Positions 1 to 48,193 of a DNA stretch of 48,193 nucleotides are shown here, piece by piece. This DNA comes from an uncultured Kiloniellales bacterium (lineage in GTDB: Bacteria > Pseudomonadota > Alphaproteobacteria > Kiloniellales > JAKSDN01). A program made the translations under genes and the position numbers. The stretch is from contig CAMYKD010000050.1 in NCBI GenBank assembly GCA_947258885.1, positions 12,879 to 61,071 of the forward strand, given 5' to 3'. The first letter of the stretch is position 1. Each line of letters opens with the position of its first letter. Below the pieces are notes generated by a model. That model had not been told where the DNA came from and did not search any database. It saw only the letters and a program-made list of their open reading frames with translations.

Positions 1-293
1 GCCGTATAGGCGACCAATGCGGACAGGCTGGCCGCCCAGTCGGCCAGATGCTCCAGGATCGCCGGCGAGAAGCCGCTGCCCAGCATGACGCCGAGCAGCG
101 CGATCATGACGCTACGCAGCCCAGGAGGCAGGGCGATCGGTGCACCGGCCATGGCGGCGGCCGTGGTCGCGGCCAACGCGCCGATCATCCACGGCAGTGG
201 CAGGCCGAGCCAGGTGGCACCCGCGCCGCCCGCCGTGCCGATGGCGAGCGCGAGCAGCAATTTGGACAGCCGCCGAATTGGGAGCCCGGTCAT
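1..293 (-). CDS. AbrB-family (COG3180-type) membrane protein, N-terminal part
   Basis: Only the first 97 codons are inside the window; the gene continues beyond the left edge. The start ATG is at 293-291, eight bases after the stop of the HAD gene, so it is the last visible member of the run LysR-argE-HAD. The translation is hydrophobic, with a Gly/Ala-rich first membrane segment and the motif WLGLPLPWMIGAL at about residues 31-43. That motif is typical of the AbrB/ammonia monooxygenase-like integral membrane family (a duplicated multi-TM module; unrelated to the Bacillus AbrB DNA-binding protein). A second hydrophobic segment follows (MIALLGVMLGSGF). The substrate of this family is not established. 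The family call rests on one motif region and hydrophobicity. Confidence 0.72.
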   Translation of the reverse strand, partial: MTGLPIRRLSKLLLALAIGTAGGAGATWLGLPLPWMIGALAATTAAAMAGAPIALPPGLRSVMIALLGVMLGSGFSPAILEHLADWAASLSALVAYT

Positions 294-301
294 GAGTAAG
301 C

Positions 302-904
302 TCAGAGCACCCCGAGGCGCCCGAGGTCCTCGCGCAGCGTCGCGGCGGAGGTAAAGCGCAGGGCCTCGAGCCCGATCGATCGGGCCGCCGTCACGTTGGC
401 CTGGACGTCGTCGATGAAAACCGCCTCCGCCGGGTCGATCGAGTAGCGTTGAAACAACAGGTGGAAGATGGCGGGGCTCGGCTTCCTGACCCCTTCCTGT
501 CCGGAGACCACGAGACCGCGGAACCAGCCGAGGAAGTCGAAGCGCTCGCGGGCATGCGGGAAGGTCTCGGCGGACCAGTTGGAGAGCGCGTAGAGCGGCT
601 GCCCGCGGGCGTTCAACTCGGCCAGAATCGCGACCGTATCGTCCAGGGCGCCGGCCAGCATCTCCGGCCAGCGCGCGTGGTAGGCCTCTATCATCCGCCG
701 GTGCTCGGGATGCCGCGCGGTCAGCTCCGCGATGCCCGCGGCGAAGGGCCGGCCTTCGTCCTGCCGCTGGTTCCATTCCGGGGTACAGACTTCGGCCAGA
801 AACGTTTCCATCGCGGCCTCGTCGCCGAACAGCTTGCGATAGAGATGGCGCGGGTCCCAGTCGATCAGGACGCCGCCCAGGTCGAAGATCACCGGACGGG
901 TCAT
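302..904 (-). CDS. HAD-superfamily phosphatase (YihX/haloacid dehalogenase-like)
   Basis: 200-residue protein with the HAD motifs in order: motif I FDLGGVLID with the nucleophile Asp8, motif II LSNW near residue 110, motif III Lys in VRKPSP near residue 144, and motif IV FIDDV near residue 167. The DLG form of motif I (Gly in place of the second Asp) is common in the YihX and haloacid-dehalogenase-like subfamilies, so a small sugar phosphate or a haloacid are both possible substrates. The chosen ATG at 904 gives the usual short N-terminus; an in-frame ATG at 922 would overlap the end of argE by 10 bases. The gene is tightly packed between argE and the AbrB-family gene and is probably co-transcribed with them. 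Confidence 0.85.
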   Translation of the reverse strand: MTRPVIFDLGGVLIDWDPRHLYRKLFGDEAAMETFLAEVCTPEWNQRQDEGRPFAAGIAELTARHPEHRRMIEAYHARWPEMLAGALDDTVAILAELNARGQPLYALSNWSAETFPHARERFDFLGWFRGLVVSGQEGVRKPSPAIFHLLFQRYSIDPAEAVFIDDVQANVTAARSIGLEALRFTSAATLREDLGRLGVL

Positions 905-912
905 GATATTAT

Positions 913-2103
913 CTATGACCATTGGTATGAGCCCGCCGCGACCCGGTCGAGCAGGCGCTCCATGAAGCGCTCGCAGAGCGCCAGCTGCTCGAGGCTGACG
1001 TACTCGTCGGGCTTGTGCGCCTGCTCGATCGAGCCGGGGCCGCAGACCACGGAGGGAATGCCGCTCTCGTGGAACAGCCCGGCCTCGGTGCCGAAGGCGA
1101 CCTTGCCGGTGAGGTTGTCGCCGCTGAGCGCCTTGGCCAGCGACACCACTTCGGCGTCGATCGGCGTTTCGAGGCCGGGGAAGCAGGCCATCTGCTCCCA
1201 GGCGAAGCCGGTCTCGGGATTGATCGCCTTCATGGCCGGCTCGACCTCGCCGTGGGCGTAGGCCTGGATCTCCGCCAGAAGGGCCAGCGGGTCGTCCTCC
1301 GGCAGATTGCGGAACTCGAACTCGAAGGCACAGGCGCCCGGCACGATGTTGAGCTGCGTGCCGCCTTGGATCAGTCCGGTGTGCACCGTGGTATGGCGCA
1401 CGTCGTAGGCCTCGTCGAAGGGGCCGTCCGCGGCCTTGCGCCCGGCCATTTCGGACAGACGGGCGATCACCCGGGCCGCCGCGTCGATCGCGTTGACCCC
1501 CTTGGGCGCGAGCGAGGAGTGCGCCTCCAGCCCGCGCACCCGGCAGCGCATGGAGAACTTGCCCTTGTGCGCGGTGATCACCTTCATGTCGGTCGGCTCG
1601 CCGATGATGCAGGCCGCCGGCTTGACCGGCCGGCGGGCCAGGAAGTCCAACAGCCCGTGCACGCCGACGCAGCCGACCTCCTCGTCGTAGGACAGGCAGA
1701 GGTGGATCGGCGTCTCCAGGCCGCGCGCCAGGAAGCGCGGCACGAAGGCGAGCGCCACTGCGATAAAGCCCTTCATGTCGCAGCTGCCCCGGCCGTAGAG
1801 GCGGCCGTTCCTCTCGACCGCGGTCCAGGGATCGCCGGACCAGTGCTGGCCGTCGACCGGCACCACGTCGGTGTGGCCGGAGAGCGCAATGCCCGGCCGG
1901 TCCGTGGGCCCCAGCGTGGCGTAGAGGTTGGCCTTGCGGCCTTCGGCATCGTGCGTCAGGTGGCAGCCGACGCCGTGCGTCGCCAGGTAGTCCCGGACGT
2001 CGTGGATCAGCTCCAGGTTCGAGTTGCGGCTGGTCGTGTCGAAGGCGATCAACCGCTCGAGCATGGCGCGGGTCTCGGGGTCGATCCGGGCGGTCTCGGA
2101 CAC
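913..2103 (-). CDS. argE: Acetylornithine deacetylase (M20 metallopeptidase family)
   Basis: 396 residues, the usual length for ArgE/DapE-type M20 enzymes. The di-zinc site is visible: GHTDVVPVDG with His77 and Asp79, GSCDMKG with the bridging Asp109, and SYDEEVG with catalytic Glu141 and ligand Glu142. The C-terminal part has FGTEAGLFHESGIPSVVCGPG, where the conserved His ligand follows the GTEA motif, as in ArgE. The dimerisation (lid) domain lies between. The enzyme would deacetylate N2-acetylornithine to ornithine in the cytoplasm (arginine pathway). It sits 80 bases after the LysR gene and 8 bases before the HAD gene on the same strand. DapE and other M20 deacylases are alternatives, but ArgE fits best by the N-terminal and C-terminal motifs. 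Confidence 0.88.
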   Translation of the reverse strand: MSETARIDPETRAMLERLIAFDTTSRNSNLELIHDVRDYLATHGVGCHLTHDAEGRKANLYATLGPTDRPGIALSGHTDVVPVDGQHWSGDPWTAVERNGRLYGRGSCDMKGFIAVALAFVPRFLARGLETPIHLCLSYDEEVGCVGVHGLLDFLARRPVKPAACIIGEPTDMKVITAHKGKFSMRCRVRGLEAHSSLAPKGVNAIDAAARVIARLSEMAGRKAADGPFDEAYDVRHTTVHTGLIQGGTQLNIVPGACAFEFEFRNLPEDDPLALLAEIQAYAHGEVEPAMKAINPETGFAWEQMACFPGLETPIDAEVVSLAKALSGDNLTGKVAFGTEAGLFHESGIPSVVCGPGSIEQAHKPDEYVSLEQLALCERFMERLLDRVAAGSYQWS

Positions 2104-2183
2104 GGCTGCTCTCCGGCTGGGGGTCGAGTCGGCGGGCGCTCAGCATGGCAGAGCCGGGACCGCCGCGCCAGCGCCCGTCGCCG

Positions 2184-3113
2184 TCAGGCCGCGGGCGGTG
2201 CCTCCTCCGGCCGCGCCGTCGATCCTTCTTCCAGCAGCCACTCGCGGAACAGGCGGACCTTGGGCTGATCGGCGGCTTCCGGCAGGGAGACCACGGAATA
2301 GACGAAGGTCGACGGCATGCTCGGACCGAAGGGCCGCACCAGGTGACCGGCCGCGATGTCGTCGCCGGCAAGCGATTGGCGGCCCAGGGCGACGCCCTGG
2401 CCGGTGATGGCGGCTTCGATCACCCAACTGGCGTGGCTGAACCCGGGGCCGCGCCCGGCATCGATGCCCTCGACCCCCGCCGTCTTGAGCCAAAATCGCC
2501 AATCCGGGTCGTCCTCGGTACCCGCCACCTGGTCGTGGAGTAGCGTATGATGCTCGAGGTCGGCGGGCCGGCGCAGGGGATGCGGTCCCTCCAGCAGCCT
2601 GGGGCTGCACACCGGGAAGATCTCGTCCCGCATCAGGAGGTCGACGCGGAGGCCCGGATAGCGCCCCTGGCCATAGCGGATCCCGATGTCGACATCGTCG
2701 CGCGCGAAGTCGACCAGCTTGTCGCTGGCCGAAACCAGCACGTCGATCTCGGGATGCCGCTCGCGGAAGCCGAACAGGCGGGGCAGGAGCCACTTGGCGC
2801 CGAAGGACGGCAGCACGCTGACCTTGAGCGGTCCGGTCCGCTCCGTCGCGCGCAGCCGATCGGTCGCCGCCGCGATGCCGTCCAGCGCCTCGCGCAGCGG
2901 CGGCAGGTAGGCCTGGCCGGCATCGGTCAGCATGAGCCGCCTGTTGAAGCGCCGAAACAGTTGGACGTCCAGCGCCGCCTCCAGGGACTTGATCTGGTGG
3001 CTGACCGCGGCCTGGGTCACGAAGAGCTCTTCGGCCGCCTTGGTGAAGGACAGGTGGCGGGCCGCGGCCTCGAAGGCGCGGAGCGCGTTGAGCGGCGGAA
3101 GACGGCGGGCCAT
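2184..3113 (-). CDS. LysR-family transcriptional regulator, GcvA-like
   Basis: 309 residues. The N-terminal winged helix-turn-helix spans about residues 6-65 (LNALRAFEAAARHLSFTKAA, then QAAVSHQIKSLE). The effector-binding domain begins near residue 95 (GPLKVSVLPSFGAKWLLPRL), and that wording is characteristic of the GcvA branch. GcvA itself controls glycine cleavage, but many alphaproteobacterial paralogues regulate adjacent genes of unrelated function; the target here cannot be deduced. It heads the run argE-HAD-AbrB-family on the minus strand. Its start faces the promoter region of the plus-strand DUF1127 gene, with about 230 bases between the two starts. Confidence 0.87.
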   Translation of the reverse strand: MARRLPPLNALRAFEAAARHLSFTKAAEELFVTQAAVSHQIKSLEAALDVQLFRRFNRRLMLTDAGQAYLPPLREALDGIAAATDRLRATERTGPLKVSVLPSFGAKWLLPRLFGFRERHPEIDVLVSASDKLVDFARDDVDIGIRYGQGRYPGLRVDLLMRDEIFPVCSPRLLEGPHPLRRPADLEHHTLLHDQVAGTEDDPDWRFWLKTAGVEGIDAGRGPGFSHASWVIEAAITGQGVALGRQSLAGDDIAAGHLVRPFGPSMPSTFVYSVVSLPEAADQPKVRLFREWLLEEGSTARPEEAPPAA

Positions 3114-3164
3114 AGCACAGCATTCAAATTAGAAATACTTATTCGAAACATGAGATAACATCGT

Positions 3165-3193
3165 TTGTCGGCTTGGCCAAGAGGCAATATCTT
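3165..3193 (+). promoter_or_regulatory. Possible sigma70-type promoter for the DUF1127 gene with a palindrome in the spacer
   Basis: TTGTCG (3165-3170) and TATCTT (3188-3193) are separated by 17 bases. The spacer contains the perfect 10-base palindrome CTTGGCCAAG (3172-3181), a plausible repressor site. Each hexamer matches the consensus at four of six positions. It would give a leader of about 150 nt before the gene at 3344. Confidence 0.3.
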
Positions 3194-3343
3194 CTGGGCA
3201 AGGAAAGAGCCATCATCCGCATCGGTTTCAAGATGTCTTAGGCAAAGGCAGGCAAGATTCGGAGTTTCTTGTCCAGCGGGATGCGGTATCCAGGTCGGAA
3301 GACGAAACGGAACAAGCGCAAGATTCGGATAAGGAGAGTTGTT

Positions 3344-3586
3344 ATGTCGAATGCACGGTGCGAAACCTTCGGAACCTCGCTCGCCGCCCATCGGGGGCCG
3401 CGGACCGGACTCCTGGGTACCCTTGTCCGCGCGGCGGGCGCGGCGGCCGAGACGTTTTACGTCTGGCAGGAGCGCGCCGCCCAGCGCGCCCACTTGGCGG
3501 CGCTCGAGGATCATCTCCTGAAAGACATCGGAATCGGCCGCGCGCAGGCCGACCGGGAGGCCGCCAAGCCGTTCTGGCGGCCCTGA
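3344..3586 (+). CDS. DUF1127 (YjiS-like) small protein
   Basis: 80 residues from the ATG at 3344, which is preceded by a good ribosome site (AAGGAGA at about 3331-3337). The C-terminal half carries the DUF1127 signature: an aromatic/basic helix (YVWQERAAQRAHLAALEDHLLKD) followed by IGIGRAQADREAAKPFW. DUF1127 proteins are small alphaproteobacterial proteins often implicated in RNA interaction or stress and phosphate adaptation; the role of this copy is unknown. The N-terminal 25 residues are low in recognisable features. It stands alone on the plus strand, faces nadK, and ends 15 bases before a strong inverted repeat that probably terminates it. Confidence 0.85.
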   Translation: MSNARCETFGTSLAAHRGPRTGLLGTLVRAAGAAAETFYVWQERAAQRAHLAALEDHLLKDIGIGRAQADREAAKPFWRP

Positions 3587-3600
3587 CCCACAAAAATGCA

Positions 3601-3636
3601 AAAATGGGGTCAGACCCCAATTTCTGACCCCATTTT
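3601..3636. terminator. Perfect 13-bp inverted repeat between convergent genes
   Basis: AAAATGGGGTCAG (3601-3613) pairs exactly with CTGACCCCATTTT (3624-3636) around a 10-base loop. The left arm plus loop itself contains a nested palindrome, GGGGTCAGACCCC (3606-3618). A-rich and T-rich ends make it terminator-like in both directions. It lies between the DUF1127 gene and the end of nadK (3638). The GGGGTCAGACCCC core is also a sequence type dispersed in many proteobacterial genomes, so it may be a mobile or repetitive palindrome rather than only a terminator. Confidence 0.6.
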
Positions 3637-3637
3637 C

Positions 3638-4405
3638 TCAGGGCAGGAACTGCTCCCGGATGATGCGTTTTTGCAGGTTGTGCTCGGGATCGAACAGCAG
3701 GTGCAGGGACACCCCGGTGTCCTCGTGCACCTCGATCCGGGCCACGTCGCGCACCTCGGTGAAATCCGCGGTGGCGCTGACCGGTCGCTTTTCCGGGTCG
3801 AGGATTTCGAAGGCGACCCGGGCCGTGTTGGGCAGCAGCGCGCCGCGCCAGCGCCGCGGCCGGAACGCGCTGATCGGGGTGAGCGCGAGCAGCGGCGCGC
3901 CCATCGGCAGGATCGGGCCATAGGCCGAGACGTTGTAGGCCGTGCTGCCGGCCGGCGTGGCCACCATGACGCCGTCGCAGACCAGCTGCTCCATGCGCAC
4001 CTCGCCGTCGATGGCGATGCGGATGTGGGCCGCCTGGCGGCGCAGGCGCAGGAGCGAGACCTCGTTGATGGCGAGCGCGTCGGTATGCGTGCCGTCCACC
4101 GACCAGGCCGCCATGCGCAGGGGATGCAAGGTGACCCGCTCGGCCCGGGCCAGGCGCTCGGGCAGGTTCTCCTCGTCGAAACTGTTCATCAGGAAGCCGA
4201 CGGTGCCCCGGTTCACGCCGTAGATGGGCGTGCCGCGGGGGATCGAGGCATGGAGCGTCTCGAGCATCAGGCCGTCGCCGCCGAGGGCGACGATCACGTC
4301 GGCCTGCTCCGGCGCCACGGTCGCGTAGCGCGCCTCCAGGCGCTTCAGCGCCGTCTGCGCCTCTTCCGTGTCTGAGGCGACCAGGGCGAAGGTCGGCTGG
4401 TTCAT
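3638..4405 (-). CDS. nadK: NAD kinase
   Basis: 255 residues, the compact form usual in alphaproteobacteria. The ATP/NAD-binding motifs are present: GGDG at residues 42-45 (catalytic Asp44), the NE motif at Asn114-Glu115 that binds the nicotinamide ribose, and the Gly-rich block [18 protein letters not shown] at 144-161. The enzyme phosphorylates NAD+ to NADP+ in the cytoplasm and is normally essential and single-copy. The start ATG at 4405 gives [11 protein letters not shown], the expected first beta strand. It is convergent with the DUF1127 gene across the inverted repeat and divergent from the exported protein at 4591. Confidence 0.93.
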
Positions 4406-4590
4406 GGCCCCGTTGCGGCTTGATTCCGGTGCGCACCCACGTCTGCCCCGCGCCCGCGCGGCCAGGGCCGGGTGAAGTATAACGCCTGGCCCGCCGGACG
4501 CCAGCCTCCTGCGCGAAGGCCCGCCGCGCTTGCCAAAGGCGGTGCCGTTACGCACTCTGGTCGGCGTGGTCATGGAATAGGGAAGCGACG

Positions 4591-5088
4591 ATGGAAGGGC
4601 TGGGCAAAGCGCGCTCGTTGGTTCTGCTGGGCCTGCTGGCGGTTCTGCCGCCGGCGGCGCGAGGCGAGGAGCCGAACGAAGACAGGTACGTCGGTTACTA
4701 CTACCCCGCCCCGGACAGCCGCGAGATCTATCGGGCGCGCGCCGAAACGATAGCCGAGGCGAGCCGGCCGGTCCGGGTGGGTTTCGTGACGGGGATGGCG
4801 GCAAAGCGGGCCCAGCGCGCCTATCCGCCGCCCTACGTATTCTTCGCCAAGGGCGAGGAGGCGGAGAAGCTGATCATCGTGGCGCTGCAGGACGGCCCGG
4901 TCGACACCCTGTACCGGGCGCGCGCGGTGCTCGCCGAGTTGACGGCCATGGCCCGTACCTTGCCGGTTTTCGCCGAGTTCGGCGCGCGGGACCGCTTCAC
5001 CTTTTTCGACCTGGCAAAGATACTGGGCTTCAAGCGGATCACGATCACCGACGGGCGCGACTTCGCGCATCAGGTAATCATCGAGTAG
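4591..5088 (+). CDS. Conserved exported protein of unknown function
   Basis: 165 residues with a probable Sec signal peptide: a short basic start, a hydrophobic stretch [12 protein letters not shown] (about residues 10-21), then ARGEE as a likely cleavage region. The mature part begins with YVGYYYPAP and includes [29 protein letters not shown] and [23 protein letters not shown] recognise this type from related alphaproteobacteria, where it is sometimes labelled as a molybdopterin-guanine dinucleotide protein A; nothing here supports that function (there is no GGxSxRxG nucleotide loop). It probably acts in the periplasm. It is followed 39 bases later by the aminotransferase on the same strand. 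Confidence 0.7.
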
Positions 5089-5127
5089 TCGTTCGCAGCG
5101 TAATACCAAAGGTATAAAGGCCGGAGC

Positions 5128-6054
5128 ATGTCGATCGGATCGGAGCAACGGAAGACTCGGGCGGCGCAGAAATTTCCCCCCGGCATAGCCTATATCGACG
5201 GCCGGTTCCGCCCGATCTCGGAGGCCAGGATCTCGGTGCTGGACTGGGGGCTCCTGCGCTCGGACGCCACCTACGACGTGGTGCATGTCTGGCAGCGCCG
5301 CTTCTTCCGCCTGGACGCGCATCTCGATCGCTTCCTCGCCTCGGTGGCCAAGCTTCGGCTCTCCCTGCCGTTCGACCGGGCGACCCTGGCCGAGACTTTG
5401 AAGGAGTGCGTGCGCCGCTCGGGCCTGGATGACGCCTACGTCGAAATGATCTGCACACGCGGCTTCTCGCCCGATTTCAGCCGGGATCCGCGCGCCGCTG
5501 TCAACCGCTTCATTGCCTTCGCGATCCCCTTCGGCTGGATCGCCGACGCAGAGCAGCGCCGGCGCGGCCTGCACCTGGCGATCGCCGAGGTGCGCCGCAT
5601 CCCGCCTCAGTCCGTGGACCCGCGGGTCAAGAACTACCACTGGCTCGACCTGGTGACCGGCCTGTTCGAGGCCTACGACCGCGGCGCCGAGAACGTCCTG
5701 CTGTGCGACCTCGAGGGCAACGTCACGGAAGGGGCCGGCTTCAACCTCTTCGCCGTGTCCGCGGGCCGGGTGACGACGCCGTCGAGCGGCGTGCTCGAAG
5801 GCATCACCCGGGCCACGGTCCTCGAACTCTGCGCCGAACTGGGCGTGCCGGCCGAAACCGGCACGGTGAGCGCCGAGGCCCTGACGGCGGCCGACGAGGT
5901 CTTCGTCACATCGACAGCCGGCGGCATCATGCCGGTCGCCCGGATAGACGGCGCGGCGATAGGCGACGGCGCGCCGGGACGCCTGACCGGCAAGCTCACC
6001 GAGCTTTACTGGGCGAAGCACGACGATCCCGCCTGGACCACTCCGGTCGATTGA
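5128..6054 (+). CDS. Fold-type IV PLP aminotransferase, resembling (R)-selective amine transaminases
   Basis: 308 residues. Class IV signature: Lys168 (VDPRVKNYHW) would bind PLP and Glu201 (TEGAGFN) would contact its pyridine nitrogen. The N-terminal domain reads ISVLDWGLLRSDATYDV (35-51) and RRFFRLDAHLDRFLAS (57-72); the mid part has YVEMICTRGFS (104-114) and VRRIPPQSVDPRVKN. This wording is closer to the fungal/bacterial (R)-amine:pyruvate transaminase branch than to IlvE or D-alanine transaminase. Where those enzymes often have His in the MHSD motif, this one has Arg (LRSD). The amino donor is unknown; branched-chain, D-amino acid and (R)-amine substrates all remain possible. The gene appears monocistronic and ends just before a hairpin. 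Confidence 0.83.
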   Translation: MSIGSEQRKTRAAQKFPPGIAYIDGRFRPISEARISVLDWGLLRSDATYDVVHVWQRRFFRLDAHLDRFLASVAKLRLSLPFDRATLAETLKECVRRSGLDDAYVEMICTRGFSPDFSRDPRAAVNRFIAFAIPFGWIADAEQRRRGLHLAIAEVRRIPPQSVDPRVKNYHWLDLVTGLFEAYDRGAENVLLCDLEGNVTEGAGFNLFAVSAGRVTTPSSGVLEGITRATVLELCAELGVPAETGTVSAEALTAADEVFVTSTAGGIMPVARIDGAAIGDGAPGRLTGKLTELYWAKHDDPAWTTPVD

Positions 6055-6073
6055 TCGCGGGCTCGAGAAAGAC

Positions 6074-6107
6074 CTGTGCCCGGTCCAGGTCTGGAATCCG
6101 GGCACAG
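6074..6107 (+). terminator. Hairpin downstream of the aminotransferase gene
   Basis: CTGTGCCCGG (6074-6083) pairs exactly with CCGGGCACAG (6098-6107) across a 14-base loop, between two convergent genes. There is only a pyrimidine-rich tail (CCTTCTCCTC), not a clear T run. Confidence 0.5.
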
Positions 6108-6183
6108 CCTTCTCCTCGGGTCGGTCACCCGCTGAACGCGCCCGCGGCCCGACGGACGGGGCGCGGCGCCGAATGAAACCCGG

Positions 6184-6624
6184 CTAGGCGGACTTGAGCG
6201 CCGTGACCTTGGTTTCCTGGCTGCCTTTCTCGGTGTCCAGGCGGCCGACGAAGCCCTCGAAGGAGGCGCCCCGCTCGAGCTCGAGAGATTCCTGGTAGAT
6301 ATCGCCCTTGACCTTTGCCGTGCTGGTCAGGATCACCTTCTTGGCCCGGATCTCGCCGCTGAACGATCCGCAGATTCGCACCGTCTCGGCCTTGACCTTG
6401 CTGTTGATGACCGGCTCGGCGCCCAGGGTGAGCGTGCGGCAGGTGATGTCGCCGTCGACCCTGCCGTCGATCTGAAGGTCGCCGGTGCAGACCAGGTCGC
6501 CCTTGATCGTGAGGTCGGAACTGATGATCGACTGCTGCGGGGGCTGTTTCCTTGGAGTATCCACTTTCTCGCTCTTTTCTGATTCTGTTGCCGGGTCCGT
6601 GCTCTTGCTCGTCTGAAACATCAT
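6184..6624 (-). CDS. Bactofilin (polymer-forming cytoskeletal protein)
   Basis: 146 residues. A polar, probably disordered N-terminus (residues 1-32, rich in Ser, Glu, Lys, Pro) is followed by the bactofilin beta-helix core (about 33-130). The core shows the usual repeating pattern of short strands: IISSDLTIKGDLVCTGDLQI, then DGRVDGDITCRTLTLG, then GSFSGEIRAKKVILT, then AKVKGDIYQESLELERG. Bactofilins self-assemble without nucleotide into membrane-associated filaments that organise cell-wall or envelope enzymes. The start is the first of two adjacent ATGs, with AGAGGAG about 10 bases upstream. It is transcribed alone, convergent with the aminotransferase. Confidence 0.9.
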   Translation of the reverse strand: MMFQTSKSTDPATESEKSEKVDTPRKQPPQQSIISSDLTIKGDLVCTGDLQIDGRVDGDITCRTLTLGAEPVINSKVKAETVRICGSFSGEIRAKKVILTSTAKVKGDIYQESLELERGASFEGFVGRLDTEKGSQETKVTALKSA

Positions 6625-6791
6625 ACTCGCGCAACTCCTCTAAGGGGTTCGGTTCTGTGTTCGGAACAGCCCTTCCCGTCACGTCCGAACGCACAGTATG
6701 CCATCACGTTAGGGATAGGCGCTGTGCGTTTCCTGTGTCAACAGGCCTTGTGCGAACGTGTAGTCCCGTTGCCATAACGCGCCGCTCGCCG

Positions 6792-7403
6792 CTATTCCTC
6801 CGGCAGATAGCGGAAATGGCCGGTAATCGGATAGTTGAACAGCATGTCCTCCAGCGTCGGCCCCGTGCCGATGTTATGGGCAATCAAGGGCCGTTTACCA
6901 TCGCGCGATCGACGGTCCGTCACGATGCCGATATGCGGCAGCCGGCCGCCCAGGCGCCAGGTGACGAGGTCTCCCGGCCGGTAGTCCCCGGGAGTCCGGG
7001 TGACCCGCAGCCTCTCGCCGTGGCGCGTGAAGAAGGTCTCCAGATTGGGCACGCGCCGGTGGTCGATGCTGGGGTCGGGGCGGCTCAGCCCCCAGATCGC
7101 CGGATAGCTGTGGAAGGCGTGCGTCATGTCCTCGTGCACCCGCTGCTGCAGGTCGATGCCGAGCCCCGCCCGGTAGGCGCGGATCACCACGTCGGAGCAC
7201 ACGCCGCGGTCGGCGGGGACGTCGCCGCCCGGATAGCCGAGGCGCCGGTAGGCGCCGTCATAGGTCACGGAATGCCGGGTGCGTTCGACGGCGGCGGCAA
7301 CGAGCCGCGTCTCCATCGAGAGGTGGCTTGCGGCTTCCGGCCGGGCCAGAGCCGCGAGGACCAGCAGCGCGGCCAGCACGCCGGCAATAACCCGCGAGCA
7401 CAT
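6792..7403 (-). CDS. DUF1287 (YijF-like) exported protein
   Basis: 203 residues with a signal peptide: VIAGVLAALLVLAALA, then ARPEAASH as the likely cleavage zone. The mature region matches the DUF1287 family closely: YRRLGYPGGDVPADRGVCSD, GIDLQQRVHEDM, IDHRRVPNLETFF, YRPGDLVTW, LPHIGIVTD and LIAHNIG. The family is thought to have a cysteine peptidase/amidase-like (NlpC/P60-related) fold; the Cys in GVCSDVVIRA, the His in PHIGIV and the His in AHNIG could form such a site (inferred). Start ATG 7403 is preceded by GGGAGAGG. The gene is 107 bases downstream of msrA, so the two may share a transcript. Confidence 0.86.
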   Translation of the reverse strand: MCSRVIAGVLAALLVLAALARPEAASHLSMETRLVAAAVERTRHSVTYDGAYRRLGYPGGDVPADRGVCSDVVIRAYRAGLGIDLQQRVHEDMTHAFHSYPAIWGLSRPDPSIDHRRVPNLETFFTRHGERLRVTRTPGDYRPGDLVTWRLGGRLPHIGIVTDRRSRDGKRPLIAHNIGTGPTLEDMLFNYPITGHFRYLPEE

Positions 7404-7510
7404 GCGGCCATCCTCTCCCGTGCGAACGTCTCCGCTATCTGGCCCGGAGAGTCTGGCGAAACAAAGGCGACGTGTGGCGCCACGTTCGGCCGCCCGCCGT
7501 CGGAGACACG

Positions 7511-7987
7511 CTAGAACAGGCCGTGGGAGGTCCGGCCGCGCTTTTCGAAGTACTGCTGGTGATAGTCCTCGGCGCGCCAGAAGGTCGCGGCCGGAACGAT
7601 TTCGGTCACGATCGGGTTCCGGAACCGGCCTGCGACCACCTGCCGCTCCGTGGAGGCGCGGGCCGCGGCCTCCTGCTCGGGCCCATGGAAGAAGATCGCC
7701 GAGCGGTACTGGCTGCCGATGTCCGGCCCCTGGCGGTTCGGGGTCGTGGGGTCGTGGATCTCCCAGAACAGCTCGAGCAGCCGGTCGTAGCTCACCTTCG
7801 CCGGATCGAACTCGAGCTGCACCGCCTCGGCATGGCCGGTCTGGCCCGAGCAGACGTCCTCGTAGGTCGGGCTCTCGAAGTCGCCGCCCACGTAGCCCAC
7901 CGCGGTGGAGACCACGCCGTCGACCCGGCGGAAGGCCGCCTCGATGCCCCAGAAGCACCCCGCGGCGAACGTCGCCTTTTCCGTCAT
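7511..7987 (-). CDS. msrA: Peptide-methionine (S)-S-oxide reductase
   Basis: 158 residues, typical of a compact single-domain MsrA. The catalytic motif GCFWGIE has the sulfenic-acid-forming Cys11. [18 protein letters not shown] and [14 protein letters not shown] are standard MsrA sequence, as are [20 protein letters not shown] and [11 protein letters not shown]. It reduces the S form of methionine sulfoxide in damaged proteins. A second Cys (in VCSG) may act in recycling, as no C-terminal Cys pair is seen. It lies 16 bases after moaA on the same strand, which suggests co-transcription. Confidence 0.95.
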
Positions 7988-8003
7988 GGCGGGGGCGTCC
8001 CGG

Positions 8004-9005
8004 TCAGCCGCCGGTCACGCTCATATGGCGCGACGTCGCCGGCCGTCCGCGGCGCCGGTCGATGACGAAATCGTGCCCCTTGGGCTTGCGCCCGATGGCC
8101 TCGCCGATCGCGCTGTCCAGCAGGGCGTCGTCGTCGCTCATCCTGAGCGGCGCGCGCAGGTCGGCGGCGTCCTCCTGGCCCAGGCACATGTAGAGCGTTC
8201 CGGTGCAGGTCAGCCGCACCCGGTTGCAGCTTTCGCAGAAGTTATGGGTCATCGGCGTGATGAAGCCGATGCGCTGGCCGGTCTCGCGCAGGTCGACGTA
8301 GCGGGCCGGCCCGCCGGTCCGGTGCCCGCTCTCCTCGAGCGTCCAGCGTTCCGCCAAGCGCGCGCGCACCATGGAAAGCGGCAGGTACTGGTCGAGCCGG
8401 TCCTCGCCGCCGATGTCGCCCATCGGCATGACCTCGATGAAGGTGAGGTCGAAGCCCTGCGCGCCGCACCAGGCCGCCAGGCGCTCGATCTCGTCGTCGT
8501 TGACGCCGCGCAGGGCGACGGTGTTGATCTTGACCCCGAGGCCCGCGGCCTTGGCCGCGTCGAGGCCGTCCATGACCTGGTCGAACCGCCCCCAGCGGGT
8601 GATCGCCGCGAACTTGTGCGGGTCCAGGGTGTCGAGCGAGACGTTGACCCGATTGACGCCCAGACCGGCCAGCTCCTCCGCGTAGCGTGCGAGCTGGCTG
8701 CCGTTGGTGGTCAGTGTCAACTCGTCCAGCGCGCCGCTCTTCAGGTGGCGCGACAGGCTGCGGAACAGGCTCATGATGTTGCGCCGGACCAAGGGCTCGC
8801 CGCCGGTCATGCGCAGCTTCCGGACGCCCTGGCGCACGAACGCGCTGCACAGGCGGTCGAGTTCCTCCAGGCTGAGGATGTCGGCCTTGGGCAGGAAGGT
8901 CATGTCTTCCGACATGCAGTAGACGCAGCGGAAGTCGCAGCGGTCCGTCACGGACACCCTGAGATAGGTGATCGCCCGTCCATAGGGATCGATCATCGCC
9001 GCCAT
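8004..9005 (-). CDS. moaA: GTP 3',8-cyclase (molybdenum cofactor biosynthesis)
   Basis: 333 residues. The radical-SAM cluster motif CxxxCxxC is at Cys23, Cys27 and Cys30; the SAM GGEP motif is at 68-71. The second 4Fe-4S cluster is held by Cys257, Cys260 and Cys274 (CxxC then a 13-residue gap). The protein ends in the Gly-Gly tail (RHMSVTGG) needed by MoaA. It converts GTP to 3',8-cyclo-GTP, the first step of molybdopterin synthesis, in the cytoplasm. The start used gives [10 protein letters not shown]; the second Met (residue 4) is an equally possible start. Its presence fits the molybdenum/tungsten genes farther right, although it is not contiguous with them. msrA follows directly. Confidence 0.95.
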
Positions 9006-9163
9006 ACGCCCCCTCCAGCCTCTTCTTGTTCTGCCGAATTCTTGTACCAGATACGCAGTCTAAGCGCAAATTCCGGCGATTTCGCCCCTAAGATTCCTGT
9101 GGCGACCCAGGCCCCGCCGGACCCCCGTTGGCAAGGCCGGCGCCGGAGTCTAGCCTTGGCGCC

Positions 9164-9496
9164 ATGAACAGGCACCCCCCTTTCCGGCCGGAGCGGCCCG
9201 AATCCTCTCTGGACCGGCCCGCCGCACGCCTGGTCGCGTTCGGCATCGTCGCCCTGGTGATCGCCACCCTGGGCTACATCCACTGGGACGACGTCTTTCC
9301 GGGCGACGCCGCGACGGCGGCGGCCGACGACCCCGCCGCGCCCTGCATCGCCCAACGGACGGCGGATATCGAGGCGCTGCGCGCCGAGGGCACGTTCAGC
9401 GCCGAGCAGGCCAGCCTGTTCAAGACCCGCGCCGAGGCGCTCTGCCGCGCCCAGGCCGAGCAGACCGGCGCCCCGCCACCCCTACCGCAGCAGTAA
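9164..9496 (+). CDS. Small membrane-anchored protein of unknown function
   Basis: 110 residues from the ATG at 9164 (an upstream in-frame TTG at 9128 would add 12 residues, but has no better ribosome site). A polar Pro/Arg-rich N-terminus is followed by one membrane segment, LVAFGIVALVIATLGYIHW (about residues 25-43). Then comes a periplasmic-looking tail with two Cys (PCIAQRTADIEALRAEGTFS and EALCRAQAEQ) and a Pro-rich end. The tail looks helical. No family recognised. It is divergent from moaA and convergent with the NlpC/P60 gene six bases away. Confidence 0.6.
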   Translation: MNRHPPFRPERPESSLDRPAARLVAFGIVALVIATLGYIHWDDVFPGDAATAAADDPAAPCIAQRTADIEALRAEGTFSAEQASLFKTRAEALCRAQAEQTGAPPPLPQQ

Positions 9497-9502
9497 TCCC
9501 AC

Positions 9503-10360
9503 TCACACGATCGCCGGCCGGCGCAGGGCGGTGATGCCCCGGCCGGTCAACCGCTCGGCGCGGGCAACCAGATCGGCCAGCGGCTCGATCGCGACGAGCA
9601 TATCGTGGGCCGTCGCGTGCAGGATGCGCCAGCCGTCGAGCGCGATGGCGACGTGGCGCGAAAAGAATACGAGGTCTCCGCGCTCGGGCGGGGCATCGGC
9701 CGGCCGGGTTTCGCCGAGGCTTTTGCCCTGCATGTCGCTGTCGCGCGGACAGGGCTGACCGGCGCGGTTGAGCGCCACCTGGACCAGGGCGGAGCAGTCC
9801 AGGCCCAGGCTCGTCTTGCCGCCCCAGAGATAGGGCGTCCCCAGGAACTCGGTCGCCGTGGCCACATAGTCCGGGGCCGGCTCGTCGAGCGGGGCCAGAT
9901 GGCGGCGGTAGACCCAGCCGCCGCCGGCAAGCGCGCAGAAATCCGCCGTCTCGCCGGTCACCGCGACGGTTCCCGAAAGGCCGAGCATGTCGCGCGGCGG
10001 CGCCTTCATATCCGGCTCCGGGTAGACGAAGCTGCGCAGCACCTTGACGACGTGGCTGGGCTGGCGCACCTCGGCCGAGAGCGCCGCGGCCGGCGTGTAG
10101 CCGACATAGCCGTCGGTCTGGTTCCGGACCCAGGCCCAGCCGTCGGCCTCGTCGTAGACCGTGACCACCTCGCCGCCCAGCAACTGGCTGGTGAGCTCGG
10201 CCCCGGCCGCGGGCGCGCGCCGCAGTTCGGCCACGCCGTGTTTGACCTGCCGGCAGGTGCCCGAGACAAAGCGCGCCGCGTCGACGCGGCCTTTCAGCCC
10301 CGCGGCCGCAAGATCGGGACGGTAGGCATTGAGACGCGGGTCCAGCCGGTCGTCGGTCAT
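9503..10360 (-). CDS. NlpC/P60-family hydrolase with SH3-like domains
   Basis: 285 residues. Two SH3-like regions (about residues 43-95 and 96-160: VVTVYDEADGWAWVRN, DGYVGYTPAAAL, GGGWVYRRHLAPL) precede an NlpC/P60 catalytic domain. The catalytic residues are Cys189 in LGLDCSALVQ, His236 in RHVAIAL and His248 in RILHATAHD. GTPYLWGG just before the Cys is the family's usual sequence. Such enzymes cut cell-wall peptides, typically gamma-D-Glu-diamino acid bonds. No signal peptide is visible, so recycling of cell-wall peptides in the cytoplasm is as likely as export. It lies six bases after the end of the GST gene, so the pair is probably an operon. Confidence 0.88.
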   Translation of the reverse strand: MTDDRLDPRLNAYRPDLAAAGLKGRVDAARFVSGTCRQVKHGVAELRRAPAAGAELTSQLLGGEVVTVYDEADGWAWVRNQTDGYVGYTPAAALSAEVRQPSHVVKVLRSFVYPEPDMKAPPRDMLGLSGTVAVTGETADFCALAGGGWVYRRHLAPLDEPAPDYVATATEFLGTPYLWGGKTSLGLDCSALVQVALNRAGQPCPRDSDMQGKSLGETRPADAPPERGDLVFFSRHVAIALDGWRILHATAHDMLVAIEPLADLVARAERLTGRGITALRRPAIV

Positions 10361-10366
10361 CCGCGG

Positions 10367-11008
10367 TCATCCCAGGAACGAGCGCGTTTTCTCCATGCTG
10401 GTCCGGGCGGCGACTTCCGCCCACCAGCGCTCCAAGCCGGGACACCCGGCCATGAGATCCCTCCCCTCCGGCGTCTGCAGGAAATACGCGAACATGGGCG
10501 CCGCGTGGAGGTCGGCCAGACTAATATCCTCACCGGTTAAGAAAGTCTTTTCGCCGAGCAGATCCTCCAGCGCGGCGAGGCAGGTGGCGGCTTTGCCGAG
10601 CGCCGAGGCCACCCGGCCCTCGTCCGGTGCTTGACCCCTGCGGGGCGCCATGACGCGCTCCACGAAGACGGTCCGCACCATGGGGCGGTAACCGTAGTTG
10701 TCGATGATGCCGATGACCTGGTTCATTCGCGCGCGCGCCGCGGTCCCGGCCGGCTGCAGGGGCGGCCCGGGAAAGGCCTCGTCGACATAGCGCGTGATCG
10801 CTCCGGTCTCGTAGAGCGAGAAGCCCTCTTGCTCGAAGGCGGGCACCAGCCCGAAGGGGTGGCGCGCCAGATAGCCGGCCGGCAGCTCGTAGTCGCCCAG
10901 GATGTCGAACTCGACGAGACGGTAGGCGACGCCCTTCTCCTCGAGCGCCAGGCGCGCGGCACGGACATAAACGCTGTAGGCCGGTCCATAGAGCACGGGA
11001 CCTGCCAT
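10367..11008 (-). CDS. Glutathione S-transferase family protein
   Basis: 213 residues. The N-terminal thioredoxin-like domain (about 1-80) includes YSVYVRAARLALEEKGV, then HPFGLVPAFEQEGFSLYETGAITRYVDE with the cis-Pro (VPAF) and the glutathione gamma-glutamyl-binding ET pair. The C-terminal helical domain follows (about 90-205), with GEDISLADLHAAPMFAYF, the usual N-capping region of the GST fold. A Tyr/Ser near the N-terminus (YGPAYSVYVR) may be the catalytic residue. Substrate unknown. Located between the 4Fe-4S protein and the NlpC/P60 gene on the same strand. Confidence 0.88.
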   Translation of the reverse strand: MAGPVLYGPAYSVYVRAARLALEEKGVAYRLVEFDILGDYELPAGYLARHPFGLVPAFEQEGFSLYETGAITRYVDEAFPGPPLQPAGTAARARMNQVIGIIDNYGYRPMVRTVFVERVMAPRRGQAPDEGRVASALGKAATCLAALEDLLGEKTFLTGEDISLADLHAAPMFAYFLQTPEGRDLMAGCPGLERWWAEVAARTSMEKTRSFLG

Positions 11009-11035
11009 TCGGATGCCTTTCCGATGCCTCGGCGC

Positions 11036-13106
11036 TCAGGCGTTCTCGTCGCCGGAGTCGCCGCCCGTCTGCGCCCGTTCCTCGAGCAGCTTGGCGCGGG
11101 CCTCCTCGATCTCGCGCTCGCGCAGGTCGTCGTCCGTCGTGCGCATCGCCGGCCGCGGCGGGCCGGCCATGGGATGGTCCGTCCGGTCGAACTGGACCAC
11201 CACGCGGCAGTCGTCGCACATCATGAGCCGTTCGGCCTGGTCGCCGGCATCGAACATCCAGTGTTTGCCGGCGAGCTGGTCGGCGATGCGCTCGATCGTG
11301 CGCTGGACGCCGAAGGGCTTGCCGCAGCGGATGCAGTGGAACGGCGGCTCCTCGCACAACTTGACCGCGCCGCGCGCCTCCTCCGTGAAGTTGAGCCGGG
11401 GCTCGAGCGCGATCACGCCCTCCGGACAGGTGGTCTTGCACAGGCCGCACTGGACGCAGGCCTCCTCGTTGAAGCCGAGCCAGGGACGGGCCTCGTCGTC
11501 GCGCAGCGCGCCGGTCGGGCAGGCGCCGACGCAGGCCAGACACAGGGTGCAGCCGGCGGTCTCGACGGTCACCGCGCCGAAAGGCGCGCCGGGCGGCAGC
11601 GGCAGGACATCGAGCGGCCGGGGCGCCGCACCGTGCAAGTGCCTGAGCGCCAGCAGGCTGCGCCCGCGCTTGCCGCCCAGGGGCAGGAAGCTGCCCGCGG
11701 GGGCCGGCGGGCCGGGCGCGAAGTCCCAAAGCGCCTGCTCGACCTGTGCCGGGTCGGGCCCGTCCAGCAGGACGAGCCGCCCGCCGCCGTAACCCAGGCC
11801 GTCCATGACCGCCTCGGCCAGGCCGATCTGCTGGGCCAGGCCGGAAAGCTCGCCGGCCTTCTCCGGGCCGGCCAGGACCACGATACCCGCGGCGCCGTAG
11901 GCGAAGGCCATGGCGAGGAAATCGAGGCCGACCTGGGTCACCTCGTTGACCGCGAAGGGCAGGGCCCGGCCCGGCAGGCCGCGCCCGGCGCGCGCCGTCA
12001 TGGCGATCATCTCGGCCCCGTGACGCGGGTCGTGCAGCAGCAGAACCGCGTCCTTTCCGCCAGCCTCGCGGTAGGCGGTCAGGAGCGTGCGCAGCCGCTG
12101 GAACAGGCCATCGCCGCCCGGCAGCTGGTAGGCCGCCGCGCCGGTCGGGCAGACGCTGGCGCAGGCGCCGCAGCCGCCGCAGAGCACGGGATCGATCGCC
12201 ACCGTGTCGCCCGCCGGCGTGATCGCCGAGGCGGGGCAGACGTCGAGGCAGCGGGTGCAGCCGGTCTTGCGGCTGCGCGAATGGGCGCAGATGCCGGCGT
12301 CGTAATGGACGTAGAGCGGCTTTTCGAACTCGCCCACCATGTCGGCGATGTCGAAGAGCGCCTTCTGCACCGCGGCCGGGTTGCCCGGGTCGGGCCGGAA
12401 ATAGCCGTCGCGCTTCTCGTGCGCGGGGAACAGCGGCGCGCCGCCGGTCAGGTCCAGGATCAGGTCGCATTCCGAGAAGGCGTCGTTCTTGGGTGCCTCG
12501 AAGACGAAGGCGGGCCGCGAGGACGGTGCCGCCGGCGCGTAGCCGTCGACGGTGACGGCGAACTTGCCGAGGTGACCCTCGGCGCGCACGACGGTGCCCT
12601 TGAAGACCGGCACGTCCATGAACCGGGGCGGCAGGACCTCGCCCGGCTCGCTCAAGAGCACCGTGACCTCGAGCCGGCCGGCGAGCTGCTTGGCCGCCTC
12701 GATCGCCCGCTCGTCCCGGCCGACCACCAGGCAGACGCCGCCGGACTCGATCGTGATCGCCGGCGTCGGCTCCAGATCGAGCGTGGCCTCGGCGAGCAGC
12801 GCGGCGATCTTCGCCGTCGCGTCCGGGCCCGCGGCCTCTTCGGACCAGCCGGCGGTCTCGCGGATATTGGCGAAGGCGACCCGGGCTTCGGGCCTGTCTT
12901 CGGCGGCGACCTCCGCGAACAGCGGCGCCTCCTGCGTACAGGCCACCAGCACCGGTGCCTGACCCAGGACCGCGGCCTGGAAATTGCCGAGCTGGGAGTT
13001 CGCCGGTCGCCCCCGTCGCCCGGCAGGCCTTGGCCAGCTTGCCCTCGTCCAGCGGCATGCTGGTCTCGCAATTGCAGACGAGGAGCGTCTTGCCCTTCAG
13101 CTCCAT
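11036..13106 (-). CDS. Polyferredoxin-like 4Fe-4S protein, apparently interrupted by a frameshift
   Basis: About 690 residues if the frame is restored. The start (ATG 13106, MELKGKTLLVCNCETSMPL) reads in one frame for about 35 codons; from about 13,000 the homologous sequence (NSQLGNFQAAVLGQ, then LVACTQEAPLF) continues in the next frame to the stop at 11036. A single extra C in the CCCCC run at 13010-13014 explains the shift. Four cysteine clusters are visible: CTRCLDVCP, CGGCGACASVCP, CTLCLACVGACP and CVQCGLCKTTCP. A C-terminal CxxC pair (CIRC, CDDC) may hold another metal. This is an electron-transfer protein, probably serving a formate dehydrogenase or similar redox enzyme, judging from the Mo/W neighbours. 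Without frame repair, only a GTG-start product (from 12952) could be made. Confidence 0.75.
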
Positions 13107-13284
13107 GAAACGGTCTCTCCCCGGCGTGGCGCCGTTCGCCCCGTTGCGGCGCCGGCGCTCTGGTATACCACAAGTCCGGCGCCATACTAGCGGTCGGGCC
13201 GCCCGCGAGACGACCCCAAAATTCGTGCGGCCATCGCCGCGTCGCGGCGGTTATACTGCCCGCGCTGAACAGGCGAGGCGCCCG

Positions 13285-14166
13285 ATGCACGACTTCATGA
13301 CCACCAAGGAAGTCGCGGACTACCTGCGCATCAAGGAGCGGCGGGTCTACGAGCTGGTGCGCCGGCGCGCCATTCCCTGCACGCGGGTCACCGGCAAGTG
13401 GCTGTTCCCCAGGACGCTCATCGACGTCTGGCTGGCCGAGAGCGCGGCCGGGCAGGGGACGGCGCGGATCCAGGCGCCGCCGGTCGTCGCCGGCAGCCAC
13501 GACCCGCTGCTGGACTGGGCGGCCCGCGAGTCGGGCTGCGGCCTGGCGCTCCTGCCCGGCGGCAGCCTGGACGGCCTCAAGCGCTTCGCCGGGGGCGAGG
13601 CCCAGGTGGCCGGCCTGCACCTCTACGACGCCGAGACCGAGAGCTTCAACGTGCAGGCGGTCACCGGCACCCTGCCGCAGGCCGGCCTGGTGCTGATCGA
13701 ATGGGCCTGGCGCAGACAGGGCCTGGTGGTGGCGGCCGGCAATCCCAAGGGCCTCGCGGGCCTGAAGGACCTGGCGCGGGACGGGGTGACCGTGGCGCGC
13801 CGCCAGGAGGCGGCGGGCTCGCGGCTCCTGCTCGCCCAGCTGCTGGAGCGCGAGGGGCTCGGCCTCGAGGACCTGAGCTTCGCGGCCGAGACCGCGCACA
13901 GCGAGACCGACCTGGGCCTCGCGATTCTGGAGGGCCGGGCCGAGGCGGGCCTGGCCGTCGAGGCGGCGGCGCGCACGCTCAAGCTCGATTTCGTGCCCTT
14001 GATGCAAGAGCGCTACGACCTGCTGCTGCGCCGGCGCGACTACTTCGAGGCGCCGGTCCAGGCCCTGCTGGCCTTCGCCCGCGGCACGGCCTTCCGGACC
14101 CGGGCCCGGCAGATGGGCGGCTACGACGTCTCCGGCTTGGGCCGGGTCCACCTCAACGGCCCCTAA
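13285..14166 (+). CDS. HTH (excisionase-type) plus PBP-like domain regulator, probably of Mo/W metabolism
   Basis: 293 residues. An N-terminal excisionase/MerR-like helix-turn-helix (about residues 4-53: MTTKEVADYLRIKERRVYEL, then TGKWLFPRTLIDVWL) is joined to a periplasmic-binding-protein-like sensor (about 70-290, with LLPGGSLDGLKRFAGGEAQVAGLHLYD and NPKGLAGLKDLARDGVTVARRQEAAGSR). This two-part design is found in one-component regulators of molybdate or tungstate uptake and molybdoenzyme genes. The location, between the 4Fe-4S protein and the tup/fdhD/mobA block, fits such a role; the ligand is inferred. It is divergent from the 4Fe-4S gene (178 bases apart). ATG 13285 was chosen because the fold begins there; the frame is open farther upstream. 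Confidence 0.84.
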   Translation: MHDFMTTKEVADYLRIKERRVYELVRRRAIPCTRVTGKWLFPRTLIDVWLAESAAGQGTARIQAPPVVAGSHDPLLDWAARESGCGLALLPGGSLDGLKRFAGGEAQVAGLHLYDAETESFNVQAVTGTLPQAGLVLIEWAWRRQGLVVAAGNPKGLAGLKDLARDGVTVARRQEAAGSRLLLAQLLEREGLGLEDLSFAAETAHSETDLGLAILEGRAEAGLAVEAAARTLKLDFVPLMQERYDLLLRRRDYFEAPVQALLAFARGTAFRTRARQMGGYDVSGLGRVHLNGP

Positions 14167-14298
14167 CCCCGGCCCCCGCTTTGCTTGCGGGCTTTGCTAT
14201 GGACTCCGGCCGGGTTCTGTACCATTTATGTTAGATCCAATGGATGGCGGGAAACGCCACCTGGAGAGAGGCCACGTTCAAGGCAGGGAGCCGGAACG

Positions 14299-15387
14299 AT
14301 GGGAGTGCGTTACATGCTTCAAGGCCGCGTCCCGGCGCGGAGCCTTTGCCGTGCGGGTGGGGTTCTGTTCGCTCTGGCCGTAATCGTCTCGGCATCGGCC
14401 GGCCCGGCTTCGGCCGCGGTCCGGATTGGCTCGACCTCGATCGTCGTCGAGAGTGTGACGGGCACGGTCGAGGATCGGTTCCGCGAGCTCGCGCTGCGGG
14501 ACGAGGTCTATCAGAACGAGGTCATCGAGACCGCGGCGTTCAGCGCTTCCGTCATCGTGTTCCGGGACGGCTCGAAGCTGTCGCTCGGCCCGCATGCGCG
14601 CATGACGCTGGACCGCTTCGTCTACGACCCGGACAAGGGGACGGGCACCTTCGTGGTGAACATCGTCGAGGGCGCGTTCCGCTTTGCCACCGGCCAGATC
14701 AGCAAGCTGGGCGGCGCGAACTACGAGATCCGCACGCCGACGGCGGTCATGGGCATACGCGGCACCCTGCTGTCCGGATTCATCGCACCGGACGGAACGA
14801 CCGCGGCAATTCTCGATTCGCAGAGCCTGATCACGGTGACCGGCCGCGCCGGACAGACGGTGAACCTGGACGCCAGCGGCCTCGCCACGGTCGTCGGCCG
14901 CGACGGCGCCTTGACGGCCCCGGGCCGGCCGCCGAGCTGGGCGCTCGCCCGACTGCAAGAGCTCGACAGCTTGCTGGGCGTGACGGACTATCCGCCGGAC
15001 CAACTCGAGGTGGAGGATACGGGGGAGGCCGACGCGGGCCGGGAGGGCCTGGCTGTCGGGCTTGGTCAGGGTGGTGGTCCCGGTAGCGGTCCCGGTGGCG
15101 GGTCTGGCGGCGGCTCGAGCGGTGGCTCCGGTGGCGGCTCGGGCGGCGGGTCCGGCGGCGGCTCGAGCGGTGGCTCCGGTGGCGGCTCGGGTGGCGGCTC
15201 GGGCGGCGGCTCGAGCGGTGGCTCCGGTGGCGGCTCGGGCGGCGGGTCTGGCGGCGGCTCCGGTGGCGGCCCGGGCGGCGGCAGAGCCAGATACGGCGCC
15301 GGCACCAATACGGTTCTTGCCCGGCTCGGCCTTGAGTTGCCCGCCGAGTACCAGGCGCCGGCGCTTGTTACATTGAGCCAGGCCTGA
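14299..15387 (+). CDS. Exported FecR-domain protein with C-terminal Gly/Ser repeat
   Basis: 362 residues from ATG 14299 (GGGAG about 10 bases upstream). Signal peptide: basic start, GGVLFALAVIVSASAGPASA. A FecR domain follows (about residues 38-215): DEVYQNEVIETAAFSASVIV, DGSKLSLGPHARMTLDRFVY, then VEGAFRFATG and TPTAVMGIRGT, the last being the hallmark of the secreted FecR-like family. A linker leads to a long Gly/Ser tract (about 255-330) and a short end with LARLGLELPAEYQAPA. Members of this type bind peptidoglycan or polysaccharide or serve as surface-protein scaffolds, unlike the inner-membrane anti-sigma FecR. It is probably a single-gene transcript. Confidence 0.82.
   Translation: MGVRYMLQGRVPARSLCRAGGVLFALAVIVSASAGPASAAVRIGSTSIVVESVTGTVEDRFRELALRDEVYQNEVIETAAFSASVIVFRDGSKLSLGPHARMTLDRFVYDPDKGTGTFVVNIVEGAFRFATGQISKLGGANYEIRTPTAVMGIRGTLLSGFIAPDGTTAAILDSQSLITVTGRAGQTVNLDASGLATVVGRDGALTAPGRPPSWALARLQELDSLLGVTDYPPDQLEVEDTGEADAGREGLAVGLGQGGGPGSGPGGGSGGGSSGGSGGGSGGGSGGGSSGGSGGGSGGGSGGGSSGGSGGGSGGGSGGGSGGGPGGGRARYGAGTNTVLARLGLELPAEYQAPALVTLSQA
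15115..15258 (+). repeat. Three tandem 48-base units coding for a Gly/Ser repeat
   Basis: Units begin at 15115, 15163 and 15211 (each starting TCGAGC). All encode the same 16-residue unit, SSGGSGGGSGGGSGGG. Imperfect Gly/Ser repeats flank them, so the low-complexity tract extends from about 15070 to 15285. Copy number could vary by slippage. Confidence 0.9.
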
Positions 15388-15450
15388 GCCGCTCTGGCGG
15401 CAGCATGTCTTCGAGGGACTCGCGACGGAACGGATGAACCGCCCGGAGTT

Positions 15451-16455
15451 TCAGCCCCCGGTCGTGAGCACGGCCGCACCCTGCAGGCGGCCCTCGCGCA
15501 GGCGGGCCAGCGCGTCGTCGGCCTGCTCCAGGGGTAGTATCTCGACCGTGGTCTCGACAGGCACCTTCGGGGCGAGCGCGAGGAACTCCTCGCCGTCTTG
15601 TCGCGTCAGGTTGGCGACCGAGACGACCTTGCGCTCGCGCCACAGGATCTCGTAGGGGAAGCTCGGGATATCCGACATGTGGATGCCGGCGCAGACCACC
15701 GTGCCGCCGGGCGACACGGCGCGGAGCGCCGCCGGCACCAGCGCCCCAACCGGCGCATAGAGGATCGCCGCGTCCAGCTCTTCCGGCGGCGCCTCGTCCG
15801 AATCGCCGGCCCAGGCGGCGCCGAGCTCGAGCGCGAAGGCCTTGGCCGCCTCGTCTCCGGGCCGCACGAAGGCGAAGACCCGCCGGCCCTGATGACGCGC
15901 CACCTGGGCGACGATGTGCGCCGCCGCGCCGAAGCCGTAGAGCCCGACGCTTTCCGCCTCGCCGGCCATCCTGAGCGAGCGGTAGCCGATCAGCCCGGCG
16001 CAGAGCAGCGGCGCCGCCTCGGCGTCGCTTAGGCCCTCCCCCAGGGGAAAGCAGTAGCGCTGGTCGGCCACCAGATAGTCCGCGTAGCCGCCGTCCAGCG
16101 TATAGCCGGTGAAACGCGCGCTCTCGCAGAGGTTCTCCTTGCCGGCCGTGCAGAAGCGGCAGTCCCCGCAGGTCCAGCCGAGCCAGGGCACGCCCACCCG
16201 CGCGCCCTCGGCAAAGCGCGCGACGCCCTTGCCCAGCGCCGCGACGCGCCCGACCACCTCGTGCCCCGGCACGATCGGCAGCTTGGACTCGCTCAGCTCG
16301 CCGTCGACCACGTGCAGGTCGGTCCGGCAGACCCCGCAGGCCGAAACCCGCACCAGCGCCTGCCCCTCGCCCGGCGCCGGCACGGGCCGCTCTTCCAGCC
16401 TGAGCGGCCGGCGGGGCGCATCCAGGACCATGGCGCGCATGGTGGCGGAGGGCAT
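15451..16455 (-). CDS. Zinc-dependent alcohol dehydrogenase (MDR family)
   Basis: 334 residues from ATG 16455, which has GAAGGAG six bases upstream; a TTG farther up is less likely. Catalytic zinc ligands: Cys43 (GVCRTDLH), His65-Glu66 (GHE). Structural zinc: Cys96, Cys99, Cys102 and Cys110. The Rossmann motif GLYGFGAAAH lies near residue 170. The sequence (LCAGLIGYRSLRMAG, GIHMSDIPSFPYEILW) matches a bacterial group of NAD(P)-dependent alcohol/aldehyde dehydrogenases with broad substrates. Converts an alcohol to its aldehyde in the cytoplasm; the physiological substrate is unknown. It is 105 bases downstream of the PLP enzyme on the same strand and ends 63 bases from the convergent FecR gene. 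Confidence 0.9.
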   Translation of the reverse strand: MPSATMRAMVLDAPRRPLRLEERPVPAPGEGQALVRVSACGVCRTDLHVVDGELSESKLPIVPGHEVVGRVAALGKGVARFAEGARVGVPWLGWTCGDCRFCTAGKENLCESARFTGYTLDGGYADYLVADQRYCFPLGEGLSDAEAAPLLCAGLIGYRSLRMAGEAESVGLYGFGAAAHIVAQVARHQGRRVFAFVRPGDEAAKAFALELGAAWAGDSDEAPPEELDAAILYAPVGALVPAALRAVSPGGTVVCAGIHMSDIPSFPYEILWRERKVVSVANLTRQDGEEFLALAPKVPVETTVEILPLEQADDALARLREGRLQGAAVLTTGG

Positions 16456-16560
16456 AGCGGCTCCTTCGGCCAATCGGCCACGACAGACACTATGACATAT
16501 GGCAGGGCGTAAGGGGCTTGGCGCGTCGGCACTTTGGCTGCGTCGGTTCGGACAAGGTTT

Positions 16561-17772
16561 TCACCCCCCCGACAGCACCCGCTCGAGGTCGCGGCAGAGG
16601 TCTTGCGCGTCCTCGAGGCCGACCGAGAGGCGGAACACGCCGTCGCCCGCGAAGGCGCGGTAGGCGGCGAGCTGCGCGCCCTCGAGGGCGAAGGAGCTGG
16701 CCATGAGGTCGTCGGTGCCGATCCAGTAGATCAGGCTGCGGTGATGGCCGAGGGAGACCGCGTAGTGGACGATCTCGAGCTTTTCGGCCATGCGCGCGGC
16801 CAGGGCCGGACCGTCGCCCTTGACCTGGAACGCGATCATGCCGGAGAAGTTGGCCATCTGCTTTTTCGCGAGATCGTGCTGGGGATGAGAGGGCAGGCCC
16901 GGGTAGAGCACATTTTCGACCTTCGAATGGCCTTCCAGAAAGCGCGCGACCTCCAAAGCGCCGGCCTCGTGGGCCGCCATGCGCAGCGGCAGGGTGGCGG
17001 CGCCGCGCAGGATCAGCCAGGCGTTGAAGGGGCTGAGGACGCCGCCGTGGTGGACCGTGGCCTCCAGATGGAGCGCGTCGAGATCCGCCTTGCGGCCGAG
17101 CACCGCCCCGCCCAGGGCGTCGCCGTGGCCGCCGACGTACTTGGTCAGCGCGTGGACGACGAAGTCGGCGCCCAGCTCGAGCGGCCGGGTGGCGACCGGC
17201 GTGGCGAAGGTGGAGTCGACGGCGAGCTTGGCGCCGGCCTTGCCCGCCAGCGCGGCCAGGGCCGCGATGTCGGAGAGCCGCAGGATCGGGTTGGCCGGGG
17301 TCTCGGTCCAGATAAGGCGCGTCTCGGGCCGGAGCGCGGCCTCGACCGCCGCCGGATCCGAGGCGTCGACCGGGGTCACCGCGATGCCCAGGCGCGGCAG
17401 GGTCTTGCGCGCCAGCTCGGCGGTGCCGGCATAGTTGGTGTCGCTGACCACCAGGTGATCGCCGGCGCTAAGCACGCCGAGCAGGACCGCCGCCGAGGCC
17501 GCCATGCCCGAGGCGAAACAGAGCCCGGCCTCGGCGCCTTCGAGGGCGGCCAGCTTGTCCTCCAGCTGGCGCACCGTCGGGTTGCCCCAGCGGGTGTAGA
17601 TGAAGGGCGCCTCGTCGCCCAGGTCCTGGGCCGAGAAGCCGAGCGGCCTGTCGAGCACGTAGGTCGTCGACATGACCAGGTTGGGCGCCGAGGCGCCGGT
17701 CGTCGGGTCCGGCGCCTCGCCGGCGTGGATCGCCATGGTGCGCAGGCCCGTCCGCCAGTTGCTCTTCTTCAT
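16561..17772 (-). CDS. Cys/Met-metabolism PLP enzyme (cystathionine gamma-synthase/beta-lyase family)
   Basis: 403 residues from ATG 17772, which has GGGAGG eight bases upstream (a GTG at 17778 is the alternative). PLP lysine: Lys211 in HALTKYVGGHGDALGG. Phosphate-binding Tyr59 and Arg61 in YTRWGNPT; Asp186 in AVDSTFATP. The N-terminal MAIHAGEAPDPTTGA and the NPTV motif are typical. Members with this wording are usually annotated as cystathionine beta-lyase, methionine gamma-lyase or O-acetylhomoserine sulfhydrylase; the sequence alone does not decide. It acts in the cytoplasm on sulfur amino acids. It lies 42 bases after tupA on the same strand, so some read-through from the tup operon is possible. 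Confidence 0.88.
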   Translation of the reverse strand: MKKSNWRTGLRTMAIHAGEAPDPTTGASAPNLVMSTTYVLDRPLGFSAQDLGDEAPFIYTRWGNPTVRQLEDKLAALEGAEAGLCFASGMAASAAVLLGVLSAGDHLVVSDTNYAGTAELARKTLPRLGIAVTPVDASDPAAVEAALRPETRLIWTETPANPILRLSDIAALAALAGKAGAKLAVDSTFATPVATRPLELGADFVVHALTKYVGGHGDALGGAVLGRKADLDALHLEATVHHGGVLSPFNAWLILRGAATLPLRMAAHEAGALEVARFLEGHSKVENVLYPGLPSHPQHDLAKKQMANFSGMIAFQVKGDGPALAARMAEKLEIVHYAVSLGHHRSLIYWIGTDDLMASSFALEGAQLAAYRAFAGDGVFRLSVGLEDAQDLCRDLERVLSGG

Positions 17773-17814
17773 CTCCACCGCCTCCCGATGCGCCGCTGAG
17801 TCCTGTATGCCCTG

Positions 17815-18696
17815 CTATGCCAAAGGTGTCGCGCCTTCAAGGGGAGAAATGAAACGCGATCGGGAGCCGCCGGCGGCCGCGTTGGGGAAGAACAGCTGCT
17901 GGCCGCCGAGCTTGAAGGCGGCGATGGCTTGCTGGCCCGCCGGCGCGATCAGCCAATCGACGAAGGCCTGGCCGGGCGCGGACTTGGTGTAGGGGCACTT
18001 CGCCTCGCTCACCAGGATGACGCCGTAGGGGTTGAAGAGGCGCCGATCGCCCTCGGACAGCACCGCCATGCCGGCCTTGTTCCTGAAGGCCAGCCAGGTG
18101 CCCCGGTCGGCGAGCGCATAGGCGCCCATGGCCGCGGCGGTGTTGAGCGTCGCGCCCATGCCGGCGCCGGTCTCGCGGTACCAGGTGCCGCTGGCGGCGG
18201 CGACGTCGATGGCGGCCGCTGTCCAAAGAGAACGCTCCTTCTTGTGGGTTCCGCTGTCGTCGCCGCGCGAGGCGAAGGGAGCCTTGGCCGCGGCGACGGC
18301 CGTCAAGGCCTTGGCGACGTCCGCCTCGCCCCGGATGCCGGCGGGATCCGCTTCGGGGCCGACGACGACGAAGTCGTTGTACATGACGTCGTGGCGCGCG
18401 ACGCCGAAGCCCTCGGCGACGAACCTCTCCTCCGAGGGCTTGTGGTGCACGAAGAGCACGTCGGCGTCGCAGCTGCGCGCCAGCTTGAGCGCCTGGCCGG
18501 TGCCGACCGCGACCACGCGCACCTCGATGCCGCTCTGCTTGGTGAACTCTGGCAGCAGGTGCCTGAACAGGCCCGAGGCCTCGGTCGAGGTGGTCGAGGC
18601 CACGGTGATGTAGCGCTCGGCGGCCTGGCCGCCTTGCGGCTGGGTCAAGGCGAGGATTGCAGCGACGGCAAGGCAATATATCCTCAGGGTCACCAC
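17815..18696 (-). CDS. tupA: Tungstate ABC transporter, substrate-binding protein
   Basis: 293 residues with a signal peptide (about residues 1-26, ending GGQAAERY). The mature start ITVASTTSTEASGL carries the STTST oxyanion loop, and SRGDDSGTHKKE (about residues 142-153) is the second tungstate-binding signature. Together these separate TupA from molybdate-binding ModA. It would capture tungstate in the periplasm and deliver it to TupB. The start is GTG (18696), which overlaps the TGA of tupC (18690-18692); this is evidence for translational coupling. The C-terminus is slightly longer than usual, with a Ser/Arg tail. tupB, tupC and tupA form one operon, divergent from fdhD. Confidence 0.9.
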   Translation of the reverse strand: MVTLRIYCLAVAAILALTQPQGGQAAERYITVASTTSTEASGLFRHLLPEFTKQSGIEVRVVAVGTGQALKLARSCDADVLFVHHKPSEERFVAEGFGVARHDVMYNDFVVVGPEADPAGIRGEADVAKALTAVAAAKAPFASRGDDSGTHKKERSLWTAAAIDVAAASGTWYRETGAGMGATLNTAAAMGAYALADRGTWLAFRNKAGMAVLSEGDRRLFNPYGVILVSEAKCPYTKSAPGQAFVDWLIAPAGQQAIAAFKLGGQQLFFPNAAAGGSRSRFISPLEGATPLA

Positions 18697-19400
18697 AGCA
18701 GGTCTCCTTCCAGGAACGCGCGTGCCTCGGCGCTTGCGGGCGCATCGAAGAACGTTTCGGCGGCCGCGTGCTCGACCAGGCGTCCGCGGTGCAGGAACAC
18801 GATCTCGTCGGCCAGGCGCCGAGCCTGGCCCAGGTCGTGCGTGGTCATGACGATCTTGGTGCCAGCCTCGTGGATCGCGTTCACGATCGCTTCGACGGCG
18901 CGGGTCGCCGCCGGGTCGAGGCTGGCCGTGGGCTCGTCGAGAAACAGGACCTCGGGCTCGATGGCCCAGGCGCGGGCCAGGGCCAGGCGCTGCTGCTCGC
19001 CGGTCGAGAGCACGCGGGCGGGCCGCCGGGCCAGCTCCGCGAGGCCGGTTCTCTCCAGCACCTTGTCCCGGCGCCGGACCCGCTCGGCGCCAGTCACGCG
19101 GCGCAGGGCCAGCGCGTAGTCGACATTGGCCGCGGCCGAGCGGCGCAGCATCACAGGGCGCTGGAACACCAAAGCCTGGCGCCGTCCGGCCCCGGCGGTC
19201 CGCCAGACGACCCGGCCGGCGCTGGGCGCGAGGAGGCCGTGGGCGAGCCGGAGCGTCAGGCTCTTGCCGGCGCCGTTCGGCCCGAGGATGACCGTGCGCG
19301 GCCCGGCCTCGAAGGCGAGCGTCAGGCCGTCGATCAGGCGCCGGCCGCCGGCCTCGAAGCCGAGGGCCTCCAGGCGGCCGGGCAGGATCGAGGCGCTCAC
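18690..19400 (-). CDS. tupC: Tungstate ABC transporter, ATP-binding protein
   Basis: 236 residues. Walker A GPNGAGKS (residues 40-47), signature LSTGEQQRLALARA, Walker B VLFLDEPTASLD, and the switch His in TTHDLGQA. Unusually, the signature has STGEQQ rather than SGGQ, which also occurs in other TupC proteins. It powers tungstate import through TupB. The start is GTG at 19400, overlapping the last four bases of tupB (GTGA), so the proteins are translationally coupled. Length fits a simple importer ATPase without a TOBE extension. Confidence 0.9.
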   Translation of the reverse strand: MSASILPGRLEALGFEAGGRRLIDGLTLAFEAGPRTVILGPNGAGKSLTLRLAHGLLAPSAGRVVWRTAGAGRRQALVFQRPVMLRRSAAANVDYALALRRVTGAERVRRRDKVLERTGLAELARRPARVLSTGEQQRLALARAWAIEPEVLFLDEPTASLDPAATRAVEAIVNAIHEAGTKIVMTTHDLGQARRLADEIVFLHRGRLVEHAAAETFFDAPASAEARAFLEGDLLW

Positions 19401-20101
19401 CGGGCGCCCGCCCTGGCCGTCTCGCCGAGGACGAAGGCGGCGCCGTTGATCACGAGCGACAGGACCATCAGGATCACGCCGAGGCCGAGCGCCAGGGCCA
19501 GGTCGCCGCGCGCGGTCTCCAGCGCGATGGCCGTGGTCATGACCCGGGTGACGTGGTCGATGTTGCCGCCGACGATCATCACCGCGCCGACCTCGGCGCT
19601 GGCCCGTCCGAAGCCGGCCAGGACGGCCGTTATAAGGGAAAACCGGCCGTCCCAGAGCAAGGTCGGGATCGCCCGGCCCGGCGCGCAGCCGAGCGAGCGC
19701 AGCTGCTCCTCGTACTCGGCCCAGAGGTCCTCGGCCACCTGGCGGGCCAGCGCCGCGACGATCGGCACGACCAGCAGGAACTGGGCGGCGATCATGGCCG
19801 TCGGCGTGAACAGCAGGCCGAGCACGCCGAGCGGCCCGGCCCTGGAGAGCAGCAGATAGACGATCAGGCCGACCACGACCGGCGGCATGCCCATCAGCGC
19901 GTTCATGGCGACGGTCAGCGCCCGGCGCCCGGGAAAGCGGAGCAGCGCCAGCGCCGCGCCCAGCGGCAGGCCGACCAGGGCAGCCAGCCCCACGGCCACG
20001 AGGCTGACCCTGAGCGACAGCCCGACGATCTCGGCCAAGCCGGGGTCGAGCGTGGCGATCAGCCTGAAGGCCGCCGAAAAGGCCCCCGCGAAGTCGTCCA
20101 T
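19397..20101 (-). CDS. tupB: Tungstate ABC transporter, permease
   Basis: 234 residues with five or six membrane segments (for example VSLVAVGLAALVGLPLGAAL, MIAAQFLLVVPIVAALA, LALALGLGVILMVLSLVI). The EAA-type cytoplasmic loop reads EEQLRSLGCAPGRAIPTLLW (about residues 132-151), where the ATPase docks. The TupB-specific stretch GFGRASAEVGAVMIVGGN follows. Inner-membrane channel for tungstate. First gene of the operon; its start is 167 bases from the divergent fdhD start, in a region with repeat elements. Confidence 0.9.
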   Translation of the reverse strand: MDDFAGAFSAAFRLIATLDPGLAEIVGLSLRVSLVAVGLAALVGLPLGAALALLRFPGRRALTVAMNALMGMPPVVVGLIVYLLLSRAGPLGVLGLLFTPTAMIAAQFLLVVPIVAALARQVAEDLWAEYEEQLRSLGCAPGRAIPTLLWDGRFSLITAVLAGFGRASAEVGAVMIVGGNIDHVTRVMTTAIALETARGDLALALGLGVILMVLSLVINGAAFVLGETARAGAR

Positions 20102-20123
20102 CGGCCGGCAGCTCCCCGCTCAT

Positions 20124-20167
20124 CCTGTAATATCATGCGTTCTTATGCGTTATCTACAGTATACAGG
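20124..20167. promoter_or_regulatory. Candidate operator between tupB and fdhD
   Basis: Two direct repeats of ATGCGTT (20135-20141 and 20145-20151) are spaced exactly 10 bases apart, one helical turn. They are enclosed by the inverted pair CCTGTA (20124-20129) and TACAGG (20162-20167). The block is AT-richer than its surroundings and lies between divergent genes, as expected for a shared control region. The HTH/PBP-like regulator at 13285 is a candidate binder (inference). Confidence 0.4.
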
Positions 20168-20268
20168 CGAATTTGAAAATAGTGCAGGGGCGACGGCGGC
20201 CGGCCGCGGTCTTGCGGCGCACCCGAGCCGGGCGCATATTGGCTTGAAGGGAGCGAGAGGCGGGAAGC

Positions 20269-21225
20269 ATGAACGACGAAGCCGGCACCGACGGAGTCAA
20301 GACCGTCCGGCGGGCCAGGCCCAAGGCGGCCGACCCGGCGGCCCAGGCCGAATTTCTCCTGGCGCCGGATCCGGAGGACTCGCGGCTGACCGAACGGGTC
20401 CGGGGGGTCGACCAGGACGGCGCGGAGATCGAGACCGGGGTCGTCGTCGAGCGGCCGCTCACCCTGTTCCTGAACAGCCAGGAGATCGTCACCATGATGA
20501 CGATCGGCGACTACCCCGACTACCTCGCGATCGGCTTCCTGTTGAACCAGAATATGCTGCGCTCCGACGACGTGATCACCGCGGTCGAGGTCGACGAGGA
20601 CCTGGACGTCGCCGTGGTCCGCACAGAGCGCGAGACCGACTACGAGGAAAAGCTCAAGAAGAAGGTGCGGACATCGGGCTGCGCCCAGGGCACGGTGTTC
20701 GGCGACCTGATGGAAACGTTCGAGCAGGTCCGGCTGCCGGCCGAGGCGGAGCTCAGGACCTCCTGGCTCTACAGCCTGAGCCGCAAGGTCAACACCACGC
20801 CGAGCCTCTACTTGGGCGCCGGCGCGATCCACGGCTCCGTGCTCTGCCAGGGCGACCGGCCGCTCGTCTACATGGAGGACGTCGGCCGGCACAACGCGGT
20901 CGACAAGATCGCCGGCTACATGTTCGTCCACGGCATCGCGCCCGACGACAAGATCTTCTACACGACCGGCCGCCTGACCTCGGAGATGGTCATCAAGACC
21001 GTGCAGATGGGCATCCCGATCCTGGTCTCGCGCTCGGGCTTCACCGCCTGGGGGGTCGAACTGGCGCGCCAGGCGAACCTGACGCTGGTCGGCCGGGCCA
21101 AGGGCCGGCGCTTCATCGCGCTGGCCGGCGAAGAGCGGATCGTCTTCGACGGCGACCCGGCCGCCGTCGCCGATGAAGACCCGCGCCACCAGCGCAAGGG
21201 CGCACAGGCTGGCGATGGGGCGTGA
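20269..21225 (+). CDS. fdhD: Formate dehydrogenase accessory sulfurtransferase
   Basis: 318 residues. The FdhD fold is clear: RPLTLFLNSQEIVTMMTIGDYPDYLAIGFLLNQNML, then the active-site loop TSGCAQGTVFGDLM (Cys138). It continues through MEDVGRHNAVDKIAGYMF, GIAPDDKIFYTTGRLTSEMV and PILVSRSGFTAWGVELA. FdhD passes sulfur from the cysteine desulfurase IscS to the bis-MGD cofactor of formate dehydrogenase. Only one Cys is present in the loop, where E. coli has CxxC. The N-terminus (about 50 residues) is longer than usual and charged. It is the first gene of fdhD-mobA and is divergent from tupBCA, so tungsten uptake and formate dehydrogenase maturation sit together. Confidence 0.93.
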   Translation: MNDEAGTDGVKTVRRARPKAADPAAQAEFLLAPDPEDSRLTERVRGVDQDGAEIETGVVVERPLTLFLNSQEIVTMMTIGDYPDYLAIGFLLNQNMLRSDDVITAVEVDEDLDVAVVRTERETDYEEKLKKKVRTSGCAQGTVFGDLMETFEQVRLPAEAELRTSWLYSLSRKVNTTPSLYLGAGAIHGSVLCQGDRPLVYMEDVGRHNAVDKIAGYMFVHGIAPDDKIFYTTGRLTSEMVIKTVQMGIPILVSRSGFTAWGVELARQANLTLVGRAKGRRFIALAGEERIVFDGDPAAVADEDPRHQRKGAQAGDGA

Positions 21226-21913
21226 GCCGGCCGCAGTCGCCGGCGTGCTCATGGCCGGCGGGCTGTCGCGGCGCATGGGCGGCGGCGACAAGTGCCTCAG
21301 GCCGCTCGCCGGCCGGCCGATCCTGGCGCGGATCGTCGAGCGGGTGCGCCCGCAGGTCGGGCCGCTGGTGCTGAACGCCAACGGCGATCCGGGGCGCTTC
21401 GAGGCCTTCGGCCTGCCGGTGGCGGCCGACGTGGTCGAGGGCTTCGCCGGGCCGCTGGCCGGCGTGCTGACCGGGCTCGAATGGGCGGCCGAGCACGCGC
21501 CGGACTGCCGCTGGCTGGCCAGCTTCGCCTGCGATGCGCCCTTCCTGCCGCCGGACCTCGTGGTGCGCCTTCTGGCCGCCGTCGAGCACGAGGGCGCCGA
21601 GCTGGCCTGCGCCGCCTCCCTGGGCCGGCCGCACCCGGTCTTCGGGCTCTGGCCACTCGGCCTCAAGGACGACCTCGCCCGGGCCATGCGCGAGGAGGCG
21701 GTCCGCAAGGTCGACGTCTGGACCGCGCGCTACCGGCTGGCGACGGTCGACTTTCCCGAGGCCGAGACGGGCGCGGGGCCGCTCGACCCCTTCTTCAATA
21801 CGAACCGCCCCGACGGATTCTCGGCCCGATGCGCAGCCATGCGGCCTCAAGAGGCGCGCTATGAATTATGTTGGACTGTGAAACGAATATCGCTCCCAGG
21901 GCGGTGGTTATAA
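21215..21913 (+). CDS. mobA: Molybdenum cofactor guanylyltransferase
   Basis: 232 residues from ATG 21215, which overlaps the end of fdhD by 11 bases; an in-frame ATG at 21173 would overlap more. The nucleotide loop is GVLMAGGLSRRMGGGDK (about residues 10-26), followed by VEGFAGPLAGVLTGLEW and the metal site SFACDAPFLP. The signature DPFFNTNRP marks the usual C-terminal region. MobA joins GMP to molybdopterin to make MGD, which fits fdhD and moaA. Odd: after this signature the last 30 or so residues (SARCAAMRPQEARY and onward) do not look like the usual MobA end and run into AT-rich DNA, so the native C-terminus may have been replaced. Confidence 0.9.
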   Translation: MGREPAAVAGVLMAGGLSRRMGGGDKCLRPLAGRPILARIVERVRPQVGPLVLNANGDPGRFEAFGLPVAADVVEGFAGPLAGVLTGLEWAAEHAPDCRWLASFACDAPFLPPDLVVRLLAAVEHEGAELACAASLGRPHPVFGLWPLGLKDDLARAMREEAVRKVDVWTARYRLATVDFPEAETGAGPLDPFFNTNRPDGFSARCAAMRPQEARYELCWTVKRISLPGRWL

Positions 21914-22090
21914 TACAAGAACAGAAAGATAGGATATATACAAATTCTGATAATTTTTTCTCACTTATTTTTGATTGCACTTAACTGCTATTACATGAGA
22001 GAAAACCTCTTTCACAATTAATTTGTGTCTGTACAGTTACAATTATTTAACATTGCAGCTGCAATATTAAACCCAGGATGTGACTATGCG
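21870..22090. other. AT-rich block at the border of the accessory region
   Basis: This stretch is strikingly A+T-rich (for example AATTTTTTCTCACTTATTTT near 21950) against GC-rich flanks. It holds the last codons of mobA and most of the 240-base gap before the dioxygenase gene. It also contains the perfect palindrome ATTGCAGCTGCAAT (22052-22065). Promoter-like hexamers are numerous, so none is singled out. It may be a promoter/leader region, a silenced foreign segment or a recombination scar. Confidence 0.55.
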
Positions 22091-22153
22091 AACGGATTCT
22101 CGATCTCCGGTCGACCCGGGGACGAGATCCAAAACGAGGCGCTTGGGGGTTCG

Positions 22154-22993
22154 ATGAACAGGGATTATTTGAACCACTACAGGGAGTTCGGCTACGCGGT
22201 CGTGCGCGGCGTCTTCGCGGCGGACGAGATCCGGGAGCTGGCCACCGCCTTCGACCGGGTCTACGCACGGGGTCTGGCCCACGGCGCCAGCTTTCGCCAT
22301 CAGAACGTCTTCTACCAGGTCGCCCCCGACCCGAAGCTCGGACCGATCGTGCGTTTCGTGCAGTGGCCCGCCTATTTCGACGACGTGTTCGAGCGCTTTC
22401 GCCTGGACCCGCGCATGTGGCACATTCTGGCGCCGCTCCTCGGCCAGGACCTCAAGCAGATCATCAACCAGCTGCACTGGAAGCCGCCCGGCGCCGGGAA
22501 GGTCGAGTTCGGCTATCACCAGGACATCCGCTTCCGCCGGCCGCGCTCGGCCTACCGCCTCCCGGAGAGCTCCTACGTCCAGACCGGGATCGCCGTCGAC
22601 CCGCACCGCAAGGACAACGGCCCCATGATCGTCTTCCCGGGCAGCCACAAGCTCGGCGAGCTGAACCTTGGCAGCGATGGGCGGGTCATGGACACCCCCA
22701 TGAGCGACGAGGATATCGCCCGGGCGGGTCTCGACCCGGCCTCCAAGGTCGAGCTGATCCTGGAACCGGGCGACGTGGCGTTCTGGAACCTCTTCACGGT
22801 GCACGGCTCCGGAGCGAACACCTCGGCCATCGACCGGCGCTTCTACCTCAACGGCTATGTCGCGGCGGAGCACTGCGACCGGGGCGAATGGGCCTTCAAG
22901 GGCGGCGAGCCCCGCGCCCTTGGCGAGCCGGTTCTGGTCCACTACGAGGAGCTCTACAGCCGCCCCGAACCCCACTACGTCGACGCCGTCTAG
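22154..22993 (+). CDS. Phytanoyl-CoA dioxygenase (PhyH)-family Fe(II)/2-oxoglutarate oxygenase
   Basis: 279 residues from ATG 22154 (the frame is open to 22025, but upstream residues are not family-like; a G-rich ribosome site precedes 22154). The iron facial triad is His122 and Asp124 (GYHQDIRF) with distal His217 (TVHGSGAN); Arg228/229 would bind 2-oxoglutarate. Other landmarks: YVQTGIAVDPHRKDNGPMIVFPGSHKLG and LEPGDVAFW. PhyH enzymes hydroxylate acyl-CoA thioesters or small molecules. It is convergent with, and only six bases from, the sphingolipid-type nucleotidyltransferase, so a role in hydroxylating a lipid chain is possible, but this is inference from location. Confidence 0.88.
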   Translation: MNRDYLNHYREFGYAVVRGVFAADEIRELATAFDRVYARGLAHGASFRHQNVFYQVAPDPKLGPIVRFVQWPAYFDDVFERFRLDPRMWHILAPLLGQDLKQIINQLHWKPPGAGKVEFGYHQDIRFRRPRSAYRLPESSYVQTGIAVDPHRKDNGPMIVFPGSHKLGELNLGSDGRVMDTPMSDEDIARAGLDPASKVELILEPGDVAFWNLFTVHGSGANTSAIDRRFYLNGYVAAEHCDRGEWAFKGGEPRALGEPVLVHYEELYSRPEPHYVDAV

Positions 22994-22999
22994 GCAAAG

Positions 23000-23818
23000 C
23001 TAGCTACTGCCCGAGGCGAGGATCCGCCGCACCAGGGCGAGGTCCGCGGGCTTGTCGACGTCGATGGGCGCGGTCGGAAACGGCAACTCGAGCGCCTTGG
23101 CCCGGACCTTCATGACCCGCGAGGCCCGCGCGAAAGCCTCTTCGAGGGAGAGCCGGCCGAGCAGGAACAGCGCCAGCGACCCGAGGCCGAAGGTCGCCAC
23201 GAGGCGCCAGGGGCGCTTGCGGTGGCGCTCGGCCGCGGCCCAGAAGCGGACCGCCCCGAGGCCGGCCTCGCGCGTCACGGCGTAGAGATTGCAGCCGGAA
23301 TATCGTCCGTCGCGGAAGCGCAGGAAGGTCCGCTGGGCGGTCGGAACGGCCTCCCGGACCACGGTCTCCGAGGCCAGGGCCGCGGCCAGATCGGCGTCCG
23401 AAGCCAGGACCCCGGCGCAGAAATGCTCGACCATCTCCGGGGCGAGCAGGGGGTTGTCCGCCGTCGCGATCAGCAGGGGGTAGGGGCTGCCCAGGGCCGC
23501 GGCGGCGCCGAGCACGCTCGCGCTCGTCGTCGGTCCGCTCGCGAGCACCGTGATGCGGCCGGCCGCGACGGCCTCGGCGATCGGGGCCAGGGCCTCGAGC
23601 ACCTCGGGCGCCTCGATCGAGATGGCGATGGCGCCGATCGAGGGGCTGGCGGTCAGGGTCTCCACGACACGGACGAGCATCGGGGTCCCCAACACGTCGA
23701 CCAGACACTTGTGGCTGATCCCCTCGCTTCTCGCGACCGGGTCGGCCGCGCCGCGCGAGGCGGCCAGGATCAAGGCGGTGAAGCGCCGGCCGGCGCCGGA
23801 CTGGGTCGCTCCGCTCAA
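23000..23818 (-). CDS. MobA-like nucleotidyltransferase (candidate CTP-dependent head-group enzyme of sphingolipid synthesis)
   Basis: 272 residues. The N-terminal nucleotide-binding sequence is FTALILAASRG (about residues 13-23), then SHKCLVDVLGTPML with the conserved Lys37, and TADNPLL as the metal-binding Asp region. A C-terminal hydrophobic/amphipathic part (SLALFLLGRLSLEEAFARAS) suggests membrane contact. The TTG start at 23818 overlaps the stop of the GNAT gene (TTGA), consistent with coupling. In Caulobacter crescentus a cytidylyltransferase (CpgD) near the ceramide genes activates phosphoglycerate for ceramide head groups; this gene is a candidate counterpart, inferred from family and location. 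Other possible substrates are a sugar phosphate or molybdopterin-like compound. Last gene of a three-gene run with the hydroxylase and the GNAT protein. Confidence 0.75.
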   Translation of the reverse strand: MSGATQSGAGRRFTALILAASRGAADPVARSEGISHKCLVDVLGTPMLVRVVETLTASPSIGAIAISIEAPEVLEALAPIAEAVAAGRITVLASGPTTSASVLGAAAALGSPYPLLIATADNPLLAPEMVEHFCAGVLASDADLAAALASETVVREAVPTAQRTFLRFRDGRYSGCNLYAVTREAGLGAVRFWAAAERHRKRPWRLVATFGLGSLALFLLGRLSLEEAFARASRVMKVRAKALELPFPTAPIDVDKPADLALVRRILASGSS

Positions 23819-25014
23819 GCGAGGGCCTTTTCGTAGATCCGGTAGGTCTTGTAGGGCACCCCGCCGGCCGCCTCGATGACCTTGCGGGCCGGCAGGTTGT
23901 CCTCGAGCACCCAGGAGAGCTCGGCGCCCTTGTAGCCGGCCCGCCGGACGTTCTCGTGGACCTTCTCGATGACCGTATAGGCCAGCCCCGCGCCCATCGC
24001 GCCCCCCTGGTATTTCTTGCGCACCCCCATGAGCGGCATCCGCACCCTGGCGATCTTGCCGGCCTTCAGCCGGTAGAGCAGCTTGGCCCAGCCGAAGGGC
24101 AGGAGCGCGCCGTCCAGGTCGGCCATGGCTTCGTTGAGATCGGGCAGGGCGAGCGCGAAGGCGGCCGGATCGCCGTCGATCTCGACGATGCAGACGAAGT
24201 CCTCCCGGATCAGGGGTTTCATGTCCTTGGCGATCTTGGCGATCTCCACCTCGGAGAAGGGGATGAAGCCCCAGTTGTTCGACCAGGCGTCGTTGAAGAC
24301 CTCCAGCACCGCCTTCAGGTCCCGGCCGAACTTCGATTTCCGCAGCCGGCGAACGGTCACGTTCGGCCTCTTGGCCAGGTTGTCGACCAGGCGCCGCACC
24401 GCGCGCGGCACCGACCTGGCCGTGACCACGTCGAAGTCGTAGGCGATGAGGTCCCTGATCTTGGCGTAGCCCTGGTCCTCCAGGCGCCCGGCATAGTAAG
24501 GCGGCGCGTGGCCCATCATGAGCGCCGGCGGCCTGTCGTAGCCCTCGATCAGCAGGCCGGATTCGTCGTTGATCGACAGGCTGAAGGGGCCGCGCATGCC
24601 CCGCATGCCCCGCTCCTTGAGCCAGTCCTCGGCGGTTCGCAGCAGCACGGCGAAGGTCTCGTCGTCGTCCTCGGCCTCCAGGAAGCCGAAATGTCCACAG
24701 GCGTCCTGGTGCTGGCTGAGCGCGGCTTGATCGATCTGGGCGCTGATCCGGCCGACCGGCTCGCCGCCCCGTAGCGCCAGCCAGAACCGCACCTCGGCAT
24801 GGTCGAAGAACGGGTTGGCGGCGGGGTCCAGGTGCTGGCGCCGCTCGAACACGAGCGGCGGCACCCACCGGGGATCGTCCCGGTAGATCCGCCAGGGCAC
24901 GCGGATGAAGCGGTTCAGATCGGCCTTGTTCCGGACCTGGACGATCTCGATCGCCGAAGTGCCGGATGCCCGCTGCTCGCCCGCCGGGGCCGGTCGGGAC
25001 TCAGGTAGCGCCAT
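23815..25014 (-). CDS. bcerS: GNAT-fold N-acyltransferase, bacterial ceramide synthase type
   Basis: 399 residues. The N-terminal half has VRNKADLNRFIRVPWRIYRDDPRWVPPL, HAEVRFWLALRGGEPVGRISA and GPFSLSINDESGLLIEGYDRPP. The C-terminal half is a second GNAT-like domain (AWSNNWGFIPFSEVEIAKIAKD, GVRKKYQGGAMGAGLAYTVI, ELSWVLEDNLPARKVIEAAGG). In databases such proteins are often mislabelled as dATP pyrophosphohydrolase. The Caulobacter ceramide synthase, which N-acylates 3-ketosphinganine, belongs to this type. The nearby spt, acp, cerR and ligase genes support the same function here. Start ATG 25014 overlaps the hydroxylase stop by 14 bases, so these genes are coupled. Confidence 0.83.
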   Translation of the reverse strand: MALPESRPAPAGEQRASGTSAIEIVQVRNKADLNRFIRVPWRIYRDDPRWVPPLVFERRQHLDPAANPFFDHAEVRFWLALRGGEPVGRISAQIDQAALSQHQDACGHFGFLEAEDDDETFAVLLRTAEDWLKERGMRGMRGPFSLSINDESGLLIEGYDRPPALMMGHAPPYYAGRLEDQGYAKIRDLIAYDFDVVTARSVPRAVRRLVDNLAKRPNVTVRRLRKSKFGRDLKAVLEVFNDAWSNNWGFIPFSEVEIAKIAKDMKPLIREDFVCIVEIDGDPAAFALALPDLNEAMADLDGALLPFGWAKLLYRLKAGKIARVRMPLMGVRKKYQGGAMGAGLAYTVIEKVHENVRRAGYKGAELSWVLEDNLPARKVIEAAGGVPYKTYRIYEKALA

Positions 25015-25747
25015 GGCCTTCCCTCGCCAACGCGTCGCCCCCCTCTGCTTCGGTCAAATCCGCCACCCAGGGATATAGCTCCTGCTCCTGGCCGGTGTAT
25101 CCGAGGTTCCGGGCCGTGGGGCTGCGCGGCACGGCGCCCGGCTTGCCGTAGTAGGTGCCGAACACGTGGTCCCAGATATTGCTGGTGATGCCGAAATTGC
25201 CGGTCTCGTTGTGAAAGTGATGCGCCAGATGAAGCCGCTTGATCCGTTGCAGGTAGCGCAGTCTCGGCTTGTAGGACAGATGCTGGATGCAATGGCCGTA
25301 CTCGTAGAAGCAGATGATCACGAAGCCGGCGGCGAGGCCGGCCGGTATGCCGGGCAGTCCGGCCGAGAGCCAGCCGATCGGGGCGGTGACCAGCACGATG
25401 ATCGGCAGGGTCGTGTGCAGGGCGCCGTTCCAGAGCGCCGCGGTCCGCGGCGACTTGTACAGCCAGCGCCCGTGCAGCAGGAAGCGATGCAGCAGGTATT
25501 CGACCAGGGGATAGACCAGAAAGCACAGCCCCGCGGCAAGAAGCAGCGGCAACGGGGCCTCCATCAGATAGAGAGCCGCGCCGACGCAGACCGCGAACAG
25601 CAGGAGATAAACCTGGATCGCGGGATAGGTGAAATAGGCTTTCACCAGATCGCCGAGGGTCATTCTGTCGAGAAGGTAGTCTTGCTTGAGCCAGCTCTTG
25701 TAACCGATATCCACGTATTCACCCGATGTTTCCGAGATGCCGCCCAC
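25001..25747 (-). CDS. Fatty acid hydroxylase/sterol desaturase-family membrane oxygenase
   Basis: About 248 residues if the GTG at 25747 is the start; no ATG lies between it and residue 29, and the frame is open to 25891, so the start is uncertain. Four hydrophobic segments surround the di-iron histidine motifs: HRFLLH (His87, His92), His111, HCIQH (His152, His156) and HLAHHFHNE (His173, His176, His177, His179). The end motif NFGITSNIWDHVFGTYYGKPG is typical of the family. In other organisms such enzymes hydroxylate sphingoid bases (C4) or the fatty acyl chain (C2). The position directly before the ceramide synthase-type gene supports a hydroxylated ceramide product (inference). It heads the hydroxylase-bcerS-nucleotidyltransferase run. 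Confidence 0.85.
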   Translation of the reverse strand: MGGISETSGEYVDIGYKSWLKQDYLLDRMTLGDLVKAYFTYPAIQVYLLLFAVCVGAALYLMEAPLPLLLAAGLCFLVYPLVEYLLHRFLLHGRWLYKSPRTAALWNGALHTTLPIIVLVTAPIGWLSAGLPGIPAGLAAGFVIICFYEYGHCIQHLSYKPRLRYLQRIKRLHLAHHFHNETGNFGITSNIWDHVFGTYYGKPGAVPRSPTARNLGYTGQEQELYPWVADLTEAEGGDALAREGHGAT

Positions 25748-26148
25748 GCCGTGCCTGTTCCAGCCGGTCGTACGCCAGAATCGATGGACCGGGAAACGCC
25801 CGCCCTTGGCGATGCCGCACGACGGCGGCGCAGGTCCCGGCGCCCCCGCCGGGCCGATCCACCGATCGCGCGTCCTTTTAACCGATCTCAAGGGATTATC
25901 CTAGTATCGTTCGACACCCGTCGCGTCGGTCGGAACGCCCTGCGGATCGGCCTTTGACGTGCCTCTTGCTTGGTGCGCTTTCTCGACCACGGCGCAAATG
26001 GCGTTGGCCCGATCGGCACGGGCCGCCGGGCGGTGCGGTGCGCCGCACGAAAGGCCTGTTTTCGGCCGGTCCGGCGCGCTAAACCTAGCCTCGCCAAGGA
26101 ACGCCCCCTGCTGGCAGAGGGCACTCATAGGGCACGCAAGCAGACGGC
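25748..26148. promoter_or_regulatory. Divergent intergenic region between the hydroxylase and lptF-like genes
   Basis: About 400 bases without a convincing gene; open frames here look like chance in GC-rich sequence. Two divergent operons start from it. On the minus strand GATAAT (25900-25895) is a good -10 element, but no strong -35 is seen 17 bases upstream. The sequence around it (TTATCCTAGTATCG) is the only AT-richer patch. Exact promoters cannot be fixed from sequence alone. Confidence 0.4.
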
Positions 26149-27330
26149 ATGATCAATACCATCGATCGTTACATCCTGCGGCAGGTCATCGTGACGTCGG
26201 CGGCGATGATCGGTGTTGCGCTGGCAGTCCTGCTGTTGGAGCGGCTGCTCCGAATCCTCGAACGCGCGGTCAACGCGGACGCGGTTCTCGGCTACGTGTC
26301 CCGGATGCTGGTGACCCTGATCCCGCATTACCTAGGAGTCTCCCTACCGCTCGCCTTCTTCCTCGGCATCATCTTGACCTTCAACCGCTTGAACCGCGAC
26401 AACGAGCTCGCGGTCATGACCGCTGCCGGGGCGGGCTTGCGGCGGCTGATGGCACCGGTCATGGGCCTGGCCCTGCTGCTTGCGGTGTTCGCCGCGATCA
26501 CCGTCAGCTATCTCCAACCGTTGGCGCGCTACAACTACCGGGCCTTGAACGTGGCGGCGGCTCACGCATCGCTCAGCGCGGCGGTAAAGGAGGGCACCTT
26601 TGTACATGCCGACGGCATGACCTTCATCGCGGAGGAGACGTCGCGCAACGGCCAGAACCTTCGCAAGGTCTTCGTCTACGAAGAGAACGAGGACGGAAAG
26701 TCCATCGTCACGACCGCCGACGATGCCACTCTGCGCAGGGCCGCCGACGATGCGGGCTCGATATTGGTCCTCAGAGACGGACGGCGATCCAAGATCGGCC
26801 GGGACCAAGGGGACGGCACCCTGATATTCGAGCAGTTCCAATGGCCCATCGACGCATCCGGCAAGGCGGTTCGGGCCCGGGGCAAGGACGAGCGAGAGCT
26901 TACCCTACCGGAACTCTGGGCGGTGATGTCGGCGCCGCTGGACCGGATCAGTGCGTCGGAGGCCCGTGCGGAGCTGCATGCCCGCCTGGTCAGATTGTCG
27001 TCGATTCTCGTCCTGCCATTGCTTGCCGTACCGCTGGCCCTCGGTGGCGGGCGCGGCGGCCAGTCCTACGGGATCGCCGTCGGACTGCTGACCCTGCTGG
27101 TTTACGAACAGGTCGTAAAGTTCGGCGAGTCCATGGCGGATCTCGACCGCCTTACTCCATGGCTCGGCATGTGGCTTCCCCTCGCCGTGCTGGCAGCGGG
27201 CAGCGGCCTCCTCTCCTACCGGGCGGCCTCCAAGGTTTCGAAAGGCAGGCTGCGCAGGCTGCCGGCACCTGTCGAAATCCTCCTCTCGATCAGGAGACGT
27301 CTGAGACCATGGCGGCGGTGGCGAATTTGA
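26149..27330 (+). CDS. lptF: LptF-like permease, probably for sphingolipid export
   Basis: 393 residues. The YjgP/YjgQ (LptF/LptG) architecture is clear. An N-terminal helix starts INTIDRYILRQVI, followed by VALAVLLLERLLRIL. Two more membrane segments follow (LGVSLPLAFFLGIILTFNRL and LMAPVMGLALLLAVFAAITV). The periplasmic beta-jellyroll domain spans about residues 140-265 (GTFVHADGMTFIAEETSRNG and onward). The C-terminal segments are LSSILVLPLLAVPLALG and WLPLAVLAAGSGLLSY. LptF partners LptG and LptB to extract lipids from the inner membrane. Being next to lptG and the ceramide-kinase-type gene, this pair is more likely dedicated to sphingolipid than to LPS; the housekeeping lptFG genes would lie elsewhere. 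First gene of the plus-strand run; overlaps lptG by 22 bases. Confidence 0.87.
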   Translation: MINTIDRYILRQVIVTSAAMIGVALAVLLLERLLRILERAVNADAVLGYVSRMLVTLIPHYLGVSLPLAFFLGIILTFNRLNRDNELAVMTAAGAGLRRLMAPVMGLALLLAVFAAITVSYLQPLARYNYRALNVAAAHASLSAAVKEGTFVHADGMTFIAEETSRNGQNLRKVFVYEENEDGKSIVTTADDATLRRAADDAGSILVLRDGRRSKIGRDQGDGTLIFEQFQWPIDASGKAVRARGKDERELTLPELWAVMSAPLDRISASEARAELHARLVRLSSILVLPLLAVPLALGGGRGGQSYGIAVGLLTLLVYEQVVKFGESMADLDRLTPWLGMWLPLAVLAAGSGLLSYRAASKVSKGRLRRLPAPVEILLSIRRRLRPWRRWRI

Positions 27331-28400
27331 TCTCCATCGTCGGCGGATATGTTGCGCGCCTGTTCCTGGCCCGCTTGCTGGTGATCCTGGTGGCGCTGGC
27401 CGCACTGATGGTCATGGCCGATCTGCTGGCCAACAGCGACGAGATCATCGAGACCACTCAGGACGTGGCGTGGTCCTTGAGCAGATACACCGTTCTCAGG
27501 CTGCCGGCTATTCTGGCACAGGTCATACCCGTATCGGTCCTACTGGCCTCTCTGACCCTGTTGGCCGGACTTGCGCGACACAGCGAGCTGACTGCCATCT
27601 TTGGCGCCGGGTTGTCCCACTTCAGGGTGATCCTGATGCTGATGCCGGCGACTCTGTCGATCGCCGTGGCGCAGTTCATAATCGAGGACCAGGCGGTGCC
27701 GCCGGCCAGCGCACGCCTGCGCGCCTGGGGCGTCGGTGACTACAAGGTTCTTGTCGCAGGCGCACCACACCATACGACCTGGATCCGTCAAGGCGCAAAT
27801 CTTGTTCGGATTGGCCGCGTCGAGGCGGCTCGAGACGAGATCTTCGACGTGACGATCTTTCACCGGGATAGCGAAGGACAGTTGATCGAGAAAGTCGAGG
27901 CCCGGAGTGCGGCCTACGACGATGGAAACTGGACCCTGAGGGAGATTGTCCGGACCGATCCGGATACCGGAGCGTCGACCAACGTCGCGCGCCTGACCTG
28001 GCCGGGGGCCATCGAAAGCGCCGTGCTGCATTCGCTCAGCGTCCATCCTCGGGAACTGCCCTGGACCGAGGTCAAACAACTCGCCGAAAAATCGGGCTAC
28101 GGCAACCAACCGACCTATCTCTACGAGATCTGGATTCAGAAAAGGATCGCCCGCCCGATTGGCACAGTTCTTATGGTCTTCCTGGCGGTGGCGTCGGTGC
28201 AGCGCATGCATCCGCGCCGGCCCGCCGGACTCATGCTGGCGGCCGGCATCGGGATAGGGTTCGTCTATTGGATATTCGACGAGTTGGTGGTGACGATCGG
28301 CGAGGCGGGGCTCTTGCCCTCGGTGCTGGCAGCCTGGACCGCGCCCTTCGTTCTGGGCGCCATCGCCAACGCGTTGATCCTGCGTCAGGATGGGCGCTAA
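27309..28400 (+). CDS. lptG: LptG-like permease
   Basis: 363 residues from ATG 27309 (AGGAGA about 10 bases upstream), overlapping lptF. N-terminal helix YVARLFLARLLVILVALAALMVMADLLANSDEI, then RLPAILAQVIPVSVLLASLTLLAGLARHSELTAIFGAGLS with the coupling-helix region that contacts LptB. The periplasmic jellyroll domain spans about residues 125-255 (QGANLVRIGRVEA and onward). The C-terminal membrane part is RPIGTVLMVFLAVASVQ, then RPAGLMLAAGIGIGFVYWIFDELV, the last close to the standard LptG wording. No LptB, LptC or LptA gene is near, so it would share an ATPase from elsewhere. Presumed to form a heterodimer with the upstream protein. Confidence 0.87.
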   Translation: MAAVANLISIVGGYVARLFLARLLVILVALAALMVMADLLANSDEIIETTQDVAWSLSRYTVLRLPAILAQVIPVSVLLASLTLLAGLARHSELTAIFGAGLSHFRVILMLMPATLSIAVAQFIIEDQAVPPASARLRAWGVGDYKVLVAGAPHHTTWIRQGANLVRIGRVEAARDEIFDVTIFHRDSEGQLIEKVEARSAAYDDGNWTLREIVRTDPDTGASTNVARLTWPGAIESAVLHSLSVHPRELPWTEVKQLAEKSGYGNQPTYLYEIWIQKRIARPIGTVLMVFLAVASVQRMHPRRPAGLMLAAGIGIGFVYWIFDELVVTIGEAGLLPSVLAAWTAPFVLGAIANALILRQDGR

Positions 28401-28428
28401 CGCCAAGGTATGAGGTGATCGCGGAGCA

Positions 28429-29385
28429 ATGAAGATCGGTCTGATCAGCAATACGCTGAGCCAGCGCAACAAACGCGGCCTGCCGAAGCCCTCCGGAGCG
28501 TCATCCTGCGGTGTCGAGGTGCTCCACAGGCCTCTCGACGGTATTGACGGCATGGCCGAGGTTCTCGACGAGTTCGCGGCGGTCGAAGTCGGGTTGATCG
28601 CCGTCAACGGGGGCGACGGTACCATCTCGGCGGCCCTGACTGGGCTCATGGAGCGGCCCCGCTTCGAGGAGGTGCCACCGCTCGCGCTTCTGTCCGGCGG
28701 TATGCTCAACATGAGCGCGGCAGACGCGGGCCTCAAAGGGGGCCCCGAAAAAGCCTTGGCACGCTTGGCCGCGCGTGCCGCCGAGCCCGATCTGGCCGGC
28801 GCCTGCATAGAGCGCGAGGTGATCCGGCTGAGCTACAGCAGGAACAAGCTTCCGGTCTACGGATTGTTTTTCGGCACGGCCGCCATCTATCGGGGTATCG
28901 TGCTGTGCAGCGAACGGGTGCACACGGCCAAGCTCAAATCCACCACGGCTGCGGCCGCGACACTTGCCTATATGCTGGGCCGCTATTTCTTCGGGCGCGG
29001 CGCGGCCGATCCCTTGCTTGCCGGAGACGACATGACCGTGCGGTTCGATGGCGCGCCGGGCAAGGAGGTGACCCAGTTCCTGGCACTGGTCACCACATTG
29101 GATCGCTTGATGTTGAAATCGCGGCCCTATTGGGGCCGGGGAGCCGGACGGCTGCGCTACATGGGGATCACCTATCCGCCCAGGCGGTTGGGCCGTTCGG
29201 CCTATCGCGTCCTCTACGGCCCCCCGGATCGCCGTCTGCCGGAGGAGTACGTGAGCCTCAATGCCGACAAGGTGGTCTTCGAGATGACCTGCCCCTTTAC
29301 GCTGGACGGGGAACTCTTCGATCCGGAACCCGGCACGCCGGTGGAACTGAGCGGGGCCGGCCGCTTGCGCTTCGTGCAGTGTTGA
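28429..29385 (+). CDS. cpgB: DAGK-family lipid kinase, ceramide kinase type
   Basis: 318 residues. The catalytic nucleotide motif is NGGDGT (residues 60-65), and the second Gly-rich region is LLSGGMLNMSAADAGLKGG (about 88-106). It lacks the typical C-terminal GGG motif wording of YegS but keeps the beta-rich domain after residue 120. In Caulobacter a divergent DAGK-family kinase (CpgB) phosphorylates ceramide; the location here, between lptG and spt, argues for the same function. Substrate assignment is inferred; diacylglycerol or another lipid alcohol cannot be excluded. The gene starts 28 bases after lptG (ATG 28429 with GGAG upstream) and precedes the TAM41-like gene by 26 bases, so the four genes look like one transcript. 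Confidence 0.78.
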   Translation: MKIGLISNTLSQRNKRGLPKPSGASSCGVEVLHRPLDGIDGMAEVLDEFAAVEVGLIAVNGGDGTISAALTGLMERPRFEEVPPLALLSGGMLNMSAADAGLKGGPEKALARLAARAAEPDLAGACIEREVIRLSYSRNKLPVYGLFFGTAAIYRGIVLCSERVHTAKLKSTTAAAATLAYMLGRYFFGRGAADPLLAGDDMTVRFDGAPGKEVTQFLALVTTLDRLMLKSRPYWGRGAGRLRYMGITYPPRRLGRSAYRVLYGPPDRRLPEEYVSLNADKVVFEMTCPFTLDGELFDPEPGTPVELSGAGRLRFVQC

Positions 29386-29411
29386 GCGAGCCTCCGACAG
29401 GCGGCCGGTCG

Positions 29412-30344
29412 ATGAGCGCGATAATCTTGCGCGAACTTCGCCAGCCGGTCGCGGCATCGGTCCGGGTGGCCGCACAGGAGGTCCGTCGGCGTCACGGCGC
29501 TTCGCTTGTCGCGTGCCTGTTCTACGGGTCCTGTCTCAGGGACGGCCGGGACGAGGACCGTGTCATCGACTTCTACGCCATAGCCGACGACTACCGGCGT
29601 TTCTACGATAGCTGGGTCCCGGCGGTCCTGAACGCCATTCTGCCGCCCAACGTCTACTACCTCGAAACTCCTTTCGAGGATCGGGTGGTCCGGGCGAAGT
29701 ACGCGGTCGTGTCGCTCGGGCATTTGATCCGCCGCACCTCGCCGGCGGCCTTCCAGCCTTCGCTCTGGGGCCGGCTCGCACAGCCCTGCGCGCTGGTCTA
29801 TGCGCGCGATGCCGTTGCGGAGGAGACGGTGGCCGGCGCGCTTGCGGCGGCGGTGCAGACCATGGCGGGCGAGACGCTGGCCCTGATGCCGGCCGAATTC
29901 ACGCCGGACCAGCTGTGGACCAGGGCCTTTCGGGAAAGCTACGGCACGGAATTGAGGGCAGAGCGATCCAACCGGCCCCAAGACCTGTATCGCGCCTACT
30001 CGGAGCGCTATGACGGCCTGACCGCCGCGGCGCTGTCCGGTTTGGAGTGCCGAGCGGCAGACGACGCGGCGGGCGCGCCGGCGATCCGCCATCGGGCGGG
30101 TGCGGGCAAGCGCCGAGCGGCCCGGCTGCGTTGGATGATCAGGCGTCTGCTTGGGAAAACCACGCACGTGCTGAGGCTCCTGAAGGCCGCCTATACCTTC
30201 ACGGACGGGCTGGACTACATCCTCTGGAAGATCGAGAAGCACTCGGGCGTGCACACGACACCCACGCCATGGCAGCGGCGTCATCCGCTCATGGCCGCGC
30301 CATCGCTGGCCTGGCGGCTCTATCGGCGCGGCGCCTTCCGCTGA
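29412..30344 (+). CDS. TAM41-like nucleotidyltransferase (candidate CDP-lipid synthase)
   Basis: 310 residues. The sequence follows the mitochondrial phosphatidate cytidylyltransferase TAM41 segment by segment. LFYGSCLRDG corresponds to the GYGS nucleotide loop. VIDFYAIADDYRRFYDSW corresponds to the metal-binding IDxxxxV region. Next come LPPNVYYLE, then KYAVVSLGHLIRR, then WGRLAQP (matching the AGRLxKP block) and FRESYGTELRAE near residue 175. The C-terminal third (about 215-310) is basic, with a possible membrane-associated helix. TAM41 makes CDP-diacylglycerol from phosphatidate and CTP. Next to a ceramide kinase-type gene, a CDP-ceramide or modified head-group product is an attractive inference. 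Assigned from motif order only. Confidence 0.72.
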   Translation: MSAIILRELRQPVAASVRVAAQEVRRRHGASLVACLFYGSCLRDGRDEDRVIDFYAIADDYRRFYDSWVPAVLNAILPPNVYYLETPFEDRVVRAKYAVVSLGHLIRRTSPAAFQPSLWGRLAQPCALVYARDAVAEETVAGALAAAVQTMAGETLALMPAEFTPDQLWTRAFRESYGTELRAERSNRPQDLYRAYSERYDGLTAAALSGLECRAADDAAGAPAIRHRAGAGKRRAARLRWMIRRLLGKTTHVLRLLKAAYTFTDGLDYILWKIEKHSGVHTTPTPWQRRHPLMAAPSLAWRLYRRGAFR

Positions 30345-30351
30345 AAGCGCG

Positions 30352-30365
30352 CCGCGCCGGCGCGG
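30352..30365. terminator. GC-rich palindrome between convergent operons
   Basis: CCGCGCCGGCGCGG is a perfect 14-base palindrome in the 26-base gap between the TAM41-like gene (+) and spt (-). It could end both transcripts, but there is no T run and no proper loop, so this is a weak call. Confidence 0.3.
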
Positions 30366-30370
30366 TCAGG

Positions 30371-31606
30371 CTACTCGGCCGACTGGCGCAGCAGATACCG
30401 CCCGGCGTTCTGCGCCTCGTAGGCGTGCATTTCCTCGGCCACCTGCCCGAAGGCCTCCGCGATCCAGTCGATCTGCTCCGGCGTATGGGCGGCGGACGCG
30501 CTGCAGCGTAGCAGCGAGGTGCTGTTCGGCGTTCCGGGCGGTATTGCAAGGTTCACGTAGACGCCGGCCTGGAGCAGCTTGTTCCAGTACATGACCGCCT
30601 GCTCCTGCGTCGCGATCTTCACCGCGATGATCGGGCTGGGCGGCGCGGCGAGGGTCAATCCGAACGCGCTCAACCGGTCGTAGAGCGCGTGCGCGTTGCG
30701 CCACAGCGTCTCCTGCAGTCCCGGATCGCTCCGCAGGCGCCCGAGGGCCGTCGTGACCGAGGCCACGTTGGACGGCGACAGGGAGGCCGTGAACATGTAC
30801 GGCCGGCTTGCGAAACGCAGGAAGGGGAACTTGGGATGGTCCGAGGCGCAGAAGCCGCCGATCGAGCCCAGGCTCTTGCTGAAGGTGCCCACGACGAAAT
30901 CGACGTCGTCCAGCACCCCGGCGTGCTCGGCAACGCCACGACCTTTCTCGCCGAAGACGCCGACCGAATGGGCCTCGTCCACATAGAGATAGGCCTTGTG
31001 CCGGCGTTTGACCTCGGCGAACTCGGCCAGCGGCGCAATGTCGCCGAACATGCTGTACAAGCCCTCGACGATGATCAGCTTGTTCGTGTCCTTGCTGTCG
31101 AGCCGCTTCAGCCTCTTATCCAGGTCCTCCGGGCAGTTGTGCCGGAAGCGGATGACCGTGGCCCCGGTCATGCGGCAGCCGTCGTAGATGCAGGCGTGAC
31201 AGTCGGCATCCAACAGGATGTAATCGCCGGGCCCGGCCAAGGCGGAGATGACGCCCAGATTAGCCTGATAGCCCGTCGGGAAGACCATGGACGAGGCAAA
31301 TCCGAAGAAGGACGCGATATCGTCCTCCAGCCTGCGGTGCTCCGAATAGGTGCCATTGGCGATCCGTGATCCGGTCGTGCCCGTGCCCAGCCGATCGAGC
31401 GCATCGTGGGCTGCGTCCACGCAATCCTGGTCGAAGGTCAGGCCGAGGTAGTTGTTGGTGCCGGCCAGCACGACATTTCGTCCCTGGATTATGGCTTCCG
31501 TGGCGGAGCACATCTTATCCATGCACACACCGAAGGGGTCTCTGCCGGCCGAAACGATTTGCTCGTGCAGTCCTGGCAGACCGGCTATTTTGTCAAAAAG
31601 ATCCAT
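30371..31606 (-). CDS. spt: Serine palmitoyltransferase (alpha-oxoamine synthase family)
   Basis: 411 residues. PLP lysine Lys244 in GTFSKSLGSIGG, ring-stacking His137 in DADCHACIYDG, Asp210 and His213 in VDEAHSVG. The sequence TGATVIRFRHN (about 147-157) is a feature of bacterial SPTs within the alpha-oxoamine synthases, as is the N-terminal NNYLGLT and GTGTTGSRIANGTY. It condenses serine with a palmitoyl group to 3-ketosphinganine. It lies four bases after an ACP gene, so the acyl donor is probably acyl-ACP. 2-amino-3-ketobutyrate ligase and BioF are unlikely in this gene context. Confidence 0.92.
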   Translation of the reverse strand: MDLFDKIAGLPGLHEQIVSAGRDPFGVCMDKMCSATEAIIQGRNVVLAGTNNYLGLTFDQDCVDAAHDALDRLGTGTTGSRIANGTYSEHRRLEDDIASFFGFASSMVFPTGYQANLGVISALAGPGDYILLDADCHACIYDGCRMTGATVIRFRHNCPEDLDKRLKRLDSKDTNKLIIVEGLYSMFGDIAPLAEFAEVKRRHKAYLYVDEAHSVGVFGEKGRGVAEHAGVLDDVDFVVGTFSKSLGSIGGFCASDHPKFPFLRFASRPYMFTASLSPSNVASVTTALGRLRSDPGLQETLWRNAHALYDRLSAFGLTLAAPPSPIIAVKIATQEQAVMYWNKLLQAGVYVNLAIPPGTPNSTSLLRCSASAAHTPEQIDWIAEAFGQVAEEMHAYEAQNAGRYLLRQSAE

Positions 31607-31610
31607 GTGC

Positions 31611-31877
31611 CTACTGGGCCCCCGCCTGTTTGTGTATTGCTCGGACCAGATCCCCCACTGTCCGAATTTCCGACAAGAGATTCATCGGAAATGAAATGCC
31701 GTACTCATCCTCGACTTCCATGATCAAGTCGAGCACTGCAACCGAATCGATCTCCAAGTCTCCCGTGATGTCGGTTTCGGCCGTCAGATCTAGGTTTCTG
31801 ACGTTGAACTGCTGCAACTTTCGGCAGACTTTACGCAAAACCAAGTCGTCTGCGACATCCATCGAGCCAGATACCAT
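31611..31877 (-). CDS. Dedicated acyl carrier protein
   Basis: 88 residues (or 83 if translation starts at the ATG at 31862). The phosphopantetheine site is LEIDSVAVLDLI (Ser45 from the first Met). The usual DSL is DSV here; helix II continues DLIMEVEDEYGISFP. It is acidic, apart from a basic N-terminal extension (RKVCRKLQQFNVRNLDL) that is unlike housekeeping AcpP. In Caulobacter a separate ACP with its own ligase supplies acyl chains for ceramide; the neighbours spt and ligase suggest the same here. Four bases separate it from spt. The 282-base gap upstream (to cerR) may hold a promoter; an AT-richer patch at 31970-31990 is the best candidate. Confidence 0.9.
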   Translation of the reverse strand: MVSGSMDVADDLVLRKVCRKLQQFNVRNLDLTAETDITGDLEIDSVAVLDLIMEVEDEYGISFPMNLLSEIRTVGDLVRAIHKQAGAQ

Positions 31878-32159
31878 CCTAATCGTTACTGTTTGGTTTA
31901 GCTCTTCCGGTGACTTTCCGCCACGACCTGCCCGAAGTGTTTAGCAATGTCGCCTTCAAGCACTCAAATCACCGTTTGTTACAATATGTTTCGAGGTCAC
32001 CATGCTGTATTCTTTGCGCTAGCGCCTTTGTGCTAGCCGCCGTCAATTCCGTTACTCTTCGCCTTGACCGACGCGGCCTCCGGGGCCGTACGATCGGGCT
32101 CCATCGGCCGACTGTGCCTCGGCGTTTCATCGACACGACGCGCCTCTTTCCGATTCTCG

Positions 32160-33101
32160 CTAGAGCCAGCCGTGCTCTTCGTACCAATTCAGGGTCAGTC
32201 GAAGTCCTTCGTCCAGGTCCACTTTCGGGCGCCACCGCGTAAGGCGCGTCAGCGGGTTGTCCCTGCACACCCAGTCGCGATGGTACAGTTCTCGCACCTT
32301 GCCCGGGGAAATTCTCGGAACATGTCCGGTGATCCGCGACAAAGAGTGGTTCGCAATTGCGGCCGCGTGCATGACGGACCGGGGCACCGGTACGCAGGTG
32401 ACCTTCCGTCCGATATGGCGACTGCCTGCCTCGGCGACCGCGCGCCACGAATAGCCCTCCTCGCAGGCGTCTCTGATTTCGAACAGGGACCCGCTTTCGA
32501 TCGAGGCCGAAAGCAACGTTCCGATGGCTTCGCAAAGATCCTCGACATAGATGAGTGAGATGCGGGCGCTTTCAAGGGCCGGCGCGGGGAGCAAACCATG
32601 ACGCAGCAGCCGGAACAGTTGAAACGTCTCCCGGTCGCCGGGACCGTAAACCGCCGGCGGTCGAAGCGCGGTCCAGTGGACAGCCTCGGCTTGTTGCGCC
32701 AGTTCCTCTTCCGCGCGCCTCTTGCTGGCGGCGTAGTCGGAGAGCTCGGGATGGCGCGCAGCCAGCGAGGACACAAAGATCAGGCGCGGCGGCCTTTGCT
32801 GGCGGGCGCAGGCCTGGACAAGTCGTGCCGTCCCGGTCGCGTTTACCCGGTCCAGGTCCTTGCGCGCGGCCGCCTTGATCAGGCCGGCGCAATGGACCAG
32901 GGCCTCGGCGCCCTCCACCAGGTCCGCCAGACTCGCATCGTTCTCGAGGGCGCCTTCGACGACGGTGACCTCGGTTGGCAAACGCGCTATCCCGGGATGG
33001 CGGCACAGGGCGCGCACCTCCAGCCCCGAGGCCAGCAGGGACTTGACCAAATGACGGCCGATGAAACCGGTCGCTCCGGTCAGCGCTACGCTCTTCGCCA
33101 T
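32160..33101 (-). CDS. cerR: NAD-dependent epimerase/dehydratase-family protein, ceramide reductase type
   Basis: 313 residues, an extended short-chain dehydrogenase. NAD(P)-binding motif TGATGFIGRHL (residues 8-18), Ser111/112 and the catalytic pair Tyr123 and Lys127 in YAASK. The ending, RWRPKVDLDEGLRLTLNWY, is family-typical. In Caulobacter the homologous epimerase-like protein reduces the 3-keto group during ceramide synthesis, and the gene order spt-acp-cerR-ligase is the same there. Function is inferred from this context; the sequence alone would be called a generic sugar epimerase. Starts 37 bases after the ligase gene stop, so the two are probably coupled. Confidence 0.83.
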   Translation of the reverse strand: MAKSVALTGATGFIGRHLVKSLLASGLEVRALCRHPGIARLPTEVTVVEGALENDASLADLVEGAEALVHCAGLIKAAARKDLDRVNATGTARLVQACARQQRPPRLIFVSSLAARHPELSDYAASKRRAEEELAQQAEAVHWTALRPPAVYGPGDRETFQLFRLLRHGLLPAPALESARISLIYVEDLCEAIGTLLSASIESGSLFEIRDACEEGYSWRAVAEAGSRHIGRKVTCVPVPRSVMHAAAIANHSLSRITGHVPRISPGKVRELYHRDWVCRDNPLTRLTRWRPKVDLDEGLRLTLNWYEEHGWL

Positions 33102-33138
33102 GTCTGCCCTGCCGCGTTGGAACCGCGCCGAAGCCCGA

Positions 33139-34869
33139 TCAGTTCGGCGTAGCCGGGAAATACCCCGATAGGTACCGGACCTTGGTAAAGGTCCGGCTTA
33201 TCTTTCCCGAAGATGTGAGCGGCAGGCTTCGCGTCGGTGCCAGAACGACCTTGGTATCGACCCCAACCGACTTGCGTACGATCGCGGTCACGTCCTGCAA
33301 GAGCTGCTCGCGCGCATCCTCTTCATTGGTTCGGCATTGGACAATCGTGACCACTTCCTCTCCCGTGTCCGGGAAGTCCACGGAGAAGGCCGCCACGTCG
33401 CCGTTTCGGATGCCCGGCAGCCGTTCGACCGCCCATTCTATGTCCTGCGGCCAGATGTTCCGGCCGTTGCAGATGATCAGGTCCTTGCTTCGCCCTGTGA
33501 TGACCAGGGAGCCGTTGATCGTGTACCCCAGGTCGCCGGTGTCGAGCCAGCCGTCTTCCGACAGCACGGCCGCGGTACTTACCGGGTCCTGGAAGAAGCC
33601 GACCATTACGCTCGGTCCCTTGACCAGGATGCGGCCCACCTCGCGGTCGGGCAGACGCTCGCCGTCCTGGTCCCGGATCTCCACCTCGTGCTCCGGCATG
33701 GCCTTACCGCACAGTACGAAGGACCTGGCTTTCTCGGCGGGCATATCGGCGGCCGCCAGCACCGCCCGGCCGGCCTGGGCGAGTTCCTGTTTATCGACCC
33801 TGTCGACCTCGAAACCGCCGTCCAAGGGGGCAAAGCTGACCGCCAGCGTGGATTCCGCCAATCCGTAGCTCGGTACGAATGCCGAACGCTTGAACCCCGC
33901 GCCGGCAAATGTCTCGGCAAACCGATTGAGTACACCGGCCCTGACCATGTCGCCGCCGATGCCCGCCACACGCCACGAGGACAGGTCCAACGACTCCGCG
34001 GCTCCGTTGCCGCCCTGGCGCCGGCACAGGTCGTATCCGAAGGACGGGCTGAATCCAACGGTGCCGCGGTTTTCCGAGATCAGGCGCAGCCACATCAGGG
34101 GGCGCCGGGCAAAATCGGCGGTGGCGATGTAGTCGACGGACAATTGGGATAGCGTGGGCGATATGCAGAATCCGATCAGCCCCATGTCGTGATAGAGGGG
34201 AAGCCAGGAGGCGCAGCGGTCGCCCGGGCGCACGTCCAGGCCATGCAGCGTAATCGCCCTGACGTTGCTGCTGGCCGAACGCTGCGAGACGATGACGCCC
34301 TTGGGATCGCTCGTGCTACCCGAAGAATACTGGATATAACAGAGATCGTCCCGACCGGCCGGGCGGAACTCCGGGCCCTCTGCCTGCGTGTAGAAGTCTT
34401 GCGGCGTGCCGACCATCGGGATCTCCAGGCCGTCGACCGCCTGCCGCAGCAGACCGATCATGTCCGAAGAGGCCATGGCGACCGAAGGATCGGCCGAGAC
34501 GATCATGCGCCGAAGCTGCTCGACATAGGCGTCCTTGCCGCCCAGGTTCATGGGAACGGGAAGCTGGACCGGAAGCAGACTGGCGTACTGACAGGCGAAG
34601 AAGAAACAGTGGAAGTCCGGCGTCGTTTCCGCGACCAGGGCAACTCTGGCGCCGCGCGGGAGCTTGAGATTGACCAGCTTCCTGGCCAGCGAAATGGCAT
34701 TCTCGCGAAGTTCGGCATAGGAGAGGATTTGCCGAAGCTCGCCTCGCCTCGTGTAGTAGTTGTAACCGGTTTCGCCCTTGGCGGCGTAATCGAGCCCCTC
34801 CACCAGAGTTTCAAACGTGCCTAGTTGGAAGGGTAGGGCGTTGTTCGATGTCGGGGTAGGGCGTTGCAT
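33139..34869 (-). CDS. Fatty acyl-AMP/ACP ligase of the ceramide pathway
   Basis: 576 residues, ANL superfamily. ATP-binding motif YSSGSTSDPKG (residues 181-191), then WLPLYHDMGLIGF, VPSYGLAESTLAVSFAPL, DGWLDTGDLGY and TGRSKDLIICNGRNIWPQDIE. The conserved late lysine is in TSSGKISRT near residue 557. The layout (HDMGLIG, NIWPQDIE) is that of FadD32/fatty acyl-AMP ligases, which load ACPs or PKSs rather than CoA. It would charge the adjacent ACP with a fatty acid for Spt or the ceramide synthase. First gene of the four-gene run ligase-cerR-acp-spt on the minus strand; its promoter is probably in the 167 bases upstream. Confidence 0.9.
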   Translation of the reverse strand: MQRPTPTSNNALPFQLGTFETLVEGLDYAAKGETGYNYYTRRGELRQILSYAELRENAISLARKLVNLKLPRGARVALVAETTPDFHCFFFACQYASLLPVQLPVPMNLGGKDAYVEQLRRMIVSADPSVAMASSDMIGLLRQAVDGLEIPMVGTPQDFYTQAEGPEFRPAGRDDLCYIQYSSGSTSDPKGVIVSQRSASSNVRAITLHGLDVRPGDRCASWLPLYHDMGLIGFCISPTLSQLSVDYIATADFARRPLMWLRLISENRGTVGFSPSFGYDLCRRQGGNGAAESLDLSSWRVAGIGGDMVRAGVLNRFAETFAGAGFKRSAFVPSYGLAESTLAVSFAPLDGGFEVDRVDKQELAQAGRAVLAAADMPAEKARSFVLCGKAMPEHEVEIRDQDGERLPDREVGRILVKGPSVMVGFFQDPVSTAAVLSEDGWLDTGDLGYTINGSLVITGRSKDLIICNGRNIWPQDIEWAVERLPGIRNGDVAAFSVDFPDTGEEVVTIVQCRTNEEDAREQLLQDVTAIVRKSVGVDTKVVLAPTRSLPLTSSGKISRTFTKVRYLSGYFPATPN

Positions 34870-35036
34870 CAGGGTTGCGGTGTATCACACGCAGAAGCGT
34901 TCGCCGGGGTCAGGTAAGGCCGGCTTGGCCCGGAATCCTTGGCGGTGATTATACGACTATCCTCGTCTTTGTCTTCCGGGATGCTTTCTCCAACATTTTG
35001 CCCAAAAAGCAAGCTCAAAGTGTCCGGCCGCTCCGG

Positions 35037-36755
35037 TCAGAGCAGGTTGGCGCGGGACTCCGACTCTCGAACCAGGCTGTATTGGTCCGCGCCCAGCTCG
35101 AAGATCTGGTCGGCTACAGCGATCCAGGCCGGTCGGTGCGTGATGGAGAGAATCGTCAAGGAGCCCGAAAGGCCACGTATGTTCCCGCAGATGGCCGCTT
35201 CGGTCTCGGGGTCCAGCGCGCTGGTCACCTCGTCGAGGATCAGCAGCGCCGGCTTGTGGACCAGGGCCCGGGCGAGTGCGATGCGTTGGCGCTCCCCACC
35301 CGACAGCTTGATGCCCCGCTCTCCCACCTCGGACATGAGGCCCTCGGGCAGGGCCGAGACGAAGTCCCAGGCCCCGGCGGCCTCGAGCGCGGCCTGCACT
35401 TGCTCGGCCCCGAGCGATTCGTCGCCGAGAGTTATGTTGGTCAGGATCGTATCGTGGAACAGGATCAGTTCCTGTGGCACATAGCCGATCATGGCGCGCC
35501 AGGCCTGCAGATCGATCTGCTCGAGCGGTACGCCGTCGATCAAGATTTGGCCCTGGTCCGGCCGATAGAGGCCAAGCAAGAGGTCGGTCAGCGTCGTTTT
35601 GCCGACACCCGAAGCACCCATGATTACCGTCACCTGCTTGGCCGGGATGTCGATGGAAACGTCCTGCAGGACGGGCTTCGATCCGAAGGCAAAGGAAATG
35701 TCCCGCATCGAGCAGCCACGCGTGAGGGTCGGAGAAACGGTGCCGTGCAGGATCTCTCTTGCCTGTTCGGACTCGGCGATCAGGTTGTGAATCGACCAGT
35801 AGGCGCTCTCGACGATGGCGGCGTCCTGGTAGAGCTTTTGCATCTTATTGATCCGACTGACCGTCCGCTGCAGCACCAGACCCATGACGAGCAACTCGGA
35901 GATCGGCAGGGACCAGATCCTGACCACGAGGTAAAAGCCGAGTGCCAAGCAAACAGTGAGTAGCGGTTCCTGCAGGTTCTGCATCATCTGGCGGCTGAGC
36001 ACTTGGCGGCGCAGAGCATATCGCAGGTCGGTTGTTTTTCGCCGGAACAAATTGGCGAAGTGGGTCTGCCTGGACATCGCCTTGAGCGGCTTGATGCCAA
36101 CCAGGGCGTCGCTCAAATGGGTCACGAGTTCGTTGGTGCGCTTGGTTTGACGTCGTCCCGCCTTTCTCGCTTTGCGGACCATCGAACTCAGAACGAGGGC
36201 AATGAAACCACCTATGCCAATAGCGAAAAGGGCGAGTTTCCACGACAGCAGCAAGGCCACCGCCAAATAAGCGAGGCATTGAATTGCAATCGTCAGGAAC
36301 TGAACAGCAGTTACGTATGCCTGGGCCGAACGGGTCGCTTCAAAGCTGACCGCGTTCGCTATCCGTCCGACAGGTTGACGGGTAAAATAGCTCCACCTGA
36401 CTCGTAAGAGACCGTCGATCAACTTGGTCCGAAGTTGGGTCGCGACCTCCGCGGCTGCATATCCGACTTGACGCATTGCCAGAATGCCAAGTGCGGCGCG
36501 CAAGCTGATACCAGCCACCACGAGCAGGACGAGAGTCTCCAGGGTGCTGGACAGGCCAACGCGCTCGAGTGTCTCCACGACCAGTTTGCTGGCTGGCGAG
36601 GACTGCGCCGCGGCATCGTTGCCCGCGATCGAGACGAGGGGCAGCAAGGTGGTCACGCCGATGCCTTCCGCCAGGCCGGCAAGCAACAGGAGAAGGGGAA
36701 CCGTCCACCGGGTTGCACCCTTCAAAGCCAGGAATATGCGTATGATGCCGAGCAT
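35037..36755 (-). CDS. ABC exporter (permease fused to ATPase), lipid/glycan flippase-like
   Basis: 572 residues. An N-terminal transmembrane domain (about 1-310: VPLLLLLAGLAEGIGVTTLLPL, LETLVLLVVAGISLRAALGI, TIAIQCLAYLAVALLLSWKL) is followed by a nucleotide-binding domain. That domain has Walker A GASGVGKTTL (about 374-383), Q-loop YVPQELILF, signature LSGGERQRIALARAL, Walker B LLILDEVTSALD and switch THRPAWI. Half-size exporters of this kind work as homodimers and flip lipids, lipid-linked sugars or peptides. Between the ceramide-ligase gene and the CDP-alcohol module, a lipid or glycan substrate is plausible; nothing in the sequence fixes it. Separate from the ceramide operon by 167 bases. 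Confidence 0.88.
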   Translation of the reverse strand: MLGIIRIFLALKGATRWTVPLLLLLAGLAEGIGVTTLLPLVSIAGNDAAAQSSPASKLVVETLERVGLSSTLETLVLLVVAGISLRAALGILAMRQVGYAAAEVATQLRTKLIDGLLRVRWSYFTRQPVGRIANAVSFEATRSAQAYVTAVQFLTIAIQCLAYLAVALLLSWKLALFAIGIGGFIALVLSSMVRKARKAGRRQTKRTNELVTHLSDALVGIKPLKAMSRQTHFANLFRRKTTDLRYALRRQVLSRQMMQNLQEPLLTVCLALGFYLVVRIWSLPISELLVMGLVLQRTVSRINKMQKLYQDAAIVESAYWSIHNLIAESEQAREILHGTVSPTLTRGCSMRDISFAFGSKPVLQDVSIDIPAKQVTVIMGASGVGKTTLTDLLLGLYRPDQGQILIDGVPLEQIDLQAWRAMIGYVPQELILFHDTILTNITLGDESLGAEQVQAALEAAGAWDFVSALPEGLMSEVGERGIKLSGGERQRIALARALVHKPALLILDEVTSALDPETEAAICGNIRGLSGSLTILSITHRPAWIAVADQIFELGADQYSLVRESESRANLL

Positions 36756-36955
36756 CCGTTCAGCCGCCCGAAGCGCGCGCTCCTTGATCGTTCTCGAATC
36801 TGCCTGGCCACGCGTGCCGGCACTTGTGACGAATCCGGCATTAAGCCACGACTCTCTGGCGAATCAACGGCTTCCTAACAGACTTCCCGCGGTTTCGCCA
36901 GCCACCAATACGGGCTGCAACAGGGGCCCGGCCGGTCACGAAGGCCGATGCGCCG

Positions 36956-37420
36956 TCATCGGGCGGGCCAGCGGCCGCGCAGAAATTCGGCCAATGCGTC
37001 GATTTGAGAATGGTTGAGCGTGGTCGACGCGCTCAGGTCGGGGATGCCGGGCCAGCCGGCGTCGGCAAAATCGACCCCGCCGAACCCCTTGGTTTCCGCA
37101 TACCGCGGAACGACGTGGAAATGGACGTGCGGGTCGACCATCATGAGCATCAGGTAGTTGAGCTTGTCGTAGGAAAACGCTTGGCCCAAAACGGCCTCGA
37201 TGTCTCCGGTTGCGGCCGCCAGGCTTGTGAAGGCGCCCTGGCTGATGTCGGAGAAGCGCGTTGCCTGTTCCCGGCAGGCCAGCACCAGGGAGCCCAGGGT
37301 CACCTGCTGCGGCCGCAGCAGCACGGTCCAGTGCTCGTAATTCGCCAGCAGGGTGTGCGGATATCCGAACTTTGCGATGGTCTCGTTGGCGGCGGCCGGA
37401 TATTCGGCGTCTTGGGGCAT
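36956..37420 (-). CDS. HIT-family nucleotide hydrolase/transferase
   Basis: 154 residues from ATG 37420. The histidine triad is HVHFHVV (His98, His100, His102), with the catalytic middle or last His. Upstream: LANYEHWTVLLRPQQVTLGSLVLAC and YDKLNYLMLMMVDPHVHFH, common in bacterial HIT proteins. Members hydrolyse dinucleotides or nucleotidyl-phosphate bonds, for example AMP-X. Proximity to CDP-alcohol enzymes suggests a role on a nucleotidylated intermediate, but this is inference. Divergent from the CDP-alcohol transferase gene (285 bases apart). Confidence 0.88.
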   Translation of the reverse strand: MPQDAEYPAAANETIAKFGYPHTLLANYEHWTVLLRPQQVTLGSLVLACREQATRFSDISQGAFTSLAAATGDIEAVLGQAFSYDKLNYLMLMMVDPHVHFHVVPRYAETKGFGGVDFADAGWPGIPDLSASTTLNHSQIDALAEFLRGRWPAR

Positions 37421-37705
37421 GTGGCGGTCTCCGCGTCCTTCGTATCGTAGCTGCGTCGCCGGGTGGCGCCGGCACTCTAAGCGTTGACGGGGAAATCGCA
37501 AAGCACAAGCCATCTGGGCGTTTCCTTTCGGCATGGGATGCACTATGTACCCAGCCAAATCCGCGGGGTCCCGGGGGCCGTCGGTACGGGCCAGGGCCGA
37601 CTGGCCAGGGTCGACTGGACCGCCGCCGCGCGAGGGGCGTGGTCGATGCGGGGGGCCTCGGCCGCAGCTTTGCCGGTCGGGTGACGAATTTATTGGAGGG
37701 ATGCT

Positions 37706-38902
37706 TTGGTGAAGACAGCTGTCCCCGGGGCGGACGAGGCCGGGTCGCCCAATCTGTATCTCGTCGGAAGTTGCGACACCGAGATCTGGGGATTGACCCC
37801 CGTCGAGCGCCACACCCGCGCCTTCCGGCGGGTCGGCGTGTCCTCGGTTCTGTCGGCCGGGCAGCCCCTGCCGCAAGAGGGCGCCGTGATCATGGTCCGG
37901 AGCGAGTTTGTCTTTGCCGCGGAGCTGGTCCAAGCCCTGGCCGAAACGCCCGGTGTCGTCCTTGCGGTCGAGGGCGAGCGTCCCGGAGAAAGGATGGCCG
38001 TCGCGGCCCACATCGACGCCGCGCAGGCCGGCGAGGTCCAGAGGCTCCTGGCGCGCGGCGCGCTCGGCGGGAACGATCATGTGCCGTCGGACCTGCGTGT
38101 TTTGTCGCCCGGGGAGCTCGGTCCCTCGTACAACAGGTCGCTGCGCAAGCGCGCCGCTCCCTTCGTCCTGCCGTTGAGCGAAGGTTCGCGCGCCGAGGTC
38201 GAAAAGAAGACCTTCGCGGCGGTCTACAAGGGCGCGACCGACTTCGTCACCAAGTGGTGCTGGCCCGTCCCGGCCCGCTGGGTGACCCGCTGGGCGGCTG
38301 CATGGCGCATTTCGCCCAACACCATCACCACGGTCAGCCTGGTCTTCGTGCTCCTGGCCATGTACCTCTTCGCCGAGGGCCAGTTCCTGCTAGGCGTGGC
38401 CGCGGCCTGGTTCATGACCTTTCTCGATACGGTCGACGGCAAGCTCGCCAGGGTGACCATGACGTCCTCCGCATGGGGTAACGTCTACGACCACGGTATC
38501 GACCTGATCCATCCACCCTTCTGGTGGTGGGCTTGGTGGCATGGCCTGCAGCAGGCCGGGACTGCCGCCGCGCCGGCGACCCTCGATCTCGCGCTGTGGA
38601 TCGTCGTCGTGGGCTATGTCGTCGGCCGGCTTCTGGAGGGGGTGTTCCACTGGACCTTCAAGATCCAGACCCACATCTGGCGTCCGGTCGATTATTTCTT
38701 CCGCACGATCACCGCGCGGCGCAATCCCAACCTGGCGATCCTCATGGTGGGCGCACTCTTCGGCCGGCCCGATCTGGGATTCATCGCCGTCGCGGTCTGG
38801 ACCGTCCTTTCCATCGTCTTTCATTTCGAGCGCATTGCCCAGGCCGCCTTGGTCCGCGCCCGGGGCGGCCGGATCACGTCCTGGCTGAGCGAGCCGGGGT
38901 GA
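37706..38902 (+). CDS. CDP-alcohol phosphatidyltransferase with degenerate N-terminal nucleotidyltransferase-like domain
   Basis: 398 residues. The CDP-alcohol transferase motif DxxDGxxAR followed by GxxxDxxxD is complete (Asp241, Asp244, Gly245, Arg249, Gly258, Asp262, Asp266). Membrane helices flank it: ITTVSLVFVLLAMYLFA, LALWIVVVGYVVGRLLEGVF, LGFIAVAVWTVLSIVF. Residues 15-135 resemble a MobA-like nucleotidyltransferase (LVGSCDTEIWGL, RRVGVSSVLSAG) but lack an intact nucleotide loop. The enzyme attaches an alcohol phosphate from a CDP donor to a lipid or alcohol in the inner membrane. Starts at TTG 37706 or GTG 37709, with GGAGGG 7-10 bases upstream. Acts with the following HAD and cytidylyltransferase genes. 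Confidence 0.83.
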   Translation: MVKTAVPGADEAGSPNLYLVGSCDTEIWGLTPVERHTRAFRRVGVSSVLSAGQPLPQEGAVIMVRSEFVFAAELVQALAETPGVVLAVEGERPGERMAVAAHIDAAQAGEVQRLLARGALGGNDHVPSDLRVLSPGELGPSYNRSLRKRAAPFVLPLSEGSRAEVEKKTFAAVYKGATDFVTKWCWPVPARWVTRWAAAWRISPNTITTVSLVFVLLAMYLFAEGQFLLGVAAAWFMTFLDTVDGKLARVTMTSSAWGNVYDHGIDLIHPPFWWWAWWHGLQQAGTAAAPATLDLALWIVVVGYVVGRLLEGVFHWTFKIQTHIWRPVDYFFRTITARRNPNLAILMVGALFGRPDLGFIAVAVWTVLSIVFHFERIAQAALVRARGGRITSWLSEPG

Positions 38903-38961
38903 GCGGCAAGGTAACGCGTGTCGGTTCGACGGCGGCGGTTCGGCCGGTATTGGATACCGTC

Positions 38962-39663
38962 ATGACCGGACAGTCGAATTCCCTTGATGTCGCGGCGCGC
39001 CCGGTGGCGGCCGTCTTCGATCTGGACAAGACCATCACCAGGCGGGCGACCTACATTCCCTTTCTGCTGTCGATTGCCCGCCACAAGGTCTTCAAGCTGC
39101 TCTACGTGGCGCCGATCCTCGGGGCGGGACTGGCCTACAAGATCGGCCTGATTTCAAGGGGCCGGGTGAAGGAGTTCATGCTGAGAGCCGTTCTGGGCAG
39201 AGCCTCGCGCGCCGAGGTCGCGGCCTACGCCGAGGCCTTCGTCGCCGAGTGCATCGGCCGCGGACTGCGTCCCGGCGCCCTGCGCGCCATTGCCGAGCAC
39301 CGCGCCCGGGGCCACAACTTGATCCTTGCAACGGCGAGTTTCGACTTCTATGTAGAGCGCCTCGGCCAGCAACTCGGCTTCGACTCGGTGATCGCCACCC
39401 GATCGGTCTGGGACGAGAGCGGACGGCTACTCGGCAGGATCGATGGCGAAAACTGTTATGGTGCGGAAAAGCTGCGCCGGTTGGAAGAAGCGTTGCCCGA
39501 CCTGCGGGGGAGCTATCGGGTGGTCGCCTATTCCGACAGCCACGTCGACCTGCCCTTGCTGCGTTGGGCGGACAGCGGCGTGGCGGTCAACCCGTCGCGC
39601 AGGCTGCGCCGGCGCGCCCGGTCCGGAGGTCTGGATGTCGTCGATTGGAACGAGGTCTCGTGA
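38962..39663 (+). CDS. HAD-IB family phosphatase
   Basis: 233 residues from ATG 38962; a GTG at 38899 (overlapping the previous stop as GTGA) would add 21 residues and is an equally real possibility. Motif I VFDLDKTITRR has the nucleophile Asp20 and Asp22; motif II LATASFDFYVE; motif III/IV SDSHVDLPLL. The serine-phosphatase-like HAD-IB group includes phosphatases for phospholipid intermediates such as phosphatidylglycerophosphate. Located directly behind the CDP-alcohol transferase, it probably removes the terminal phosphate of that product. A hydrophobic stretch (LLYVAPILGAGLAYKIGL) suggests membrane association. Confidence 0.85.
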   Translation: MTGQSNSLDVAARPVAAVFDLDKTITRRATYIPFLLSIARHKVFKLLYVAPILGAGLAYKIGLISRGRVKEFMLRAVLGRASRAEVAAYAEAFVAECIGRGLRPGALRAIAEHRARGHNLILATASFDFYVERLGQQLGFDSVIATRSVWDESGRLLGRIDGENCYGAEKLRRLEEALPDLRGSYRVVAYSDSHVDLPLLRWADSGVAVNPSRRLRRRARSGGLDVVDWNEVS

Positions 39664-39780
39664 CGCGGCGCGCGCCGGGCGCCGAACCGGCCCGGCCGGC
39701 AGCCGGCAGATGTTAATGGAGCCTTAACCCGCCATCCGCCATCTACCCGTTTGACCCCTAGCGACTCGTGGAAAGCCCAA

Positions 39781-40542
39781 ATGAAAGCACTCATCCTTAG
39801 CGCCGGGCAGGGCTCGCGCCTGCTGCCTCTGACCGAGGACCGTCCCAAATGCCTGCTGCCGATCAACTCCTCCAGGATGATCGAGTTGCAGATCCGCGCG
39901 CTGATCGACTGCGGGATCGAGGAGATCGCCGTCGTGGTCGGCTTTCGCGCGGCGGCCGTGGCGCATTTCCTCGAGGAGCTCGATCACGCGGGCGCGGCGA
40001 TCCGCACCCTGTTCAATCCCTTCTTCAACGTGGCGGACAACCTGGCCAGCTGCTGGATGGCCAGGGGCGAGATGGACCGGGACTTCGTTCTGCTGAACGG
40101 CGACACCCTGTTCGAGCCGGCGGTGCTCGACCGCCTGCTCTCCGCCCCGGCGGCGCCGATCACCATGGCTATCGACCGCAAGGCGGCCTACGATTCGGAC
40201 GACATGAAGGTGCGGCTCAACGGCAGCCGCCTGGTCGAGGTCGGCAAGACCCTGTCCAGCGAGATGGTCGACGGCGAGTCGATCGGCATGATGCGCTTCC
40301 TGGGCGAGGGGCCGAGGCGCTTTGCCGGTGTGCTCGACGAGATCATGCACACGCCCAACGGCATCAGCTGGTGGTATCTGAAGGCGATCGGCGTGCTGGC
40401 CGACCAGGGCCTGGTCGAAACCCGCTCGATCGAGGGTCTGACCTGGGGCGAGGTCGACTTCCGCGAGGACCTCGAGCGCGCCGAGACGCTGTTTCCGGAT
40501 CAACCCTCCGTGCTCGGCGCGGCGGCGGGCGGCACCGGTTGA
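39781..40542 (+). CDS. Sugar-/choline-phosphate nucleotidyltransferase (LicC-like)
   Basis: 253 residues. The nucleotidyltransferase loop MKALILSAGQGSRLLPLT (1-18) is followed by DRPKCLLPI with Lys23 and LNGDTLFE (about residue 105) as the metal site. Later landmarks are SWWYLKAIGVLADQGLVE and GEVDFREDLERA, the last being the second-metal motif of LicC/phosphocholine cytidylyltransferase relatives. It would make a CDP- or NDP-activated alcohol for the CDP-alcohol transferase encoded two genes upstream. 117 bases of non-coding sequence lie before it, and another 127 bases after. Sugar specificity (glucose-1-phosphate versus choline phosphate or inositol phosphate) cannot be told. Confidence 0.85.
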   Translation: MKALILSAGQGSRLLPLTEDRPKCLLPINSSRMIELQIRALIDCGIEEIAVVVGFRAAAVAHFLEELDHAGAAIRTLFNPFFNVADNLASCWMARGEMDRDFVLLNGDTLFEPAVLDRLLSAPAAPITMAIDRKAAYDSDDMKVRLNGSRLVEVGKTLSSEMVDGESIGMMRFLGEGPRRFAGVLDEIMHTPNGISWWYLKAIGVLADQGLVETRSIEGLTWGEVDFREDLERAETLFPDQPSVLGAAAGGTG

Positions 40543-40669
40543 TCGCGGGCAGCCGGATCTTGCCGATCCGGCCGGGCGTTGAAAACTCTGGGCTCCTGGC
40601 CCAAAGCTGCTTCCGCAGTTGGCAACGGGCGGCGCCGCGGCGCTGTCCGAATACGGCGTCGAAAGCGAT

Positions 40670-42085
40670 ATGAGAAGTCGGCAGCTCATCATCCCAGTCG
40701 AGAATCAGGTCCGAGAACTAGAGGCCAAGCTGTTGCTGGCTTGCGCCGCGGCGCTACGCGGCCACAGCGCCGTGATCGGCTGGAAGGGGCACATCGACCA
40801 GCGAATCGCCTGGTTCCCGCGCGGTATCTATTTCCTGAAATCCATGACCAAGCAGAATCTGCGTATGGTGCGGATCCTCCGTCGCCTGGGCCATAAGATC
40901 ATCGCCTGGGACGAAGAGGCGGTGGTCCACTACCCGCCGGAGGTTTATTTCGGCCGCAGGCTTTGCGCGGAGGCGCTTGGGTATATCGACCATCTGGTCG
41001 CCTGGGGCCCCGACAACGAGAAGCTGTTCCGGGCGTTTCCCAGCTACCCCGGAACGCCGATCCATGTGTTGGGAAACCCGCGAGGCGACCTGCAGCGCAA
41101 GGAGCTACGCGGCCTCTTCGAGGAAGAAGCGCGGGGGATCAAGGAGCGCTACGGCGATTTCATCCTGGCCAACACCAACTTTGGCTCGATCAACGCCTTC
41201 GTCCCCGGCTACAACGTGTGCGTGGCCGACCCTGACGCCCGCAATGGCCTTACGTTAGGTCGGGGCGCAAGAGGCATGCCGGAGGATTACGCGCGCGGGC
41301 TTTTCCAGCACCGTTCTGGCATTCTGGGTTCTTTCAAGCAGCTTCTACCTCGCCTTGCCGTCGCTAACCCTGACAGAACCATCATTCTTCGCCCGCATCC
41401 TTCCGAAGATCATGGCCTTTGGCGGTCAATTGCCGCACCGCATGAGAATATTCAGGTCGTCGCAGAGGGGAACGTGTTGCCTTGGCTCTTGGCCTGCCGG
41501 GCGCTGATACACAACGGCTGCACCACCGGTGTCGAGGCCTTTAGCCTGGACGTTCCGGCCTTCTCTTACGAGCTGCAGGTGAGCGAAGACTATGACAATC
41601 ACCTGCCTAATGCGCTGAGCCGGCGTTGCTCCAGCTTCGAGGAGCTGCAAGCGGGTATAGACGGCGTCTTTGCGGGGCACGTCAATCGTTGTGACAACCT
41701 GGCCGCCCAGCAGGCGCTGCTGGCCGAGTTCGTATGCGCTCTGGAAGGGCCATTCGCCTGCGAGCGGCTCGTCGACCTGGTGGACCGTGTGCAACGGGAC
41801 TTCGGCGAAGCGGCAGAGTCGTCGTCTGTGCGACGCCTGGCGGCGATGGGTGAGGCGACCTGGCGGCAGGCCGACAAGGTTCTCCGCGGCCGCTTGGGGA
41901 GCAAACGCTACGGCACGGCCTTCATGCGCCAGCTCTATCCGAAGCGCTCGCTCGAGGAGATGAGAGAGCTGATCGCGCGATGCGAGGGGGTGCTCGAGCG
42001 CAAGGCGGATGGGGCGAGCGTGGGGATCGAACAAGTGAGCTCGGATGTATTCAGAGTGTTTGGCGTGCGGGCGCGCCACTCATGA
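40670..42085 (+). CDS. Surface carbohydrate biosynthesis protein (CDP-glycerol/KpsS-like transferase superfamily)
   Basis: 471 residues from ATG 40670. The start LIIPVENQVRELEAKLLLACAAALRG is the trademark of a proteobacterial surface carbohydrate biosynthesis family. Later parts include RILRRLGHKIIAWDEEAVVHYPPEVY, VAWGPDNEKLFRAFP, ILRPHPSEDHGLW, LLACRALIHNGCTTGVEAF and LDVPAFSYE, all consistent with a GT-B glycosyl- or glycerophosphotransferase fold. The exact reaction is unknown. The stop overlaps the next gene's ATG (ATGA), so it is coupled to the CMP-sugar synthetase. This suggests a shared surface-glycan pathway. Confidence 0.8.
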   Translation: MRSRQLIIPVENQVRELEAKLLLACAAALRGHSAVIGWKGHIDQRIAWFPRGIYFLKSMTKQNLRMVRILRRLGHKIIAWDEEAVVHYPPEVYFGRRLCAEALGYIDHLVAWGPDNEKLFRAFPSYPGTPIHVLGNPRGDLQRKELRGLFEEEARGIKERYGDFILANTNFGSINAFVPGYNVCVADPDARNGLTLGRGARGMPEDYARGLFQHRSGILGSFKQLLPRLAVANPDRTIILRPHPSEDHGLWRSIAAPHENIQVVAEGNVLPWLLACRALIHNGCTTGVEAFSLDVPAFSYELQVSEDYDNHLPNALSRRCSSFEELQAGIDGVFAGHVNRCDNLAAQQALLAEFVCALEGPFACERLVDLVDRVQRDFGEAAESSSVRRLAAMGEATWRQADKVLRGRLGSKRYGTAFMRQLYPKRSLEEMRELIARCEGVLERKADGASVGIEQVSSDVFRVFGVRARHS

Positions 42086-42837
42086 GCTCGCGAGGCACGG
42101 ATAGGCAGGTCAGGATCGCACGGCTGGACGGCTCGAAGTCCAGGCGGCTGGCCATCGTCCCGGCGCGCAGCGGCAGCAAGGGCGTGCCGCGCAAGAACAT
42201 GCAGGAGATCGGCGGCGAGACCCTGATCGCCCGGGCCGTGCGGGTGGCCCGGGAAACCGATCTGTTCGACACCATCCTGGTCTCGACCGATGCGCCGGAT
42301 TTCGCAGAAGAAGGCAAACGCGCGGGCGCCGAGGTGCCTTTCCTGAGGCCGGCGGAGCTCGCCGGCGACAAGGCCGTGGTTCTGGATGTCCTACGCCATG
42401 TCCTCGATGAGCTTGCCGCGGCAGGGCGCGAATTCGACCTGCTCGCCCTGCTGGAGCCGACCTCGCCGCTGCGCAGCGCGGTGATCGTCCGCGAGGTCGT
42501 CACAGCGGCCGAGGCCGAGGGCTGGGACGCGGCCTTCTCGGTGAGCCTCGTCCCACCCCAGATGCATCCGGCCAAGCAATTTCGCATCGATCCCGGGGGC
42601 GGCGCGCATCTTTTCCTGGAGCATGCGGATGAAGTCACAAACCGCCAACAGCTGACCCGCACCTATGTGCGCAACGGCATGTGCTATGCCGTGCGCGCCG
42701 GCGTTTTCTTGGAAACGGGGAAACTCTTTGGCCAGCGAGCCCGCGCCATTGTGGTCGAGCAGCCGTACGTCAGCATCGATGCGCCCGAGGATTTGGAACG
42801 CGCGAATGCGATGATCGAAAGCGAATCTCGCGGGTAA
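42082..42837 (+). CDS. Acylneuraminate cytidylyltransferase-family enzyme (CMP-sugar synthetase)
   Basis: 251 residues. CTP-binding motif AIVPARSGSKGVPRKN (about 24-39), with GGETLIARAVRVARE, ILVSTDAPDFAEEGKRAGAEVPFLRPAELA and LLEPTSPLRSA, all standard for NeuA/PseF-type CMP-nonulosonate synthetases. The last part YVSIDAPEDLERANAM is typical. An N-terminal extension of about 22 residues precedes the core. It activates a sialic-acid-like sugar in the cytoplasm. No NeuB/PseI-type synthase is in the window, so the sugar is made elsewhere or the substrate differs. ATG 42082 overlaps the previous stop. Confidence 0.88.
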   Translation: MSSRGTDRQVRIARLDGSKSRRLAIVPARSGSKGVPRKNMQEIGGETLIARAVRVARETDLFDTILVSTDAPDFAEEGKRAGAEVPFLRPAELAGDKAVVLDVLRHVLDELAAAGREFDLLALLEPTSPLRSAVIVREVVTAAEAEGWDAAFSVSLVPPQMHPAKQFRIDPGGGAHLFLEHADEVTNRQQLTRTYVRNGMCYAVRAGVFLETGKLFGQRARAIVVEQPYVSIDAPEDLERANAMIESESRG

Positions 42838-42885
42838 AGTCCCGCCGCGGCGCTTGCATGGGGGGTCGAAGGTCTCGACAATTCG

Positions 42886-44103
42886 CTATTCTGTTCGTGG
42901 ATCAAGCCGCAGCAGGCCGCTGCTGCGCAACTGCCGGGCGAGGGAGGCGGCGACCAGACGATGGGCCTTGGCGGTCATGTGCTCGTCTTCGATATCGAAG
43001 TATAGGCCGTCCTCGCCCGTGGCCGCGGCCTCGACGAGCGGGGTGAGCGCATCGAGAACCGGTATGCCTTCTTTCCGGCCGAATTCCTCGAAGGCTCGGT
43101 TGATCCGAAAGGGATCGAGCTTCAGGCCGGGAAAGGCCTGGACGACACGCGCCTGGTAGGCGGCGTCGACCTGCAGCTTGGGCGCCATGACCATCATGGC
43201 GAAGCCGGCCCCCTTGGCCTCGGCGGCCTGCCGCATACGCAGTATGATCGCCTTGGTGACCGCCCAGCCCTCCGCCCAGAGCGCTTCGTAGTCTTGAGCG
43301 GAGAGATCTTGGGTCGAATGCTGCGGCGCGAACTCCGCGAGGAAGGGCCAGCCGATAAAGATGTTGGGGTCGTGGTATTTCGTGCGCTTCAGGCCCTTTA
43401 CGGCGTTCTTGATGTAGCGGTAGAGGATCAGGCTCCTGAAGAACCCCCTGCGGCGGCTCTTGGTGTAGCCGTTCTTCGTCTTTTCGTAATAGGCCGCCGG
43501 CCGGCTGAAATCTATCTGCAGGGCCCCGGTGGCATCGAGGCTGGCATAGGGACGGATACGCTTGCGTTGGTAGAGCCTTTGCAAGGCCAGCGTGTTGGTT
43601 TGCATATCGGTGTTGGGGCTGAAGGCCAGGATCACGAGGTCGGGCTCATAGGCCAGTCCCTCCTCGGCCAGGAACAGCATCTCCTGCACGGTGCTGTAGA
43701 CCGGGATGCTGCCGTTGATCACCTCGACCTGTTCCGGCCCCAGCTGTTCTCCCAACAGGGTGGGGATTATCTGCTCGACCGCCACGCCGCTGCCGTAGGT
43801 AGCCGAATCGCCGACAATCAGGAGTCTTTGCCGCCTGCCCTTTGGTGCCACGGCGGGCCCGCGCAGGCCTTGCTCGTTCACCACGACGGGCACGCTGAAA
43901 TCCAGCTCCTGATGCCGGCCGCGGAAGCCGGGCTCGAGGGTATAGGTCCGAGTCGCATGAGGCATTAGCGCGCTCTTGCCGGCAGCCGGTTGGGCCAGCG
44001 TACCGAAGAGATAGAAGCGCAGGGCGGCCTCGAACATAGCCAGCATGATTACGATCGACAGCAGGACGAGCCCGGTGTTGATCAGATGGGACTTCTTGGC
44101 CAT
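42886..44103 (-). CDS. SGNH/GDSL-like membrane-anchored hydrolase
   Basis: 405 residues. An N-terminal membrane anchor (LINTGLVLLSIVIMLAMFEAALRFYL) precedes the SGNH motifs. Block I is IVGDSATYGSG (nucleophile Ser100), block II NGSIPVYS (Gly), block III FSPNTD (Asn), and DIEDEHMTAKAH near the C-terminus gives the His of block V. Such proteins de-O-acetylate or esterify extracellular polysaccharides. A role in modifying the surface glycan encoded by neighbours is likely; the substrate is unknown. It is convergent with the CMP-sugar synthetase gene and divergent from the dioxygenase gene at 44467. Confidence 0.83.
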   Translation of the reverse strand: MAKKSHLINTGLVLLSIVIMLAMFEAALRFYLFGTLAQPAAGKSALMPHATRTYTLEPGFRGRHQELDFSVPVVVNEQGLRGPAVAPKGRRQRLLIVGDSATYGSGVAVEQIIPTLLGEQLGPEQVEVINGSIPVYSTVQEMLFLAEEGLAYEPDLVILAFSPNTDMQTNTLALQRLYQRKRIRPYASLDATGALQIDFSRPAAYYEKTKNGYTKSRRRGFFRSLILYRYIKNAVKGLKRTKYHDPNIFIGWPFLAEFAPQHSTQDLSAQDYEALWAEGWAVTKAIILRMRQAAEAKGAGFAMMVMAPKLQVDAAYQARVVQAFPGLKLDPFRINRAFEEFGRKEGIPVLDALTPLVEAAATGEDGLYFDIEDEHMTAKAHRLVAASLARQLRSSGLLRLDPRTE

Positions 44104-44466
44104 TGCTTGCTTCCCTGTATTGCACGGCGATGGAGCGCCAAGCGACGTCGAATCCGAAAGCGCTGCAACCGTCTTCCGAGAGGCCTTTTAGCGTTGTGGA
44201 TCGCCTGCCTCAAACGTTAGTTAACCAGGAAGCTGCAACCACCGCCGACGGCAGTCAGGAACTCTGGGGCGAGCTTGGCGGCGAAACTCCAGGCCCTCGC
44301 TTCGGCCACTTTGGTTCCGCTTTGGTCGCCCTGCCACCGGGCGGTCGGTCGAACGGGCCGCAGGGCAGGCCCTTCGGTTGGCTCGGCAGGTGGGAGTGGA
44401 CGTAGGGTGTCGGGTCCGGTAAGAAACGCGGCGTATTGGCTCCCTAGTCAATTAAGGCCGAAATTC
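44104..44466. promoter_or_regulatory. Divergent intergenic region
   Basis: About 360 bases between the SGNH gene (-) and the dioxygenase (+). No recognised RNA or protein gene; the frame open upstream of the dioxygenase (from 44275) encodes a Pro/Gly/Arg-rich stretch that does not look like protein. Promoters for both flanking genes should be here, but I see no convincing hexamer pair. Confidence 0.35.
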
Positions 44467-45402
44467 TTGACAGAACTGCAGGACAAGGCAGCCGGCTACC
44501 AGGAGGTCCGCCGCCTGCGCGGCGCGGTCAATCTCCATGCGCTTCTGCGCCGGAAGCTCAAGCTGTCACGACCTTTGACCGACGGCGCCCTCAAGGGCTT
44601 GAAATACGTCGTCAATCCCAGGCAGGCGCGTTTGCGTCGGGCGGCAGTGCACGGCTTGACGCCGGCTTCGGCGATCGGCGAGGCCGGCGGTTACATGACC
44701 TTCGGTTCGGACGCTTTTCCCGGGCTCGGCGATGTCGTGGCGGATTGCCGTGACGTTTTTGAGACCTTGCGGGCGGGCGGAGAGCTCGAGCGGCTGCGCC
44801 GCGAGGCGAAGAAGGATTTTCTCATCAGCATTGTCCGAGGCACCGAGTTCGCGCGGCATCCGCGCACAATGAACTTCATGATCTCGCGTCCGATCATCGA
44901 TCAGGCGATTGCCTACATGGACGCGGTGCCGGTCCTTGCGGCCGCTCGTCTTTGGTGGACGCCGGCCAACAGCAGCCAGACCGGGAGTCAGCTCTACCAC
45001 CGCGACGGCGAGGACAGCCGGCAGATCAAGGTCTTCGTGAACATTCTGGAGGTCGCCGCGGACTGCGGCCCCTTCACCTTGCTGCCGGCGGACGTCTCCG
45101 CGGAGGTCAAGGCGATTACCCGTTACTACAGCGGGCGATTGACGGACGAGACGGTGGCCGCGACAGGACTTGCGGGACGTGCCGTCGCCTTGACCGGGCC
45201 GGCGGGGTCCGGCGCTTTCGTCGATACGTCGCGCTGTCTGCATTACGGCAGCCGCGGCAACGCCCGGGACCGGCTGGTGCTGATGTTCCAGTTCACGTCC
45301 TTCCTGGCGCCGAAGGCCGAGGATCCGAGCTGGGCTCCGGCCCTCGCCCACAGCGAGCTAGAACTCGATGCGCTGCAGAAACTGGCTCTCAATCTACGAT
45401 AG
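44467..45402 (+). CDS. PhyH-like Fe(II)/2-oxoglutarate dioxygenase
   Basis: 311 residues from the TTG at 44467 (AAGG eight bases upstream); the frame is open farther back, so the start is uncertain. Iron ligands: His178 and Asp180 in YHRDGED, distal His259 in RCLHYGSRG; the Arg in NARDRL may bind 2-oxoglutarate. VFVNILEVAADCGPFTLLPAD fits the core of the jelly roll. It is not close to the dioxygenase at 22154. Placed at the head of gmd-fcl, it may oxidise a sugar or lipid part of the glycan (inference). Confidence 0.72.
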   Translation: MTELQDKAAGYQEVRRLRGAVNLHALLRRKLKLSRPLTDGALKGLKYVVNPRQARLRRAAVHGLTPASAIGEAGGYMTFGSDAFPGLGDVVADCRDVFETLRAGGELERLRREAKKDFLISIVRGTEFARHPRTMNFMISRPIIDQAIAYMDAVPVLAAARLWWTPANSSQTGSQLYHRDGEDSRQIKVFVNILEVAADCGPFTLLPADVSAEVKAITRYYSGRLTDETVAATGLAGRAVALTGPAGSGAFVDTSRCLHYGSRGNARDRLVLMFQFTSFLAPKAEDPSWAPALAHSELELDALQKLALNLR

Positions 45403-45472
45403 CGGACCCTTGGCCGGAAGGCCGCGTTCCGATGGGCTGCAGCTACGCAACGACAAGCAGGATTGAACACAG

Positions 45473-46543
45473 ATGTCCGAACGGGTTGCACTGATAACAG
45501 GCGTGACAGGGCAGGACGGCGCCTATCTGGCCGAATTCCTGCTCGAAAAGGGATATGTCGTTCATGGCGTGAAGCGGCGGGCGTCGTCGTTCAATACCGC
45601 CCGTGTCGACCATCTGTACCAGGACATCCATGAGGCCGACGTCAGGTTCTTTCTGCACTACGGGGATATGACCGACGCCACCAACCTCATACGGCTTGTC
45701 CAGGAGACGCAGCCCACTGAGATCTACAATCTGGCCGCCCAGAGCCACGTGCAGGTCAGCTTCGAGACACCCGAGTACACGGCCAACGCCGACGCGCTCG
45801 GGACCTTGCGGCTATTGGAGACGATCCGCATCCTCGATATGGGCGAGCGGACGCGGTTCTACCAGGCTTCGACTTCGGAGCTCTACGGCTTGGTTCAAGA
45901 AACGCCGCAGCGGGAAACGACGCCCTTCTACCCGCGCAGCCCCTATGGCGCGGCCAAGCTCTACGGCTATTGGATCACCGTGAACTACCGGGAGGCTTAC
46001 GGCTTCCACGCATCCAACGGCATCCTGTTCAACCACGAGGGGCCGACCCGCGGCGAAACCTTCGTGACCCGCAAGATCACGCGCGCCGTGGCCGCCATCG
46101 AGCTCGGCCTGCAGGACCGGCTTCACCTCGGGAATCTCGATGCCAAGCGCGACTGGGGCCACGCCAGGGATTTCGTCGAGGGCATGTGGTTGATCATGCG
46201 GCAGCCCGAGCCGGACGACTTCGTATTCGCCACCGGCGAAACCCATTCGGTGCGGGAGTTCGTGGAGCTAGCGTTCGCCCATGTCGGCCGCGAGGTCGAG
46301 TGGCGCGGCGCCGGGGTCGAGGAAAAAGCCTTGGATGCCAAGTCCGGCCAGGTGCTGGTCGAAATCGATCCGCGCTATTTCCGCCCGACCGAGGTAGATT
46401 TCCTGCTCGGCGATCCGACCAAGGCTCGCGAGAAGCTGGGCTGGCGTCACAAGACGACGTTCCGGGAGCTGGTTCGCGAAATGGTCGAAGCCGATCTCGA
46501 GACCGTCAAGTTCGAGCAGGATCGGAAGAACCGGCATGACTGA
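45473..46543 (+). CDS. gmd: GDP-mannose 4,6-dehydratase
   Basis: 356 residues. NAD(P)-binding [20 protein letters not shown] (9-28), [15 protein letters not shown], the Ser/Thr and Glu in QASTSELYG, catalytic Tyr-x3-Lys in YGAAKLY, and the [13 protein letters not shown] motif of GMD. First step from GDP-mannose to GDP-L-fucose or GDP-D-rhamnose. The start ATG 45473 is followed directly by the Rossmann strand. Overlaps fcl by eight bases, so the two are coupled. Confidence 0.96.
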
Positions 46544-47477
46544 GACGGCCTTCGAGCTTGCGGGCCGGCGCGTCTGGGTGGCGGGCCATCGGGGCATGGT
46601 GGGATCGGCGATCGTGCGGCGGCTTGCCGGCGAAGGCTGCGAGATCTTGACCGCGGGGCGCGCCGCGCTCGATCTTCTGCGCCAGACGGAGGTCGAGGGC
46701 TGGATGGCCGAGACCCGGCCGCAGGCGGTATTTCTCGCCGCTGCCAAGGTCGGGGGGATCCTCGCCAACGACACCCGGCCGGCCGAGTTCATCTACGAAA
46801 ACCTGGCCATCGAGACGAATATCATTCACGCCGCTTGGCGGACCGGCGTCGAGAAGCTGCTGTTTCTCGGTTCCTCGTGCATCTACCCGAAGCTGGCCGC
46901 CCAGCCGATGGCCGAAGACGCGCTGATGACCGGCCCGCTCGAGCCGACAAACCAGTGCTACGCCCTGGCCAAGATCGCCGGCATCAAGATGTGCCAAGCC
47001 TATCGGCGGCAATACGGCTGCGACTTCATCTCGGCCATGCCGACGAACCTTTACGGTCCCGGCGATAACTTCGATCTGCAGTCAAGCCATGTCGTCCCGG
47101 CCCTCATCCGCAAGGTCCACGACGCCAAGGTTCAAGGGCACGCAGGCGTAGAAATCTGGGGGACCGGGAATCCGCGCCGCGAGTTCCTGTTCGTGGACGA
47201 CCTCGCCGACGGCTTGGTCTATCTGATGAAGCACTATTCCGATGACCAACACGTCAATGTCGGTACCGGCGAGGACATCACCATTCGGGACTTGGCGGCG
47301 CTGATCGCAGAGGTCGTTGGATTTGAAGGCGAGTTTGTTTTCGATACCGGCAAACCCGATGGCACTCCCCGAAAGCTCCTCGATGTCGGTCTCATGAATG
47401 GCCTCGGATGGCAAGCCAAGACGAGGCTGCGCGATGGACTGCGCCTGACCTGCGACTGGTATCTTACCGATCGATAG
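46536..47477 (+). CDS. fcl: GDP-L-fucose synthase
   Basis: 313 residues. NADP motif [15 protein letters not shown] (16-30), [35 protein letters not shown] and the catalytic Tyr-x3-Lys in [20 protein letters not shown] and the C-terminal [11 protein letters not shown] are characteristic of Fcl (WcaG). It converts the Gmd product to GDP-L-fucose by epimerisation and reduction. The gmd-fcl pair indicates fucose (or a fucose derivative) in the surface glycan. It ends 44 bases before the methyltransferase gene. Confidence 0.96.
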
Positions 47478-47521
47478 GATGGCGCGTCCTTTGACGATGA
47501 TCAGCTAGGGGTGGTGCGGAG

Positions 47522-48193
47522 ATGATCGGAGATTACGCGGCCCATGCCGTAACGTCCCTGATTGACGGATATCGGGAACAAAAGGCCTGGCGATCGCTCG
47601 TTGCGAAAAAACGAGACCAGATGCGTCGGTTCAGAATCGAGGCCGCGAATTTCGCCGACACTTATCAAACCGTACGGGGGCAGCTCCTAAAGGATTTCGT
47701 GGTTGATCACTGGTTCTCTTGGAACAGGTCTCTGGAGGACATATTATTGCCAAGTCCGCCGGAGTCTTTTCTGACCATAAAGAGAATTCGCAAAACCATG
47801 TTCGTGCAGTCCGGTGGCGGGCAGATGAGGAGACAGCTCTGTGCGCTCGGGGAAAGGTGGTCGGAGGCGGAGTTGCGCCGGCATCTGGAAGAGGATGCGC
47901 CAGGACATCCCCGTCTCAAGTGCCCACAGCTCATGACCTCGCATAACAGTATTCACCACCTCTATCATTTCCATCGGTTCTCGAACGCTACATCGGCATC
48001 CCTCGATAACATCGATCGAGTCGTGGAATGGGGCGGCGGTTACGGCAATCTAGCCAAGCTACTCCTTCGTCTAGCTGGCAGGGATCTTACCTACACAATC
48101 ATAGACACGCCCCTCTTCTCCTGCCTTCAATATGTTTATCTTCGCTCGGTCTTGCCTGAGCCGGATCGCGTATGCCTTCATTCGAAACCACCT
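47522..48193 (+). CDS. Putative sugar O-methyltransferase, N-terminal part
   Basis: 224 codons are visible; the gene runs off the right edge. ATG 47522 with GGAG close upstream. A helical N-terminus (YREQKAWRSLVAKKRDQMRRF) and a region HNSIHHLYHFHRF lead to VVEWGGGYGNLAKLLLRL (about residues 173-190), the SAM-binding Gly-rich loop. TYTIIDTPLFSCLQYVYL follows, as in the NanM-type putative sugar O-methyltransferases. G+C is lower than in the neighbours, a sign of possible transfer. It would methylate a sugar of the glycan built by the preceding genes. Confidence 0.75.
   Translation, partial: MIGDYAAHAVTSLIDGYREQKAWRSLVAKKRDQMRRFRIEAANFADTYQTVRGQLLKDFVVDHWFSWNRSLEDILLPSPPESFLTIKRIRKTMFVQSGGGQMRRQLCALGERWSEAELRRHLEEDAPGHPRLKCPQLMTSHNSIHHLYHFHRFSNATSASLDNIDRVVEWGGGYGNLAKLLLRLAGRDLTYTIIDTPLFSCLQYVYLRSVLPEPDRVCLHSKPP

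Follow-up and report, generated by a model that had tools for sequence, protein, structure and literature searches.

The window, by which we mean the whole stretch of 48,193 nucleotides of DNA analysed here, holds a pair of genes that we assign to the pathway of ceramide phosphoglycerate (CPG) and ceramide diphosphoglycerate (CPG2). The pair is identified as CpgB-CpgC (CC_1160-CC_1161; CCNA_01218-01219) by gene order and domains rather than by direct comparison. On the evidence of its predicted structure, the second protein, CpgC, is probably best read as a CDP-ceramide synthase, an enzyme that would attach CMP to ceramide phosphate. We consider it likely that the explanation holds as a whole: the genes are the CpgB-CpgC pair of the CPG pathway, and CpgC forms CDP-ceramide for a later exchange of the head group. 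The matter at stake is how ceramide-1-phosphate becomes ceramide phosphoglycerate.

The gene family, its requirement for CPG and the hypothesis of an NDP-activated ceramide are already known, and the window provides a further member of the family. An InterPro CDP-DAG synthase domain was reported for CC_1161 in a 2024 PLoS Pathogens paper, which in its Conclusions proposes CC_1161 as a possible source of an NDP-activated ceramide, the condensing enzyme being as yet unknown (PMC11324152). The claim of a CDP-ceramide synthase in the preliminary description of this DNA is thus not new; it is supported as the best mechanistic reading, and so are the Tam41-type fold and the kinase pairing. The present results, namely fold, profile and co-occurrence, support the NDP-ceramide idea more firmly than a domain name alone. 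In the open-access literature (subscription papers lay outside this scope), no paper was found under CDP-ceramide or similar names, and a search combining Tam41 with CDP-ceramide, sphingolipid or bacteria gave no paper on the CpgC protein, as judged by titles. No report of an enzymatic activity of CpgC was found in the literature examined.

The CpgB-CpgC pair and its gene cluster

The CpgB-like ceramide kinase gene (CC_1160/CCNA_01218 type) lies at 28429..29385 on the + strand and encodes 318 amino acids, with a GGDGT motif and a match to DAGK_cat (4.9e-10; 39.5 bits, cut-off 23.6). It is followed, after a gap of 26 bases, by the gene for the CpgC-like nucleotidyltransferase with a Tam41-type fold (CC_1161/CCNA_01219 type), at 29412..30344 on the same strand. 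Its product of 310 amino acids is proposed to be a CTP:ceramide-1-phosphate cytidylyltransferase on the basis of its predicted fold, a profile match and conserved residues. The start of CpgC was placed at the ATG at 29412. A longer frame from 28905 is an upstream extension of the CpgC frame, and 29 of 35 genome matches, the window's own included, start at or before residue 7 of the 310-residue protein. The preliminary description had both frames and their spacing right, and its pairing with a ceramide-kinase-type enzyme is borne out by the DAGK_cat match directly upstream.

In Caulobacter crescentus, the region CC_1168-CC_1152 is reported to contain five ceramide genes, six genes for CPG and CPG2, and a second LptC, LptF and LptG (PMC11324152). 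As judged by gene order and domain content, the cluster in the window has this layout. As at the Caulobacter locus, the ceramide kinase gene is followed by cpgC and then by spt and the remaining ceramide genes. In the window, these latter genes lie on the - strand: serine palmitoyltransferase (Spt; 30371..31606; NF047599 624.5 bits, cut-off 500), an acyl carrier protein in the place of AcpR (31611..31877; PP-binding 2.3e-11), an NAD-dependent epimerase/dehydrogenase in the place of CerR, assigned by position and an Epimerase match (32160..33101; 3.6e-24), and a fatty acyl-AMP ligase in the place of AasR (33139..34869; NF006624 782.8 bits, cut-off 600). An ABC transporter on the same strand (35037..36755; ABC_tran 2.9e-32) lies where Caulobacter has the potential flippase CC_1166. 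On the other side of the pair, the + strand encodes an LptF2-like protein (26149..27330; LptF_LptG 6.4e-72) and an LptG2-like protein (27321..28400, start approximate; LptF_LptG 1.1e-64). The - strand encodes a GNAT-type protein at the position of the ceramide synthase CerS (CC_1154; 23815..25014; Acetyltransf_1 1.1e-5) and a MobA/CofC-like nucleotidyltransferase of the CC_1153 type (23000..23776; NTP_transf_3 8.1e-11; 40% identity to its relative in locus L057 over 253 aa). A fatty acid hydroxylase is also among the genes before the pair. Unlike in Caulobacter, the CpgA-like gene of the window is 7 kb away from CpgC. Three relatives used as queries detected no metallophosphoesterase of the CC_1158 type in the window (best E 0.47).

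For comparison, 80 named loci were taken from at least 581 CpgC relatives; no Caulobacter record was among the matches listed, and the closest named relative among them was from a Rhodospirillales MAG (L031, 92% identity in CpgC). Relatives of the GNAT-type protein occur in at least 46 of the 80 named loci, and CpgB lies directly upstream of CpgC in at least 72, per-gene counts over these loci being lower bounds, with many loci stopping at contig ends. In the other 8 of the 80, no CpgB was detected next to CpgC. One of these is at a contig edge (L081), another has CpgB on the opposite strand (L091), and in the rest no CpgB was detected in the locus sequence around CpgC (L042, L055, L060, L064, L100 and L110). 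These 8 loci count against a strictly fixed pair.

The predicted fold of CpgC

The structure of CpgC, predicted from 30 aligned rows, had a mean pLDDT of 95.0 and a pTM of 0.90. Tam41 took the first five places in a Foldseek search of the PDB with the model (TM-score about 0.5, E 5.6e-9 to 2.0e-7). A comparison with TAM41 crystal structures, suggested in the preliminary description, also had Tam41 as the best match: in VIA-align, the model gave a Z of 19.3 with Firmicutes Tam41 (7ecd; 228 residues, rmsd 3.3 A) and of 17.1 and 16.4 with S. pombe Tam41 (6ig2, 6ig4), versus 8.1 for the next family, ANT(4')-IIb, which covered 124 residues within 13-193. The alignments spanned residues 11-263 of the model with 7ecd and 1-244 with 6ig4. 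On this model, CpgC has a Tam41-type fold, in which a nucleotidyltransferase domain is joined to a winged-helix-type second domain. The identity of CpgC to solved Tam41 is 12-15%, and a shared fold does not determine the lipid substrate of CpgC.

The nucleotidyltransferase and second domains make up residues 1-228 (29412..30095, + strand), which have a net charge of 0 and hold YGS, D53, K96, R121 and R182. Residues 229-310 (30096..30341, + strand) form a basic C-terminal part with a net charge of +15 that includes a long helix, 231-262. Over 18-residue segments of CpgC, the hydrophobic moment peaks at 0.58 for 238-255, inside this helix, only slightly ahead of residues 5-22 (0.56). No clear membrane span was detected in CpgC, the highest 19-residue mean hydrophobicity being 0.50 on the Eisenberg scale. 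Tam41 has been described with a positively charged amphipathic helix (PMC7018664), and the basic C-terminal part of CpgC likely serves in membrane docking. In short, CpgC resembles Tam41/TAMM41 (6ig2, 6ig4, 7ecd) in its nucleotidyltransferase and second domains, in its YGS, Asp, K, R..P, Y and R residues, and in its basic C-terminal end. Unlike Tam41, it sits in a sphingolipid cluster and travels with Spt and a ceramide kinase.

Conserved residues and distance from Tam41

The TAM41 sequence blocks claimed earlier for the protein at 29412 are present and are conserved across an alignment of 93 rows, comprising the window protein, all 80 named loci and 12 of 29 further relatives. Counted over raw rows, relatives of one another included, Y38, G39 and S40 are kept in 93, 92 and 92 of the 93, V81 in 91 and Y83 in 85, K96 in 93 and Y97 in 84, and R121 in 93 and P125 in 91. 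Q124, Y177, R182 and E184 are each present in 93/93 rows, and so are K258, T262, F263, Y269, K273 and H277 of the C-terminal part. As far as alignment columns go, D53 (93/93) is the sole Asp on the invariant list, alongside the invariant E184. The preliminary description had named missing metal-binding Asp residues as a sign against Tam41 likeness. Such an absence has to be interpreted with care, since, of the three acidic residues that characterise the nucleotidyltransferase fold, Tam41 itself is reported to retain a single one (PMC11646218).

A profile built from the 93 rows found S. pombe Tam41 (SpTam41) among PDB sequences with an E of 1.4e-5. In the same sequences, no Tam41 was found by phmmer from the single window protein, and a 30-row profile did not reach Tam41. 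In the 93-row profile alignment to SpTam41, identical residues stand opposite K96, R121, P125, Y177 and R182, and a K stands opposite Q124. The YGS/Asp block aligned only apart from these, in a negatively scoring segment; its sequence match was made by eye and is covered by the fold match. The Tam41 family PF09139 was matched at E ≤0.1 by 30 of the 93 members (best 2.2e-9). Because the window protein scores 13 bits (E 0.065) and does not reach the Pfam cut-off of 24, we file CpgC as a distant relative of Tam41 and not as a PF09139 member. A PF09139 search of the window's own genome gave 0 matches, with CpgC itself undetected, and across the phylum a match was found in 1 of 349 genomes and in 0 control genomes. 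The single match (G375) is itself a CpgA-CpgB-CpgC locus. Therefore, the genome searches, with 0 and 1 match, supplied no true bacterial Tam41 sequences.

Co-occurrence of CpgC with ceramide kinase and Spt

The co-occurrence searches were run on the same requested draw of the class, with 289 genomes each, and the genome handles are consistent between searches among the rows listed. CpgC was found in 34 of the 289 genomes, which span 22 families. All 34 have CpgB, as against 3 of the 255 others, where the matches are all weak (26.5-31.5 bits). Spt (E 1e-80) was likewise found in 34/34 CpgC genomes versus 6/255 others; in G158 and G233, the match extends across one stop codon. The Fisher tests on these counts overstate independence, as the genomes are related.

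Two CdsA-type CDP-DAG synthase genes lie elsewhere in the genome from which the window comes, and CpgC would thus not be needed for CDP-DAG. A CdsA-type synthase (PF01148) would move CMP onto a lipid phosphate in a reaction of the type proposed for CpgC; it belongs to an integral membrane family that is unrelated to CpgC, in which the PF01148 (CTP_transf_1) domain had no match. The co-occurrence with CpgB and Spt, together with the separate CdsA genes, ties CpgC to the ceramide kinase and sphingolipids and not to glycerophospholipids.

The CpgA-like transferase at 37706

The gene at 37706..38902 (+ strand) encodes a CDP-alcohol phosphotransferase that is CpgA-like (CC_1159 type) and whose N-terminal cytidylyltransferase-like domain is degenerate (CDP-OH_P_transf 2.3e-9; motif DTVDGKLAR...G...D...D). 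By fold, it matched AF2299 best (Z 24.5), with IPCT-DIPPS level or slightly lower (Z 23.0). Like these proteins, it fuses a cytidylyltransferase-like domain to a CDP-alcohol phosphotransferase. Unlike in IPCT-DIPPS and AF2299, its N-terminal domain is without the CTP signature, and CpgD is a separate protein. The CpgD-like phosphoglycerate cytidylyltransferase is encoded at 39772..40542 (+ strand, start approximate; NTP_transferase 1.4e-12); its PDB relatives include 1jyk and 4jd0, and it carries GQGSRLLPLTEDRPK, which we take to be the CTP signature. This signature was found in 0 of 38 CpgA rows within the first 90 residues and is present in CpgD at 39772. The fold of the 37706 protein and its missing CTP signature fit the proposal in the literature that CpgD produces the CDP-glycerate on which CpgA acts.

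The preliminary description had offered the transferase at 37706 as a possible consumer of CDP-ceramide, a role that is not favoured by its CpgA-like character and AF2299/IPCT-DIPPS fold. CPG is reported to form without CpgA in Caulobacter mutants (PMC12275187, PMC11324152). At E 1e-10, CpgA was found in 20/34 CpgC genomes and 0/255 others, and is thus absent from 14 of the 34. CpgA was set aside as the consumer on these grounds, and so was a second CpgA-like transferase, only one CpgA match having been found in the window's genome. Elsewhere, a second CpgA-like transferase was detected by motif in 7 of the 80 named loci (L041, L057, L060, L062, L067, L047 and L051), lying beside CpgC in L047 and L051, and more than one CpgA match was seen in 6 of the 20 CpgA genomes.

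Candidate enzymes for the use of CDP-ceramide

A motif search for CDP-alcohol transferases in the 80 named loci found none beyond the CpgA-like ones, and clustering of the unassigned neighbouring ORFs in these loci, with families required in at least 5 loci, revealed no new transferase. The clusters included a metallophosphoesterase family in 44 loci (Pfam on one member) and a CofC-like transferase family in 25 loci (Pfam on one other member besides the window's). The second largest cluster, with 31 loci, is apparently an antisense frame of the largest.

We searched six of the 14 CpgC genomes without CpgA for PF01066 proteins. Three of these genomes (G026, G158 and G256), which measure 2.0-2.5 Mb and are estimated to be 100% complete, have two PF01066 proteins each, PgsA and PssA. 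PgsA (TIGR00560) scores above its cut-off in all three and PssA (TIGR00473) in two, with 80 of 107 bits in G256. There are 3 such proteins in G244, 5 in G233 and 4 in G131, and 7 in the window's genome. The CpgB-CpgC pair adjoins Spt in G026 and G158, as in the window; in G256, CpgB and CpgC are adjacent and Spt is about 21 kb away. With only PgsA and PssA detected in these three genomes, one or the other must consume CDP-ceramide there, provided that a CDP-alcohol transferase does so. Alternatives are a transferase too divergent to pass the threshold and an enzyme of a different type.

The consumer of CDP-ceramide may be a housekeeping enzyme. Serine and glycerate differ solely in having an amine or a hydroxyl, and this makes PssA attractive as the consumer. 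We put forward tentatively, as a possibility that we would not bet on, that CDP-ceramide is a second liponucleotide of these bacteria, made by a Tam41 relative and used by a housekeeping phospholipid enzyme acting on two lipid backbones: PssA, with glycerate taking the place of serine, or PgsA, with phosphoglycerate taking the place of glycerol-3-phosphate.

Proposed pathway and alternative explanations

CpgB (CCNA_01218) has been reported as a ceramide kinase with ceramide as its substrate (PMC10331486). In the proposed mechanism, CpgC, with its Tam41-type nucleotidyltransferase fold, would sit peripherally at the membrane, docked through its basic C-terminal part. It would bind CTP at the predicted site formed by YGS, D53, K96, R121 and R182 and transfer CMP to ceramide-1-phosphate, yielding CDP-ceramide and pyrophosphate. 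A CDP-alcohol phosphotransferase, probably other than CpgA, would then replace CMP with glycerate, or with a phosphoglycerate that undergoes dephosphorylation afterwards, to give CPG. According to the literature, a second phosphoglycerate is added by CpgD and CpgA from CDP-glycerate and the lipid is exported by Lpt2 and ABC proteins; the genes for both steps are putatively assigned here by position. In Caulobacter, a CC_1161 deletion is reported to remove CPG as well as CPG2, a deletion of CC_1152 or CC_1153 to abolish CPG2 and leave CPG, and CC_1160 without CC_1159 to restore CPG in a double mutant (PMC11324152). CpgD is described as making CDP-glycerate, and a cpgD mutant as retaining CPG (PMC12275187).

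CpgC could instead join glycerate or phosphoglycerate to ceramide-1-phosphate by itself, with no CDP-ceramide released. Published schemes draw CpgC in this way, as turning ceramide-1-phosphate into CPG by a mechanism that they leave unidentified (PMC12275187, PMC13228409), and it agrees both with the searches of the 80 named neighbourhoods, which found no dedicated second enzyme, and with the three genomes in which PgsA and PssA were the sole CDP-alcohol transferases detected. However, the fold of CpgC is of a nucleotidyltransferase type that uses CTP, and direct joining was judged energetically not very favourable by the 2024 authors (PMC11324152); we regard it as unlikely. Even so, one enzyme might use CTP while the intermediate stays bound to it.

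Two further explanations give CpgC a different substrate. That CpgC is a CDP-diacylglycerol synthase like Tam41, serving a local supply of CDP-DAG, would agree with its fold relatives of known function, which make this product. It is improbable in the light of the presence of CpgB and Spt in every CpgC genome, the two separate CdsA-type genes and the loss of CPG from the Caulobacter CC_1161 mutant (PMC11324152). We give hardly any credence to the activation by CpgC of a small phosphate, such as phosphoglycerate, rather than a lipid. A nucleotidyltransferase fold would suit a pathway that uses CDP-glycerate, but in Caulobacter it is CpgD that performs this activation, and its mutant keeps CPG (PMC12275187); the Tam41 fold of CpgC and a basic C-terminal part suited to a membrane also point away from it. 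CDP-ceramide synthesis thus remains our preferred reading of CpgC.

Implications for sphingolipid head groups

Caulobacter living without LPS is reported to depend partly on the CPG pathway (PMC12275187). If CpgC makes CDP-ceramide, then there would be a sphingolipid liponucleotide and a second lipid substrate for the Tam41 family. In three genomes, the comparison leaves two ordinary enzymes as candidates for the consumer, provided that it belongs to the CDP-alcohol transferase family. Should a housekeeping enzyme indeed use CDP-ceramide, sphingolipid and glycerophospholipid head-group chemistry would share enzymes, and CpgB-CpgC would be the sole dedicated entry step.

Genes accompanying CpgC

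The N-terminal part of the CpgA-like proteins, which are CDP-alcohol phosphotransferases (window 37706-38902), is a cytidylyltransferase-like domain. The CTP signature, a motif sought in the first 90 residues, was absent from this domain (0/38 rows), which is perhaps a dead leftover of an IPCT-DIPPS-type fusion.

Between CpgA and CpgD lies a HAD-IB phosphatase (window 38821-39663; TIGR01490), which possibly takes a phosphate off phospho-CPG; tblastn found a relative in one of the 80 named CpgC loci, L031. A metallophosphoesterase family, perhaps of the CC_1158 type, is kept in the cluster in 44/80 loci according to neighbour-ORF clustering (e.g., L055:7562-8527), and no member was found within the window. 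The window also encodes a 488-aa protein without a Pfam match (40619-42085), adjoining a CTP_transf_3 protein (42106-42834); its 38% relative in L084 (12240-13622) is located downstream of CpgC.

CpgB was undetectable in the CpgC-bearing stretches of ~20 kb of L060, L064, and L110; there, either the ceramide kinase is encoded elsewhere or a different kinase substitutes.

Duplicate CpgA-like transferases

The window has only one CpgA copy. Motif searches of the 80 named loci revealed a second, diverged CpgA-like protein (DSVDGK[LV]ARLTF) near LptG2, the cluster's second LptG version, in five loci (L041:2474-3682, L057:3189-4448, L060:3055-4368, L062:3132-4358, and L067:3160-4389). The same searches showed CpgB-CpgC bracketed by two CpgA-like CDP-alcohol transferases in two Nitrospirales MAGs (L047:7674-8903 and 11113-12354; L051:7668-8897 and 11160-12386). 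One transferase of each such pair could serve for the first phosphoglycerate, and the other for the second.
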